Source of the DNA: Eutreptiella sp. 'Long Island Sound 2002'
Lineage: Eukaryota > Euglenozoa > Euglenophyceae > Eutreptiales > Eutreptiaceae
Assembly: GCA_964036045.1 (NCBI GenBank)
Contig: OZ038391.1
Span: forward strand, 44,279,621 to 44,343,620
Direction of reading: 5' to 3'
DNA: 64,000 bases
The position numbers were made by a program, and so were the translations under genes. The notes beneath the pieces are model-generated. The model ran no database searches and was not told the DNA's origin. It saw nothing but the letters and a program-made list of their open reading frames with translations. Below are positions 1 to 64,000 of the stretch, in pieces; the first letter of the stretch is position 1, and every line of letters begins with the position of its first letter.

Positions 1-422
1 GGCCTGGAGTCCGGGTGTAGCGGCATCTGGTGATAACCGTGTTTCAGGTCCAACACCGTGAAGATCCGCTTTTTCTGTTGCTTTTGGAGGATGGAGTCGA
101 TCAGGGGAAGCGAGTACGAGTCGTGCTCCGTTTGCTCGTTCAAACCCCTGTAATCCACCACCAACCTCCACTCGCCCTTCTCCTTCTTGGGCACGATGAA
201 GGCTGGGCTGGCCCACTCACTGTCGGAGGGTTCGATCCATCCCCGCTCAATGAACTCGGCCAACAGCTTCTTCATGGCCTCGGCCCGATCGCCCTGAAGT
301 TGGTACTCCCGATGACGATAGATCTTGGGGTTCGGCTTTAGCTTGATCCTCGCTGTGCCAAACCTCCCACGATCTGGAGGGTTCTTGTTGGCGACGCCAA
401 TGAATAGCCGCGTAGGCTTTGA
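1..422 (-). pseudogene. Element A pol: N-terminal reverse transcriptase, displaced into another frame
   Basis: This frame opens just after a TGA at 423-425 and runs off the left edge. It encodes typical Ty3/gypsy RT sequence: a lead-in KPTRLFIG, then ERGWIEPS, then WRLVVDYRGLNEQ, then FTVLDLKHGYHQMPLHPDSR, which holds the first catalytic Asp. The upstream protease/Dam-like frame runs on to a stop at 247 in a different frame, so one base has been gained or lost between about 250 and 422, most simply near 420. A programmed +1 shift cannot be excluded, but no recognised shift site is present. The rest of RT, RNase H and integrase lie outside the window. Confidence 0.85.
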
Positions 423-2208
423 TCAGCCTCTCCTTCAGCTCGGCGACCTTCGGGTTCTCCTGGGCCTCTTCAGCCGCTTGCTTCAGTATAGATACCACCG
501 ACCGCACTGCGGTATAGGCCTCTTCTGGATCCGATTCCGACTTCTCCTCGTCCGAGATGCCGTCTTCATCGTCGTGGGGTGCACTTCCCACCGATAATCT
601 TCGGAAATTTGCGGCCTCGGGCTGGTGACTGTCGCTATCGGCACCCATTCTTGGAAAGTCCCATGTTGGTGGGTCCGACCCAACCGGACCATCGTATTGG
701 TCCGCGATGTGATCCATGACCCTCGCCACGAACTCGTCCTTCTCGTACTTGCCGGTGACCAACATCTTGTCATCCCACCAATGCGGAGATGTGACCATGG
801 CTCGCCTCTTCTTGGCTGTCACACGGTCGTGCATCCCCATTCGCATGTAGTTGACGACGTCGTCGATCTCGGAGTGGGACAGGATGTCAATGCCATCCAC
901 TGGCTGATCCGTCCCCTCCTTGGGCTCAAACATGACCTTCATGGGCACCGCCTCCACCCTACGGATGAGTGCTTCATCACCTGTGGGCTGGGCTTGCGCC
1001 CCATCCACCAGGAAAGCCTTGGTACCCCACGCTTGACCCGGGGAGGGCATTGATACACCCTTGGCGTCGATGAACAACTCCTCCTCTGGCCCGAATGACA
1101 TCTCATTCAGGGTGATGGAGTCCAGCGTCGACTTGAGACCCTCCAGCGGACATGGGGTGGATCCTATGCCGGTTATGACCAGGATCCCCTTCGCCCTATC
1201 CGCGATGATCTTCTCCACCGTACGTCTGGTATTGTCCAGGGAGCCATGCCAATACATGGGTCCCCACTCCTTCAAACCCCAATGCCTGTGCCAGGCTGAG
1301 TCTCCTCGATGCCAATGCCTCCTACACTTCCGCAGAAGTGGGGCATCCCGGGAAGCGAAGACGTCCGTCTCGGGCCCTTCGGCTCCCAGCGTCTGGATCA
1401 TCCTGTCGTACACCTGCGGCGCCATTCCATACTCCGTGAGCTGAACTCCGCGGTCTCCTCTGGACTTGGCACCCACAGCTTGCACCGCTCCGACGATCCG
1501 ATCCTCTTCCTCAGCATTCCATTGGGATGATCCGCATGCATAGTCCGTGGACAGCCATGTGAGGCATTCATCATGCTCCCGGACCAGCGTTGCACGATGG
1601 GGAAGGGCTCCAATGGCGTTTGCCACCATGAAGTCATACCCGATGATCATATCCCAATCTGTAATGTCGGCCACATAGAAGTTCCCGGATAGAGTGCTTC
1701 TCTTCGCCTGATCAGGGCGGTTCGAGCGCTCATGCTCCCAGAATTCCATACTGATAGTGGCCTCATGGGTGCCCCCACCCATGATCTCTCCGTTGGCGAC
1801 CTTCAGGCGTACCGGTCTACGGCTGGGCTGCAGGAGTTCCTCCTTGAACACCCCTCTCCGGACCAGGCTCACCTGGGCGCCCGTATCCACCAACACATCC
1901 ACCACCTTCTCCTCTCGTCCGCACCGTACTCGCACTTTCAAGTGCGACTGCCGCTCGTCGCCATGAGGTGTATGGACGACTCTCACAGCATGCAACTCTA
2001 GCACGTCCGGGTGCATCAGGACTTCAAGGGTATGGTCACGGACGGTGTAGATCTTGGGTTGGTCCTGCCCGTCCACGGGGCTCTCCGTGGTCGCTCCTTC
2101 CTTCTTGCCATGTCCCGTACCCACATGTACCTCCCTTGGCAGGGCGCTCCAGGGGTTGGGAGTGGCGAAACTCAGTGGTTTTGGCTCCTCCGGAGCCTTC
2201 TCCGGCAC
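247..2208 (-). CDS. Element A pol: retropepsin plus Dam-like region
   Basis: The 653-residue frame (numbered from GTG at 2,206-2,208) is continuous upstream to the UAG at 2,290-2,292, so translation probably enters by readthrough and not by a new start. Residues 100-200 form an aspartic protease: VDTGAQVS at 107-114 and the WDMIIGYDF block at 185-193. Residues about 280-403 align with the Dam-like region of elements B and C: DVFASR at 282-287, MYW at 318-320, KII...K at 333-340, GILVITG at 341-347, AFLVDG at 398-403. The NPP(F/Y) methyltransferase motif is replaced by HGSL here, so catalysis is unlikely. Residues 420-610 are an acidic linker. The frame leaves RT near residue 596, where the RT frame takes over. 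Confidence 0.82.
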   Translation of the reverse strand: MPEKAPEEPKPLSFATPNPWSALPREVHVGTGHGKKEGATTESPVDGQDQPKIYTVRDHTLEVLMHPDVLELHAVRVVHTPHGDERQSHLKVRVRCGREEKVVDVLVDTGAQVSLVRRGVFKEELLQPSRRPVRLKVANGEIMGGGTHEATISMEFWEHERSNRPDQAKRSTLSGNFYVADITDWDMIIGYDFMVANAIGALPHRATLVREHDECLTWLSTDYACGSSQWNAEEEDRIVGAVQAVGAKSRGDRGVQLTEYGMAPQVYDRMIQTLGAEGPETDVFASRDAPLLRKCRRHWHRGDSAWHRHWGLKEWGPMYWHGSLDNTRRTVEKIIADRAKGILVITGIGSTPCPLEGLKSTLDSITLNEMSFGPEEELFIDAKGVSMPSPGQAWGTKAFLVDGAQAQPTGDEALIRRVEAVPMKVMFEPKEGTDQPVDGIDILSHSEIDDVVNYMRMGMHDRVTAKKRRAMVTSPHWWDDKMLVTGKYEKDEFVARVMDHIADQYDGPVGSDPPTWDFPRMGADSDSHQPEAANFRRLSVGSAPHDDEDGISDEEKSESDPEEAYTAVRSVVSILKQAAEEAQENPKVAELKERLIKAYAAIHWRRQQEPSRSWEVWHSEDQAKAEPQDLSSSGVPTSGRSGRGHEEAVGRVH

Positions 2209-2250
2209 CCGATGTGCCTTTGGTTTCTCAGGGATTCCACTGATTTTCGG

Positions 2251-2292
2251 AGGAGAGACCTCCGAGGTCCCACGCCCGTGGGGGCTCCTCTA
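2251..2292 (-). promoter_or_regulatory. gag-pol UAG junction with foldable RNA (element A)
   Basis: The stop codon is UAG at 2,290-2,292 in context GUC-UAG-AGG, and the pol frame continues without another stop. Directly after it, AGGAG (2,285-2,289) can pair with CUCCU (2,251-2,255). Inside lie two hairpins: CCCAC/GUGGG (2,278-2,282 with 2,269-2,273, loop GGGC) and ACCU/AGGU (2,265-2,268 with 2,258-2,261, loop CGG). This is a possible three-way junction. The pairings are read by eye; function as a readthrough stimulator is inferred from the parallel in elements B and C. Confidence 0.6.
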
Positions 2293-4433
2293 GACTTGAC
2301 TTCCCGCAGCCCCTTCCGGCTGCGATCCGCCAGGACTTTGTCCACCACGTTGCTGGGCTTTGAGTTCCTCCAACGACCTCAACATGTCCTCAGCAACTTC
2401 CTCGATCGACCTCACTCGTCGGTCCTGGCCAGGTCCACCACCATAGCCTCTTCCTCCGCCTTTTCCTTGGCCTTTGCCTTGGCCTTTTCCCCCGTCTCCA
2501 CCCTTCGCTTTCCAATCGGAAATCCGCTGCTCCTTGGGCTTCTTCTCGGGGTGGGCGGCGAAGTAGGCCTTCTTGTCCGCCTCGTACACCTTGCACTGAC
2601 GGTGGTCGTAGCATGGTTGTTTCCCTTGCCATAACATACCCAGCACCCGTCGTGCTGAGACCTGTACTCTCGGAACGAGAGCGGTGGGTTCCCGATCCTC
2701 CTTGGCTCTCTGCTCTTCTTGGGTCCCAGCTGGCTCCATCTGGACTGATCCTGCCCATGGTTCTTCACGTTATGCGCCACAAACGCGAAGAAATGGGCCT
2801 CCTCGTGATCCTCCCGGGACCCGGTCCAGTGGTCTTGGCCACTTCCACTTCCATCCTCCGCGGAGTTGGCCGTGTCCTCCTGGATCTCCCGATGATGGCG
2901 GTCTTCTCGGTGTCCTCGTTGTCCATGACCATGCCGATCTTGCACGTGGGCCTCGTTCTTCGCATTGAGCTTCAACTCCACCGTGATGTACTTCACGATC
3001 TCGTCCAGGCTCATGCGGGCGAAGATGACTTGCATCCTCAGCGGCTCCCCGCGCCTCCACTCCACGTTGTTGAGGCGCAGCAACCTTTGCTCCATGGAGT
3101 CCCCAAATACCTCCACGTACACGGCGTTCTTCAGGCCCAACATCCGGTTGGGTTCGCCCAGGTTCCTCCTGAAGAACTTCATGATACCCGCATGGGTATC
3201 CTCCGCCGCCATGATCCTCACCGCCACCCGCTTCTTGGCGCGCTTCTTCTCCTCGTCCTCCACTCTCCTCTTCCAGTTGCCGGGGAGGACGTCCTTCAGC
3301 AAGTGGCGGATCTCACTGGCCTCGTTCCAGTCTTCCACCAGCTTGAGGCATCTGCGGTACTTCCGCAGATACCGGTTCCACTCCCGGACCCGCAACTCAC
3401 CGCGGTCCAGCGGCAGTGGAATGGACCACAGGTCCTCCAGCTTCTGATTCGGAGCGTCCACCCGCTCCTCATCCTCCAACCACTGGAGGCAGGCCTGCTC
3501 CGTACGGATCAGTCCTTCCCGGATCTGATCCCGCAGCTCCTCCTTCAGGTCCTGCGCCAGCCGGTGTGGGAACGTCCGGCATACCCACTTGTCCCGCGGC
3601 GCTCCCCGCATCTCGCCGACGACCTCCTCGGCGAAGTCCTCCCAGTCCAGGATGAAGTCATCCAGGTTGGACGGGTTCCCGTCGTAATAGGGGATTTTGA
3701 TTCCCCTGAGGTCGTCAATCCTGATGGCGTCTCCGACGTCTCCAGCCACCACTCCACCGAGACGGATACCACCTGTGGCCGGGGGGTGTGAGTACACTCC
3801 CCGTACATCCCTCTCCTCCATGGAGTGCGGTCCAGTTGGGCCTGAACCCATGGGGTTTGGAATGCGGGAAGGACTTGCTCCATCGGCCGTCCATATCCCC
3901 GTATTGGGGTCCTTCGCCCACAGGTTTCCGCTTGGATGGCCTCGACCATGTCCGTCGGCGCTTCTAATGGTTCGCCCCTGCATGGTCTGGTTCTGGATCT
4001 CCATCTTCTCTTCCGCATAGACTACCATATTCGTCGTGATCGGTACATCCTGGGCGGCATGGGACATCTGTACCGTCAGGCTCCTCGGGTCCGTGGTTAC
4101 TCGCCCTTCCCGCATGGACCCAGCAGGTGCCGTGTGTTCCCCGAGCATTGTGGATTCGCTGAACATGGGAACAAACGGCAGCGCACCCGGGTCAACACGC
4201 GGAGGCGCGTAGGGTGCCTCTGCAGGGCCGCCCATGGGTTTATCCATGGCGCTCCTGAGGGTCTTAATCCACTCCACCAGCTCTGCCGCGGCCGGCTTTG
4301 CCGGGAGCTCCGGACCCGAGGCGAGGGGCTGTAGCTCCTCCAGCCTTTTCAGGCGTCCTGACATGTCCTCCACCAGGTGGAGGAGGCTGTCCACCACTCG
4401 CTGCTGCTTCTCCAGGGCCAGCTCCAGATTCAC
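2290..4433 (-). pseudogene. Element A gag: Gag domain and zinc-knuckle tail (frameshifted)
   Basis: The main frame (4,433 to 2,412) starts in a coiled coil that continues from the upstream frame. A Gag core follows around residues 245-400 (IPYYDGNPSNLDDF, then a helix-rich stretch with paired Trp/Arg), then a His/Arg-rich linker and CWVCYGKGNNH, the start of a Cys-His knuckle. Just after the knuckle (about 2,600-2,625) sense continues in a second frame, 2,739 to 2,290: DHRQC, then a Lys/Gly-rich basic tail and an acidic end stopping at the UAG of 2,290-2,292. That second frame is the one shared with pol. One indel thus splits the knuckle. The start at 4,433 is GTG and is not a real start; it sits immediately after a TGA of the upstream frame. 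Confidence 0.8.
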
Positions 4434-5404
4434 CGGTACCGGTCCCGTTCCGCTCGCAGCTCCTCCATGTCTTTCTCCGCGGCCGACTGGTCGTCCAGGA
4501 TCCCCGCGACGTCCTCCTCTAGACCGTCCTTGGCGTTGTCCAGGCGGTCAAGGCGATGCACGATGGCGTCCATCCCCATCTTCGGGTACTTGCCCATGAG
4601 GAAGGACACGTGCTCGCAGTGGCACGCAGCGTGCTTTCCGCCGGATTCAGCGCATCCCGCGGTTCCCGGCACCTCAGACTCATCACCCATAGGCGTATCG
4701 CCTATGGCGTCTGTCTCTGGTCCCGTGTGCCGGGGCACAGGTGCCGTCCGGGCCCTGGCTGGCCTCTCCAAGCCCTCGGCATCGTGCTTCAGGGCGGGCT
4801 CGGGGGCCGTGTGCGCCCTGGCGATCGGCGCGGACATCTCCGACTCCGAAGGTGGCTCGTAGGCTGTCCGATAGCCCTCGGAGTGCCCCTCGGATTCCCA
4901 CAGCCTGACCGGGCTGGGGTCCGTGTCCATAGCCCCGGCGTCCTTTGCCGCGGACTTGGGTGACCAGCGCTTCCGGTAGCGCCGGACCCGTCCTCCACTG
5001 CTGCCTGAATGGCAGGCCTCGTCAGAGTCCTCCGCAGCAGAGCGGAGGTTGCATGCCTTTCGGCAGCGACGCTCACACATGGAGACCAGGTCCTCCATGT
5101 CACGTCCTCCTCTTCCCGACTGTCGTACTTCTCTTCGGGCTTCAACTTCCGGAGTTCGCCATGCTCTTGAACGTCTCGGTTCGTCTATGGCTCCAATCTA
5201 CGGCGTGGTCTCCGCGGAGTCCACAAAACGCACCCGGGGCGTACTTGGGCAGGGCTCATAAGGGCCCAAGTCCCCGGGTCGGCGGTTGGTAGGGGCAGCA
5301 GGTAATCCTCTGCTACCATAAAGAAGGTCCCTACCAGGACCGGCCCCCGCTGTGCCCCTTCCGCCTGTTACCCCTGCTGATTTACTCCGGATCAACGATT
5401 GCAT
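4430..5404 (-). pseudogene. Element A gag: N-terminal part, in pieces
   Basis: Three pieces are visible. The first frame opens upstream of the PBS (listed start 5,404), reads through it as LYGSRG, and ends at a TAG near 5,198-5,200. A short middle piece (KLKPEEKYDSREEEDV) lies in another frame around 5,105-5,150. The third frame, 5,098 to 4,430, carries CERRC, then a His/Cys cluster CHCEH followed by a long coiled coil, and ends at a TGA directly before the next gag frame; loss of a single G at about 4,432 explains it. The Cys cluster plus coiled coil recurs in the Gags of elements B (CGCPRC) and C (CPADCSC). That gives this fragmentary region support as genuine former coding sequence. Confidence 0.65.
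5306..5318 (-). promoter_or_regulatory. Primer-binding site of element A (initiator tRNA-Met)
   Basis: On the minus strand TGGTAGCAGAGGA lies directly inside the presumed 5' LTR end. It is complementary to a tRNA 3' end CCUCUGCUACCA, which is the 3' end of the initiator tRNA-Met known from many eukaryotes. The same PBS core is at 42,368 and 59,088. It is read in frame by gag as GSRG. Confidence 0.85.
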
Positions 5405-5850
5405 TTCTCAAAATCCTCAAAGTCCAAGGTCCAAAATCCAAAAATATAGAAAATGTAATCCTCCTTCAACCCTGAACAGCAACCAGATCCCACAAATACA
5501 GCAATAGCCCAATTTACAATCCAAATCAGGCTGCGGGCTTCCGTTCAGCACACCGGTCGTCTCACGGTGGCGGGCATGTACAAGAATTGCACCAAAGAGG
5601 AAAGCCCTGAAATTGGCATATGAACACAAATAAAGCAAAGTTGGGGAAAGAGGTAAACATACACATTCATAACCATAAACCCCTCATTCCCTGGTCTCAA
5701 GACCTTTCCTTGACTCACCAACATATTGCCCTGAACCAGGTCAAATGAGATGGCTGAATGCCATGTATCACAAGTCACTACACAAACCCCAAAAATGTGT
5801 TCACTCCCAAGCCTATATATCCTAGCCCAATAGGGGAGGTGGCGTGTCAT
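5319..5850 (-). repeat. Presumed 5' LTR of element A (inner part; outer border unknown)
   Basis: The segment immediately outside the PBS must be LTR. It contains a TATA-like GATATATAGG on the minus strand near 5,815-5,825, some 400 bases upstream of the gag opening, comparable with TATA-like stretches in the LTRs of B and C. The second LTR lies outside the window, so the distal border cannot be placed by comparison; 5,850 is only a minimum. Confidence 0.5.
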
Positions 5851-7499
5851 GGCCTAGAGTGGCACTCGGGACCATGCCCTACCCTGACATAACCTTGGTT
5901 GGACTTGGAGTCGAATGGGCTTGGAGATATGCCCCATGAGTTTGAACTCATAACATGCCAAAAAACTGCCAATTCACACCATATTGGCCATATATCAAAT
6001 ATATGCTCAAAATTGAGGTTATCACTTATCCGAAGGCTCAAAGCATGCATGGAATCGAAGTCTAGCATTCATGGAGGATAGAGACCAAAGGCCAATGCCC
6101 ATGTACATCCCCAGTTTACCCTCGAAACCCCTTCGGATATGGGCGCCACGCACTGCCCAAGTCAGCCCATGATCTTGAGACCAATTCTAGTGATCCTTCG
6201 TGCGCCAAGCCAAATGGGGTACGCGATCCGGCATATGGTGGTGTTCAACTCCAAAGCATATGCCAACATATGAACAACATACCATGGTTCGACTCTCCAT
6301 AGGCTTCTTGCTGTTTGCCGACCAGGTAAGTACACAAAACGGAAAAATGAGCAAAAATTGAGGTCAAAAACATGAAAATATGACCAAATACAAAGTTGTC
6401 ATGATAGTATATCTCTATGCTCACCCATGATATCCGCTCATGATTCAATACACAAATGATTGGAACCATTTGCCAACAATTCCCCCACTTGGATCCCCAA
6501 TCGGGCGCATGGAGATACCTTCGCCACTCGTATCTACATGCCCCATGAAAATGGGAGTGCACTCATGGATCTCTTTGCCAAACGTACCATGAGCAATACA
6601 TACGCGGTAGACTCGGTCTAGCGCTTTGAATTCCACAATTGGGACATGGGCAAAGCCCTTGTCACGTGTGGCTCCCCATCTCTTCGGCCACATGAAGATA
6701 TATAACATGGGCGTAAGCATATCAAGACATATACCATGCATATAACACATACCCTCAAATAGTGGCTCCCACCATGGTATGCCATGCCCCTCCATGGACA
6801 TAACTTCACGTTAAAAATACGTGGGATCCCAAGGAAAGTATCTATGCAACCCCAACACTCATGCGGTACACTCGAAAGTCCCACTAAAATATTCGGTCAC
6901 ACGGTCCAACAGTTATATATCATTTTATACCCTCTTGACCCTTATCCCTTGCAACACCGGGCATGTGTACGCACCAAAGGCGTTTGATGCTTCCTAAATT
7001 AAGTTGAGACCAAGGCGCTTGCAACGCAACCTTCCTTATTCTCTTTCCTCACACTCGCTCGTAGATATGGCCCTTCCAAGTGGTCCCGCGATTCACTTTT
7101 GTTTCCCTTATATCTCCAAGTCAAATCGGTGGCAAGTATAAGGGAAACCTGATTCGGGCATAGGGAAAAGAGTGTGACCACTCGAAGAAGTCCAAATCAA
7201 GTGCGGCGATGTCGAAGTCGAAAATCCGATTTCGACATCGCGAAAAATTCAGATTAAAATTTCGAGTGCTTATTTAGAAAATTGCGGAAGCAACGAACCC
7301 TTTGCTGATGAAATCTGACCCTTCAACGGAGTATCGGCCAAAATATCTGGAAATAACAGTTAACCAATCGGTTAACGCAAAATCGCGAGCCAACTGACGG
7401 TCACCGATACATTGACCATCAGAACAAAAGGCTGAAAAATTACGGAAACATCATGATAATAAAACCCTGTTGATTCCTGATATTCTGATATATAAATCT
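5851..7499. other. AT-rich stretch without supported gene
   Basis: No conserved protein, RNA gene or repeat copy elsewhere in the window was recognised. It could be the rest of the element A LTR or its flank. Short open frames in both directions are rich in Cys, His and Trp and look non-coding. Confidence 0.5.
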
Positions 7500-8469
7500 C
7501 AGCTGGCGGCGCCTCGGTACTGAATGTGGCCGCTCACAGCTGGAATGGCCAAACCTATCACACTATCACATCGGGTTAGTTCAGATGGATGGGAGAGTAT
7601 GATATCAGCCAATGGCGGCTTGCCGGCACATAGATACACACCCCAAGTGACCCCAAGATGGCCACGGGGGTCCGAACCGGCTTCAATGGGACGCGCCCCC
7701 AGAACCCTGAGCCGCGCCTGGCGACAGGTCTTACCGCAACGACCCGGTGGCACACAGCCGCGCAACACACCCCAGCAACACCTGACGGTCCGACAAACCG
7801 ACGAGACGGACGTCAACATGCCCCACACATGCAACAGATGCCCGGAGAGTGAAGGCCAGCCTTCGCAACCCGTGGTGTCAAGCACGCACGGGAACCCCAC
7901 GACTTCCTCCTACAACCCCCCGGGCGAGGGCCACGCTTCTCGGACCCCGCGACCCACCTGCAGCAGGGAACGGGGCGGCGCCAGGCCCGGACCCGTCCAC
8001 CCGCCTCACCCTCCTCTCCCGCGAGTCGAATCCACAAGGGGCCGGGCAAAGGGCCCGGCCAAATACGCGGAACCCGCGGCCGGGCCGATAACCACAAGAA
8101 TGTTAACGAACCACCGGCCAGAGTATTACCGTCCAGGGCGAGCATCCGGAGATAAGTGCACTGCAGGGACCAGCGCGCACCTCCGCCGGGGAGTTGAGCG
8201 CCTGAGACGCATAAGGCTACGACAAGTATAACCTATGTCAATGGTACGACGGGCACACCCCCCGCAGACAGTTAACAGCGTCCATGAGAGGGAGGGGGGC
8301 TGCAACACTACCCGGTACTCCTGTCCTCCACAACCCTACCCGGGGCATGCGGGGGGCCACAAGCTCACCACACGGGGCCGCGCCGACCCCCCCGCCAACA
8401 GGCACGGGTGTGTTACGCCGAGCCCAACCCGCCACGTCGGACGGAGCGTCCCGACACCACAGCACAAGC
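7500..8469. other. GC-rich segment with an uncertain open frame
   Basis: Composition changes sharply to GC-rich near 7,500, just after a TATA-like GATATATAAA (7,488-7,497). A 235-codon open frame runs on the plus strand (7,524-8,231). Its Pro/Arg/Thr/Gly composition matches what the base composition alone would give, and I see no domain, so I do not call it a gene. Confidence 0.4.
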
Positions 8470-10470
8470 CGAGGCACCCTAACCATCCTAGCCACCACAC
8501 CCGGCACCATGACACAGACACGCCAGCGGAATGACCCGCAACGCACGACACGAAAAGGCGCACGGCAGACAGACAGGCACGAGCACGAGCACAGCACCAC
8601 CGAGCTGGAGCAACGCCCTGGGGCTCCCATGGGGAGCACAGGGACACACCGAGGGGACCGGCGGGGCCGTGCCACCGACGGGGGGTGTACATATGAGTGG
8701 CACAAGCAAAACTGGAAGTACGGCTACGGAGCACCGCGAAATACCGGATAATGGATTGTGCATGCAACACTGCCAGGGCGGGGCAGGGAACAGGGCACCG
8801 ACAGGGGGAAAAAACTTTTTTACAGCGGTCCGACCACTTGTCATGGCTTTTCTCCCCCGCGGCGGGCGGGCGGCGCACAGTACAAACGTACCGTGCCGGC
8901 CCCACACACCTGGCACCGACCAACATTGCAACAAGCGGCACACCCGCACACAACAAATCCGACTGCGCGAACGCCCGCTGCGACGACAAGAAACGAACGC
9001 CGAACACACCAACCAAGAGGCGACTAACACGACCACACACCGCCAGAACCACTACAGCGGACGCAACGTGACCGTGAACAGACCGCGCGCGCACCGACCA
9101 GCGCCAAGCTGGCCGGGCGTGCATGGGCCGGTGCGAGAGCGACGACCAACGAGCTAGCGACACCGTAGCGAGCCGCGCCCCCCGACCACCATGGCCACAA
9201 GCACAGAGGAACACTGCGACTCTACCGCTGCGGACGCGGCCCACGAACGTTCCCAAACTACACTACACGACACTTGTACAAACCAAGACGCCACAAACCG
9301 ACGCAGACACAAACGTGCTGGCCGAACGGGCAGGATTGGACGATGAGACCACCGGCAGCAGCGCAACGGAACCCACACGAACCCGGCCGACCCTGAGGCG
9401 GCCACGACAACCACGCACCAACCACACCACAGCTGCAGCCACCACTTGACCGTAAGCAGACCACACGCAAGCCGGCCAACGCCGAACCAGCCAGGCGTGC
9501 ACGGGTCGAAACGGAAACGGCGCCCAACGGGTTGGCAACACCGTGGTGCGCCACGCCCACTGACGATCGTACCCACCAACACAGCAGAACACCAAAACGC
9601 TGCCAATACAAACGCGACCAACCAACGGTAACAAACTACACAACACTACACTTGGACAAACCACGACGCCACTGACCAGCACTGACACGGACATGCCAGC
9701 TGCATAAACAACATGCGGCGGAACCACCACCGGCAGCAGCGCAACGGAACCCACGCAAACCAAGCCAACCATAAGGCGGCCAAGACGACCGCGAACAAAC
9801 AACACCGCAGCTGCAGCCGCCACTTGACCGTAAACAGACTACACGCAAGCCGGCCAACACCAAACCAGCCAGGCGTGCACGGGTCGAAACGGAAACGGCG
9901 CCCAACAGGTTGGCAACATCGTGGTGCGCCACGTCCACCGACGATCGTAGCCACGAACACAGCAGAACACCACAACGCTGCCAATACAAACGCGACCAAC
10001 CAACGGTAACAAACTACACAACACTACACTTGGACAAACCACGACGCCACTGACCAGCACCGACACGGACATGCCAGCTGCATAAACAACGTGCGGCGGA
10101 ACGACCACCGGCAGCAGCGCAATGGAACCCACGCAAACCAAGCCGACCATGAGGCGGCCAAGACGACCGCGAACCAACAACACCGCAGCTGCAGCCGCCA
10201 CTTGACCGTAAACAGACCACACGCAAGCCGGCCAACACCAAACCAGCCAGGCGTGCACGGGTCGAAAACGGGAACGGCGTCCAAAGGGTTGGTGACACAG
10301 TGGTGCGCCACGTCCACCGACGACCATGCCCACGAACAAAACTTGGCTCTACCACCACGCAACCGACCAACCTACATTAACAAACTACACCGCAACCGTA
10401 CCATACGACCGACCAACCGGCCACAACGGCCTACTTCGAACCCCCAGCCCCCCGGGAGAGCGCAAGCTCC
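8470..10470. repeat. Strand-asymmetric, T-poor segment
   Basis: About 2 kb in which the plus strand is rich in A and C and nearly lacks T. For example there are 4 T in 9,481-9,540 and 2 T in 9,841-9,900. Stop codons are consequently rare, so long open frames on both strands here are compositional artefacts. The 378-bp tandem array occupies its right part. Confidence 0.7.
9067..10340. repeat. 378-bp tandem repeat, about 3.4 copies
   Basis: Anchors recur at exact 378-base steps: ACTTGACCG at 9,444, 9,822 and 10,200; ACCGGCAGCA at 9,351, 9,729 and 10,107. The first unit (9,067-9,443) is more diverged, the next two are close, and the last breaks off near 10,340. The period is a multiple of three, so open frames repeat in step, but the deduced peptides look non-coding. 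Likely satellite or minisatellite DNA. Confidence 0.9.
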
Positions 10471-10906
10471 ACCGAGTCAGGAGGTGTGAGTGTGCGCCAC
10501 GGCATGCGAGTCCCGTAGCACGTGCTTCTTCAAGTCGCCTCACACCTACTGAAAACCAACCCAGGTGGGGGTGCCTGCAGGACAGGGCCTTTGGCCTGGC
10601 TCCGGGCCCCTGGGCCCCAGAATCCGGAGGTTGATGAGGATGTGCGATGGGACCCTCCCCCACGTATCATCCGCCCGAAGGAGAGGAATGTGAGACTTCG
10701 GTCGAACATGGGTTACCTCTCTGGGCAGAACCCGCTGTAGGGTACTGCTCGCGGCGACCGCGCCCTTCCCCCATGTGGGGGAGCCGCTTTGTGGGGGCAC
10801 GTGAAGTAGGGCCGTGGGTGGGTGAGCAAAAGCCCCTTGGTAAGTCCCCCCTGCGGGGCAACCCCAGTCCCGAGTCGACCTACCTACCTACTACCTGTAT
10901 GAAGAG
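10341..10906. other. Upstream region of the two-exon gene
   Basis: GC-rich. It holds a CCCCC-ATGT-GGGGG hairpin (10,768-10,781) and a perfect splice-donor-like GGTAAGT at 10,839-10,845. The latter could mean that the downstream gene has a further 5' exon. No promoter motif is convincing. Confidence 0.35.
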
Positions 10907-12017
10907 ATGGCGCGTGCCGATTACCTTATCTGCGGCTCTCAAACTGTTGTTGACAACATGTTCGACGTGCTGGAAACGAAAACAGAGAGGCGTCTCAATG
11001 ATGATTTCAACGCGCCGCGCATGGCTAACATGTTGCGTGTTCCCATCTTCAGTTGGCCGGTCCAACCGAAGCCTGCAGGGGATCCTACAACGCTCGACGT
11101 TTGCTGGTTGCTGATTTCGTTACCGGATAGCTGGAGGAGAAAGGTATAATTCCCTCATTATGTCTGCTCTTTGCGCTAGGCTTCGCGCAATAACTTCTCC
11201 CTCATTGCAGATCCCGAATTTTCTGACGTTTGGACCTACTCAAGTAGAAGAGATGGATCCTGTTGAATTTGGCGGTCACCTTCCGATAACGACGGTTATG
11301 TGGTACTTCGATACTCACCTCTTTTACCTGAAGCAGGATAAGAGCTTCAAGCCTGTGTTTGTGTTCATTGATCATCAGCCGGATCTGCTGTGCAAGATCG
11401 CGTCCATCGAGCCGGATTCTCGCATGTACCTTCTTGGTGTCACCACCGACAATCTCTCCGATGGGGTCAACAGAGTGCAGACTCAGTTGAACCACGTCTT
11501 GACACAAGGGTCGAAACTGCACGCGTCGGGTGATTGGGACCAGCAGGCCAACTGGGCAAACCGTGGTATTCCCCTTTGGGTTCACGATGAGAAGTTGGGT
11601 TCTGAGGCGTTGTCGCTGAAGGAGGAAGAGACTGTTGAGAAAGGCCAAGCTGCAGAAGCACTGGCCCCTGCAAAGCGGAAGTCTACTGGTGGGGAACCAG
11701 CTCCCAAGAAGAAGAAGACTGCTTTCAAGCCTCAGGCAGCGAAGTCGGTTACCGGTGCAGGTTCCGGGAGCGATGGGGATGAAGAGGAGGAGAGCGAGGA
11801 AGAAGAGGAGGAGGAACCGCGGGTCTCCGGGGGCAAGGCAGCGAAGAAAGTGGCAGCGAAGCCGAGGTCCGAGGAAACCGGGGCCCGAGCTGCATTCAAG
11901 CAGCCAGCCCGTCAGTCCCAACCAAGAAGCGAGCCCGCAAAGCCACCGCCTAAGGGTAAGACGTCCGTTGCTAAGGCACTGGGTTCTAAGATGCAAACTG
12001 TTCCGAAGAAAAAGTAA
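10907..12017 (+). CDS. Unrecognised two-exon gene with basic/acidic tail
   Basis: Exon 1 is 10,907-11,143 and exon 2 is 11,211-12,017. The intron (11,144-11,210, 67 nt) starts AAG|GTATAA and ends TTGCAG|ATC, phase 0, and restores one frame of 348 codons. Residues 1 to about 185 look globular (WYFDTHLFYLK, VFVFIDHQPDL, LLGVTTDNLSDGV). From about residue 195 the chain becomes low-complexity: RKST, PKKKK, a Glu run, then Lys/Ala/Pro to a Lys-rich end (PKKK), as in nuclear or nucleolar proteins. I recognise no family. The frame is open upstream of the ATG back to a TAA at 10,841-10,843, so the start is uncertain. The clean splice junction and codon-like composition make it the best host-gene candidate outside the TTD14-like gene. 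It could also belong to a mobile element. Confidence 0.65.
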
Positions 12018-12148
12018 TTTCTTCGTTTGTTCTGATATATTATGTGCGAGGGCTCGCGCTATGCATTCCTCTTCGACGACCTTTATGCTGTCACCTTGTG
12101 CGGCACATTTTTCTCTCTGATGCATTTTATTGCGCTTTTGTGTTGGTG

Positions 12149-12170
12149 TTTGCGCGAGGCCTCGCGCAAA
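12149..12170. repeat. Perfect 22-bp palindrome, with two imperfect relatives nearby
   Basis: Half-site TTTGCGCGAGG followed by its exact complement. Imperfect versions lie in the preceding gene's intron (11,170-11,190, TTTGCGCTAGGC...) and just after its stop (12,041-12,062, TGTGCGAGGGCTCGCGC). All three are outside the exons. Confidence 0.8.
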
Positions 12171-12861
12171 GAAGGGGTGCCAAAAAATGCTTCTTGTGGT
12201 GCTGCGTGGAACATGGTTTTCAAAAACTTGTTTTCGAAAAGATTGAAAGCTCATGGGTGTTTTTATTGCAAAGCATAAGTGGTAGAGGAAACAAAAAGTC
12301 GTGGTTTTCCCAAAAAAGTACTTCATTTTTTGGAGAAATAAATCATTTTCCCGGGCAGTCGGTTTTCTTGAAAATAAATGAAAATGGCCCTGTTAATTGC
12401 TTTTCACAGGATTTTTGGTTCTTGTGTTTTAGGTCCCCCCAAAAGAACTATTTTTTCGCAGTGCCGCGGAGAGGCAGTTTTGGGCGCATCTTGACCATGC
12501 AACTTGAGCCGCCTAAGCATGTGACATGGCAGTGAGCTCAGCGCCACAAGCCATGCCACGTCAGCACCTATGGGACCCAAAACAAAGAGTGCACTAGGTA
12601 GATGGCACTACAAAAGAGAGAGTGCCCATGTGAGCAGTTTTTCCATGATTGTAGGATATTTTCTAACTATCGCTTCCTAAATCTGTGGTTATTGTAAGTT
12701 CTATTGTGCAGATACATTGTCTATGTTTTCTCCATTGACTACAGCCCTTCATGTTGTGGATTTGATTCCAAATTTCCTCTTCTTGCACTGTGGGTACTTG
12801 GGAGCTTTGGTCTATGATTTCATTTTATCAAAACATTGGCATTTTGAAAACCTGAGCTACA
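12171..12861. other. Intergenic, no feature recognised
   Basis: AT-rich with short T and A runs; plausibly the 3' untranslated region of the two-exon gene followed by spacer. No gene or repeat copy was identified. Confidence 0.5.
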
Positions 12862-13084
12862 TCAAGAAGCAGCACGAGCAAGCAAAGGCAGAAACAAAAC
12901 AATATCATCAAGAGCATCAACAGTGGAAGCCTGTTTTAACTTTCTGGCAGGGACCTCGAAACCCTCAGCTATCCCTCCCGGGCAGAAGATCTTGGTCTTC
13001 ATTTGGTTGACCATATTGAGGACCGATCGCTTGCCGCGATGGCAAGCGCTCAACAGAGACGAAAAAATTTTGATTCTGCTACCA
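12862..13084 (-). pseudogene. Relic D: start of a gag related to element B
   Basis: Read on the minus strand, the frame passes through the PBS as FHGSR and then matches the element B Gag N-terminus (FSSL, CHRGKRSV, PGGIAEG, VP) with many substitutions. Similarity fades near 12,940 and the rest of the element is missing. It shows that the LTR-PBS-gag reading frame is conserved in a second, older copy of the family. Confidence 0.75.
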
Positions 13085-13417
13085 TGAAACCGGACCAAGG
13101 GGCACGAAGCAGAGGGCGCAGTGGTAGGGGTAGTAACAGAGGTCAGCAAGGAAGACATAGCAATGGAGGAAGGTTGATAGTATCCTATAAACAGATAGGG
13201 TGCAAATAGCCCTAGCAATACTTAATATGCACACATGTGAAATCCACCATAGGATCCACTTATTCATTTAAATACAAAGGATCCAAAATTGCCTTATCTA
13301 TCTCATATCCTATGTTCCTAACAAAGAAATAGAATGTAATGCACAATAGTCCCACATATAGGACCATGTAATGATCCCTTTGGGGCAATATGCTAGGGTG
13401 GGTTATGACCTGCTTCA
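13085..13417 (-). repeat. Relic D: diverged LTR of the element B family
   Basis: Reverse complement aligns along its length with the 344-bp LTR of element B. It begins TGAAGCAGGTCA at 13,417 and ends TTTCA at 13,085, followed by the PBS TGGTAGCAGA. Many substitutions and small gaps make it much older than element B. No partner LTR was found, so it is a solo or truncated copy. Confidence 0.85.
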
Positions 13418-16400
13418 CAGGGTTCAGTTTTCAGATCGGGGATCAGTGCAGTGTTTTGGTGATTCAGCGATCAGTTTGTATTGGGCTTGTTTGCAGGGCA
13501 AAAAAAGTCCTGGATGAAGTAGTGGCCTAGACAGCGTTTGCTACCTAATGTTTTCCCCATTGCTGTAGGCTATTACCTTGGTAACTAAGCACGGCATGGA
13601 AGGATCAATAGGCACCAGCCAAAACCAAAGATCTGCTTTTGGCAAATAAAGTCTCCAACACTTCAGTCATAATAAAATGAATAATAAAGGCTTTGCAAAC
13701 AAATATTGTAAGCAAAATTGCACTTATCTATGCCACAAAAATGCATATCCAACTTCAGAAAACATGCTCCCAAATAGGGCAGAAAAGGCATATGGTTGGT
13801 TCCTAACGAAATCATAACTCAGCTCCAATGGCTCAAAAGATAGGCGTATAGCCCCTGACATGACCGCAACGGCAATGGGAATTCAAATTCACATATAACA
13901 TGCATTTTCTAAACACTATGGCGACAATAGGATAAAAATAGTCAGCTAAACAAGTTCCATAGTAATGCGCTAGTAATTGGACACCCAATCTAGCAACAAA
14001 ATCAACACAGACTTGCCTATCTTGCGGAGCAACAAACAACTTGCTTCACAACCTGCGATGCTTCGACCTATGCCTCCATCCGTCTCACCTCTCATCCCTT
14101 TCGTAAGACACCCCATGTGGTTGGTAGCTTTCACCGTGACTATTGATTGCCGCTGTAGTATAGATAAGGATGGCCTTGGTTTCTCCGAACATACTCTCTG
14201 AACACTAGTCCATTGAAACGATCAACATACAGTCACATCCCACACAGCTCTACCTCTCGAATACATGCGATTTGCTCAGATGGGGCTATAGGAATTAACA
14301 TACCACAGCTGCCCACAGTCTTCCTCCGGTTAGATCAGTGATTCTATTTTCGACATGGTAGATCACACGCTATTTGTACCACACATGAAGGGTATTCCGT
14401 CGATCGGCCCGCATTGAAGAGCAGAGAGCAGGCGCGCACCAATAGGAACACTAGAAGCGCGCGCGCACACACAGCAAACCTCCGCTGAAGCAAAAGTGTC
14501 AAATCCTCCATCTTGTCGATTTCAGAACGTATGAATTTGGAATTCTCCTGAAATTATAGCCGAAATCACTGAAATCGGTGAGATAGTTGAAATATTGGAC
14601 GGAGTGCAAATGGGATCCGAAGCGGCTTCACGTGTACTAAACACCCATATATCTAACGGGAAATCCTTGGAGTGCGCGCTACTTTTGGACTATTTTATGC
14701 CTTGGTCATTTTGAGGAACGAACGTGACAAAAAAATGAATCTTTGGAGCATCGCCAATGCCTAGTTTCCAGACTCAAAAAATCTCGTCCGAGGGTTTCGA
14801 AAATGAACATGCTCATGGAACCGGTCTCGCAAGGACGTGACTTGCGAGAGTACCTACTCCACATCAGCCAAACCTACTGCTGCTTACGTCCATTATCCGT
14901 TTCTGAAGATTTGTAATACCTTTGAAGCTGTGATGAAGCTATTGGTCGGGCCCTGTTACTGTAGCCAGCATTGGTTTGGATATTATGTATTTTGTGACCT
15001 TGACAAGGCTTGTTGCAAGGATACTTTACCGACCGTCCAGCTATATTTGCAGCCTGGAGTACTATAAGAGACATCGTAGGCTACGCATTTGGTCGTGTTT
15101 CCTCCCCTTGACGTACACGCTAAGTCTACATGGGCCCTGGCGCTTATGATGACGTTCGTATGTTTGAACGAGGATCCTATGACACAGACCCCGTCTCATG
15201 TTTCGTCGTGGTCGGAGACATTCCATTTGCTTAGTGGAGGCTCTACACACCGTCCTGCACGGATACAATTTGGATTGCACACAAGGACAACTATGAAGCC
15301 GGTGGTGAAATATCACCATGGTGAAGGCACCCGATGCACCTGGAGAAGTTTCCCGCATGCTAATGTGCCACATTGTCTAAGTACCTTTGGCCGTCCAGGT
15401 CATGTTTCCTCGGATGTGTGCTATTTCTAAGTAACAATTTTCTGGCCCTGGCATGTATGTAATGAGGTGCCCTGACAAAGCGCTTTCCACTGATACCACC
15501 ACAGTGCCGATATTATCTACATTGATGCCATTGTGACTTTCTTGAACTAACAACTTGATTTTAAGTTATGAAGCGTTTTTTTCGGGTGGCTGGATGGGCT
15601 ATATGGTGGACTTATGTCTCAATTCTGAATGCAAGTTGACTCATTATTGGACTAGATTTTCCTTGGTCATTCAATTGTTCCACAGTGGACTACCAGTGTT
15701 TACACACTGGCGGCGCTGGCATTATGCGTGGTCCACTGCTCCTCTTTGCTACACGTGATGAACTATCTTGTCCAGATCTCCCTGCAACGCAAATCTTAGA
15801 TTGATAGTATTTTACGATTATTGATCCAGCCCCGGATACGCGAATGTTCTGTGGGTGATGATTTGTCATCCCTATCTTCCAACTCAATTACTTCTCCTGT
15901 TTTCTATCTTCTCTTGTAGCCACATGTTTATTCCACTGAGATCGACAAGCTTCCGTGCCAAGACTTGCTGCCGGTGACACGGAAAAGGACCAGCAGAACC
16001 TCAGATCTGACAGAATGGAATAGAGATGCTGAGTGGCCTCTATGTACTGCAACCTTTGCTTTGTTCCGCTGCTGACGCTATTTTATGCCTTGGTCATGCC
16101 TAGTTTCTTGACTGACAAAATCTCGTCTTAGGGTTTGGAAAGAAAATGAACATGCTCTAGGTCTCCTCTGAAAAAACCACAGACATATCCCTTCCAAATG
16201 CCTATCAATTTAGATGACCTAAACTACCCGAGCTAAAAGCAAATGCAAGTTACGTTCTCCCCAATTGAAACATAAAATGCGGAAAACCACACACATATCC
16301 TCTTTTCTGTTAAATTGTCAACTAATGGCAAAATCAGAATTCTCCAAAGTGGCGGCATTCGAAAGCTCACTCACTGTACGAGCTAGTGACAAACCCTCGT

Positions 16401-17419
16401 ATGTGTCCACCTCAGCCTTAACTAGACGGGGATCGGGGGCAAAGTGGCTTGCAGGGGAGAATCCACATCAAACTGCAGTTTCTACCTGTCATAAAGCCTT
16501 CGACTGCAGTCGTTCTAAAGCCGGAGAGTCCGTCAGCCCAACTCAAAAGCCCACACCGGCTGCAAAGGGTGTTGTTGTCCGGAAAAAAAAAAAGCTCAAA
16601 ATTTATTCTTTTTTTTTTTGCGTCATGCATCACGCAACAATGGCTTTCTCAAAAAGATCGCAAAAAATATTTTTTGCCCCTGCTCCCCCCCTTTTGCAAA
16701 AATGCCAGAATCGCGGGAACGATGCTGTGTTTGTTCCATTGCGTGGTGCCCCCCCCTCCGTGTCTCATGCCCCATTTTGCACCTTGCTTTGCTTTCAAAG
16801 AATGATGAACCACGGACCATGCATCAGAGCATCCAAGAGTGTTACGATATTAGATATTTCAATCGAGATGCTGATGTGCCGCAAATCAGAGAAAAGGGCT
16901 AGTTCGCAGCATTTGATTGCCGGTCCATTGGTGATTCAAATTTGGTTGTTGGTTGTTGGTAAAAAAAGAGCAAACCCATGGGTCGAGGGTTTGTCTTGGG
17001 TTTTCATGCACTATTATCGGGACGAAATGACAAAGCAGCATTTCACATGCCACGGGGATTATTACGGACGATTTTGGGAGAATGCCGTGCAAAGTTTTGT
17101 ACATCGGCAAATACTTGAACCCTAATTTTGGCCCCGTCGGGAAACACCTGACATACGCGCCCTGCACCCGACCGGAGATTCAGCCTTCTGTCCCACCCAA
17201 GCAGCCACAATTCCAAACCCGGGGGCCCCTCGTCTAGGGATTTTGGGCTTGATCTCTGATACTCTTGAGTAAAAAATGTCGTTTGTTGCTGTCCATTGAA
17301 CATCCGCGCTAGATTGGGCAACACAAAGCGCGTAACAAATGTCGTTTGTTGCTCTTTGAAGATCCCGCCCTCGAAACTCAGCCAAAGGGTGGGGGTCCAT
17401 GGTGGAGATGAGCAAAAAA
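13418..17419. other. Gene-free stretch with one duplicated segment
   Basis: No protein family or RNA gene recognised on either strand. A segment beginning TATTTTATGCCTTGGTCAT occurs at 14,690-14,816 and again at 16,078-16,157, where a middle part of some 40 bases is missing. It then runs TGCCTAGTTTC, AAAATCTCGTC, TGAACATGCTC in both. The 286-codon open frame at 16,265-17,125 has no recognisable domain and crosses homopolymers, so it is not called. Confidence 0.5.
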
Positions 17420-17620
17420 GCGTGAAAAGGGCTGGAAATGGGTGAATATCCAAAAAATGCCATATCCCAAATGTGGAAGAGGAATCAAAACCTACACGAA
17501 GGGCAACAATGATGCCCCTGGTATCACAAAGTATGGGTATCCAATACGGCTAGACACCCAAATAGTTGCGCTACGCCCGAACTGCGCCCGTACTACACTT
17601 AGGGCACCCCCTAATCCTCA
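17420..17620. repeat. Repeat R1, uninterrupted copy
   Basis: Matches both flanks of element B: 41,925-42,023 on the left (TGGAA...ATCAAAACCTAC) and 55,121-55,240 on the right (GATGCCCCT, ATCTCAAAG-ATGGGT, ACGGCC, CCCAAA-AGTTGC). It is thus the empty-site version of the locus into which element B inserted. Further partial copies are at 38,421-38,785. Confidence 0.8.
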
Positions 17621-20600
17621 GGCACCCAGTATCCTGCACCAGCAGGGAGACCCCTACTCCTCCCACTGTTTGCATCGACATGCTGCTTTGGACGCATCAA
17701 TCCCTCAATCATTTCATATTCCCCTCACTACAATGCCTCCTCTACCCGCCTTATCCCCAAAAGGACCTCACGAAGTCGAGGGACAAACCACTTCATTCTT
17801 CGGTCACCAGTGTCAAATCTGAAATCGTTATGGTATTTGTGTGTCTGTTCCTGGGATTTTACAGCACCTCTGTTGGGAACAAGGGGCAAGGAGGCGTTGG
17901 GTAAAATTTCCATGTAACAAATTTGTAGTTGTAAAGATCAGGGCACCAAGAGGTAGCAACATGGAGCTAGGGCAGCGCTCCTTCCAATAGCGCTATACAG
18001 CTACGAAGGATTCACGCACCTCCATAGCGAGGGGGGCTGAGGGTGAATGCCAGAAGAACTGGTTTCTCATCTCGTGAGACTTGAACTCAGCTCACGAGAC
18101 TTTGCCTGCCACTAGGACTGGAATGTAAGCCTCGCAATGCAACAGACTACGACACACTTCTTGCTGTCAGACTGCACTGCGCAAAGCCCTATGCAATGCT
18201 ACGCAATGGAAGAGTGTACCATGGCCCCAGGGCCAGAGTCTGGAGGCTGTATATACGGAGGCAAAAATGTAAGAGCCCCTAGCCTTTGTGGCGGGTGAGG
18301 GTGCCACCGCTCTCCTTGGCTGAAAAGGCAGACGTGTCCATGAGGGGCCTCTACTGGAGTGGTGCCGGTGCAAAAGAGCACCAGCTGCGGTCTTCACTGG
18401 CTACGCAATGACAGCCGCCCACAGCTCATCACAGCCAGGATTCAATCAGGTGGACTCTAGCAGAATGCAACTATGTCACTGGGACTGAAAGAATAAATAT
18501 ACCCAATGCAAGGCCACAAAGATTGGTCCTGCGTCTGCAATTCGGTTGCCCTGGTGTTCGGCGAAACAGCAACTCCTGACATGGAAGCTAATACAACATA
18601 AGAAAAGGTAGGTTTGGAACGATCAACCATTGCCCTTGCCTGGATTGGAGGATGGCTTTGTCAGCAAATCTGATAAGTAGCAAGCCTCTGTGTACACAAA
18701 TGGAAATCCTTCCCACGGCTCATCTGCTTCGCCATACTTCCATTTGCAGTGGGCTGCTATTCAAAAAAGTTCTGTATTTTAGGCACTTCAACCTGGCATG
18801 GGACATGAAAAAGTGTTGTAAAAGCTTCAAAGGGATGGATTGCGGATCATTTTGGTCACTGATATGGGATGTCACCTCAATGGCAGTAGATGCATTCTCT
18901 CATCTCAAGCTTCCGATTTTTCCTCTTCATGACTGACTTTGCAGGTTTGTCTGGCCAGACATTCATGTCCAATTCCCCTCACCTTACAGCGTCCCAACAG
19001 GACCTTTGGCGTTGACCAGAGAACGCTCTCAGGGCAGCAGCATTTTAACCCTCCCCACTTTGCGCAAGCACACTGAAAGTCAGCAAAACGACGGTCAGAC
19101 GGGCTCCCGAGCTTAGACAAGCCTGTGCTTACGCGCAACGCGCAGTACCAAAAGAATGAATATCGCCAAAAACCTGCCCATACTAAGCACAAACCTAAAC
19201 AAAATTGTTGCAACAGGGCATATATACAGTGTGGTGATGGAGCTCCATCGACACAATGGATACACTTTTTGTCAACAAAAATCTGTTCCAATGTCTTGTC
19301 CAAGATCAAACTCATCACTTGGTTATTGGTTTTCCCTTTTTGGCCACCGTTGCAAGGATATGGCGATGCTCCCTATTCTTAGCATCCTTTTTCATTACCC
19401 ATGGCTGACAATCACATCAAAACAGACAGCATTGGGTTGCAGTTGCAAGCAGAATGTTAGTATGAGCAGGAGGAACTACGACAGGCATGATCCAGCCCCC
19501 CTTTTTCTCTGCAATCGCAGCACAACCGCCTCACGTTGCATTTCTAATAACAGAAACCCTGGTCAGAAAAAACCAGGAAAACGACGGTCAGAAGGGCTCC
19601 CGTGCTTGGACAAGGCAGTGCTTGCACAGGGGGGGGGGGGGGGGAAGGTAAGGTAATGTTGGATAAGGATAATCAAGTAGGTCCTATCCCCCTTGTGGCC
19701 AGCATCCAATCAGTGAAGCAGAATGCCCTGGGATATCCAATCAGACTTCACCTGAACCCCTGACCATAGCCACAATGATAATCAGACACACAACGCTGTC
19801 AGACAACGACAAAGAGGTTGCTTCCAGGCTGTGTCAGCAACGAGATGTTTGTGGCAGTGAACATGCTCTCCTTCCCATGCGGATGTTTGGAACTCGGCTT
19901 TGGGTCAGGGCTCATAGCCCAGAACGGCCAATGGAAATGATGCAACCAATTTCAAAAAGAAAGCCCCTGAAGGGAAAATTGGCGCACAGTGTACATTATT
20001 GGGGTGACTGCACCAGAACCAACTTCAACATCCAGCATGCACCGGCGAAATGCTACAGTTGAACATCTTAGAGCAATGCTGCATTCTTGTCCACATGGTT
20101 TTTTGAACATGGCCATCCGCTTTAGGTTCCTTGTCATTGTGCGAAGACCGAAAGTCAGCAGACGCAGCGTGATGACGCCTTTTCTGCCTGGGCTTATCTT
20201 CCCTCCGCTCTGGATGCTTGACCCAACGCTCAGACTCCCAACACTATGACTCGGGGTGAGGCTCCTCACGTCAGACAGCCAGGCTTGGCGTGTCGCCCGG
20301 TCTCGACGCCTTGATTCATGTGTTCAATTCCAGTCGGAGGATCCAAAGCGGCCCAATTTGCTCCCAGCGTACAATACCCCCTAAAGGGCCTTTCATGCAG
20401 CACGTGAATGAAATCGTGAATGAGACCAGGGAGTTTTCGGAAATGGGCATCCCTCTCAAATACGTTTGACTGTCAGCAGCCACACGCTGGATTTGCAATA
20501 GCTGAAAGCCACGGGTGGTTCACAGCTAACCTACACCTTTCAACGTCTGAGCGGCAGCAGTGCACATTGCACTTTTGAAGAGGTTGTTGGTTAGCTGTGG

Positions 20601-23600
20601 CACCTGACCAGACAGCGGCGTAATGTCTCCGTGGACTCATGGGGGCCCCAAACACTCCCCACATAGTGGCAAACTCAGATTTCAAACGGGGCTGCCATGG
20701 GTGCACAAGGTGATGCTCATAGGGAAGAGGGAATGTAGTGCTAGGTACTGGGGATGCTGTAGAGACACTGCACATGGTATGGTACCCCTAGCACCTGCGG
20801 CATGAGCCTCAACCAGCTGTCTTCACAAAAAAAAACCAGTGCAGAGACTCAACTGCATTATTTGCACCTGGCAGTCAATGATTGGATGAGCGGTTGGACC
20901 ATAAAAAGCGGAGTAGTTTGCCGGTTGTTTTGGGTGTCTTGTGAGGAGACGCACCTCCACTGCAGATGGCCGATGCTTGGCGGTACAGTGTTTCCAATGC
21001 CCGCCATTGATGAGGTCTCGGTTTGTTTCAATGCTGAACGGACTCGTGGGCACAAGTTGGAGTGTGCTGCTGGTGTCGTATGTCAGCTCGCATCCTTATA
21101 AGAACATGCGGGTTAAATGAGGTGACGCGCCTCCAGGCTGCAGATAGCCGATGCTCGGCGGTACAGTGTTTCCAATGCCCGCCATTCAGGTCTCGGTTTG
21201 TTTCAATGCTGAACGGACTCATGGGCACACGTTGGAGTGGTCGTATGTCAGCTCGCATCCTTATACGAATATGCGGGTTAAATGAGGTGTGTGCACATGA
21301 TAGGTGTGAGTGTGCCTGCAAAAATCAGGAAGGGCCATGAGAGTGGCCAGGAACAAAAGCAGCAAAGGACATCTTCACAAGCATCACAAGCCATGGACTG
21401 TTGGATCCTGTCGGTATCCTGTTGGACTGTTGATGTGTGCTGTAAGCATGGAAAACCATTTTCAGGGCACCAGAACCCCTCCCGTCCACAAACCAGGGTT
21501 GAGGGGGGTAGGGGGCTCGGGGGGTGGTCGCATACGTGGAGCGGACAACCCACATGCCCTTGCCAGCAGCTGTCAGCAATTCCCAGATGACATTCTTCCA
21601 ACTACCCAAAAAGCACCACAACTGCTCAAGCACATTTCAGCTCCTTGAGCGAAGGCTTTCGGTGCTAGAGCGGGCAGGCTCTGCAACTCTGATCAGCGTC
21701 ACAGATGTGCAGGGGTGAGGGGTTGGGGTGTACTACTGTCCAGGTGGAGGGAGGGGGCAAGGGAGGTCAGGGAGGGCAATGCGGGGAGGCAAAGGGGCAA
21801 CGGCAGCCAAACAGAGTTAGCGGGCGCGGTCAGTAGCGATTTGATGGAGAGGTCTAGGGGAAGGCAGTGTGAAGGGGGCATACTCTTTTCGTGGCACCAC
21901 CTGACAGATCGATCCAGGCACTCGCTGTGCTGGCAAAAAGAAAAGGTCAGCGGAATGACCAGGCGGGAAGAAGGATGTGGCTCTGTGATGTGTCGAGGCT
22001 AGTGGGTTATGGCAGCTACTTACACTGTACTGCCGGAGTGCAACCGCACAATGCAGGGCCCTCACATGGCCAAGATGCAGCATGATGTTGCTTTTTTGGG
22101 GTGGTAAGGTGGGACAACTCATCTTCCGTCGTTTGCATTAGTCATCAATGGGGTAGCAATGGTGCACGCTTCTTCTGCGGACACGCAGCGACACCAGGTT
22201 CTGCCGTGCCGAAAACCCGGTGCTGCTCAACCATTTTACTGTGCCCCAAGGAGCGGTGACCTCTCTGGAGTGATGTCTCCCTGGCCAATAAAACTTTCAT
22301 GGAGCATGGGCGTCGGACTTGATGCATCAGACAGGCCACCAGGGACACCTATGGAATCGGGCCCTGATCGCGGAGTGGGGATGCTTCTTTCGAGTGGGAA
22401 CGACGTCCCAAGGCTGAAGAACTCCGGCTTCTCTTTGTCGTCCTGGAAGCAGAGCAAACGGATACAGTCGGACACCCGATGCCCATGCAACTATGGAGGT
22501 CTGTGCTATGCAACAAATTGCGCGGCTGGCACTATGGGTAGGTGCTGTATGCAAGCGCACAACTGCTTATCCAGCGGAGGGGGCGCAGGTCCTGAATTGC
22601 AGAGAAAGAATTGCAAATAGCTGCAAAAAGTCTGAAATCATTGCGATTGGTGTTTCTGTCGAGTATGTTTGTCCCATGCCCCACCCCCCTCCCCTTTATG
22701 TCGAACAAACTCAATGCGATCATCCAGCAAGCTGGAAGCTGGGGTCACAGTATACAAAAAACACATGCACGAGATGATGGGGATAGGTAGAATGGTCATT
22801 CCCAAATGTCTTAACATCCCTCAAAACAATCCTCCACATCCTCATTGAACATCAACATGTGTGTGATTCGCCGCGATTCATTGAGTAACATGGCAGTGCT
22901 GGGTTCTGAATCGCCAGGAAGACTTAAAGAGCGCTTTACAGAGGCGGAGGAGATTTAAGGAAACAGGCAGCCTCCGCCAAAATCCTACCCAGTTTCTCCC
23001 AAAACGAGGAAACATCTGCAAGGGGTTGCACTTCTGCCAAGATTTGTGTGTGCGAGTGCTTGCGGAGGAAACCTTGCAAGCGTTTTGTGCACCAATTTTT
23101 TCAAGGGAATGCCAGCAGCATTGAACGCAGATCATCTCTCGTGTTGCTGATCATATTCCGAGTGTTTACAGCTTTCAGGTCCGTTTGAACCTTTGACCTA
23201 TCCTTCTGTCCCGTCGGTTGTGTTGAAGCTTGTGGTTCTGGTTGTTATTCTAGTTTGGGTGGCAGCACAGCAATAACGTGGTTGCCCCAAAGGGATGTTC
23301 CCCTTGTTGCGTTGTTTGTTCCTCCTGTGCAATGGGGTTTCCAGATGATGATCAGCACTGCTCTTTCGCGCATGAGAGCAGAGCATGAACAACACCACAT
23401 GGCTTTCCCTTAAACTTTAAAACTGCCATGGGGGAACTGTTTCCCCCCTGAGGCAGGAGTACATTTCGCCCATTTCGCCCGACAATTGGTAAAAGCCTGC
23501 TTCCAGGTTTGTTGTTGGGTAGGCCCATATTTGCAGTTATTTGCCGCAATCACTCGTTTGCACCAACAGACGTGTTCCGCAGGCGTCGTGTCTCATATTG

Positions 23601-23768
23601 TGAAACTAGGAAACTGAGAAACTTCTGCCCGCATAAACAGATGATGCCCCTGCTGAACCTGTCAATTGCAAACAGTTGCAAAATTGTAACTTGCAATTTC
23701 CCCACCACCCTTCTGATCCAAACTTATGAAAGAAGGGCATTGCTATCCTCGAATGCGGTTCCGTTGCA
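17621..23768. other. Gene-free stretch between R1 and the TTD14-like gene
   Basis: No recognisable coding sequence. It holds a 9-bp inverted repeat with a 12-base loop (TCTCGTGAG 18,070-18,078 / CTCACGAGA 18,091-18,099). A duplicated 50-base segment around AACGACGGTCAGA is at 19,082-19,130 and 19,576-19,625. There is a G run at 19,629-19,643. The tandem duplication at 20,942-21,286 is listed separately. Confidence 0.5.
20942..21286. repeat. Tandem duplication of about 175 bp
   Basis: Copy one 20,942-21,118 and copy two 21,119-21,286 share GGTACAGTGTTTCCAATGCC, GGTCTCGGTTTGTTTCAATG, GTCGTATGTCAGCTCGCATC and ATGCGGGTTAAATGAGGTG. Small deletions in copy two account for the length difference. 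No coding potential evident. Confidence 0.9.
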
Positions 23769-26700
23769 CTACCACTGACTGAAGAACGACAAGATGGTCA
23801 CAAATATCCAACAATTAGCCCCAAATTCTGTTGGTTGACCTTCAACTGCCCGTGCCCAGATCCTGAAGCTGAGTTTTTGGGGAGGGGGTACGACCTGCAG
23901 GAGTGATCGCTTCCTATCATTCAACAGCGCAGGCCGCAAGCGCCCCAAACTTTGCTCCTCTTTCATTTTTTTCTCAGTGTTGTACAATCGCTTGGCAAAT
24001 TCATACATGTTGTGCTGCACATCCTCATCCAACACATATTTCTGGATCCACGGTGGAAGGTCCACCTGTGCATCCTCATTGGGTACCTGTGGAGAGAGGA
24101 GGGGACAGGCATCCAAAAAAAAAGTTGCTGCACAAGCCTTGCGGAGCAACTCTAGGGCTGGGAGAAAGAAAGGAAGAAGCCTGCTGATGCATTGCGCCCA
24201 CCGTGACAGCGGGATCTGGCACGAACGCAGACAACTCCCCTGTGATCCCTCGGCACAGGGATGTTGTTGATATCATGCACTTCCGCCTTGGATTCCGATT
24301 GAGGGCAAATCTCCTAAAACTCGTGCTGACGAGACTGACGAAAGGACAGGCTCCCCTCTGCCCTGCACCAGTGTGCACAGTGGTTTGAAAACCATCCTTT
24401 GCCCTGTACGGGTACAGGGCTTAGGAACAGTTTCCAAATCACTGTGCACACTGGTGCCAGAGGGAGGGACATTTTTCAGACGCCTACATACCCCAGCAGA
24501 GAAAGCAAGTAATGGGATACAGGCACTGGGGTCTGGAGAGTGGCCGCACTGCCTGGGTAAGCACCCCAAACTGCACAATTGAAACTACAAAAGCACTGCA
24601 AACAACACGCAAGGAAGGAGAACAAGGCGTTCCAAACAATGGTCAAAAAGGGATTTTTCCAAACTTGGTCAGGGACCATCCAAGAGAGTAAAAAATTCTC
24701 TCACTGTGAGCACATGTTTTTGGCCCCTGTGCACTTAGAAAACCTCTAAAATGCCTTGAAAATGGCCCACTTAGGAACCGCAAATGGGCCCAAAACAGGT
24801 GCAAATGAGGTTTTCCAAAACAGCTCCAAAACTATCAAGGATACCAAAACTTGCTTTTTTGATCCATACAAACCTGATTTTCACCTTCTCCCCATATCAG
24901 TGCCAAAACCTTTTCAATGTGCATGCACTCAGGAGGGTGTGGAGTGCATATTGCACAGTGTGCGGAGCACACAAAGTGCGAAGTGCAAAATTGCACAGTG
25001 TCTGGTGCCCGGTGTCCCATGTAAAGAATTTGCAATGAATAGCATGCACAAACGTGATTTTCACCCTCTTTCTCCCGATATTAGTGCCGAAACATTTTCA
25101 ATGTGCACTTAGGAGGGTGTAGAGTGCATATTGCCAGTGTGCGGAGCACACAAAGTGCAAAATTGCAAAATTGCACAGTGTCTGGTGCACAGTGTCCCAT
25201 GTGTAGAATTTGTACTGAGTAGTATGCAGTGTTTGGTGTACAAAGTGCAAATGGCAAATCTTGCAGTGCGGAATATCTATCTGCTGAGTTGGTGTTGTGT
25301 AGTGCGGAGTACTGATTGCACAAAGTGAAATTTGCAAAATGCGTATTTGGCAGAGGGCAGGGCACTGCTCAATGTGCAGGTGTCCTGTGGACATTGTGCT
25401 GAGTGCCATATGCAAAATGCAGACTGCTGCAGGCGAACAAAGTCAGTCTTCGGCACGCAGTGCATTGGTCTGAAAGACTCACGAAGACATTAGCCAGTCT
25501 TGGACACTGTTGTTTGGTGTCTAAATGTCTCCGTGGGTCATGTGTTTTCAGGGTGCGGTTTCCGATGAAATAGTACAATGCATGTGTGGTATCATTTTGT
25601 GCTTCGCATCAAACCGAGGAGGAGGAGGAAGAGGAGGAGGAGGAGGAAGAGGAGGAGGAGGAGGAGGAGGAGGAGGAGGAGCAGTGACCCAGCCCTTGCC
25701 AGCTACCAGTCGAAGCCATGGGGGAAATGCAAAACAAGCTCCACCTCAGCTTTATTTGTAGCGGGACTGTTGCAGTAAAAGGAAGCCGCCTCTGTACCAC
25801 GAGACTAAAAGCATCACCCATCGACATAGAGGGAGATATACGCACCGCGCGCACCACGTTGTGCACCGCGCGCGCACCGCGCGTGCGTTTCTACCAACCC
25901 TTTCCTGCATTTTTCACATTTTTTCAGGGTGGCAAGGACGCGGTGGCCTAAGGGGTAAGCACACAACAACGGAGGCCTCCACTCCATCCTCCTCACCAAT
26001 GGTGGTTGTGGCCGCCCACACCCCCTGCCAGGGGAGGGCCGTAGGAAGAGGAAGAAGAGGATGTAGAACTCTCCGGTACGGCCGCTCGACTTTCATTTGT
26101 TCTCTATAGAGGGAGGGGCGAGGCACCCGTGGCAATTGTCCGCCATTGCGACAGCCATCGCAACCTGGCTTGGCGCCCTATCCCGCAGCCACGGCACACG
26201 GGCTCACCACAAGGGTGGGGCAAATAGTGGTGAGGTGCAGAAAACAGCACAAGGGGAAAGAAAAGGTTGTACGCGCACGTGGAAAACGAATGCACCGCGC
26301 GCGCACCGCGTGGTGCACCGCGCGTGCGTCTCCCTCATAGGTTTCATATGCAAGGCTGACAGAAGAGGAGAGCAGGTGGGTCCAGTTTGTATCAGGTCCT
26401 TATCCTGCCGGAGTCCCCCTACAACCACCATTGTCACCATACTTGCGGACTGCAAAATCAATGGAAAATATACTGCACAAGCGATCGAAACCACAGGCGG
26501 ACTAATTTGACTTTGTTGTGTGGTTGGTGACTGATGTGAACGACTGAAGCTTGTGCAGAGAGGGAAGATTGCTCTGGAGAATCAATGTGGACCGGTTGTA
26601 CTACTCAATGGCTACAATGCTACTCTGGTCTATCCGGTGTGGAGTTAGGCTGTCTTGATGAGGAGGAAGTGGGGTATGTTCTAGTTGGGGGCTGTGTGCA

Positions 26701-29700
26701 CTACACCAAGCGAAATGGCATGAGCGGGCAGCAGTGCAGCATGCTGGACCACTGTGTGGTGTGAGGGCAAATATTGATCGTGTTCTGTGGGCCCTCATGG
26801 TGGTTCACTTGTTTATACTGCCATCTGTTGAGAGGAAGGCTGCAGCCACCCCTACTTGATCTGTGTGATTGGCTGTTTGGGAGCAATTACAGGGAAGGAG
26901 AACTGTGTGGTGTGCGCAAACGGACATGTTTAGCCCTCGCACAATGCGGCACAGGTTGACTCTGCTCTGACATCACAGCTGTTGGGCTTTTTTGTTGGTT
27001 CAACCCGTGCATGATCTAACAGGTTTTTGCTGCTCTGACCTTGCATTCTTTGGGCCAGCTTCATGGTCCCCAGAAAGGGGAAAGCAGCCCATTGCCAGCA
27101 CAAAGTGGTGGTTTGAATTTGGGCTGGGTGAGACCAAATGGATTGGGGGAGAGTGGCATTGGCTGCCAGTCAGACATGTGTCACATAGTTTGAAAACACG
27201 CTTGTGGTAGCATCAGGAGTAGGTACCAGCTTCTGCTTATGTCCTGATGGAGTACCCCGAAATGTGTCATGGCAGTGCGAAGGTACGCCGTAGCAGCACA
27301 TAATCCGCCCCCCATCCCGATTCATCATAGCACAGTGGTAATAGCGGGTAGCCCACCGCCATAAACCGTACATGGACCTCAGCGTACATATCAGCTTGGC
27401 GTACATTTCAGCTCGGCGTAGATTTGGCCGGCCGGCTGAATCGGCCCACCTAATGTACGGTTTAATCCATCAGCCCCACCTCCAGTGAAGCCCCCCCCCT
27501 CCCCCCCCCCAAACCTCCCGTGGCGTGCGCTTTCCTCACTCACTTTGCTTGCTCGAGACGTGCACCTGTGCATGAGTAAACGCTGTCAGCGGACCGTTTT
27601 TGGGGAACGCCTTGTGTGTGGACCACCGAACCACCCCTTACTTTGGCTCCCTTCGCTCGACGCGGGGGCCAGCCCCCGCACCCCCCTTAAATAACCAGAC
27701 TCCTGCGGTGGCCACAGACCGCCTTGTGTGTGCTCACCTTGAGTATGCACTGCCTTGTGTGTGGACCACCAAACCACCCCTTGCTTTGGCTTACTTCACT
27801 TGACTGTGGGAGCGAAATGTTGAGTGTTGGGGGGGGGGGGGGGTTCTACAAGGGAGAGTGATGGATTAGACCGTACATTTGGTCGGCCCGCCGAATGTAC
27901 GCTGAGCTGAAATGTACGCTGAGACCATGTACGGTTTATTCCATCGGGCCGTAGTAGCAAGAAAATGCATGGTGTGCAGGTGAGGAGTGCACAGCAGCAG
28001 GTAATTTGCACTGAAGAAGAGCACAGTGTGCAATGTGCAGTGTGCATGATTCGTATTATGTGTGCAGTACGGCATGCATTGTGCGTGGTGTGCAGAGTGT
28101 GCGAGGAGTGTGTGGAGTGCATGGTGGTGCAGTGTTTGCACACTGTTTACCAAAACAGAGTGCAAGATGGTGTCAGGGTCTGGTGCTGAGTCCAACTCAG
28201 CTTCTGTTCTAAAGACAGGCATCTCCTTTCATTTCCTGTCGCCTGCTGCTCTCACTATTTGGGAAACAGAAACTGTGCTGAGGCACAATGTTTGGTACCC
28301 ATGCTTGTACTCTTGTGGGGGAGTCAGTGGTTAGGAGAGGGTTCATTTCAGGTTTCATGCTGAGGTGGTAATTACTCCAGTGACCAACAGATGGTGGACA
28401 TTGAGCATCAACAACCAATCGGCCGGGGGTGTCGGCCCAAAATGTTCTTGGAAGAGCCTTTTCCTTTGCCTTTGCACCATTTTGATACAAAAATATGGGA
28501 ACTTTGAGGAATCCTTGCTCCAACATATTTCAACTCACAATGGCAGTGCTTTCATTTTTTCATTTGGTCAGAGACCACCTTGAAACACCATCCTTGCACA
28601 CCATCTAGCGCCTGGTTACCTCCGAGCCAACGTGGCTTGTCAGCCGCCATTAATGGGTGCCATCAACGGATTGCAGCACCGTCCTACCACCTGAGGTCGG
28701 CCTCATGCAAGTATGTAACAGTTTTTCTGGGGGTCCCGGTTATCCCTCAAAAAACAAAATACCTCCGCATATCATTATTGGCAGAATATCCGGCAGACAC
28801 AGCACACCAGTCCCACAAGACCCCCTGTCTAAATATGCTATTGCACACACTGCAACACTACCTCAACACTGAGCAACAACAACTGATCGTCTTCGAATTC
28901 ATCCAACTGAAAGTAGATGTCTTGGTATTCAAAACAGCGCCTCCATCTACGCACCGGTGCCACGGTAGTATCGCGCTGCAACAGGTTCAGCAGGAGGCAT
29001 AAAACATGAGGATACTGAGGGTACGTCTCAGACAAAGATAGATAGAATGGGATATGTGTTCGGCGAGCTGTGGTCGCCTTTACATGCATTTTCCGGCGTA
29101 GGGTGAGCAGGCTGTTGGGCGGCAGGCCAAGAAGCAGGCAGGAGCATTGGAAGCAAAACTCTCAAACTGCAACTTTGTTTGCTGTGCAAAAATTCGGTGG
29201 AGGGTACATTCAGTTGTCAAACACATGAGATACACATGAGGCCCAAATTCGACACGGATCCCCCGTCCACGAATATGGCTATGTTGGGCAGTGTCTGCAT
29301 CCAGAACAATGCAAATAAGGAACAAGAAAAAGCATCAGACGAGGCTCTACACCCCTGGCTCGGTTGGTACTGCTTGAGACACTGTTTTGGATCCATATGC
29401 GTCGCACCAAAAGGAATTGCCAGTTGCGCTGTTAACCTCCAACACAATAGACGAATGCCGAAAAGAATAACACAGTGCTGGTTTTGAATGGAAGCGAAAC
29501 AAGACATGCTCAAATCAGAGAGAAGCCCAAACTGCCCACTTTTGGGAAGAAACAAATTTCACTTTTGGGAACAAACAAATTTCACTGTAAAATACACGAG
29601 TATGGGTATGTGTGGAGCACCCCAAAGAAAGCCGAAAAATCAGCACCTTCCCTTTCACTCAGCTCCGTGCTGCCATGTCTAGTTTGTCTGGAAAGCAACA

Positions 29701-32700
29701 CAAACCCTTGCCCACCCTGCGTCTTGGTCTCGGCATGCAAATAGTTTGTTCTCTGCCCCCGAAGTTCCAGAAATACGCAAAAGTCGCAATGCACACGTGC
29801 GCATCGCTGCATGTCAGTGGATGCTGCATGATAGCAGCCAGTTTCAGACCCTCCATGCGGAGTTCATTCTTGGTCAGCATGATCCAAGGCTAGGTGGGAC
29901 AATGTCTCTTGATCATCGTGGATGGCCAAGCCACCCATTACACGGGGGGCCCACCTGTTTGAGCAATGCGACGTACTCCTTGGCGGTGATGGCGCGCTCC
30001 TCCAGCACCACCTTCTTGTTGGTTATGCACCGCGTTGAGTGAGTGTATAGAGACAGCTCGGAGGTGTGGTCCCGCTGCTTGCGGTGTCTGACACTCTGAC
30101 TATTGTCAGCGCTGGAGTTTTTCAAGAAATCGGTCTGCACAAAGAACTCCTCAAAACGCAGGCACAACGAGGGCATGACCTCCTTAAACTTCCGTGAGAT
30201 GCGGAAATTCCTGGGAACAGCATCAGCGCTAGGAGACTGCGAACATGCACGAAGGTAAGTGCACAAGTGGAAAGAGTCTAAGCTCTGGGTAAGGCAACAG
30301 TACACCGCAGTAAAACAAAACTGTTAGTCAATTGCAAAATGAATCATTGCCCACCACCACAACCACCAGCACTTTGCTGTTGCAGAACGGCGTGTCGAGA
30401 GACGCCGTGTGCTATGAGAGAGCCTGTTTTGCAGGTGTGTGTTGATTCACGCACGGAAAATGGAGGAGGGGTGTGCGAGAGGGGAGAGCCAAAAGGATCG
30501 CAAAGAGCTCCTGATCAGCAGAATACATCAAGTCTTGAGAAAATTCGAGGAGGCAGGTGAACCACCATCTTTTCAATTGTGCGCACGTGTCCTTTGGTTG
30601 GTGCCCTTGACACGCATCGGCAGAACTTGGAGAGAGCGAGAGAGAGAACTCACATCTGGACGTCCTACGGCAACAAAACCCTGATACTTTAACAGGCATG
30701 TGTACTAAAAAACGAAAGTGAAAGGGGTTTGTTTACAGCAGTCACATCCTGATGCAAACACCATTGCTGAGCACTTGGTCTTCCCACGGTCCTGGCTGGC
30801 AAACCTCAAAAGCAACAAATCTGTGGGCAGCGAGACATTAACGAGGTGTTACTTGTGGGGCGCAAGATCCCGCCCCCTTTACCAACATCGGGGGAATGGG
30901 CTAATCGCATCGACTGGGAAAACGCAATGGCTGCATACGCTGCAGCATAGCGTTGTCAAAATCGTGACAAAATGCGTGGTTTATCTATCGTGTATTGCAG
31001 CATAATCCAGGCTCAGAAATGATTGGCAAGCACATACTTGAAGAACCCAGAGGAAGTCGGGGCGTGCATGCCAAGAATACGGCAGATGGCCTCAACGACT
31101 CGAATGATTTTTCGAGGGAAGTCTGTGGAATTGTCAATGTACTCAACGTGAGGGTGCCCTTTCCAAACCTGAAGGGTATAAACCAAAATGGGAGGTATTG
31201 GTGCCTCACAGCGTCGGAACCGGCAGGTCCCGCATAAGCCAAAGTAGCACTACTGCGCACCCAAACTGCACGCATGGTCGAAAGCGGGGCGGGCAATCGC
31301 AACTCCCTGGCCGCGAGTTCCCGTTGACTGAGGAGCATGGTTTTCTGGCTTCAAATGGGCGGCGGCTGCAGCATCCAATTCCTGGACACTTTGGGACTGG
31401 GTGATTCTTCCTATCTACATCTATCGATCTATCTATCTATCCATCCAACTCTTTTCTGATCTATCCTGCCATCTATCTCTCCACACCTATATTTCAGTGC
31501 CATGCCCGCGCGGGGGCAGCATAACAGCAGCATAACATGGCGGTTGACGAGATAGGCCCCCTTTGGGACAATCAATCCCCAAGCAGCAAGATGAGTAAGC
31601 TTGGGGGGGGGTGGGGGGCAGAATTTGTCTGTTGATCGGTGCTGATGCGCTTCAATATTCGCTTGCGGTGAATACGAACCAAAAATCCTGTCCAACCGGG
31701 GTTTATGCCGTGTGACACTCCAAGGCTTATAACGACCACGGAGACAGTCACCTGGAGGCTTTCCCATCATCCACTGTGCTGGCGGGTCTGTTTTTTGATT
31801 GGGTCTTTCGTTTTAAAGTGTGGCTTGGCTGACCGCGTTTGGTGAGCAGGCGAGGTGCAGATCAGCTGGGAGGGGACATATTATGTCTGTTGATCGGTGC
31901 TGCTGGATTTCATTCATTCACGTATTTCATTTCGGGGTGACAGCTGAATATGAACCGATAATCCTCGACAACCACGCAAGCCTCCGCGGATTTCGGACCG
32001 CACGTCTTGGTACCTGCTTGATTTTCTCGTCCAACGCAGCAGCCTCCTCTGGAGTTTCCCTGCGGCACTCGTTGTTCTGCAAGGTATAGTATTCCTCAGC
32101 TCCGATGGCAGTTGTTTCCAGGTGAATGACAGCGTCGTACCTCTCCTCGCGGATCATGTCAGTCTCCCACTTCATCTGCTCCATTAGTTCACTCCACCGC
32201 TGCACAACGGTTTGTGCACTGGTGTGGCACATGATATTTAGTTTAGACAGTTGAAGGGGGAGAGTCAGAGCCTGGAAAGCACTCGATCGCCTCCAAACGA
32301 AAGGCAGGTGCAGGTGCAGTCGTTGCACTCGGTTGCACATGCACACCGCAAAGGAGCCAAGAAAAAACCGGGGCAAGAATCTGGCCACTCAAGTGGGACA
32401 TGGGCAGGGTCGATGACAATGCGAGTGAAAAATACCACGACCTCCAACTGCCAAACCTACGAAACTCTACGAAACACGATTTCCACGGCAGAGTTGCGAG
32501 GCAGTGGAGAAGGAGCTGAGGTCGATTCTGAGAGTACATCGCTGTTTGTAGGTGCGCGTTGGTGAACAGCCTCCAGCTCGACCATTGTCCACTTTTACGC
32601 CCACCCGAACCCCTGACGTTTTGCTGACAGTTTGGACGTTTCTGGGAAGGTTATCCGACCAAAAAGAGGCGATAACAAAAAGGTCTGCACCATGCAGTTA

Positions 32701-34150
32701 ACGGCTGTTAATTCACCGCTGTAAACTATCAACCGCCAAGAACACTGAGGTTTCTTGACCAAAAGCAAATCTTGTATTACGGCGGACGGGATTGAACTGG
32801 TCGTAGTGGAAGGTTAAGGCACGACAAAAGGCACGACAAAAGGCACGACAAAACGGACCTGGTTGTCCATGTACGCAGCAGCATCCATTGTGCCACGGTC
32901 ACATAAGATGACTGTAGGCCTACCACTGGACTTTGCTATTCGGATGAAACTGTCTTCCATTCCCATCTGACACAAGATACGGGAACTCTCCCAGCACATC
33001 TGGTGTTCTTGAGAGGAATGTACAGGGAATCCTGCACCACCGTTCGCGAAGATGGTCGCGTTCTCCGGGACCATAAACACCTGCCCGAAAACGGAAAGCG
33101 GTCTCCGACGCTCCCTCTTATCCGAACCCCTTCCCCATGGTCGCGCCCTCAATCAACCGAAGATGCCAGCATTCCACGTCCAACTTCCCTCGTCATGTGT
33201 CAGAGCCACGTGCCGCGTAACACCACTACCCTCAAAAGCTGCATGCGGGATCCCAAAACACCGTCCCCTTCCCGTTGCCAACGAATGCCTTTTCCACTCG
33301 CCTGTGTAAGGTTTGGCCAGATGGCGAGAGACCTGTGTTCCCAAGGATCGGAGATAATCCGCAATCGTGGACAATGCGGTCGTCTTCCCTGCGTAACAGA
33401 GACAAGCTTGATTCGTTATCAAAGCTCACCTTCACCCTGTGCCCAGTCAGCTGGGAACGGACTGGAGTAAAAGTGTTCTGCTGCACAGGTGGGGGTCACA
33501 GTAAGCTTTCCTTTTTGACCGGAATGCGCATGCAATCACCACAAACCCTCAAACTCCAAGATTTGAGAAACCAACAGGCGCACGAGCGGGAACACGCTGT
33601 GTGCACGTACTGCCAGACGTGACAGAGAAGAAAATCGGTGTTTCGCCACTTACTAGTGATACACTTCTTCTTCACACCTCACATGTGACTGACTTGTCCG
33701 GCAACTGGTACACGGCAGGCAACGAGGCTCAAAGCGCAAAACCTCTGATATTGGTCTCTTCGGTAGTGACGCCGGCAGAGCGACGTGCAACGATGAGATG
33801 TTTCAGGGCAATTACGGAGTTGGTCGGATCTGTCGGATCGCACAGTTTTGTGTGACGTGCAGTTATTTGTGAACTAGTAAAATACCCCTGTGCATGAATT
33901 CCAGATGAACAACAGTTTACAAACCTCCGCACGGTCCTCCGGTGAGAACGATTCGGAAAGCATGCGGGGCCACATCCGGGGCGTCAGTTTCAATGTCAGC
34001 TCTTCCCACTTCCATGGACTCATTAATTTCCAGCTCATCCAAGTCGCATACTTCGTTCATGGTTGAATCCTTCCCGCGGATCGTTGATCCAGCTTTCGAC
34101 CAGTTGCGAGAGAGACTGCTGAGGTAGACAAAGCAGACCAAAGAGGGCAT
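23769..34150 (-). CDS. TTD14-like P-loop NTPase/CYTH-like protein, eight exons
   Basis: Exons (minus strand): 34,150-33,925; 33,388-33,333; 33,080-32,859; 32,199-32,014; 31,168-31,038; 30,210-29,955; 28,975-28,862; 24,086-23,769. All seven introns are GT..AG, phases agree, and the sum is 1,509 nt (502 residues plus stop). The Walker A loop GGPCGGKTT spans the first junction (residues 71-79); CDRGTMDAAAYM near 160 is the second NTPase landmark. Then GHPHVEYIDNSTDF (exon 5), an exon 6 region like the family's second domain, and RRCFEYQDIYFQLD (exon 7). This order matches TTD14, the Drosophila GTP- and phosphoinositide-binding protein needed for TRPL trafficking; the role here is inferred. The start is uncertain: a pyrimidine-rich stretch ending CTCAG about 30 bases inside the first exon could be an acceptor from a further exon. 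Intron 7 (4.8 kb) is full of repeats. Confidence 0.88.
24873..25230. repeat. Tandem duplication (about 180 bp) in intron 7
   Basis: GATTTTCACC..TTTTCAATGTGCA..GGAGGGTGT..GTGCGGAGCACACAAAGTGC occurs from about 24,875 and again from about 25,055. It is followed to about 25,430 by degenerate AGTGCA-type repeats; similar AGTGCA-rich DNA is at 27,962-28,190. All of it lies inside intron 7 of the TTD14-like gene. Confidence 0.8.
25616..25681. repeat. GGA trinucleotide microsatellite
   Basis: About 66 bases of GAGGAG with occasional GAA, in intron 7. Translated on either strand it gives Gly, Arg or Ser runs that are not coding. Confidence 0.95.
25842..26328. repeat. Paired CACCGCGCG-rich motifs in intron 7
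   Basis: Two copies of a TGCACCGCGCGCGCACCGCG-type motif, at 25,842-25,888 and 26,291-26,328. The same kind of CG-repeat recurs next to R1-type repeats at 41,381-41,413 and 55,191-55,219. Confidence 0.7.
27363..27463. repeat. Small inverted-repeat element, copy 1 (MITE-like)
   Basis: Begins AAACCGTACAT and ends ATGTACGGTTT, exact terminal inverted repeats of 11 bp, about 101 bp long. Internal GCGTACATTTCAGCTC is shared, in opposite orientation, with the copy at 27,868-27,937. In intron 7. Confidence 0.75.
27868..27937. repeat. Small inverted-repeat element, copy 2, opposite orientation
   Basis: Its reverse complement aligns with 27,363-27,463, with a shorter interior. The flanking GATGGATTA here corresponds to TAATCCATC beside copy 1. 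Between the copies a 52-base segment (CCTTGTGTGTGGACCACC...) is directly repeated at about 27,610 and 27,752. Confidence 0.75.
31404..31487. repeat. ATCT tetranucleotide microsatellite
   Basis: Imperfect ATCT repeats inside intron 4 of the TTD14-like gene. Confidence 0.85.
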
Positions 34151-36445
34151 GACTGGTGAAGGTCAGGTGCAGCCGCGACCGGGCCGAACTATCTGACGAG
34201 AGGAACTTGCGTTACTTGTCAGCGGTCGACAGGTCATACGTTTCAGCGGTGCTCAGCACGCTCAGCAGGGTTCTCGCAGAAAATCCTGGGGAACCCAGGC
34301 ATTTTATTCCAAACGGGGGCGGGGCGGCGTGCACCGTGGGTTGTGGGGAGGGCATACTTGGGATGGTATGGAGCACGAAAAGGAGACTTAAATCCGGCTT
34401 TGGCAGTTGGGGATTTTGTGGCAGTTGGGGAATGCGTGGGGGGGGAGCCCACGAGACTCCCCAAGTTGTCGGATAGATTTGTTGCGACCTCCAGTGCCCT
34501 TGGTTTCGACGGCCCGAGGCAAGGGGATGCAGTTCCAATGGGTGGATCCACATGGGGTAAAGTGGGGCTGGCTTCGCTCTTGGTGGTGGGCACGTTGTGG
34601 TTCCATAAAGTGTCCATCGTGTTCACTGCAGAAATGGTATGGTTGCCACTCAAGTGAAGGATCCAGGCTCTGAAAAAATGCTGAAGTGAAGAGCTATGGG
34701 AGAAAAGCTCAAGTGAAAAGCCGGCACAGGTAACAATGGTTGCGATTGCCCGAAGAATGAAGGGCTCCATATCAAAATTGTACTTTGGGAAGCCCACTGA
34801 TTCGCGGGTCCGGTCAGCAACCCACATACGGTACAATTTGTACGGCGACAGGCTCATTTACTGTAGAATTGGGGTTAAAGACGCTAAAAACAAGGGACGG
34901 CGGATGTGGGAAAGCAGGCTCGAATATCCTTGAGAGAACCATGAAGGAAGACTGCAGAGCTTTTGTAGGTAAGCCTAGGGGTACAGTTATGAAGAAAGAG
35001 TGGATGCCCACAATGCATGCAGCACCATCCAAACGAGGAATAGCCTACCTACTAGGGCAATCACGCAAAGGCATCAAAGCTGAGTCCTAGCAAGGAAGCA
35101 TAGGTTAGATTACCCCTAGACAATCGTAACCTTCGTGAATAGAAGCAAATTTTCGGCGCATGTATGTGCCTCTAGTTGGCCAACAAGATTGTTTAAAGCG
35201 TAAAACTGACTCTGAGGATGAAAAAATTTATCTAGATGAAGAAGATGAAGAGACTGAAGGCAATGTTGAAGTATAGGACCCCTTTACATATGTGTAGGAA
35301 TGGTGCTTGAAAACATTAAGCAATTGTAAGAAGAAAGATGGGTTTGATGCGTGTTACATGGCTAGGCTTGGTTGCTGCGGCGCTGCTCACCTCCCCCAAC
35401 CAAGCCTAGCATATCCTTTCATCATTTGGTCTAAGACAAAAAAAATGATGTATGTTCTCTTTTCAAGGCTCAAAACGTGCAAAAACGATAAAAAATGTGA
35501 AAAGATAGCTGATTCGCGGTTCAAAATTGTTCAAAACAACCCCAACTTTGCAAACATGAAGATCACATATGTGAATGCATTGTCTCGTAACTCCGTTTGG
35601 CATACTTTAACAGATTGACCTACCTTACTTTGCTGTTGAAAAGACAGCATGTGTCGGTACGATGTTTCCGATTGAAGAATGCAAAAAAGCAAAATTGCAT
35701 TTTTTCAGCGTAGCGCAACTCATTTGCCCTCAGCATTATGAGAGTAGTGACGGATTGCAGTATACGTCCCCCCCAACCGGCTCCGGCTACCTTATCTGTA
35801 TAAGTCTGCTCCCTTGCTAGCTCAAGAAGGGTTTTAGCGACAAACATACGAACTTGGATGAAAACCTACATTGCTAGTAAGGTAAACGAACCGATAACTA
35901 TACCAGTGACCAATTTTTATACCACGACATATAAATGGAAAAGTTTCACAAGAAAAAGTAGTTTAATGATTACCCTTATATCTTGGGACCATGAGCTATT
36001 GATTAGATTTCTTTCTTCTAAGTGAGTACGGATGTTCCTACCCTTTAGGGGCCCGGGTGTGCCTTGATGAGGGTGCAACTACCCATTTTGATGAATTTTA
36101 AAAAGGATTTTTTTTAAATTTTTTGTAAAAATTTTGAAAAGCGTGTAGCATGGCCCATGCATTGCTATTTGTCATTGTTCTACTGTTTTAAATCCTTTAT
36201 CTAACCTGTTGTTGGTGCGCAAAACACATTTTCTACCTTATATACTGCCCAAAATAGTTTCAACAACCAACATGTTGAAAATGGAAAATCTTTGTTTTTC
36301 TTTGTCTATTTAAATGAAAAGGTCACACATGCACAACACCCCATCCCACAAGTATGGCACATAGAATTCGACTTACATGTTTTGTTGCTGAGTCATCTTA
36401 GGACCCCTGTTCATGTGTTGAGGAACACAATATCAGAAAGCAGTG
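34151..36445. other. No supported gene
   Basis: A 204-codon minus-strand frame (34,857-34,243) upstream of the TTD14-like gene is Pro/Ser/Thr-rich. It could hold an extra 5' exon but shows no conserved motif. A short plus-strand frame near 35,159-35,275 has an acidic end (DSEDEK..DEEDEE). The remainder is AT-rich. Confidence 0.4.
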
Positions 36446-37156
36446 TCATATGTCACATAGAAATGCTGCCCCAAAGGGGTCTTGTGGGTCTTGTGTAGAG
36501 GGAGGGAGGCAGGCATTGGGCTGCAGCCTTCTTCTTTTCGCAGCTGGTTTTGGTGCTGCTTCTGTAGCTGCATTTGTGATAGCATTTCGAGTGATCCGGT
36601 GTCCAAGTTTCCTTTCCGGTGCGCCCTTTAGTATTGGTTTTGGTTCCTTTGCTTGACTGGCAGCTTCAATGAAGGTCTCGGAAGTCACAAGACCCCCCAA
36701 GCGCAGTTCCATGGATTATTCTTGGTGGCCTGATTGATCTCTTTCGTTGCGCACTACACCCCGACATCACTTTTGGTGCTGCTGCTTCTGCTGACGGGGC
36801 TGTTGCACCCACTGGCAAGACTGGTAGGACTTCCATAGCTCTTGGAATTCGCAAGGCCTACAGGATTGGCAGGGCACTCTACAGTGGGGGGGGAGTTTCA
36901 ACCGGGCAGGGGGCAGGTGCTGCAAAAAATATGCTAGATCAAAAGGGCCGATGCCACAGGATTTGAAACCACTCAGTATGTTTTGGGGTGTCACTGCTTC
37001 CACAAAGGCTGTTGTCCACAACTCAACAAATGAGGCAGGGTTGGCTGCCTTGCCTTTGCACTCCGTCTGTCGCTCCCTCCCCAAATGCGTGAAAGCCCTT
37101 TTCAGGGCTCTGAAAACTGTTCGGTCCACTGGCTGTATGACATGAGTGGTAGGCAA
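36446..37156 (-). pseudogene. Relic of a pogo/CENP-B-type (DDE) transposase, C-terminal end
   Basis: The minus-strand frame 37,156-36,767 reads THVIQPVDRTVFRALKRAF at its start and NILSGFKSCGIGPFDLAYF further on. These are the hallmark blocks of the C-terminal end of DDE_1 transposases of the pogo/Tigger group (family consensus P..TH.LQPLD..VF..FK, then N...GF...GI.PF). A second frame, 36,712-36,446, continues with RITRNAI and AAKRRRLQP, consistent with the basic C-terminus after a frameshift. The N-terminal DNA-binding and most catalytic parts are absent: sequence stops at the palindromic repeat of 37,157. Not functional. Confidence 0.75.
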
Positions 37157-38081
37157 AATACGTCTTGCGGAACAGTAAGACTAACTTATTAAGTCTGGAA
37201 CAGTCCATATTGTTCCAGAAGATGCGAGCTCCAGCTCTACCAACCAAACCCAGCCCATACCAACCCACTATGTTATATTATGTTATCATATGTTGTGTTA
37301 TGTGTAACCATGTGAAAGAGACATGTATAATGTGTGTTGTTTCGACATATGTATCTGTCTTCATGTGATTGATTCAAAAAACCAGGAGCTGCAAGAACTC
37401 TAGCAGAATATTTTCTCACTACTTCTGTTTGTTCTGCAAAGTTGCAACCTGCTGACCGTGGGCATCGCTCTCCCATCATCCATGATCCATCCCACAGTGA
37501 GTGCATGCATTCCAGACAATTTTGTTTGGTGGTCATCTGTTGAATTTTTTAGCACGAAATATCGCTTTGCTGCAAGAAATCTACTTGGAGTTGGGAGCAC
37601 TACTGAATCACTGAATCAAGGCACTGATTGTTTTTCACGCCGAATTGTCCATTTTTCCATGTTTTAAAGTGCATTTTTTCTATGCTGAGCTGCGTTACAA
37701 ACCCCCCCCAACCTTCATTTTACGACAAATTATGCTCATCACAAATATTTCCGTGTTCGCTGATTCGTATTTCTCACGTGCCTTGCTGGCGAACAAGAAT
37801 TCTTTCAGAAGAAGTGCAACGAACAACAGCAGTGGGATAAGTGTTTGGTTGCGATGTAGACGAAATACGTTTTGCGGAACAGTAAGACTATTAAGTCTGA
37901 AACAGTCCATACTGTTTCATAAGACGCGAGACTTGTTCAAGAAGACGTGATACGTTTACCGGAACAGTAAGACAATTTGCTACACGTTGTGAAACAGTCT
38001 ATACTGTTTTAAAAGACGTAATATGTCTGTCGGAACAGTATGGCAAAATGTTAGACGCAACATATAGTTCCGCTAGACGCA
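37157..38081. repeat. Dispersed palindromic repeats next to the transposase relic
   Basis: Four related units: 37,157-37,228, 37,863-37,930, 37,941-38,018 and 38,019-38,081. Each has TACGT..GCGGAACAGTAAGAC or a variant followed by a palindrome of the form AACAGT-4 nt-ACTGTT (exact in unit 2 at 37,901-37,916) and an AAGACG-type end. The first abuts the truncated transposase, the other three form an array. They may be terminal or subterminal transposase-binding repeats, which is inference. The 630 bases between show no gene. Confidence 0.7.
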
Positions 38082-38420
38082 CCATTATGCTACATTATAT
38101 ATTACTTATATATTACTATTATATTATATGCTACCACATAATTGTTTTGTACATTTTCATTTTTTTACTTTTCGCCTTTCATTTCATAAGCAACTTTGTT
38201 GGGATTCCATTTCGGAAATATTACTTTGAAGTTTACAGGTTGTGCCCCCGTTCTTTACGATGCCCCAGTGCCATGCGTGAAAATAAGTGCTCAATACGTG
38301 CCCTATAGAAACCATGAACATCATTGTGCTCCTTTTGCCGCTCAGTCAACGTCTTCTGACCAATAAATGGCTATGCAACATGGAGGCGCCCCTTGTATGC
38401 ACCATCCATGGAGCCAATCT

Positions 38421-38785
38421 CATAATCCTCCGCTAGGGGTCACCATGATGCCCCTAGGAGCCCCTAGTATCTCAAAGTATGGGTCTCTACAACGGCCGTA
38501 ACCCCAACTTGAGGGGCCACACAACAAAGCGTGGATTCAGAGATCGTCCCGGTTTCCTCAATAGCACCGGAAGGTTGGAGCCCAAAAGCAAGCGGAAATG
38601 CTACATCACCCCTGCATTCTCGGGTATCCCCAAACAAAAACGGACAAAATCAGAAGTCAAAACCTCCTCTAGTGGTCACCACGATGCTCCTAGGGGCCCC
38701 TAATATCTCAAAATATGGGTCTGTACGGCCAGAAGCCCAAATACTTGCACTGCGCTTAACGCGCTCCCTTATTGCACCCCCTAAA
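38421..38785. repeat. Two partial R1 copies
   Basis: GGTCACCATGATGCCCCTAG..ATCTCAAAGTATGGGTCT at 38,438-38,490, and GGTCACCACGATGCTCCTAG..ATCTCAAAATATGGGTCT..CCCAAATACTTGCACTGCGC at 38,676-38,785. The same core is found at 17,420 and around element B. Confidence 0.75.
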
Positions 38786-39499
38786 AGGCCACTGGTGGGG
38801 CACGGGTCCAAAAAAATGCGTGGCGCGCGCCCAGGGCGCTAACGTTCCCCCTTTCACCGAGCGGGACCATGCTGCGACTGTTGGATCCCCTGCGGCTCGT
38901 TCTTCAGCATCTCCTGGCCTTATCCTATCACCCTGCTTTTTCCTGCTGACCATGAGGATGTCTGTTGTTTTGGTCAATTTCACGTGGGTCCATTTCCATT
39001 TGAGGCATTTCAGGAGAGAGAAAAACAAAAACTCAAGGAGTTTACAGAGGACAATGCACATGTGCCTTAAACTTTCTGTTACTGGCGTCAACAAGGGTTC
39101 AACCAAATATATTTTCGAGAACAAAAAGGCACTCAATTGGGACTGTGGCAGCAGGTTGGCTTGAACCCTTTGCATTCTAATGGCATGCCTAAAGGAATCC
39201 ACGACAAAACACAGCACCCAATTAAAAGCACAAATAAGGCTGCTGTCCGCTGTGCTGCCACCTCCTGAGCTTCCACAGACAGTCGTTCAGGAAAGCCGAC
39301 AGCACACATTCGGAACAAATGACCAGATGATTACCAATGCGCGTCAAGCATGGCCAGAGACCTGAAAAGCAGATCCCTGGATGTGCCCTAGCAAGCAATG
39401 TACAAAGTTACAAACAGCAAAACCTGTTAAAACATGTTGAATTCAATAAATGATCTGTCAATCTGTGCTTTAGAACCCTTGATTAGATTCGGGCCACGC

Positions 39500-39662
39500 G
39501 AGGCAGGCGACGGCAAAATGCGGCAGGGAGCGACAGGAAGGAGACAGGGTGGCGACAGGAAGACGACAGGGTGGCGACAGGAAGACAACAGGAAAGCGGC
39601 AGGAAAGCGGCAGGGAAGCGACAAGAAGCGACAGGGAGGCGATAGGAAGGCGACAGGGGAGG
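39500..39662. repeat. GGCGACAGG minisatellite, array 1
   Basis: Units of about 10-11 bases (GGCGACAGGAA and variants). Similar to the larger array at 40,326-40,925. Open frames across it (Arg/Gln/Gly repeats) are artefacts. Confidence 0.9.
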
Positions 39663-39904
39663 TGCGCCAAGCCGGACGAGGTAGAGGCGGAGGTCGAGGT
39701 GGTGGTGGTAGAGGTCAAGCTCAGCGTGGTGGTGGCCGGGGCAATGGTTGAAGACGGCCTGGGCAACATGCACAACAAGTGGTAGCGGAAGTTTATGTTC
39801 GCCGGTTCAATCGAATGGTGTCCAAGGTATTTATGCTAGTACGCAAAAGCCCAAAGCCAAATAAATGTATGTTTGATTCGTGTAGTACGTTGCTCTTTCA
39901 TCAT

Positions 39905-40060
39905 TGCACCTCAGGAGCACATTGCTATTGAGAACGCATTCTCCAACATCAAGAAGTTTGGCCTTTTTCATCGAGTTAAGAGCCGAGGTGGATCGTACGA
40001 AATAATGAGTTGACCTACTTCTTCTTGGCGGCGTGTGTACTACATAATTCTGAGATTCAG
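39905..40060 (+). pseudogene. Possible relic of a Harbinger-type (DDE_4) transposase end
   Basis: One frame reads EHIAIENAFSNIKKFGLF, then after a one-base frame change ELTYFFLAACVLHN. This resembles the C-terminal part of DDE_4 transposases (VE..F..IK... then LHN). Short and interrupted, so tentative. Confidence 0.35.
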
Positions 40061-40325
40061 TTTGATTTGCAAAAGGGTTGCGACCCTACAGCTCAGCGGC
40101 CATGCAAATGTGCATAGTAGATCACCAAGAGTGTTAGGAATTAAGGATTGTCAAACAATGCAAATGATTGAACCATTGATCTACGATTTGCATCATTGCT
40201 TTGCACACCTTTGGGGAGGTTTGCTAAGGCGAGATCTGACAATTTGGCATGAACAAAGAACATTTTTAGTACTATCGAACTGCCTGTTTGGTGTGTCTGT
40301 GGCTTTCCATCGATAGGGTACCACA

Positions 40326-40925
40326 TTGGGCGACAGGGAGGCGACAGGGAGGCGACAGGAAGGCGTTAGGCAAGCGACAGGCAAGCGACAGGCAAGCGAC
40401 AGGAGAGCGACAGGTTACCACGTTGGGCGACAGGGAGGCGACAGGGAGGCGGCAGGAAGACGACAGGCAAGCGACAGGCAAGCGACAGACAAGCGACAGG
40501 AGAGCGACAGGTTACCACGTTGGGCGATAGGGAGGCGACAGGGAGGCGACTGGCAGGCGACAGGGAGGCGGCAGGAAGACGACAGGCAAGCGACAGGAGG
40601 GCGACAGGGAGGTAACAGGAAATAGCGACAGGAGAGCGACGGGAGGGAACGACAGGAGAGGGACAGGAGAGCGACAGGAAGGCGGCGGGCAAAAAGTAGC
40701 ATGGCGACAGGAAACGATAGGAAGCGACAGGAAGCGACAGGATAGAGACAGGAGGGCGGCTGGAAAGCGACAGGGAAGCGACAGGGGAGCGACAGGGGAA
40801 CGACAGGACAGCGACAGGGAAGCGACAGGCAAGCAACAGGGGAGCGACAGGGGGCTGAAAGTGCCAAAACAGCGACAGGGAGGCGACAGGGAGGCGACAG
40901 GATGGCGACAGGAGGGCGAGGTGAC
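40326..40925. repeat. GGCGACAGG minisatellite, array 2, with higher-order repeat
   Basis: About 600 bases of GGCGACAGGAG-type units. A unique tag TACCAC(A/G)TTGGGCGA recurs at about 40,318, 40,415 and 40,513, a higher-order period of about 97 bases. Its unit matches array 1, 660 bases upstream. Confidence 0.9.
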
Positions 40926-41380
40926 CCGAATCTAGTGTAAAAAAAACACAGTCCAGGGTAGGCAAAAACAGCACCGCACCCTGGACAGTTTGGGCACCTG
41001 GGCAACATGAGCACTGAACACAAACACTCAGACTCAACCATGGCCGGGACTGATCAACAGAAACCTCCATCAACAGACAATGACAAGGGGGCGTGGGGAA
41101 GGTGGACCATGCATACATTGCAGCCCCTCTTTGGGACCCAAAGAGGCTAGGTACCCCGCCCTCTGGAATGGCCCCATGAAAGGGACCCAAACGCCTCTTC
41201 TGCAGTCCACAACGCGTGCAGTTCATGGGGTGTGCTTCATGAAGGATGCGCCACACACCACTCCTGGTCAGGTGCTGGGAATTCATTTGCTTCAGAATTT
41301 CTAAAAATTGCTATCAAACATCTTTACCACTGAAGTACCAGTGACGCCGTGTCACTAAGAGTCACTAAGGGGGAATCCTT

Positions 41381-41409
41381 GCACTGCGCGCGCACCGCGC
41401 GCGCAGTGC
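41381..41409. repeat. GC-rich perfect inverted repeat
   Basis: Arms GCACTGCGCGCGC and GCGCGCGCAGTGC, 13 bases each, around a 3-base centre. Related CG motifs are at 25,842, 26,291 and 55,191. Confidence 0.8.
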
Positions 41410-41779
41410 GCGCTACCTTTAGACTATGTTCCCCCAGAAGAGCCCCTAGGCACGCCCCTTGCAAACGCCCTTAGAATTAGGTGACCCAAACTGCCCCAGC
41501 TCAAGAAAATTGCAAACTCCCTTCCCTTCACACAACACACATCATCCACATCTGGAACAGCCATCAACAGCGTATTGGTTGCCCCCCTCAACATCCTCTA
41601 ATGTAGAGGGGGAGTCGGCCGGGGGTACCTCCTTTCGTATGTGCATCGAAACCTTTGTCGACAGAATACGACGACCGTTGCGGCGACAGCCCCGCCGAGG
41701 CAATTTCCGCTACGACATTATTCGGAGTTGAACTACTCACCCTCTGGCGGGTCTTTCGCTTCACCAGCCACATCAACCC

Positions 41780-41924
41780 TCGTAAGTTGATGCGACCAGC
41801 CGGACGCAAAATTTGATGGCGAATTCAAATGCGACTTGGCTTGGAATCACAGGCATAGCACGATTCAAAGAGATGGGTAGTATCCTGCACAAAGACATGG
41901 TCCAAATAGCCCTTGCAAATAGAG
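41780..41924 (-). repeat. Old LTR-like fragment, minus orientation
   Basis: On the plus strand GGCTTGGAATCACAGG..AGTATCCTGCAC..ATAGCCCTT parallels the reverse complement of the element B and relic D LTRs (AGTATCCTGCAAACAG..ATAGCC). Strongly diverged; borders approximate. Confidence 0.45.
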
Positions 41925-42023
41925 ATAAAGTGTGAAAAAGAGTGGAAATTGGTGAAATTGGGTGAAATTCCAAAAATGCTAGGTCCCCAATGTGGAAAAA
42001 GCATCAAAACCTACGCAACAGGG
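41925..42023. repeat. R1 copy, left half, interrupted by element B
   Basis: Ends with the target duplication AGGG (42,020-42,023). The right half resumes at 55,121 with AGGG. The joined order matches 17,420-17,620. Confidence 0.8.
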
Positions 42024-42367
42024 TGAAGCAGGTCACAACCCTACCCTGGCATTTTACCCCTAAGGGAGCATTATTTGGCCCTATATATGGGATATATGTG
42101 GGATAGGGTATATCATATTCCATTTCCTTGTTAGGAACATAGGATGTGGGATAGATAAGGCAATCTTGGATGTTTAGTAGTTATATCAATTAGTGGATGA
42201 TACGGTGGATTTCTCATATGTGCATATCAGGTATTTCATTGGCTATGTGTACCATATCTGTTTGCAGGATACTATTCAGTCAACACTATCGTTATGTCTT
42301 CGGTGCCAAGCAATGTTGCTGCCCATGCCACTGCGACCTCTGCTCCTGACCACCCGGTCTGGTTTCA
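42024..42367 (+). repeat. 5' LTR of element B
   Basis: 344 bp, TGAAGC...GTTTCA. A TATA-like CTATATATGG lies near 42,080-42,090. The gag ATG is inside it at 42,294, so transcription must start upstream of that point. Confidence 0.97.
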
Positions 42368-45300
42368 TGGTAGCAGAGGCGAAAGTTTTTCGTCTCTGTT
42401 TGGCGTTTGGCATCGCGGAAAGCGATCGGTCCAAGACACCGTGGACCAAATTCAAATCAAAATCTCTTCCCCGGGAGGGATAGCTGAGGGTGTCCAGGTC
42501 CCCACTCTCAGGACCTCCTCGGCCCTGACCCCATCGACCGGGCAGGGGCCGCAAAAACGGGCCAAGCCCCAAGTGGCTACGAATCCTAAGTTTCCGAAAT
42601 CCCCGAATGTTCCCATCGGGGCCCCCCATCCTCGAAATCCAGCTGGTGTACCTGGGATGGTTGGGGGGGAAATAGACGGCCACCCTCAGGGAGCGATAAG
42701 AGGACCACAATCGCCTATTATGGGCTCGGGAACCGTTACTAGCGCCGAGAATCGGGCGGTAATCGACCAATCTACTGGGGTGATCGAGCGTACGAACGCT
42801 GCGCCCTCACGCGCTGCCGACTGGGGTACGATGGCTTCGCCAATGGGGCCTATCGTGGTCGACTCTGGCACTCCTCCGTCGCTAGGGGGGTTGCCAGAGC
42901 CTCAGGTCAGAAAAAACCTGTTTGCGGCAGGGCCCACCAGCCCCATTGTTGACCAACTCGACGCTGAAAACCGTCGAGTCCTCGCGCTCACGCCTGATCC
43001 CCATGGCCATCTGGGTCCGGCTCGAGAGGCCGTGGCCCTCATCCAGCAAGCCCTGTCGGGGACTAGGCAGAACCCCACTGTGGTGGAATCGTCGCCCACT
43101 CCAATGAGTGGATCGCGGCGGTTTCCCTCCCTGGTGGAGGAATCTCCTGCCTTGGGAGCGTATCCCAATCCCCCGAGCGGATCCAGGCTAAATTCTACGA
43201 TCATCGAGGAATCCCCCACGCAAATCGAGGAGGATGAGTGTGACCAGTGGTTCCCCCTGGCGGTGGAGCAGTGGAACGACCATGATGAGGAGGAGATTGG
43301 AGTGTTGGAACGTCATGAACTCCATCATTCCCCTATTTCCGTTGCCTCGTCGCCTGCACCTCCTGAACCTATGTCAGGGACCAGGGATCGCCCCATGCTT
43401 GTGGAAGAATCCCCGGCCCCCCACTACATCACGGTGGAGGACTCTCCGGCCCCTCAGTTCATTGCTGTGGAAGAGTCCCCGGTGCCTATGAGCGGCGTCA
43501 AAAACCGCCCGTGTCTTGTCGTGGAATCTCCGGAGCCTACGGAGGACCGGGCCGGTACTACATCTCCAGTGCCTATGAGTGGCACGAAAGATCGTCCATC
43601 CCTAGTGGATGATTCTCCGGCAATGCCGAAGGTCAACAATCTGTGCTGGGGGGGAGGGAATCAGGTGGAGGGAGGTTCAGCAACCCTCCCAATAAATTTG
43701 GTCTCTCCCCCCACAAATACATCTCCTACGGAGGAGCCCCAACTGCCCAATTGGGGGGGGGATCCAGAGGTTGCAACGGGATCGGAGCCTGTTTTTGCTT
43801 CCCATCCGAGAACTCGATCACCTATGGTGGTTCATGAGTCACCACAGTATACTGTGGTGGACGATTCCCCACCCCCACCGCCGCGACCGAATACTGTTGG
43901 TCATGTTCCCCCTCCGCCGTCCCCCCGCCACCGCCAGGTGGCTTACATCGAGCACGTGCAAGGAACCCCGCACCTGGCTCGGCCATCTAGTGGTGGGGGT
44001 TCGGGGGGGGGGGCATCCCTCTAGTGGGGGGGCGCCAGCGCCTGTTGCTGCGCGCCCCACACCCCCGTCTCGCCCTGCGGGGGGGCCCTCTGGTCCCTCC
44101 GTGGCAGGGGGGGCTGCTGGGGGGGGGCGATGGTGGGTCATCTCCTCCTCGTGGAGGGGGGGGTCCATCCTTTCGACATTCTGGGGGCCCCATTCCTACA
44201 CGGGGGGAGGAAGACCTACAGCACACCTGTGGCTGTCCCCGGTGTGTGGTGCACTACGAAACGTGCATCCAATCTCTGATGGCACAGGTGAAGGACCTGC
44301 GAACTCAGAATCTGGAGTTGCAGCGATCCCAGCAGGAACTTTCTCAGGCAGTACCCTCTACCATGGGCATCAGTCAGTCCTACGGGGACCCGATGACCCA
44401 AATCTTGTCTACATTGGCTAAATTTGACGCGGCGGTTCAGGGCTACCGCCGGGATTCTAAGGTGGTGGAGGCTAGCGCCGCAGATCATCTTAAGATGTCC
44501 AACGGCAACACGGCTAAGTGCTTTAGTGCAGTGGAGTCGCTCGCTACACGTTACGCCGCCGTTGCATCTAGGATCGATGCGTGGGACCACTGGTACTCCA
44601 CGCCTGCGGAACCCGTTACGGTGGTCCTACCCCCGCCATAGGCGCCTCCGCCCGTTCCTGATCCTAAACCGGCGGCGCCTACGGCGCCCATGGGCGCGCC
44701 ATCCGGTTCATCCGGTGGTGGGTGTGTCCTTCCTTTCTCCGTCCACCCATCCCACGATTGCATCTACCATCCGAACGCTTGTCCGGATTCGGGGTGGCCG
44801 AGGGGGGGGGAAGAACACCCCGAACAACCCCACCCCCAAGAACCTACATCGTGGAGGGGAATCGCCGAAAAGCAGAAGGAACGTGCTGTTCCCGAGTGGA
44901 GGGCGACACCTAAGGGCGAAGAACACCCCACGGAGCCTACGGCCCCGTGGGCCAATGAAGAGGAGAACACCTCTTCGTTGGGGAACATTAATCCCCTCAC
45001 GAAAAATGTTTTCACTTCCCCTGGGAAACCTTCGTACACGCCCTCTCATCCTACGGATACGTGTACAGTCTCTCCAGTGAAGGTTGCACCAAGTGCAAGT
45101 GGAGGTGCACCCCCAACCATGGCTCCCCCTGCTTACCACCCGTACCAAATGCCTATGGTGCAAAATAGTTACACCAAAGCGGTGGAGGATAGTGATATGC
45201 CCAAACCGCAATTTAATGGGCAGCTAGAGTGCTACGACGAGTGGGTGGAGAAGCTTCAACAATGGTTGGGGGGGTGTGATCCCATGTATTGAAAGGCCAA

Positions 45301-46447
45301 CTAGGCAAAAATGATTTTGAGTACCTTGCCCCCATGGCTAAAAGCGATCATCAACGCCCGGGTTGCCGAGGCCACCCACCACACACGAACGGCCCCCACC
45401 CTCAAAGAGTTGTGGGACTTTTTGGAACAACGTTTTCACGAGTATGACCCCTCAAGGGCCGATGAAAGGTGGCGGGCCCTCACCCCCAGGATGGTTAAAG
45501 GGCAAGTGACCCTCATCGACCTTGAAGATTTCTATGCTCGTTGGCAACGTTTGTTTCCTTTGAGCAATGAGACTCGTCCCCACGTGATCCGGGGGCAGCT
45601 CCTAAGCAAACTCCCGTGGATCAAAGAGAAGGTCGTCAAGCAAGAGGCTAAGAATAGCCCAGACAGCTATGTGGTGGATTTCAGTGGCCTTGAGCCTTCG
45701 CCGGGTCGCGCCCCGTTCGAAAAAGAACTCAGGAAATATAGCGCTCAAGCTTGCACTACGGTTCCTGAGATTGTTTCCTATTCGGGGCCGGGGGTGATAG
45801 TTGACTGCAAAAACCCGGCTCTCCAGGAGTGGATCTTGAAACTCAACAACACACCTCACACACGCGGCTACACTATGAAAGTGGAGCAACGTAGGCCTCC
45901 TTTAAAGCCTGCGGAAATCTACGCCCTTGCCCATAAAAGCGTATCGGAGAGGGAAGCTCTCGAATGCCTCAATAAAGGAGACAAGACGACGGTGACGTAC
46001 ACTCATTGCCCTTCTCACAATAAAACCGCGGTGAATGCGGTTAATGCGGAGGCTACGGCGCACACTGACACCTCCGAACCCGCTGACACCTCCGTCAACG
46101 CCGTGGGTCACTCTAAACCTCCGGCGAAGAAACCCGTCGACCCCGGGGCTAAACCGCCACCTACCTTTTGGGTTCCGTGTTCCAAACATTGGAAAACACG
46201 TAAAGAAACGGAGATGGACATGTCTTGGATTGATTGGTGTGCCACCAATACCACCCTTTGGACGTGTAAGCCTAATTCTCCGTGCAATGACACTCATTGG
46301 AACATTGCGGGTAAGTCTAAAGGTGGTAAGCCTAAGGGTGGCGATAAGGGTGGCGGTGGTGATAAGGGTGGTGGTGGTTATAAGGGTGGCGGCGGCAAGG
46401 GTGATAAAGGAGGCAAGGGAGCGCCGAGCGGGCGCGGACGTTGGTAG
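42294..46447 (+). pseudogene. Element B gag (starts in the LTR; interrupted)
   Basis: The frame opens at ATG 42,294 inside the LTR; about 24 codons are LTR-encoded, then the PBS. Residues 250-470 carry a degenerate repeat of the type MSG-R-RP-LVEESP. The frame shifts at the G run near 44,005-44,018 and again near 44,105-44,130. Sense then continues through CGCPRCVVHYETC plus a coiled coil, with in-frame TAG at 44,639-44,641, TGA at 45,290-45,292 and TAG at 45,302-45,304. The Gag core follows (PQFNGQ, then PTLKELWDFLEQRF, LEDFYARWQRLF), then a Cys/His/Trp segment (WVPCSKHW..WIDWC..TC..PC..H) and a Lys/Gly-rich end, stopping at the UAG of 46,445-46,447. The three internal stops are each explained by one C-to-T or G-to-A change, which is inference. 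Confidence 0.85.
42368..42380 (+). promoter_or_regulatory. Primer-binding site of element B
   Basis: TGGTAGCAGAGGC starts at the base after the LTR CA and complements the 3' end of an initiator tRNA-Met ending CUCUGCUACCA. It lies inside the gag frame: TTT CAT GGT AGC AGA GGC gives FHGSRG. Confidence 0.9.
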
Positions 46448-46492
46448 GAGTGCCCAGAGGCGCCCCCTTCGAAAGAAGAAAACCTCGGGCAC
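46445..46492 (+). promoter_or_regulatory. gag-pol UAG junction with stem-loop (element B)
   Basis: UGG-UAG-GAG at 46,442-46,450; the pol frame is open from 46,448. GUGCCC-A-GAGG (46,450-46,460) pairs with CCUC-GGGCAC (46,483-46,492): ten base pairs with one bulged A, starting two bases after the stop. Inside is CUUC-GAAA-GAAG (46,467-46,478), a four-pair hairpin with a GNRA-type tetraloop. Proposed readthrough signal. Confidence 0.65.
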
Positions 46493-49400
46493 CCCTGTGA
46501 CACTACCGTGGCTCTCGTTCCATCGAGAGTCATGAAGGGGCATATAGTGACTAGTGAGATTCAAACGAAACTTTCCGTTCAGGTTGTTTTGCCCAATGGA
46601 GAACGCAAGGCCCTCCCTGTTTTGGTGGATTTTGGGTGCCAAGCGGTCGCTTTGGCCAACCCCAATGTTTTTGGAGACCAACTCTCCGAAAAATATGAAT
46701 CCCCCCAACGGAGGCGCCTACTCCAAGCCGATAATGAGACGCCTTTGCCAGGGGGGGACGAGCAAATAGACGTCAAAATTCAATTTACGGGGGTTGTGGA
46801 TGGTAGTGTTTCACTTCCTCGTGTTGCCCAGTATGGCGTGTCCCCGTACCTTGTCCCGAATTTACCTTGGAATATGGTTTTGGGGCACCCATGGGGTTAT
46901 GAACATTGTGTGAGCCATTTTGCCCCTTTCAATTGTTTTTACTCTCACCATCCAGTGCACCCCCGTTTTTGGATTGAGGACTTCCGTGAGGCTCCACGAA
47001 CCGGCAAACCATTTTTGGTGAAACCCATTCATGGTAAGGTGTCCCGTCAGTCCGTGTGGGGCCTAACCGTTCCAGTCATTGGGGCGGTCACCCCTACGCA
47101 CCCTGCCCCGGCCATTGTGGTTACGCCCCCTGGTGGCGAACCGCCTAACCGTGTTGAGGCCGAGAAACACATATCCTATGCCTTGACCGCTTCCTCCGTG
47201 GCCCCCGTACAGGACCGGGCTTGTGCTTTGGAGCTCGTTGAATTTGCTCCCGAAGCCCTTGCCCGTGATGTTCTACCTACGGGGCGTGATGGGTCCACGT
47301 GGACCCAGTCTGACTATGGCCTCACGCCATATTGGGCCGCACGTGTCAAAAAAGAATATGGCAAAAACCCCGACGTGGATGCCTTCAATAGGGTCCCGGG
47401 TATGGCCCAGGCAACCCGTTGGGTTTCGCCGCTTGAAGATTTGTTTTCCACTCCCGCGGAGCCCTCCAAATTGTATTGGATTTGCCCTCCCTATCATCGG
47501 TTTTCCGATTGTGTTCGGAAAATTCGGCAAGAAAAACTACGAGCCATCGTCGTAGGGCCGAAGTGGACACATAGGGAGTGGTGGAAACCCCTTATGGAAA
47601 TTCCTTTGCAAGGGTACCACCTTCCTGGGCCAGAGACTAAAGCCTGTCTCTATCAGAATGACCACCTCACGCCCCTTCCTCAACCGGGTTGGTCCACGGT
47701 GGCGCTATACGTGGACGGTGGTATTGCGGAGGAAAATTTGGCGGCCACTAAATGTCATGTGGCCTCCGTTTTGGCACCGGCCGTCTCTAACCGCAACACG
47801 GATGGCGAGCCGGGCATGACCTCGGAGGAAGAGTCGGAGGATGAAAGGGTGCCTAACAATTTGGCTTCGGTGCGCACCCTCACGTATCAGGCGACCGGTA
47901 AAAAACTCCTCGCACCCGTTACTCTTGATCCTACCCCCGAAGATTTGGAGGCACAAGAATGCCTGCGTTCACGCATTGCGAAAATTGAACGAGAGTTATT
48001 GGGTGGGAGGGCCACTACCGTTAAGCGTTACCGAAAACGTAAAGGCGCCACACGATTGTTGGCGGCTTCTCGTGCGGGTGGCGTTGTCACCACCCAACAG
48101 CCTATTGTGTCTCCGGAGGTGGAGCTCATGAGGAGGCGCATCCTCGCGGACTATGTGCGGGATGCTTTTAGTGGGGAGGTTCGTCTCCGTCCGGGCCAGG
48201 AACACCCTAAGGTCCGTGGTACGGAGCGGTTGGGGTTTGCTAAACTTGACCTATACCCGAACGCCAAACCCAAGTCCGTGAAACCTATACGGTTGGTGGG
48301 GGAGCGTGCCGCGGCGGAGCAAGAAATAGTGGAGGACTTTTTGGCTCGTGGCTGGATTGAGCCGTGCCCTGCCTCCGAATGGGCGTCCAACGGTTTCGTT
48401 GTGCCCAAGAAAGAGAAAGGAAAATGGCGCCTCGTGGTGGACTACCGCCAACTTAATGAGGCTACCTTGCCCGACGCACACCCCCTCCCCCTCATAGAAA
48501 ACATGTTGGAAAATCAATCCAAACACAAGATTTTTACTATTGTGGACTTGAGTAAAGGGTTTCATCAAATTCCCCTTCACCCTGAATCCCGGGCTAAGAA
48601 CGCCATGAATTTGGCGGGTAAGCGATACCAATGGGGTGTTATGCCTATGGGTATCAAGAATGGGCCCGCTATTTTTCAACGGGTCATGGACCATGTTTTG
48701 CAGGGTTTGGATTGTGCGGACGTATATATTGATGATATTATTATTGGTTCCTCCGGTGCGACGGAGGAGGAGCTATTGGCTAACCACGACCGCGACGTGT
48801 GTGCCGTGTTGGATAGGCTACGAAAAGAGGAGTTGGTTGCTTCGGTTAGCAAAACCGATTTCTTTGTTCGTTCGGTTGAGTTTTGTGGCCATGTGTTGGA
48901 AAATGGCACACGTCGGCCGGCGCCAGGGAAAATGTTGGCGCTTGAGCGTTGGGACAAACCGGATAATGTTCGGGAGCTCCGGGGGTTCTTGGGGCTTGCC
49001 AACTATTATTCGGGCTATGTCCAAAACTACGCCTCCATAGCTACCCCTTTGATTAATATGTTGAAGGATTTGCCTAAGCATAAGAATGGCAAAAAGATAG
49101 GTCCAACATGGAATGCTTCGGCTAACGAGGCCTTTTTGAAGCTCAAGCGTGCTATTACGGATATTGTTCCCCTCCAACTAGCCGATTGGGATAAGGACTT
49201 TGTCCTCACCCCGGACGCTAGTAATTGGGCGGTGGGGGCGGCCCTACAGCAGGAAGGTTCCGATGGTGCCCTACGCCCCCTTGCCTTTTTCTCCCGCAAA
49301 TTGTCAGGCAGCCAATTGAATTGGAGCCCTCGGGAGAAAGAATGCTACGCCATAGTGGCGGCGCTTTTAAAATGGCATGGTTGGGTGGGGAACAAGCGCG

Positions 49401-50275
49401 TGGAGGTCCGTACGGACCACCGTAGCCTTGAAAATTGGGCTACGGAGGACCTCAAAACCGTTGGGGGTCCCTCTCCACGCCAAGCACGTTGGCATGAATT
49501 GTTCTCTAAATTCCACCTCCATGTGGTTTACACTCCGGGGCCAGTGAACCCCGTGGGTGATTTCTTGTCCCGTTGGGCTTACCCTGCTAACCCGGCGTTG
49601 GGCGATGTGTCCATACATGGGACGGCCCAAGCGGCCGGGGATGTGCGGGACATGATGGCGGCCGAGAAGGAGGAACTTTTCGCCCGCCCCCTTGTATTTA
49701 GGGCGGTTGTGGCGCCCGTTGTTACTAGGTCTAAAGCGGCGCCTTGGGCTCAAGGGGCACCCGCGTGTGATCCACCCCCTCTGGCTTCGCCTCCAGTGGG
49801 GGGGGGGACGAAGCAAAAGAGAAAGCTTCGGAGACTGGAGCAAATTGTCAAGATAAAAAAATCTTGGAAGTCCCACAAGAAGGCAACTCCTATACATGGG
49901 GAGGATGCTCCCAATGTTTTTGAGAAAAATTGGGCTAAACACTACCCAAATTGTCAACACTACAAAAAAATATGGCAAGATGCCTTGAATGGGAGCTTCC
50001 AAGATGGAGTGAGGTTGGTGGATAACAAGCTCGCCCGTAATGGACGGTGGTGTGTTCCTACGCTGCTAGTGCATCGTTTAGTGGCCGAATACCATGATGC
50101 ACTTCACTTAACTACTTCCAGTGTGGAACAACACCCGAAGGAAATTAACCATGGCGTGGAAGGTGAGGGGTTGTACAAAGCAGTGGAACTGCAATGTCAA
50201 ACGTGTCCCTCATGTCTGTGTGTCCCTCATGTGCCATTCACACGCATGACACCAAGCGCAAGCAAGGGTACATGA
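46448..50275 (+). CDS. Element B pol, part 1: protease, Dam-like region, RT, RNase H, integrase zinc finger
   Basis: Numbered from GTG 46,508. Protease: VDFG at 40-43, where the usual Thr/Ser of D(T/S)G is Phe, and WNMVLGHPW near 118-126. Dam-like region about 270-405: DAFNR near 290, LYWICPPY near 320-327, KIRQEKLRAIVVGPKW near 335-350, then WSTVALYVDGG. RT: WRLVVDYRQLNEA near 640, TIVDLSKGFHQIPLHP, YIDDIII near 741-747. RNase H: TPDAS near 901, REKECYAI, VRTDHRSLE near 968. The HHCC integrase finger (HDALH..H..CQTCPSC) is at about 1,195-1,235. The frame is broken just after by a duplication: GTGTCCCTCATGT occurs at 50,203-50,215 and 50,220-50,232, a 17-base step. RT and RNase H catalytic residues are intact. 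Translation probably starts by readthrough. Confidence 0.93.
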   Translation, partial: ECPEAPPSKEENLGHPCDTTVALVPSRVMKGHIVTSEIQTKLSVQVVLPNGERKALPVLVDFGCQAVALANPNVFGDQLSEKYESPQRRRLLQADNETPLPGGDEQIDVKIQFTGVVDGSVSLPRVAQYGVSPYLVPNLPWNMVLGHPWGYEHCVSHFAPFNCFYSHHPVHPRFWIEDFREAPRTGKPFLVKPIHGKVSRQSVWGLTVPVIGAVTPTHPAPAIVVTPPGGEPPNRVEAEKHISYALTASSVAPVQDRACALELVEFAPEALARDVLPTGRDGSTWTQSDYGLTPYWAARVKKEYGKNPDVDAFNRVPGMAQATRWVSPLEDLFSTPAEPSKLYWICPPYHRFSDCVRKIRQEKLRAIVVGPKWTHREWWKPLMEIPLQGYHLPGPETKACLYQNDHLTPLPQPGWSTVALYVDGGIAEENLAATKCHVASVLAPAVSNRNTDGEPGMTSEEESEDERVPNNLASVRTLTYQATGKKLLAPVTLDPTPEDLEAQECLRSRIAKIERELLGGRATTVKRYRKRKGATRLLAASRAGGVVTTQQPIVSPEVELMRRRILADYVRDAFSGEVRLRPGQEHPKVRGTERLGFAKLDLYPNAKPKSVKPIRLVGERAAAEQEIVEDFLARGWIEPCPASEWASNGFVVPKKEKGKWRLVVDYRQLNEATLPDAHPLPLIENMLENQSKHKIFTIVDLSKGFHQIPLHPESRAKNAMNLAGKRYQWGVMPMGIKNGPAIFQRVMDHVLQGLDCADVYIDDIIIGSSGATEEELLANHDRDVCAVLDRLRKEELVASVSKTDFFVRSVEFCGHVLENGTRRPAPGKMLALERWDKPDNVRELRGFLGLANYYSGYVQNYASIATPLINMLKDLPKHKNGKKIGPTWNASANEAFLKLKRAITDIVPLQLADWDKDFVLTPDASNWAVGAALQQEGSDGALRPLAFFSRKLSGSQLNWSPREKECYAIVAALLKWHGWVGNKRVEVRTDHRSLENWATEDLKTVGGPSPRQARWHELFSKFHLHVVYTPGPVNPVGDFLSRWAYPANPALGDVSIHGTAQAAGDVRDMMAAEKEELFARPLVFRAVVAPVVTRSKAAPWAQGAPACDPPPLASPPVGGGTKQKRKLRRLEQIVKIKKSWKSHKKATPIHGEDAPNVFEKNWAKHYPNCQHYKKIWQDALNGSFQDGVRLVDNKLARNGRWCVPTLLVHRLVAEYHDALHLTTSSVEQHPKEINHGVEGEGLYKAVELQCQTCPSCLCVPHVPFTRMTPSASKGT

Positions 50276-51441
50276 CCCCTATGCCTATACCTATGGAGCC
50301 CATAGACTCCATAGCGCTTGATGTGTTTCACTACCCTTCCACCTCCCACGATGGAGAGGTGTATGACCGAATGCTCCTATGTGTATGTCGGCTTTCCGGC
50401 TACCTCATCGCGATCCCTATTCCTAAACCCCGTCATGAAGACAAGGATGAAGGGCTAACGGGGAGAAGAGCGGCCCATTTGGTAATGGAGCGTTGGGTGG
50501 ATAGGTTCGGAGCCCCTCGTGAAATATGCTCCAACTGTGGGCCACAATTTGTGAGCCAATATTTCCAAACCCTTTGTTCTAAGATTGGTGCCCGCTCGAC
50601 TATGTGTCTCGCGGGTAGGCACCAAGGTAATGGCAAGGCCGAAAATACTGGCAAGCAGCTAAGGCGTGCCGTTGCTAAAGCCATTACCTTGAAGAAAAAG
50701 AAAACTAATTGGGTAGAGGTTTTGCCCGCCGTTGTACGAGCGTGGCATGAGACTACAGGTCCTTCAGGTTATACACCTAACGAGATTGTGTTTGGTAAAC
50801 ACAACCGTAATAAGGGGCCCCCTCTTGCTGAGCCTAAGGGGGTGGCCCAAGACGCCGCTCACTACTTCCAACGGCGTGAGGAGCTTATTGCTCTTGCACG
50901 GAGGGCTATGATTCAAGTGCAAGAGACAATGGCTCGTAAGTATAATAAGAGTAGGAGGATGTCCCCCAATTTCTCAAAAGGGGACCGCGTATGGGTCCGT
51001 CGCCAACGCAAAAATTTCGGCGATAAGACTTGTCCCTATTGGGATGGGCCCTATCAGGTTGTGGCCAAGAAGGCGCACGACCTCTATGTTATTCAAGTGG
51101 ACCAACGGAGGTTAGTTGACGTCCACGTTGATTGTTTAAAGAAAACGGTCAACTCCCCTCGCTCCCCCGTGCCTCTAAATTACACGGAGGAGGTTGCTAG
51201 AGTGCCCTCCCAGTTTGAGGAGGACACCTATAATGTCAAGAAAATATTAAGTCACCGTACTTACCGCCAGAGACTTCCCTTCAAGGTGCGGTGGGAGGGT
51301 TATACCAAAGATTGGGATACCGAGGAACCCGTTGAAACCTTCCTACCATCCTACAACAAAGTTTGGAGAGATTACTTGCAGAAACAGAATCTCACCCAAA
51401 CCGTTGACATCCTTGCCCACCTTGGTGGACCGCTCTCATGA
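50194..51441 (+). pseudogene. Element B pol, part 2: integrase core and chromodomain (Asp-to-Asn at the active site)
   Basis: This frame takes over from part 1 after the 17-base duplication. The integrase catalytic triad should be D,D-35-E: Asp43 (ALDVF) and Glu150 (KAENTGK) are present. The middle position is Asn114 in CSNCGPQF, exactly 35 residues before the Glu, where relatives have SDRGPQF. GAC-CGT to AAC-TGT would need two transitions. GPQF and the GNGKAEN block confirm alignment. Residues about 346-395 form a chromodomain (YNVKKIL, LPFKVRWEGY, WDTEEPVE, WRDYL), which in chromoviruses steers integration to marked chromatin. The part ends with TGA at 51,439-51,441. Confidence 0.9.
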
Positions 51442-54400
51442 GCGTGCCACGAAAAGAAAACCCTAACCAATATGGATATATTATTGTTTGGGGAAGGGAG
51501 GAGAGAGCGAGAAGCGGTGGGAGACAGGAAAGAAGATGTGCATGCACGGCGCGCTCCTCGGTTACAAAAATCCCCACCGGAGCAGGGCGGTGGGTACCGC
51601 AGGTTTACCCCACCGTCTACCTCTCTCACCGCTAAAGGCTTGAGAGTCCTTGGGGTGGGGTGGCGTGGCATATAGCCTGGGGCGGAAGTGGGACGTGTTC
51701 TTTCGGGGGTCTTAATGCCATTCAAACCCCTATCCTTGGGTCTTACTGGAGCACTCCTACCACCACCAGGACTACTGCCACAAGTCCTGCCCACGATGAC
51801 GCCCCCCGTCAAGGGTGCTAACAACGTGGCAAGCACTTCCCGAAGACTCTACCGGGTTGTGCGCATGGTGGTGTTTGCAAGGTTTCGGAGTGCCGCCCCG
51901 TACCGAAACCACGACCCCACGACCGTCCCTGACCCGTGACCCAAGCCAACGAGCTAAATCATTTGCTCAAAATGGCGAAGGCTTGAAAGCTTCGTTGGGT
52001 TGGCGGGTACAACCCATTTTCCTCTTTGAGTTGGGCCTGATGGTTTTCCACCGATTTGCCCTTGTCCACACGAGGGTAGGTATACAAGGTACGAAGTACT
52101 CGTGTGGCTCACATTACGTGGAAAAAATTTCGTGGCGTGCAAAATTGCCACTACATACGGCGAGGACTTAAGCCTAGAGGGAGGGGTCGTCCTCTACAAT
52201 ACAAGTATTCTAATATGAATTGCAATGGGTGCCTTTGCCCCGTCACTCTATGAGTGGGTGGGGTCTTCAAAGGCAAAGAGTGGCGTTGCGGATTTGGGCC
52301 GTCTCCGCCGCCTGGGTATTTGTCCCCGGTCGCTATGCGTGCCCGGGTTGGGAGTGGGTACCCTCCATTGCCATTGCATGGGGCCGCATGCTGGCTGGGT
52401 GTGCTCTTCATGTCCTTGATGAATTTCGCGGGGGAATTCCTGCCTGCAACGAGAGGGAACAAACAATATGATGAAAAGGGCGAGTGTGCACATGCATATG
52501 TTTATGAGAGAATATGTATATTAATGTTTTCTCTAGAGTTCCCCACGAGTGGACTTGGATTTCCACAACACCCGAGGGGTCCTCTATCCCAACACCCAAC
52601 CAAACGGGTTGGGATATGGGCGTGGCATTTTTGTTTATAGAGACCCGTGTGTGGACTTGGATTTCCACAACACACACGAGTCTCTCTGTCCGAGACACAC
52701 CAAAACCGGGTGTGCCCGTGGCCAATGGTAGCGTGTGTGTGCGCATGCCATTAATTTAGTTACGGGATTATATGGATGCCTATTACGTTGGTTATCACCC
52801 GCCCCCCGAACAAGCAAGACCTAGGTTGACACCTACCTTTGGGGTTTTGTAGCCGTGTACACCGGCCCAAGTTTACACACGGAGGTGTAAACATGAACCG
52901 TCATACACGGTGTAGAGGGGTCGGGGGAGTAAAACTCCTTTGGGGCGTGTCATCGTGCCCCCGGGGAGCAGGGTGGGCTGATACACCAGCGGGACCGTAC
53001 GGGCGACCTCCCCAATTTGCAACCTGGGGGTGACCCCCTGCGCTACAGCCCGCCAGTGGCACACCCACCGACAAAGGTAACACGCAAGCTAACCTAAGTG
53101 TTTATACGCACGCCCCCAAGACACACACGAACACCAAGCAACAAGGTGGCGTATCTATACACGTGTTCTATTGTGGATATGCTTACTGTTTGTTGTGTGT
53201 ACGTGAGTAGTTTGTGGAAGCTCTTGCACGTGCCGTATGTGTGGAGTGCCCCCATCACGTGCCCCAAGGCCGCCACCGCGAGACCCAAACACTGTGATGC
53301 CCTCCGGGCGAGTGTGTGCCCCCGGGCCTGCCAATGGGTGTGCGCGCACAAGTGTGTCTTGTGTTTGTTGGTGTGCATCGCTCTATTATGTGTATATATG
53401 ATATATGTACGTAGTATGGCTCCTAGGTGAGGGGTTAGCAGTGAGGTCAGGTTATTACTACATGGTTATGAGGTTTGTCTATTTAAGTGTGTCTACTCAC
53501 ACCCTCATCCCATCTCCGTACCTCCTCCTTTACCCTCTATGTGGTGCATCACGTGTGACACACATGCTAAGTTAGACATCCACACGGACACGACCCTTGG
53601 CTGAGCCGTGCCCGTATCGTACAGTCACAACCGTGACTTGTTCATTCATCCTGGTCCGTTCCACACGATCATCTTTCTTTGGTGTCTGGTCTGTTTGACA
53701 AGTGGGCCTTTGGCTAGGCCTTGTCTCGGTCTTTTAGAAGCAAGTAATCAAGCAAGTTTACATCTTACAAGCAAGAGCTCACTCATTACTACAAGCGTTA
53801 CGGGCAAGCACATCAAGAACATCAAGCACATCAAGCCCTGATAAACGATCTAAAGCACGTGGGTGCAAGGTGTGGGCATCGTACCCGTGTTTTGGTTTGT
53901 GCCTACATGATCGTCGATCATTTACCCTGAGGCAATCGTGACCTCTTTCCTCTACTTAGTGAGCTACCGCGCGCACTGTGGGGCCATCGTGGCCGTGTTT
54001 ATTAGTGGGCCTAAGCATGCACAAGACAGAGGCAGGCACAAGACGGTGATGCATCGCAAGGCAACAATATGGCAAGATCACGGTGTTCACTGTTTCAAAG
54101 TGTGAAAAAAGGGCTGTGGTGGCTGTAAGGACTGTTACCGCGGTTGCCCCGCGTTGCACTGCGAGACAGGACCGTTAGTCCCCCGTGGTAGCAGTCCCCT
54201 GGCCGAAGGCCATCAGGTTTTTTTGTGTCCCTTGTGAATGTTTCCCTGGCCTCTATCTCTTTTATCCTCCGTGCTCCCTTGTGCAGGCACAGTCCTACGT
54301 TGCTCTTTGACACTCCCGTCAATTCTCCTGGCAGTTTTTTCAAAAAGTGAAATTTTTGCACTTTCGCGTCGCACCGCTTCGCATGTACCATTACCTTCAG

Positions 54401-54765
54401 TTTTGTTTAAAAGTGTGATTTCACTTTGCCTTTAGTTTTAATTCTTTGAAAAACTACCTGCCCTTACCTGCTGGACCCCACCTGCCTCATGCGACACGCA
54501 GGGACCAGACTCTACGCGCAACAGCTCGCGATTTCGCCTACTACTTATGCGGGACCTGCAGGATCCCGTTTGTCAATTTTTTTATATCGGCGGTGGTTCG
54601 ATTCCCACCGATCGGAGCTACCTCAGCGGCCGTGCCGCCGGCTCCGAGATTGCCTGCGTAGGTTCGATTCCCTATGGGAGGGAATCTGCTAAGATGTGAT
54701 TTGCTGCTGTTTGTGACTGCTACGTTCCTCTTGGGCATGTACTTCCTGCACGTGGCAGTCGTTTT
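51442..54765 (+). other. Long non-coding 3' tail of element B
   Basis: 3.3 kb between integrase and the polypurine tract, much longer than usual for Ty3/gypsy elements. No recognisable protein on either strand. A short direct repeat GTGGACTTGGATTTCCACAA occurs at about 52,550 and 52,650. The two B-box motifs are described separately. Confidence 0.6.
54595..54671 (+). promoter_or_regulatory. Two tRNA T-arm/B-box-like motifs 66 bases apart
   Basis: GGTTCGATTCC occurs exactly at 54,595-54,605 and 54,661-54,671, each flanked by bases that close a T-arm-like stem (GGTGG/CCACC; TAGG/CCTA). Between them is a stable nested hairpin (TCGGAGC..GCTCCGA with inner GCGGC-CGT-GCCGC). This equals the RNA polymerase III B-box consensus, but no matching A box or cloverleaf was found. 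Possibly a relic of a tRNA-derived repeat. Confidence 0.55.
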
Positions 54766-54776
54766 AAGTGGGGGGG
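54766..54776 (+). promoter_or_regulatory. Polypurine tract of element B
   Basis: AAGTGGGGGGG ends directly at the first base of the 3' LTR, the place and composition expected for the plus-strand primer. Confidence 0.9.
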
Positions 54777-55120
54777 TGAAGCAGGTCACAACCCTACCCT
54801 GGCATTTTACCCCTAAGGGAGCATTATTTGGCCCTATATATGGGATATATGTGGGATAGGGTATATCATATTCCATTTCCTTGTTAGGAACATAGGATGT
54901 GGGATAGATAAGGCAATCTTGGATGTTTAGTAGTTATATCAATTAGTGGATGATAGGGTGGATTTCTCATATGTGCATATCAGGTATTTCATTGGCTATG
55001 TGTACCATATCTGTTTGCAGGATACTATTCAGTCAACACTATCGTTATGTCTTCGGTGCCAAGCAATGTTGCTGCCCATGCCACTGCGACCTCTGCTCCT
55101 GACCACCCGGTCTGGTTTCA
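54777..55120 (+). repeat. 3' LTR of element B
   Basis: 344 bp, one mismatch to the 5' LTR. It also carries the gag ATG (55,047), whose frame here runs into flanking DNA because no PBS follows. Confidence 0.97.
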
Positions 55121-55240
55121 AGGGTAACGATGATGCCCCTATGATCTCAAAGCATGGGTCTCCAGTACGGCCACATGCCCAAAAAGTTGCACTGCGTGCG
55201 CACTGCACGCGCACTGCGCTTAAGGCTCCCCCTAAAGAAA
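55121..55240. repeat. R1 copy, right half, beginning with the AGGG target duplication
   Basis: GATGCCCCT..ATCTCAAAGCATGGGTCT..ACGGCC..CCCAAAAAGTTGCACTGCG matches 17,511-17,580 and 38,686-38,750. Confidence 0.8.
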
Positions 55241-58200
55241 GATGTCCTTGATTAGTGCCCTGTATATTTTGATGAAATCCTGCAGGTTTTTGATGGTGAA
55301 ATCACAAACCCAAAGGAGCAAGTAGAGCAAGAACAGGATGTGGATTGACTCAATGAATAGTTTGAAATCCAGTGTAACACAGAAGGATTGCAGATAGACA
55401 AAGCAGGTATAAACACAAAGATTCAATCACAAATGGATAATACAAAAGATTTTATATGAAAACTGGGCTGACTCTAGCCTCAAAGATAGCATCAAGCACT
55501 TCATGTGCAATTTTTTGGGTGAAATGGTGCCCGTTAGGAATGTGGGGCATAGGTGTCAGGCCAGACACAGAATATGACTTGGGCAAGCAACTGAATTCAG
55601 AAACGGTGAAAAAGTAGAGCCACAATAAGTGGTAGAAACAATTGAGTATAGGGGTCTTGGGGTGGGAGACCACTAGGCTTAACCTCCAAGGCCTAAAGCA
55701 TGAAATGCCTATTTTACTTCGGTATATCCTCCATGAAGGAAGATACCTCTGCTCAGTTGAGTGGTAGGGGTGCACTTCATGGGGGGCTAGGGTTACAACC
55801 CTAGTTACTTTGAGAAAGTGTACTAAAAGCTTCAAAAGACTGATAAAAATACTTAAGCTAGTCTTAGCATCAACAAAAGGGTTTCAAAGGGGGCTTGGCC
55901 TGGATCAAGCCCTCCAAGAAAGACAAGGCAGTGACTTTTTCTTACTCCCCCCTGGAGTACTAGTTACCTAAACTAGTAGGACCAAGGAAAAAGGCTAAAA
56001 TATTCCCAAAATTACCTCAGAAAATGCATTAAACTTACCAAAAACATCCTCATCAGTTCATAGAGGCCTATCACACTGTAGGTACCCTTGAAGAACAGTG
56101 TAATGTACCGTGAATGATGTCCCTTCGATGGGGCATTCCTCAAAAGTTGCCAGCGTGCGACAAAAACGTTTGGAAAAAATCTGGGGGTAGTGGGGTTTGA
56201 ACCCAGGACACCCTTCCTAGAGCACGTATGCTTGCCCACTAGGGTACAGTCGAACGCTCTAATGCGGACGGCTACCGCTGCATAAACAGCAATTTAGTAA
56301 ACGTCCTGACCAACAGCCAGGGCGGAGCAATACTCCCAATGGAGGACACAAATCTCCAGGAGCTGAAAAAAAAAGTAAGTTTGAACCAACAGGGAGTGAT
56401 TCCTGTGGTTTAGCGAAAGGTGTAGCGATTTAAGAAGTCAAATAGCCAAAAATTGACGAAATCACGCGAGAAATCGTCATTTTTACACCAAAACTCAAAG
56501 TCGCAGACAAGCGCAACGGAAGCGGACTTCAAAAACAAGGTTGCGCAAGCGTAAACGGCTTTTGAAAAAGAAGGTATGAGCCGTAGTTTTTAAAGTTGTA
56601 AAGAAAAATTTTGCACAGTTGCATCAAAATTTTTATAAACTGTAGGGAAAAGTATTCAAACTCAACCCACACCGCAGAGCAGGTGGACAACCCACCTCTC
56701 AGGTATGCCAGTGTCATCTCACACGCATGCATTGCGTTCGTGGTGGTTGCTGCGTTAAAACGTTAGGGTTGTCAACGCTGTGTTCGCTTGGGGTTCGGGT
56801 GCTCCTCTTTCCTGCTCTGCACAGGTCAAAACAGGAATGAAAGGTATGCGATGCGAATGGAGCGCGCAGCGCGCACGTAGGGTTAGAATATGCGCTGTGC
56901 TTGCGATGCATGTGCCTAATTGAGGCATTCACACGCTGTGGCGCTTTCCCTGTACCCCAATTCACCCTTGGTCTCTCTTCACAGGTAAGAAAAGAAAGTG
57001 CTTGCTCGTGTTTGTGTTGCCGTAGCGCTAAAGTAGGGTTGCTTAAAACGCTTAGGCTTGTTTTGCGCTGTGCAGTGCGCCACTCTCTCTCCGCTTCCTG
57101 CAGGAAACAAGACAAGGGTAGCATGCATGACACACAGTGCATTAATCGCTTAGGGGGGTTTATAATTCGCCGTAGGTTTGTTTAAGCGCGTAGGGTTGTT
57201 TCGCGCTCGTGTTTTTCTCGGCATTAACATGATGCGTGGTGAGTAAGGTAGGTAAGCCCAGGAGGAGCTCAACTCCTGGTTGAGTCGAGCTGTGATTGGT
57301 TATGTTGGGTTAAATTAGGAGAAAGAGTGGGGAAATTGGGAACCCTGTGCGTATTTGTGCATGCATATGACGCATTAAAGGGTAGGCCACGCGAAGCGCG
57401 CACGGTATAACTCTTGTTTAGGTTACCCTGGGGCTCCACTCTACGTTCTTTAAGAGAACGGGCGGAGTTCCTTAAGCTTGCTTGCTTGTACTGAGGTTCA
57501 GGAACAGCGTATTATAGGGCAGCCTGAGAAGCGTATAACACGTGGAGGCTGTCTTGGTTCCTCAGTCTTGAACCTCAGTTATTGGCCTTTGCTTTACAGG
57601 TGGGTAGGTAAGGGCGATTGGTGCAGTCCCTCATGGCAGCGCTAAAATATGCTGCGCGGACCACAAAAACAAATAACTGCAGCTCAACCAGGAGTGGTGA
57701 GTGCAGTCCGACTTCACCGCCATCCACGCTGTGCACGCACGCTGAGCACTCCCTCCCTCCAAGCCTCGACAGGGAAACGCGTAGTGGCGTCCCTGTTAGG
57801 CCACAGCCGCTTAGTAGCGCTGTGTTCTCTTGCTTTCTCACAGGAGGGTCAGTAGGACCCGAGACTTGTTTGCCTTCAACTCCCAGTAGAGTGTGTAGGT
57901 GTTAGGGTCAGCAAGCCTGGCGGGTGTTGAGCGCAAGTGATGAGTGCTCACCCTGCCTTCAAAGGCTGGTGCTGGCGTTAGTGAGTGTAGTGTAGTGGTG
58001 TCTCCTGTCCCGCGTGCTTTTCCACGTGGGCAGGGGAGTGCGTTAGCTTTTGGCCTTTAGCCAAAATGGGCCTTTTGCATGCCCTTAGCACACTTGGCCA
58101 CCCCTCACCTCTAGTAGGTAGGGCTTTTGCGGTCTTCCACCAAGGATAGGCGCCAACACAGAAATTGGGCGCCATAGGAGTGGTAATAGTACCTGATTAG

Positions 58201-58599
58201 GACCTTCGGTCCGACGTCAGCGAAGCCCGGTCTCCGGGAGCCACGCCGGGGAGAGAAGTGAGACACACACAGACATACGTAGCACACATAGGGGTATGGT
58301 AAACCCTGTAAGGAAGGGTAGAACCCCATGGGTCTGGACCAGTCAGGGGTCCTAACTGTGGGCTCGCTTGTCCCCAAGGAGGGAAGACACACCTTGCCTC
58401 ATAACACCTTGCTTGTCATTCCCCCCTGGTGTAGTAAGCCACCGTTCTTCGTTGGCTCCCCAAGGTCATTACATCAGGGCAGTCCCCATGCAACACATGG
58501 TCAACAGGGCATACACTCGCTGGGTGGCCGCAAACCTGATAAGCGGCCACCTGGTTGTAAGTGCGGCTAGCCCCATCTGCTCAGATTTTCAGACATTCT
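55241..58599. other. Gene-free stretch leading to element C
   Basis: The left part is AT-rich, from about 56,700 more balanced. No protein family recognised. The right part (perhaps from 57,000 or later) may be the outer LTR of element C, but without the partner LTR the border cannot be set. Confidence 0.45.
56183..56252 (-). repeat. tRNA-like segment (possible SINE head)
   Basis: On the minus strand TACCCTAGTGG (A-box-like) is followed some 40 bases later by GGGTTCAAACCC, a B box inside a T-arm-like stem. The acceptor stem does not pair, so this is not an intact tRNA gene; a tRNA-derived SINE or decayed tRNA is likelier. Confidence 0.45.
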
Positions 58600-59087
58600 G
58601 CCCAGATTGGCTACATTTTGGTCATTTTCTTTGCTTCGGCGGAATCGCCGCCTCGCAGCTCAGTCACAGGATATTCCCTATATATTTCTGATATGCCGGA
58701 TTTGATTCCGCGGTCCATTCCCCGTAAATCCGCCGCGTTCCGCTATTTTAGCTGGAATCGCCATTTGCCGCTGACGCGCGCTCGCGGGCCAGATCGGCCA
58801 AACATTTTTACATAATTGGATTATTTAAATCTTTTCAGACAGTTTTGGACACTCAGATGTATTTAGAATAATCCGCATCAATTTTCTTCATAGACTGGGA
58901 TTTTCTGCCGGACCACAATCAGCATGGACCTTGCTTCAGTTGTTGCTGCTCTCGCCTCCGTTGGTGTTCGAGTATCCGGTTCTACCCCCAATAACAACGT
59001 TCAGGGAGACTCCTCGCGTGCCTGCCCCACTGGTCTTGCCGGCCCCGAGCCCTCCGGCACCCTCAACGACCCAGGGCAGCACTTTCA
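58600..59087 (+). repeat. 5' LTR of element C (inner part; outer border unknown)
   Basis: Ends TTTCA directly before the PBS. A TATA-like CCTATATATTTC lies near 58,677-58,690. The gag ATG (58,924) is inside it. The 3' LTR is outside the window. Confidence 0.65.
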
Positions 59088-61959
59088 TGGTAGCAGAGGC
59101 TACCTGAATGTTGTTCCTTTGGTGTTCCAACCACAGCTAGCTCCCCAGTACGGCCCCGTAGACCCCGTCACCTCCGGAGACGTAACGATTACGCTGCCGT
59201 GGTGCTGTGCGAACGAGGCCTTGAGAGGAATGCCTTGCGCAAGCCCAAATTGCCCAAGAAGGGCACAAATCAGCAGCTGTGGAGGCCCAGATTACAATCA
59301 AGATCCCAGTCGAAATTGGCCATCAAGCAGCTGGAATCTCCCAGCCTACGCCGATGGCAACCCTCCGGTGGAGCTTACGGACCTGGCAGGTACTAATACT
59401 CCCTACCAATGTCCACATTTTGAGACCATCGACGCCGACATTGACGACATTGAGATGGGTGGTCCAGGTGAGGTACCTACCTATAATCGACCAGCCTCTT
59501 GGGCACAATGGGACAACCATTTATCTTCAGAAGTGACCCGTAACCTTGAGGCGCTTGAGGCCCTTTGTCTATTAGCCACGTCTAAGCTGATAGGTCAAGA
59601 AAGAATCGCCTCTGATTTTTTATTTGAATACTTTTTCCTTCTTCAGGAAGAAATTAATACCAGGATGTGGTGGCGTTCTCAAGAAGATGAATCTTTTGCC
59701 ATTTTTTTGCAGATCTGGGAGGCAAGCCCCTTCCCGAAGGAGAAGACCAAGGCACCTGTTGCCGGGCCCTCCGCCCCTCATCCCTCTGTTTCCATCCGCG
59801 ACGATCTAGCCGCCGCGGTTGAGGAAGGAATTTTAGAGGCAGCCAGGCAGGCAAGCCTAGAAATTAGGGCTGAAGGAGCTCCCCAAGTGGACTCTTGGCT
59901 GCGAACCACTGAGATTAGCGGTCCGACAGCCTGCTCAGGCCCTTCAGGACACGGTATGTACTGTCCTGCCGACTGCTCTTGCAGATTACAGCGAGATACT
60001 GAGCTCCAATTGCTCAAAGATCAAATGCAACTCATCATTCAGACGCTGGGAATTAAAGATCTTTTCAAGACACACATGCGGTCTGAGGGCGCATCATCGG
60101 TGGAACAAACAACAGAACCGTCGGAGGAGGCGACAGAAATTTTTTCGATTGCTCCTTCGGTGGACTCTAAGACCACCGATGCCAGGATCAGCAGGACTAA
60201 GCTAAAGGAAAGGGTTACAATCTCTCGATCTCAGAGTAGGTCGGCGAGGGCTAGGACTGAGGCTCAGAATGCCAAGCGAACTGCCTCCCGTACTGCCCTT
60301 CCTGCTGTTGATTCCAATGCAATAGCCCAGATGTTGCTCGCCCAGACCCTCGCCGGAGCTGGTGTGGCTAATGATGCCGCCAAGGTGTCTGCCATTACGG
60401 CCGGTGTTGGGCTGGATTCACTTCTAAATCCTACTTCATTGCGACTTCGTCAGGTTGCCAAGCAACCGAAGTATAATGGAAACCCCAGACGTTGGCCTCA
60501 GTTCCAACGGGAATTTAAACTGTGGGTTAAGACTCAAAAACTCCAAGATGATCAGTTCCTGATGGCCCTCTTCGACTGCCTTGAGGGAGCGCCGGCCAAC
60601 ACTTGGCTCAGGACCTGGAGTGATCGTGAGGATTCAAGTTCCCCCCTTACCTTTGATGAGGTGTGGGAACAGTTGGAGGTACGTGGATCCCGGCTGCCAG
60701 AGGACCATTACCACCAGATGTTGAAGAATTTTCCTTCGTTCTCGCGATTAATCTTGCACGAAGTGCAAGACAAGAGACAGCGCTTCTGGAATCTAGTGGA
60801 AGAGTCTGAACATTCAGGCGAAAAATTTTCTAGTGCCGAGCTGAAAAATTCCATTTTTGACAAGATCCCCTCAGAAACCGCCGCCACCCTTCGGAATAAA
60901 CAATCCGAAGAAAAGGTTAAGACCTGGTGGGCGGAGGTCGATGGCTTCGATGCCTCGGCCAACAGGTTCACCGTCAGGGAAGCACTTCAAAAGTGTTCCC
61001 CCACGTCGTTTACCAAGGTGAAATTCACTGAAAACACGTGGAAAATCAAATTTAATGAACACGAGGATCGGGACTTGTTTGTCCAAGTCCTCAACAGGGG
61101 AGTAAGTTTCCATGGCCGTCGCCTGAAGGCCAAGAACTGGGTGTTTTCGTTCACCCCGCAGGAACTGTGGGAAGAGGTTGAGCGGCTTGCTGGCGCCGCT
61201 AATCAAAATTTCCATGAGGGTCTTGGGGGAAACAAGAATACCCAGCAAAACACCCAAAATGGGGCCCAAAAGGGCAACAAAAAGGTGAATGACACCCGGA
61301 ATGTTCAGGATCATTGTAGCATCTGCCTTCTTTTAGGTTCTACGAACCGAGCTAAGACGCATTCTACTGGTAATCACCGATGGTCTGCTTACGATCACAA
61401 GGTGATTGGTGAAAATGTCAGTAATTCGCAGAATTCAGACAGGAATGACAGACAGGTGCATGGTGCAAAGGGGGGAAAGGGTAATCCGACCCCCTCCGGT
61501 GGAAAAAAAAATACTGGAGGCCCTGGCGGGTCCCAAGGCAAAGGAAATCGGACTCCATCCGGCTCCGGTGGGCAGCCAAACGGCCAGACAAGTCCCAATG
61601 GCAACGCCGGAGGCGGAAATCGAAATCCAGGCCAAACCCCTCAATCCGGTACAAACAAAGGAAATGCTCCAGGATCACAGGGTAAGGGTAAGGGAAATCC
61701 TTCAGGAACCCCTTTCTCTGGTAAGGGCAGAGGGCGTGGCGACGGTGGTGGTCCATCATCCGGCGGCCGTGGCCGTGGACGTGGAAAGGGCAACCATCGT
61801 GTGGATCAGGTCTCAGGTGCAGATCAGGTGTCCGATGCGGATCGAGATTATGTCGAAAATGCCCTGAATCCAGCAGATGATCCGTTCCAAGATCAGTGGA
61901 TCGACGAATCAGGCTGTGTTCACAATGTTAATGCAGCCGCTGGAGGTCAGAACGCCTAG
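58924..61959 (+). CDS. Element C gag
   Basis: 1,011 codons, uninterrupted, ending at UAG 61,957-61,959. The ATG lies in the LTR; 54 codons are LTR-encoded, then HFHGSRG across the PBS. Around residues 340-380: MYCPADCSC followed by a coiled coil (LQRDTELQLLKDQMQLI), the counterpart of CHCEH in A and CGCPRC in B. The Gag core begins PKYNGNPRRWPQFQREF at about 515 and runs to about 690. CSICLLLG..H..H near 797-830 is a Cys-His knuckle of unusual spacing (C-2-C ... H-4-H). The tail is Gly/Asn/Gln/Pro-rich with RG clusters (GRGRGDGG, GRGRGRGKG), probably nucleic-acid binding. No other start fits better: this is the first ATG of the frame and the PBS-encoded peptide is conserved. Confidence 0.92.
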   Translation: MDLASVVAALASVGVRVSGSTPNNNVQGDSSRACPTGLAGPEPSGTLNDPGQHFHGSRGYLNVVPLVFQPQLAPQYGPVDPVTSGDVTITLPWCCANEALRGMPCASPNCPRRAQISSCGGPDYNQDPSRNWPSSSWNLPAYADGNPPVELTDLAGTNTPYQCPHFETIDADIDDIEMGGPGEVPTYNRPASWAQWDNHLSSEVTRNLEALEALCLLATSKLIGQERIASDFLFEYFFLLQEEINTRMWWRSQEDESFAIFLQIWEASPFPKEKTKAPVAGPSAPHPSVSIRDDLAAAVEEGILEAARQASLEIRAEGAPQVDSWLRTTEISGPTACSGPSGHGMYCPADCSCRLQRDTELQLLKDQMQLIIQTLGIKDLFKTHMRSEGASSVEQTTEPSEEATEIFSIAPSVDSKTTDARISRTKLKERVTISRSQSRSARARTEAQNAKRTASRTALPAVDSNAIAQMLLAQTLAGAGVANDAAKVSAITAGVGLDSLLNPTSLRLRQVAKQPKYNGNPRRWPQFQREFKLWVKTQKLQDDQFLMALFDCLEGAPANTWLRTWSDREDSSSPLTFDEVWEQLEVRGSRLPEDHYHQMLKNFPSFSRLILHEVQDKRQRFWNLVEESEHSGEKFSSAELKNSIFDKIPSETAATLRNKQSEEKVKTWWAEVDGFDASANRFTVREALQKCSPTSFTKVKFTENTWKIKFNEHEDRDLFVQVLNRGVSFHGRRLKAKNWVFSFTPQELWEEVERLAGAANQNFHEGLGGNKNTQQNTQNGAQKGNKKVNDTRNVQDHCSICLLLGSTNRAKTHSTGNHRWSAYDHKVIGENVSNSQNSDRNDRQVHGAKGGKGNPTPSGGKKNTGGPGGSQGKGNRTPSGSGGQPNGQTSPNGNAGGGNRNPGQTPQSGTNKGNAPGSQGKGKGNPSGTPFSGKGRGRGDGGGPSSGGRGRGRGKGNHRVDQVSGADQVSDADRDYVENALNPADDPFQDQWIDESGCVHNVNAAAGGQNA
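59088..59100 (+). promoter_or_regulatory. Primer-binding site of element C
   Basis: TGGTAGCAGAGGC, identical to element B and complementary to the initiator tRNA-Met 3' end. Read in frame by gag as part of FHGSRG. Confidence 0.9.
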
Positions 61960-61994
61960 GGGAGCCACGAAAATCGCCCCTCCCCAGGCGATTT
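61957..61994 (+). promoter_or_regulatory. gag-pol UAG junction with H-type pseudoknot (element C)
   Basis: GCC-UAG-GGG. Stem 1: GGGAG (61,960-61,964) with CUCCC (61,980-61,984), extendable by the G of UAG. Stem 2: AAAUCGCC (61,971-61,978) with GGCGAUUU (61,987-61,994), eight perfect pairs. The strands interleave as S1-S2-S1'-S2', an H-type pseudoknot with loops of 6, 1 and 2 bases. The last loop is tight, so part of stem 1 may open. The pol frame stays open from 61,960. Murine leukaemia virus uses UAG plus a downstream pseudoknot for the same purpose. Confidence 0.72.
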
Positions 61995-63351
61995 CAGGCA
62001 TGATCCCCAGATTCCAGATCGACCATTACTTGCTGTAGGGTCGCTTGTCTCCTCTCCCCTGGATCCGGCAGCGGATCCTTCTGTTGTAGTGGACGAGGTT
62101 GGTGTACAGTCCAAGCACAGGGCTCGTCAGTTTGTCACAAAGCTGTGGGTCTCTGATTGCAAGGGAAATTTCCACCTCGCCACTTGTTTGTGTGACAATG
62201 GATCAGAGGTAAATCTCCAATCCAATTCATTCTTACCCGACGACTGCGTGTTTGAGTCGCCTCATCCTGTTACCCTCGAGGGAGTTTCTGGACATTTTCT
62301 CGCAGGTGGGCAACGCGGTTGTTATATATCAACTCATTTGGTCGCTCAAGACCTTTGGGAAGAGCAAAATGTGGAAGAAGTTGTCCTTAAGGATGACTAC
62401 TTCTATTGTGCTGACATGAAGTATGACGTTTATTTGGGCCATCCTTGGCTTCGCAAGAACAGGGTAGCGCCCGTAGGTCATCGTCGTTGTTTTTTGCTGG
62501 AGTCAGGTCCCTTGGAGCGTCCTGAATTTCGTTTTTTGCACGCAGGGTTTAAAAGTGCAGAAGAATTTTTGAAGCAAAAGGTGACACCAAAATTTGGTGA
62601 AGATGTCACCATTGCAGAGGTGAATGGGAGTGCCGATTACTCCCAAGAGTTAGAATGTCTTCGTAGGGACTCCCAGCCACGACGCCCTTCGCGCTGGCAC
62701 TCTTCATCCTACAGAGTTGTCGACAAATGGCGCGATGCAATTTGTGAATACTTTCATGAACACCATTCCTTTTGGCCACAGTATGATGCCTTTGCTAACC
62801 GTGAGAACAAGCGCTTTGACAAGCACTTTAGCGACGCTTGGACCCATAAATGGGACAAGAAGTTGTGGATTAATCCTCCGTTTCACTTAATCCAGCAGGT
62901 CATCCACAAAATCAAGCAAGATAAAACCCAGGCAATTTTAGTTGTGCCCTTGTGGGACGACAAGCCTTGGTTTCAGGAATTACAAGACATTTGTGTAGAT
63001 TACATCGAACTTCCCAGGAAGATTAAGATGTATGCCAGGGACGACACAGGTCCCCTGCCACAGCGGTCCTGGAGTTCGCTTGCATTCCTGGTGGATGGAA
63101 AGCTTTCTGACTCTAATTCTGCTGATTCTGGTACTGATTCTTGTGTTGGGTCTGAATCTGAGGTTGAGCGTGGTACTGATGATGAATCTATTTTTTCTGA
63201 TTTTTGTCCGTCAGATACCCAAGGTGATTCAACGTCCAATGGATCCGCCTCGTCTCCCTCTTCCCCAATACGATCGACATCGAAAAGAATCTTCAGTGCA
63301 CGGGCGAAGAAAAATCTTAATTCGCGCCGCAAATTCCAGAGTTTTTTATGA
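61960..63351 (+). CDS. Element C pol, part 1: protease and Dam-like region
   Basis: Continuous with gag except for the UAG; a listed start at 62,089 is GTG and probably not used. Numbered from there: protease with CDNGSEVN near 32-40 and YDVYLGHPWL near 112-121. The Dam-like region spans about 202-338: YDAFANRENKRF near 231-242, then DKKLWINPPFHL with the NPPF motif near 260-263, KIKQDKTQAILVVPLWDDKPWF near 271-292, and SLAFLVDGK. This is the best preserved of the three. An acidic Ser/Asp linker follows. The frame ends at TGA 63,349-63,351 beside a run of six T; RT continues in the +1 frame, so one extra base in the run is the simplest explanation. Confidence 0.88.
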   Translation, partial: GSHENRPSPGDFRHDPQIPDRPLLAVGSLVSSPLDPAADPSVVVDEVGVQSKHRARQFVTKLWVSDCKGNFHLATCLCDNGSEVNLQSNSFLPDDCVFESPHPVTLEGVSGHFLAGGQRGCYISTHLVAQDLWEEQNVEEVVLKDDYFYCADMKYDVYLGHPWLRKNRVAPVGHRRCFLLESGPLERPEFRFLHAGFKSAEEFLKQKVTPKFGEDVTIAEVNGSADYSQELECLRRDSQPRRPSRWHSSSYRVVDKWRDAICEYFHEHHSFWPQYDAFANRENKRFDKHFSDAWTHKWDKKLWINPPFHLIQQVIHKIKQDKTQAILVVPLWDDKPWFQELQDICVDYIELPRKIKMYARDDTGPLPQRSWSSLAFLVDGKLSDSNSADSGTDSCVGSESEVERGTDDESIFSDFCPSDTQGDSTSNGSASSPSSPIRSTSKRIFSARAKKNLNSRRKFQSFL

Positions 63352-64000
63352 AAAACCCCCTGTGGAAGCTTTCATGGATCCTTTCGAGGAGCTGGATCAC
63401 GAAGAGAATCTCTGGGATTTCGACACACGACCCACCTATCTTCAAGAGGCAGTTGATACGGACCTGTTTAGGGACATCCGTAAGAAGATTCTTCCTGCCA
63501 AGGCCGAGGAAGTTGCCAAAGTTTTTTCGACAGTAATTGCTGGTGATCAGGTGGACACTGAGTTGTGTTCCAAGTCAAGAGAAAAGATTTTTGAGGAACG
63601 GAAGGACACAACCCTTTCAGGAAAGTTGATCAAAGACCCCCCTGTCCGTGGACAGTTTGGTGAAGCCTTCATCGAGCTTCGTGAAGGGTACAAGGCAAAA
63701 AAACAGCGCCCTTATGAAAATCATGGACACAAACATGAGATACTCAGAAAAATCATCGAGAGAAATCTCAGGGAATTTGGTTGGCTTGAGGGTTGTATGA
63801 CCAGCGAATGGTGCTGTGCACCCTTCACAGTCCCGAAGCCACCGCCTGCAGACCAGAACACTATTGATGGTTGGCAAATGGTGGTTGATTTTCGCAATCT
63901 GGGCGCAGAAACCAAGGCGGATTCGCACCCCCTGCCCCTCATTGAGGAGGAAATCGCCAAGAGGGCGAGAGGTCGTTTGTTTTCAGTGCTGGATCTCCGT
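63200..64000 (+). CDS. Element C pol, part 2: N-terminal reverse transcriptase (runs off window)
   Basis: Frame shifted by one relative to part 1 and open from before 63,200. It reads YEKPPVEAFMDPFEELD, then an acidic/basic linker, then TSEWCCAPFTVPK, WQMVVDFRNLGAETKADSHPLPLIEEE and FSVLDLR, the first blocks of Ty3/gypsy RT including the first catalytic Asp. The point of frame change lies between about 63,200 and 63,349. Confidence 0.85.
   Translation, partial: MFVRQIPKVIQRPMDPPRLPLPQYDRHRKESSVHGRRKILIRAANSRVFYEKPPVEAFMDPFEELDHEENLWDFDTRPTYLQEAVDTDLFRDIRKKILPAKAEEVAKVFSTVIAGDQVDTELCSKSREKIFEERKDTTLSGKLIKDPPVRGQFGEAFIELREGYKAKKQRPYENHGHKHEILRKIIERNLREFGWLEGCMTSEWCCAPFTVPKPPPADQNTIDGWQMVVDFRNLGAETKADSHPLPLIEEEIAKRARGRLFSVLDLR

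Follow-up and report, generated by a model that had tools for sequence, protein, structure and literature searches.

Three Ty3/gypsy-type retrotransposon families with a Dam-like methyltransferase domain between their protease and reverse transcriptase

The window, by which we mean the whole 64-kb stretch of DNA analysed, carries members of three chromodomain-bearing families of Ty3/gypsy-type LTR retrotransposons, here named C, B and A. In the translated frames of all three, a methyltransferase-like (MT) region lies between the protease and the reverse transcriptase (RT), as a first-pass annotation of the sequence had proposed. By their profile matches these regions are very probably homologous, and we consider it nearly certain that the MT domain of C is Dam-derived. 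Copies of A and C show purifying selection on this domain. The catalytic motif [DN]PP[YF] is present in C and absent from the A copies and from the window copy of B, which reads CPPY. Taken as a whole, the data are probably best explained by one gain of a Dam-type domain, with C likely retaining an enzyme and A and B a non-catalytic relative.

A homologous domain in three elements

The C frame that carries protease and MT contains DAFANRENKRF...W...KLWINPPF...KIKQDKTQAILVVPLWDDKPWF...AFLVDG. The corresponding motifs are DAFNR...LYWICPPY...KIRQEKLRAIVVGPKW...WW...ALYVDG in the B pol frame and DVFASR...MYW...KIIADRAKGILVITG...AFLVDG in the minus-strand A frame (coordinates in Table 1). The regions lie where the first-pass annotation had located them, except that its start for C (62691) is out of frame, and the (A)-(F/L)-x-VDG ending that it described is found in each. 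MT and RT share one frame in B, but not in the window copies of A and C. We considered a shift of frame between the two domains as a general feature and dropped it, since many A and C copies read through both in one frame.

Each MT region recognises the profile built from the other two. C matches the A+B profile with E = 1.3e-11 (score 70.8), B matches A+C with E = 1.3e-12 (score 77.0) and A matches B+C with E = 1.9e-6 (score 42.2); for each of these two-member profiles, 44 control segments from the same elements scored at most 17.9 and 30 shuffled sequences at most 17.0. The three-way alignment has 21 invariant columns out of 167. Searched against all six-frame stretches of at least 30 residues in the whole window, the three-member profile returned only the C, B and A frames at E ≤ 10. 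We treat the regions as one homologous domain in three families because of these mutual matches and because no other window frame matches.

Table 1. Features of elements C, B and A in the window. MT bounds are those used in all analyses.
Feature	Position	Strand	Evidence
C MT domain with NPPF	62680..63105	+	Pfam Dam E 7e-5; phrog_111 E 3.3e-4; fold matches
C protease + MT frame, window copy, 463 residues	61960..63351	+	translation
C gag frame (stop to stop), ending in a TAG in frame with pol	58894..61959	+	translation
C frame with RT start, leaves the window	62999..64000	+	RT comparison
C primer-binding-site-like sequence TGGTAGCAGAGGC	59088..59100	+	same site directly 3' of a 537-nt LTR in another copy
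B MT domain, CPPY instead of NPP[FY]	47273..47722	+	phrog_111 E 0.082; vs A+C E 1.3e-12
B pol: protease (by position), MT, RT, RNase H, integrase start	46448..50275	+	Pfam RVT_1, RT_RNaseH
B integrase core + chromodomain, other frame	50167..51441	+	rve E 1.5e-4 (below cut-off), Chromo E 9.9e-6
B 5' LTR, TG...CA, followed by primer-binding-site-like TGGTAGCAGAGG	42024..42367	+	identical to 3' LTR
B 3' LTR	54777..55120	+	AGGG on both outer sides of the element, a 4-bp target duplication
A MT-derived domain without NPP[FY]	997..1479	-	vs B+C profile E 1.9e-6; no direct Dam match
A protease + MT frame	247..2289	-	Pfam gag-asp_proteas E 4.4e-5, below cut-off
A RT start, leaves the window	3..386	-	52.7% identical to B over 131 residues
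A gag frame	2412..4547	-	position upstream of protease; no Pfam match

Relation to Dam and phage N6-adenine methyltransferases

The C domain matches Pfam Dam (PF05869) with 23.0 bits, below the curated cut-off of 28.1, and this family is its sole Pfam match at E ≤ 10, so that for C the profile proposed in the first-pass annotation was recovered at a sub-threshold score. PHROG phrog_111 (DNA methyltransferase) is matched as well. B reaches phrog_111 weakly, as its only PHROG match, and A matches neither Pfam Dam nor phrog_111, so that A is tied to Dam solely through B and C. In NCBIfam, C had two weak matches, both to unrelated families, while B and A had none, and a sequence search of solved structures with the C protease and MT frame gave just two weak ankyrin matches.

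Among 50,697 phage records, 578 match the C domain at E ≤ 10 (best among the matches listed, E = 0.04), many of them from near-identical phages and for that reason not independent. Sixty records sampled down this list comprise 50 methyltransferases or methylases, 6 hypothetical proteins and 4 unannotated entries. A phage alignment was built from seven of eight retrieved phage genes, with the unannotated L008 left out. The profile of the retroelement MT regions matches this seven-phage profile with a probability of 95.8 and E = 6.7e-9. As single sequences against the phage profile, C reaches E = 3.4e-8, B 3.3e-4 and A 0.079, the best of 44 controls being 0.041. Searching the window by HMMER with this phage profile ranks C first (E = 6.7e-9) and B second (E = 0.48) and does not list A. 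The seven phage proteins share 28 invariant columns, of which C keeps 13 and B and A keep 8 each; C retains the N-P-P core together with an aromatic residue two places upstream of it.

Predicted from the three window sequences, with no phage sequence as input, the C fold is of the class I SAM-methyltransferase type; among its matches are phage N6-adenine methyltransferases, the best named one at E = 1.8e-5. At E ≤ 1e-3, every named viral match to the fold is a phage methyltransferase, five of the six being labelled as DNA or phage N6-adenine enzymes. The structural expectation of the first-pass annotation, a SAM-dependent methyltransferase fold, is thus borne out for the C model. A fold search with A's own, failed model gave no match at E ≤ 1e-3. 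The Dam-type identity suggested for all three elements accordingly holds strongly for C, weakly for B and indirectly for A. No relative was confirmed among the pattern matches in viral contigs (71 with the three-domain alignment, 3 with the C frame and 5 with B pol) or in genome contigs (108 with the three-domain alignment).

Motif conservation and selection

WINPPF is present in 28/28 C copies read, and NPP[FY] is absent in 30/30 A copies read. The earlier suggestion that NPPF was lost while the domain was retained is therefore upheld for A in the copies read; for B it describes the window copy.

Selection was estimated in C from 28 of 92 scored copies (the 8 best, window copy included, and 20 spread down the list) and in A from the 25 stop-free copies among the 30 read. 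Across the C copies, pN/pS is 0.043 before MT, 0.044 within it and 0.136 in the linker that follows, and across the A copies 0.183, 0.262 and 0.348; copy pairs are not independent because the copies share ancestry, pN is lowered because those compared rank among the best protein matches, and the contrast between MT and linker within one protein is a safer reading of selection than the absolute ratios. Variant codons in C, counted as synonymous to non-synonymous with stops included, are 35:5 in MT, 58:13 before it and 11:8 after it. These counts set MT apart from the linker (Fisher p = 0.018) and from neutral expectation (p < 1e-14 at each of three transition weights) but not from the protease part (p = 0.59). 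Two of the 28 C copies have a stop inside MT.

Organisation and genome copies of the elements

The order protease, MT, RT, RNase H, integrase and chromodomain is found in the window copy of B, with a frame change within the integrase, and in one unbroken copy each of A and C; protease, RT, RNase H and integrase thus stand in the order of a Ty3/gypsy pol. Only in A does Pfam recognise the protease, below cut-off; in B and C it is placed by position and a D-x-G motif. Integrase core matches fall below the Pfam cut-off in all three, and Pfam Chromo lies C-terminal to the integrase in each. The RT is Ty3-like in C by PDB sequence search, where the best match of C pol is Ty3-G Gag-Pol (E = 3e-60), and in A and B through their likeness to C. 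The protease active site has the usual D-[ST]-G form in A, as D-T-G; those placed by position read D-N-G-S in C (62194-62205) and D-F-G-C in B (46628-46639).

Copies were sought in the whole genome assembly of 2.28 Gb in 2,205 contigs, which holds the window at C14:44279621-44343620. For C, 92 of 29,213 candidates were scored and are 97-100% alike. One 1,727-residue frame, with the same start as the window frame, runs through MT and RT in 48 of the 92, and 7 share the window copy's 463-residue frame. Another C copy has 537-nt LTRs that differ at 5 positions (99.1% identical) and lie beside the same primer site as in the window copy. The TAG at 61957-61959 separates in-register gag-side and pol frames of C and is followed by GGG; TAG GGG AGC stands at the same place in 8/8 C copies read, window copy included, and 3 of these 8 have a further stop less than 500 codons upstream. 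B likewise has a TAG (46445-46447) between in-register upstream and pol frames, with GAG next. A single in-register TAG before pol in C and B suggests that Gag-Pol is made by stop-codon read-through.

The two B LTRs, of 344 nt each, show 0 differences, which implies a recent insertion. The integrase changes frame at 50167-50275 despite the identical LTRs, through either mutation or an assembly error. On the minus strand, 391 nt at 12950-13340 are 77% alike to part of the B LTR and the sequence following it, in inverted orientation, and contain a primer-site-like sequence with 2 mismatches. This stretch is probably the remnant of an older B-like element.

For A, the LTR and primer-site features amount to a primer-site-like match at window position 5318 (minus). 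In the intact copy, direct repeats of 2,024 nt or more (99.2%) flank the A coding part and are cut by the end of the stretch read. Of 36,451 candidate copies 65 were scored, at 90-100% alike; a single 1,688-residue frame is seen in 19, and 25 follow the window frame through to its end, although the query favours such copies. These 25 indicate that part of the family shares a frame change after MT, the other set of copies having one long frame. The shared change could go back to an old mutation or reflect programmed frameshifting.

Elsewhere in the window, an 11-nt repeat of the GCGACAGG type forms arrays at 39511-40855, and four head-to-tail repeat copies, 378 nt apart and with open frames on both strands, lie at 8970-10403. 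Rfam and tRNA scans of the window found nothing.

Possible origin and function

The RTs of A and B are the closer pair (Table 1), and that of C is 35-38% identical to either. We propose that the ancestor of C, B and A acquired, between protease and RT, a Dam-type domain of phage or bacterial kind. A single gain before the split, with motif loss on the A-B side, would be the simplest account because the place of insertion is the same and the RTs are related.

The C domain is probably still a catalytic adenine methyltransferase. Its position between protease and RT in Gag-Pol implies that it would be made as part of this polyprotein and packaged with RT, where it would meet RNA and cDNA. There it could methylate adenines of the element's own nucleic acid. 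New cDNA would be the most likely target, although we put this forward tentatively; cDNA methylation was proposed for the cytosine enzymes of DIRS elements by De Mendoza et al., in the part of that paper available (PMC5890265). A copy so methylated would carry the mark on entering the nucleus and integrating, and the mark might serve self-recognition, protection or chromatin. In A and B, with the catalytic motif gone, the domain may be kept for a structural role in Pol or for binding nucleic acid, which would fit by analogy. We speculate, with some reserve, that a large and recently active family marks its cDNA or RNA with predicted N6-methyladenine in the particle, while its sisters keep a dead enzyme under selection, so that one capture would have had two fates.

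The domain could instead be a pseudo-enzyme in all three elements, a Dam-derived spacer or nucleic-acid-binding tether in which the NPPF of C serves base-stacking or folding. A precedent exists in the degenerate RNase H discussed as a tether in retroviruses, as far as the accessible text goes (PMC5348765); the 30 A copies lack the motif, yet their domain is under purifying selection, and B, which lacks it in the window copy, inserted recently. We consider this reading unlikely for C, which keeps NPPF in every copy read, along with the D-A-F-A-N region and the W residues, under selection as strong as that on the protease part.

A catalytic C domain might also act as an RNA adenosine methyltransferase on the element's own transcript, internally or next to the cap, and not on cDNA. 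NPPF is the motif of PCIF1/CAPAM, and this cap-specific adenosine methyltransferase fills four of the top five rows by Z in a PDB fold search with the C model; some viral PCIF1-like proteins are placed lower in the viral fold list. Sequence profiles, however, favour Dam, with no PCIF1 family among Pfam matches at E ≤ 10, and the named viral fold matches are the phage enzymes described above. Fold similarity says nothing on the substrate, and we regard an RNA target as distinctly less probable than a non-catalytic C domain.

Two or more gains, with DIRS-type elements and phages as possible donors and likeness by convergence, would suit the distance of B and A from the phage profile, but are very unlikely given the same position in all three elements, mutual profile E-values of 1.9e-6 to 1.3e-12 and the same kinship in the flanking RTs. 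That MT is no methyltransferase but an unrelated Ty3 linker resembling Dam by chance is the least credible reading of all, for despite the sub-threshold Pfam score and the weak E-values of individual phage matches, the Pfam, PHROG, profile-profile and fold evidence concur, the last from a model made without phage sequence.

If C is catalytic and its sisters are not, as we favour, we would expect adenine methylation in this genome to be enriched on C copies but not on those of A or B. One apparently catalytic family beside others that are not offers a natural comparison for asking what a methyltransferase does in a retrotransposon.

Comparison with known systems

Phage N6-adenine methyltransferases (PF05869, phrog_111) share with the MT domain the collinear elements D-x-A-A, N, W, W-x-NPP[YF], P and W and a similar predicted fold. 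Unlike them, the domain here is fused into Pol, and its catalytic motif is missing in the A copies and the B window copy.

DIRS1-like retrotransposons resemble our elements in having a Dam-type (PF05869) domain inside Pol, according to the available portions of two papers (PMC3783388, PMC3266345), the second of which describes its function as unknown. As far as those portions extend, DIRS1-like elements have the order RT, RNase H, MT, with a tyrosine recombinase, and DIRS elements lack an aspartic protease and a DDE integrase (PMC3783388), whereas C, B and A have MT upstream of RT, after the protease, and a DDE integrase. The tyrosine recombinase family Phage_integrase has no match in the scanned frames of the three elements. 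LTRs and a primer site, features of Ty3/gypsy LTR elements, are seen in B (344-nt LTRs, AGGG, TGGTAGCAGAGG) and in the C copy with 537-nt LTRs.

KnitGypsy-Dnmt3 of Klebsormidium nitens is, in the accessible text of PMC5890265, likewise a DNA methyltransferase captured in a Gypsy Pol and under purifying selection. It differs in being a cytosine C5 enzyme, according to that paper structurally unrelated to Dam, with a DIRS-like repeat layout; a C5 DNA methylase domain has no Pfam match in A, B or C. Algal DNA transposons encoding a ParB-like and N4C/N6A methyltransferase protein offer another possible adenine methyltransferase in an algal mobile element, but, in the sections available (PMC12477816), as an accessory gene on the opposite strand of a DNA transposon and not within a retrotransposon Pol.

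Chromoviruses and the Chronos and Ectocarpus lineages share the chromodomain after the integrase, the likeness being judged here by the chromodomain. For chromodomain Ty3/gypsy elements, the accessible parts of PMC5348765 and PMC12477816 describe no methyltransferase between protease and RT. Among the matches listed from the open-access literature, from which print and repeat databases may differ, we recognised no report of an LTR element with Dam placed between its protease and RT. Dam in a retrotransposon Pol is already known; within the sources available to us, its placement between protease and RT of a Ty3-type element is new.
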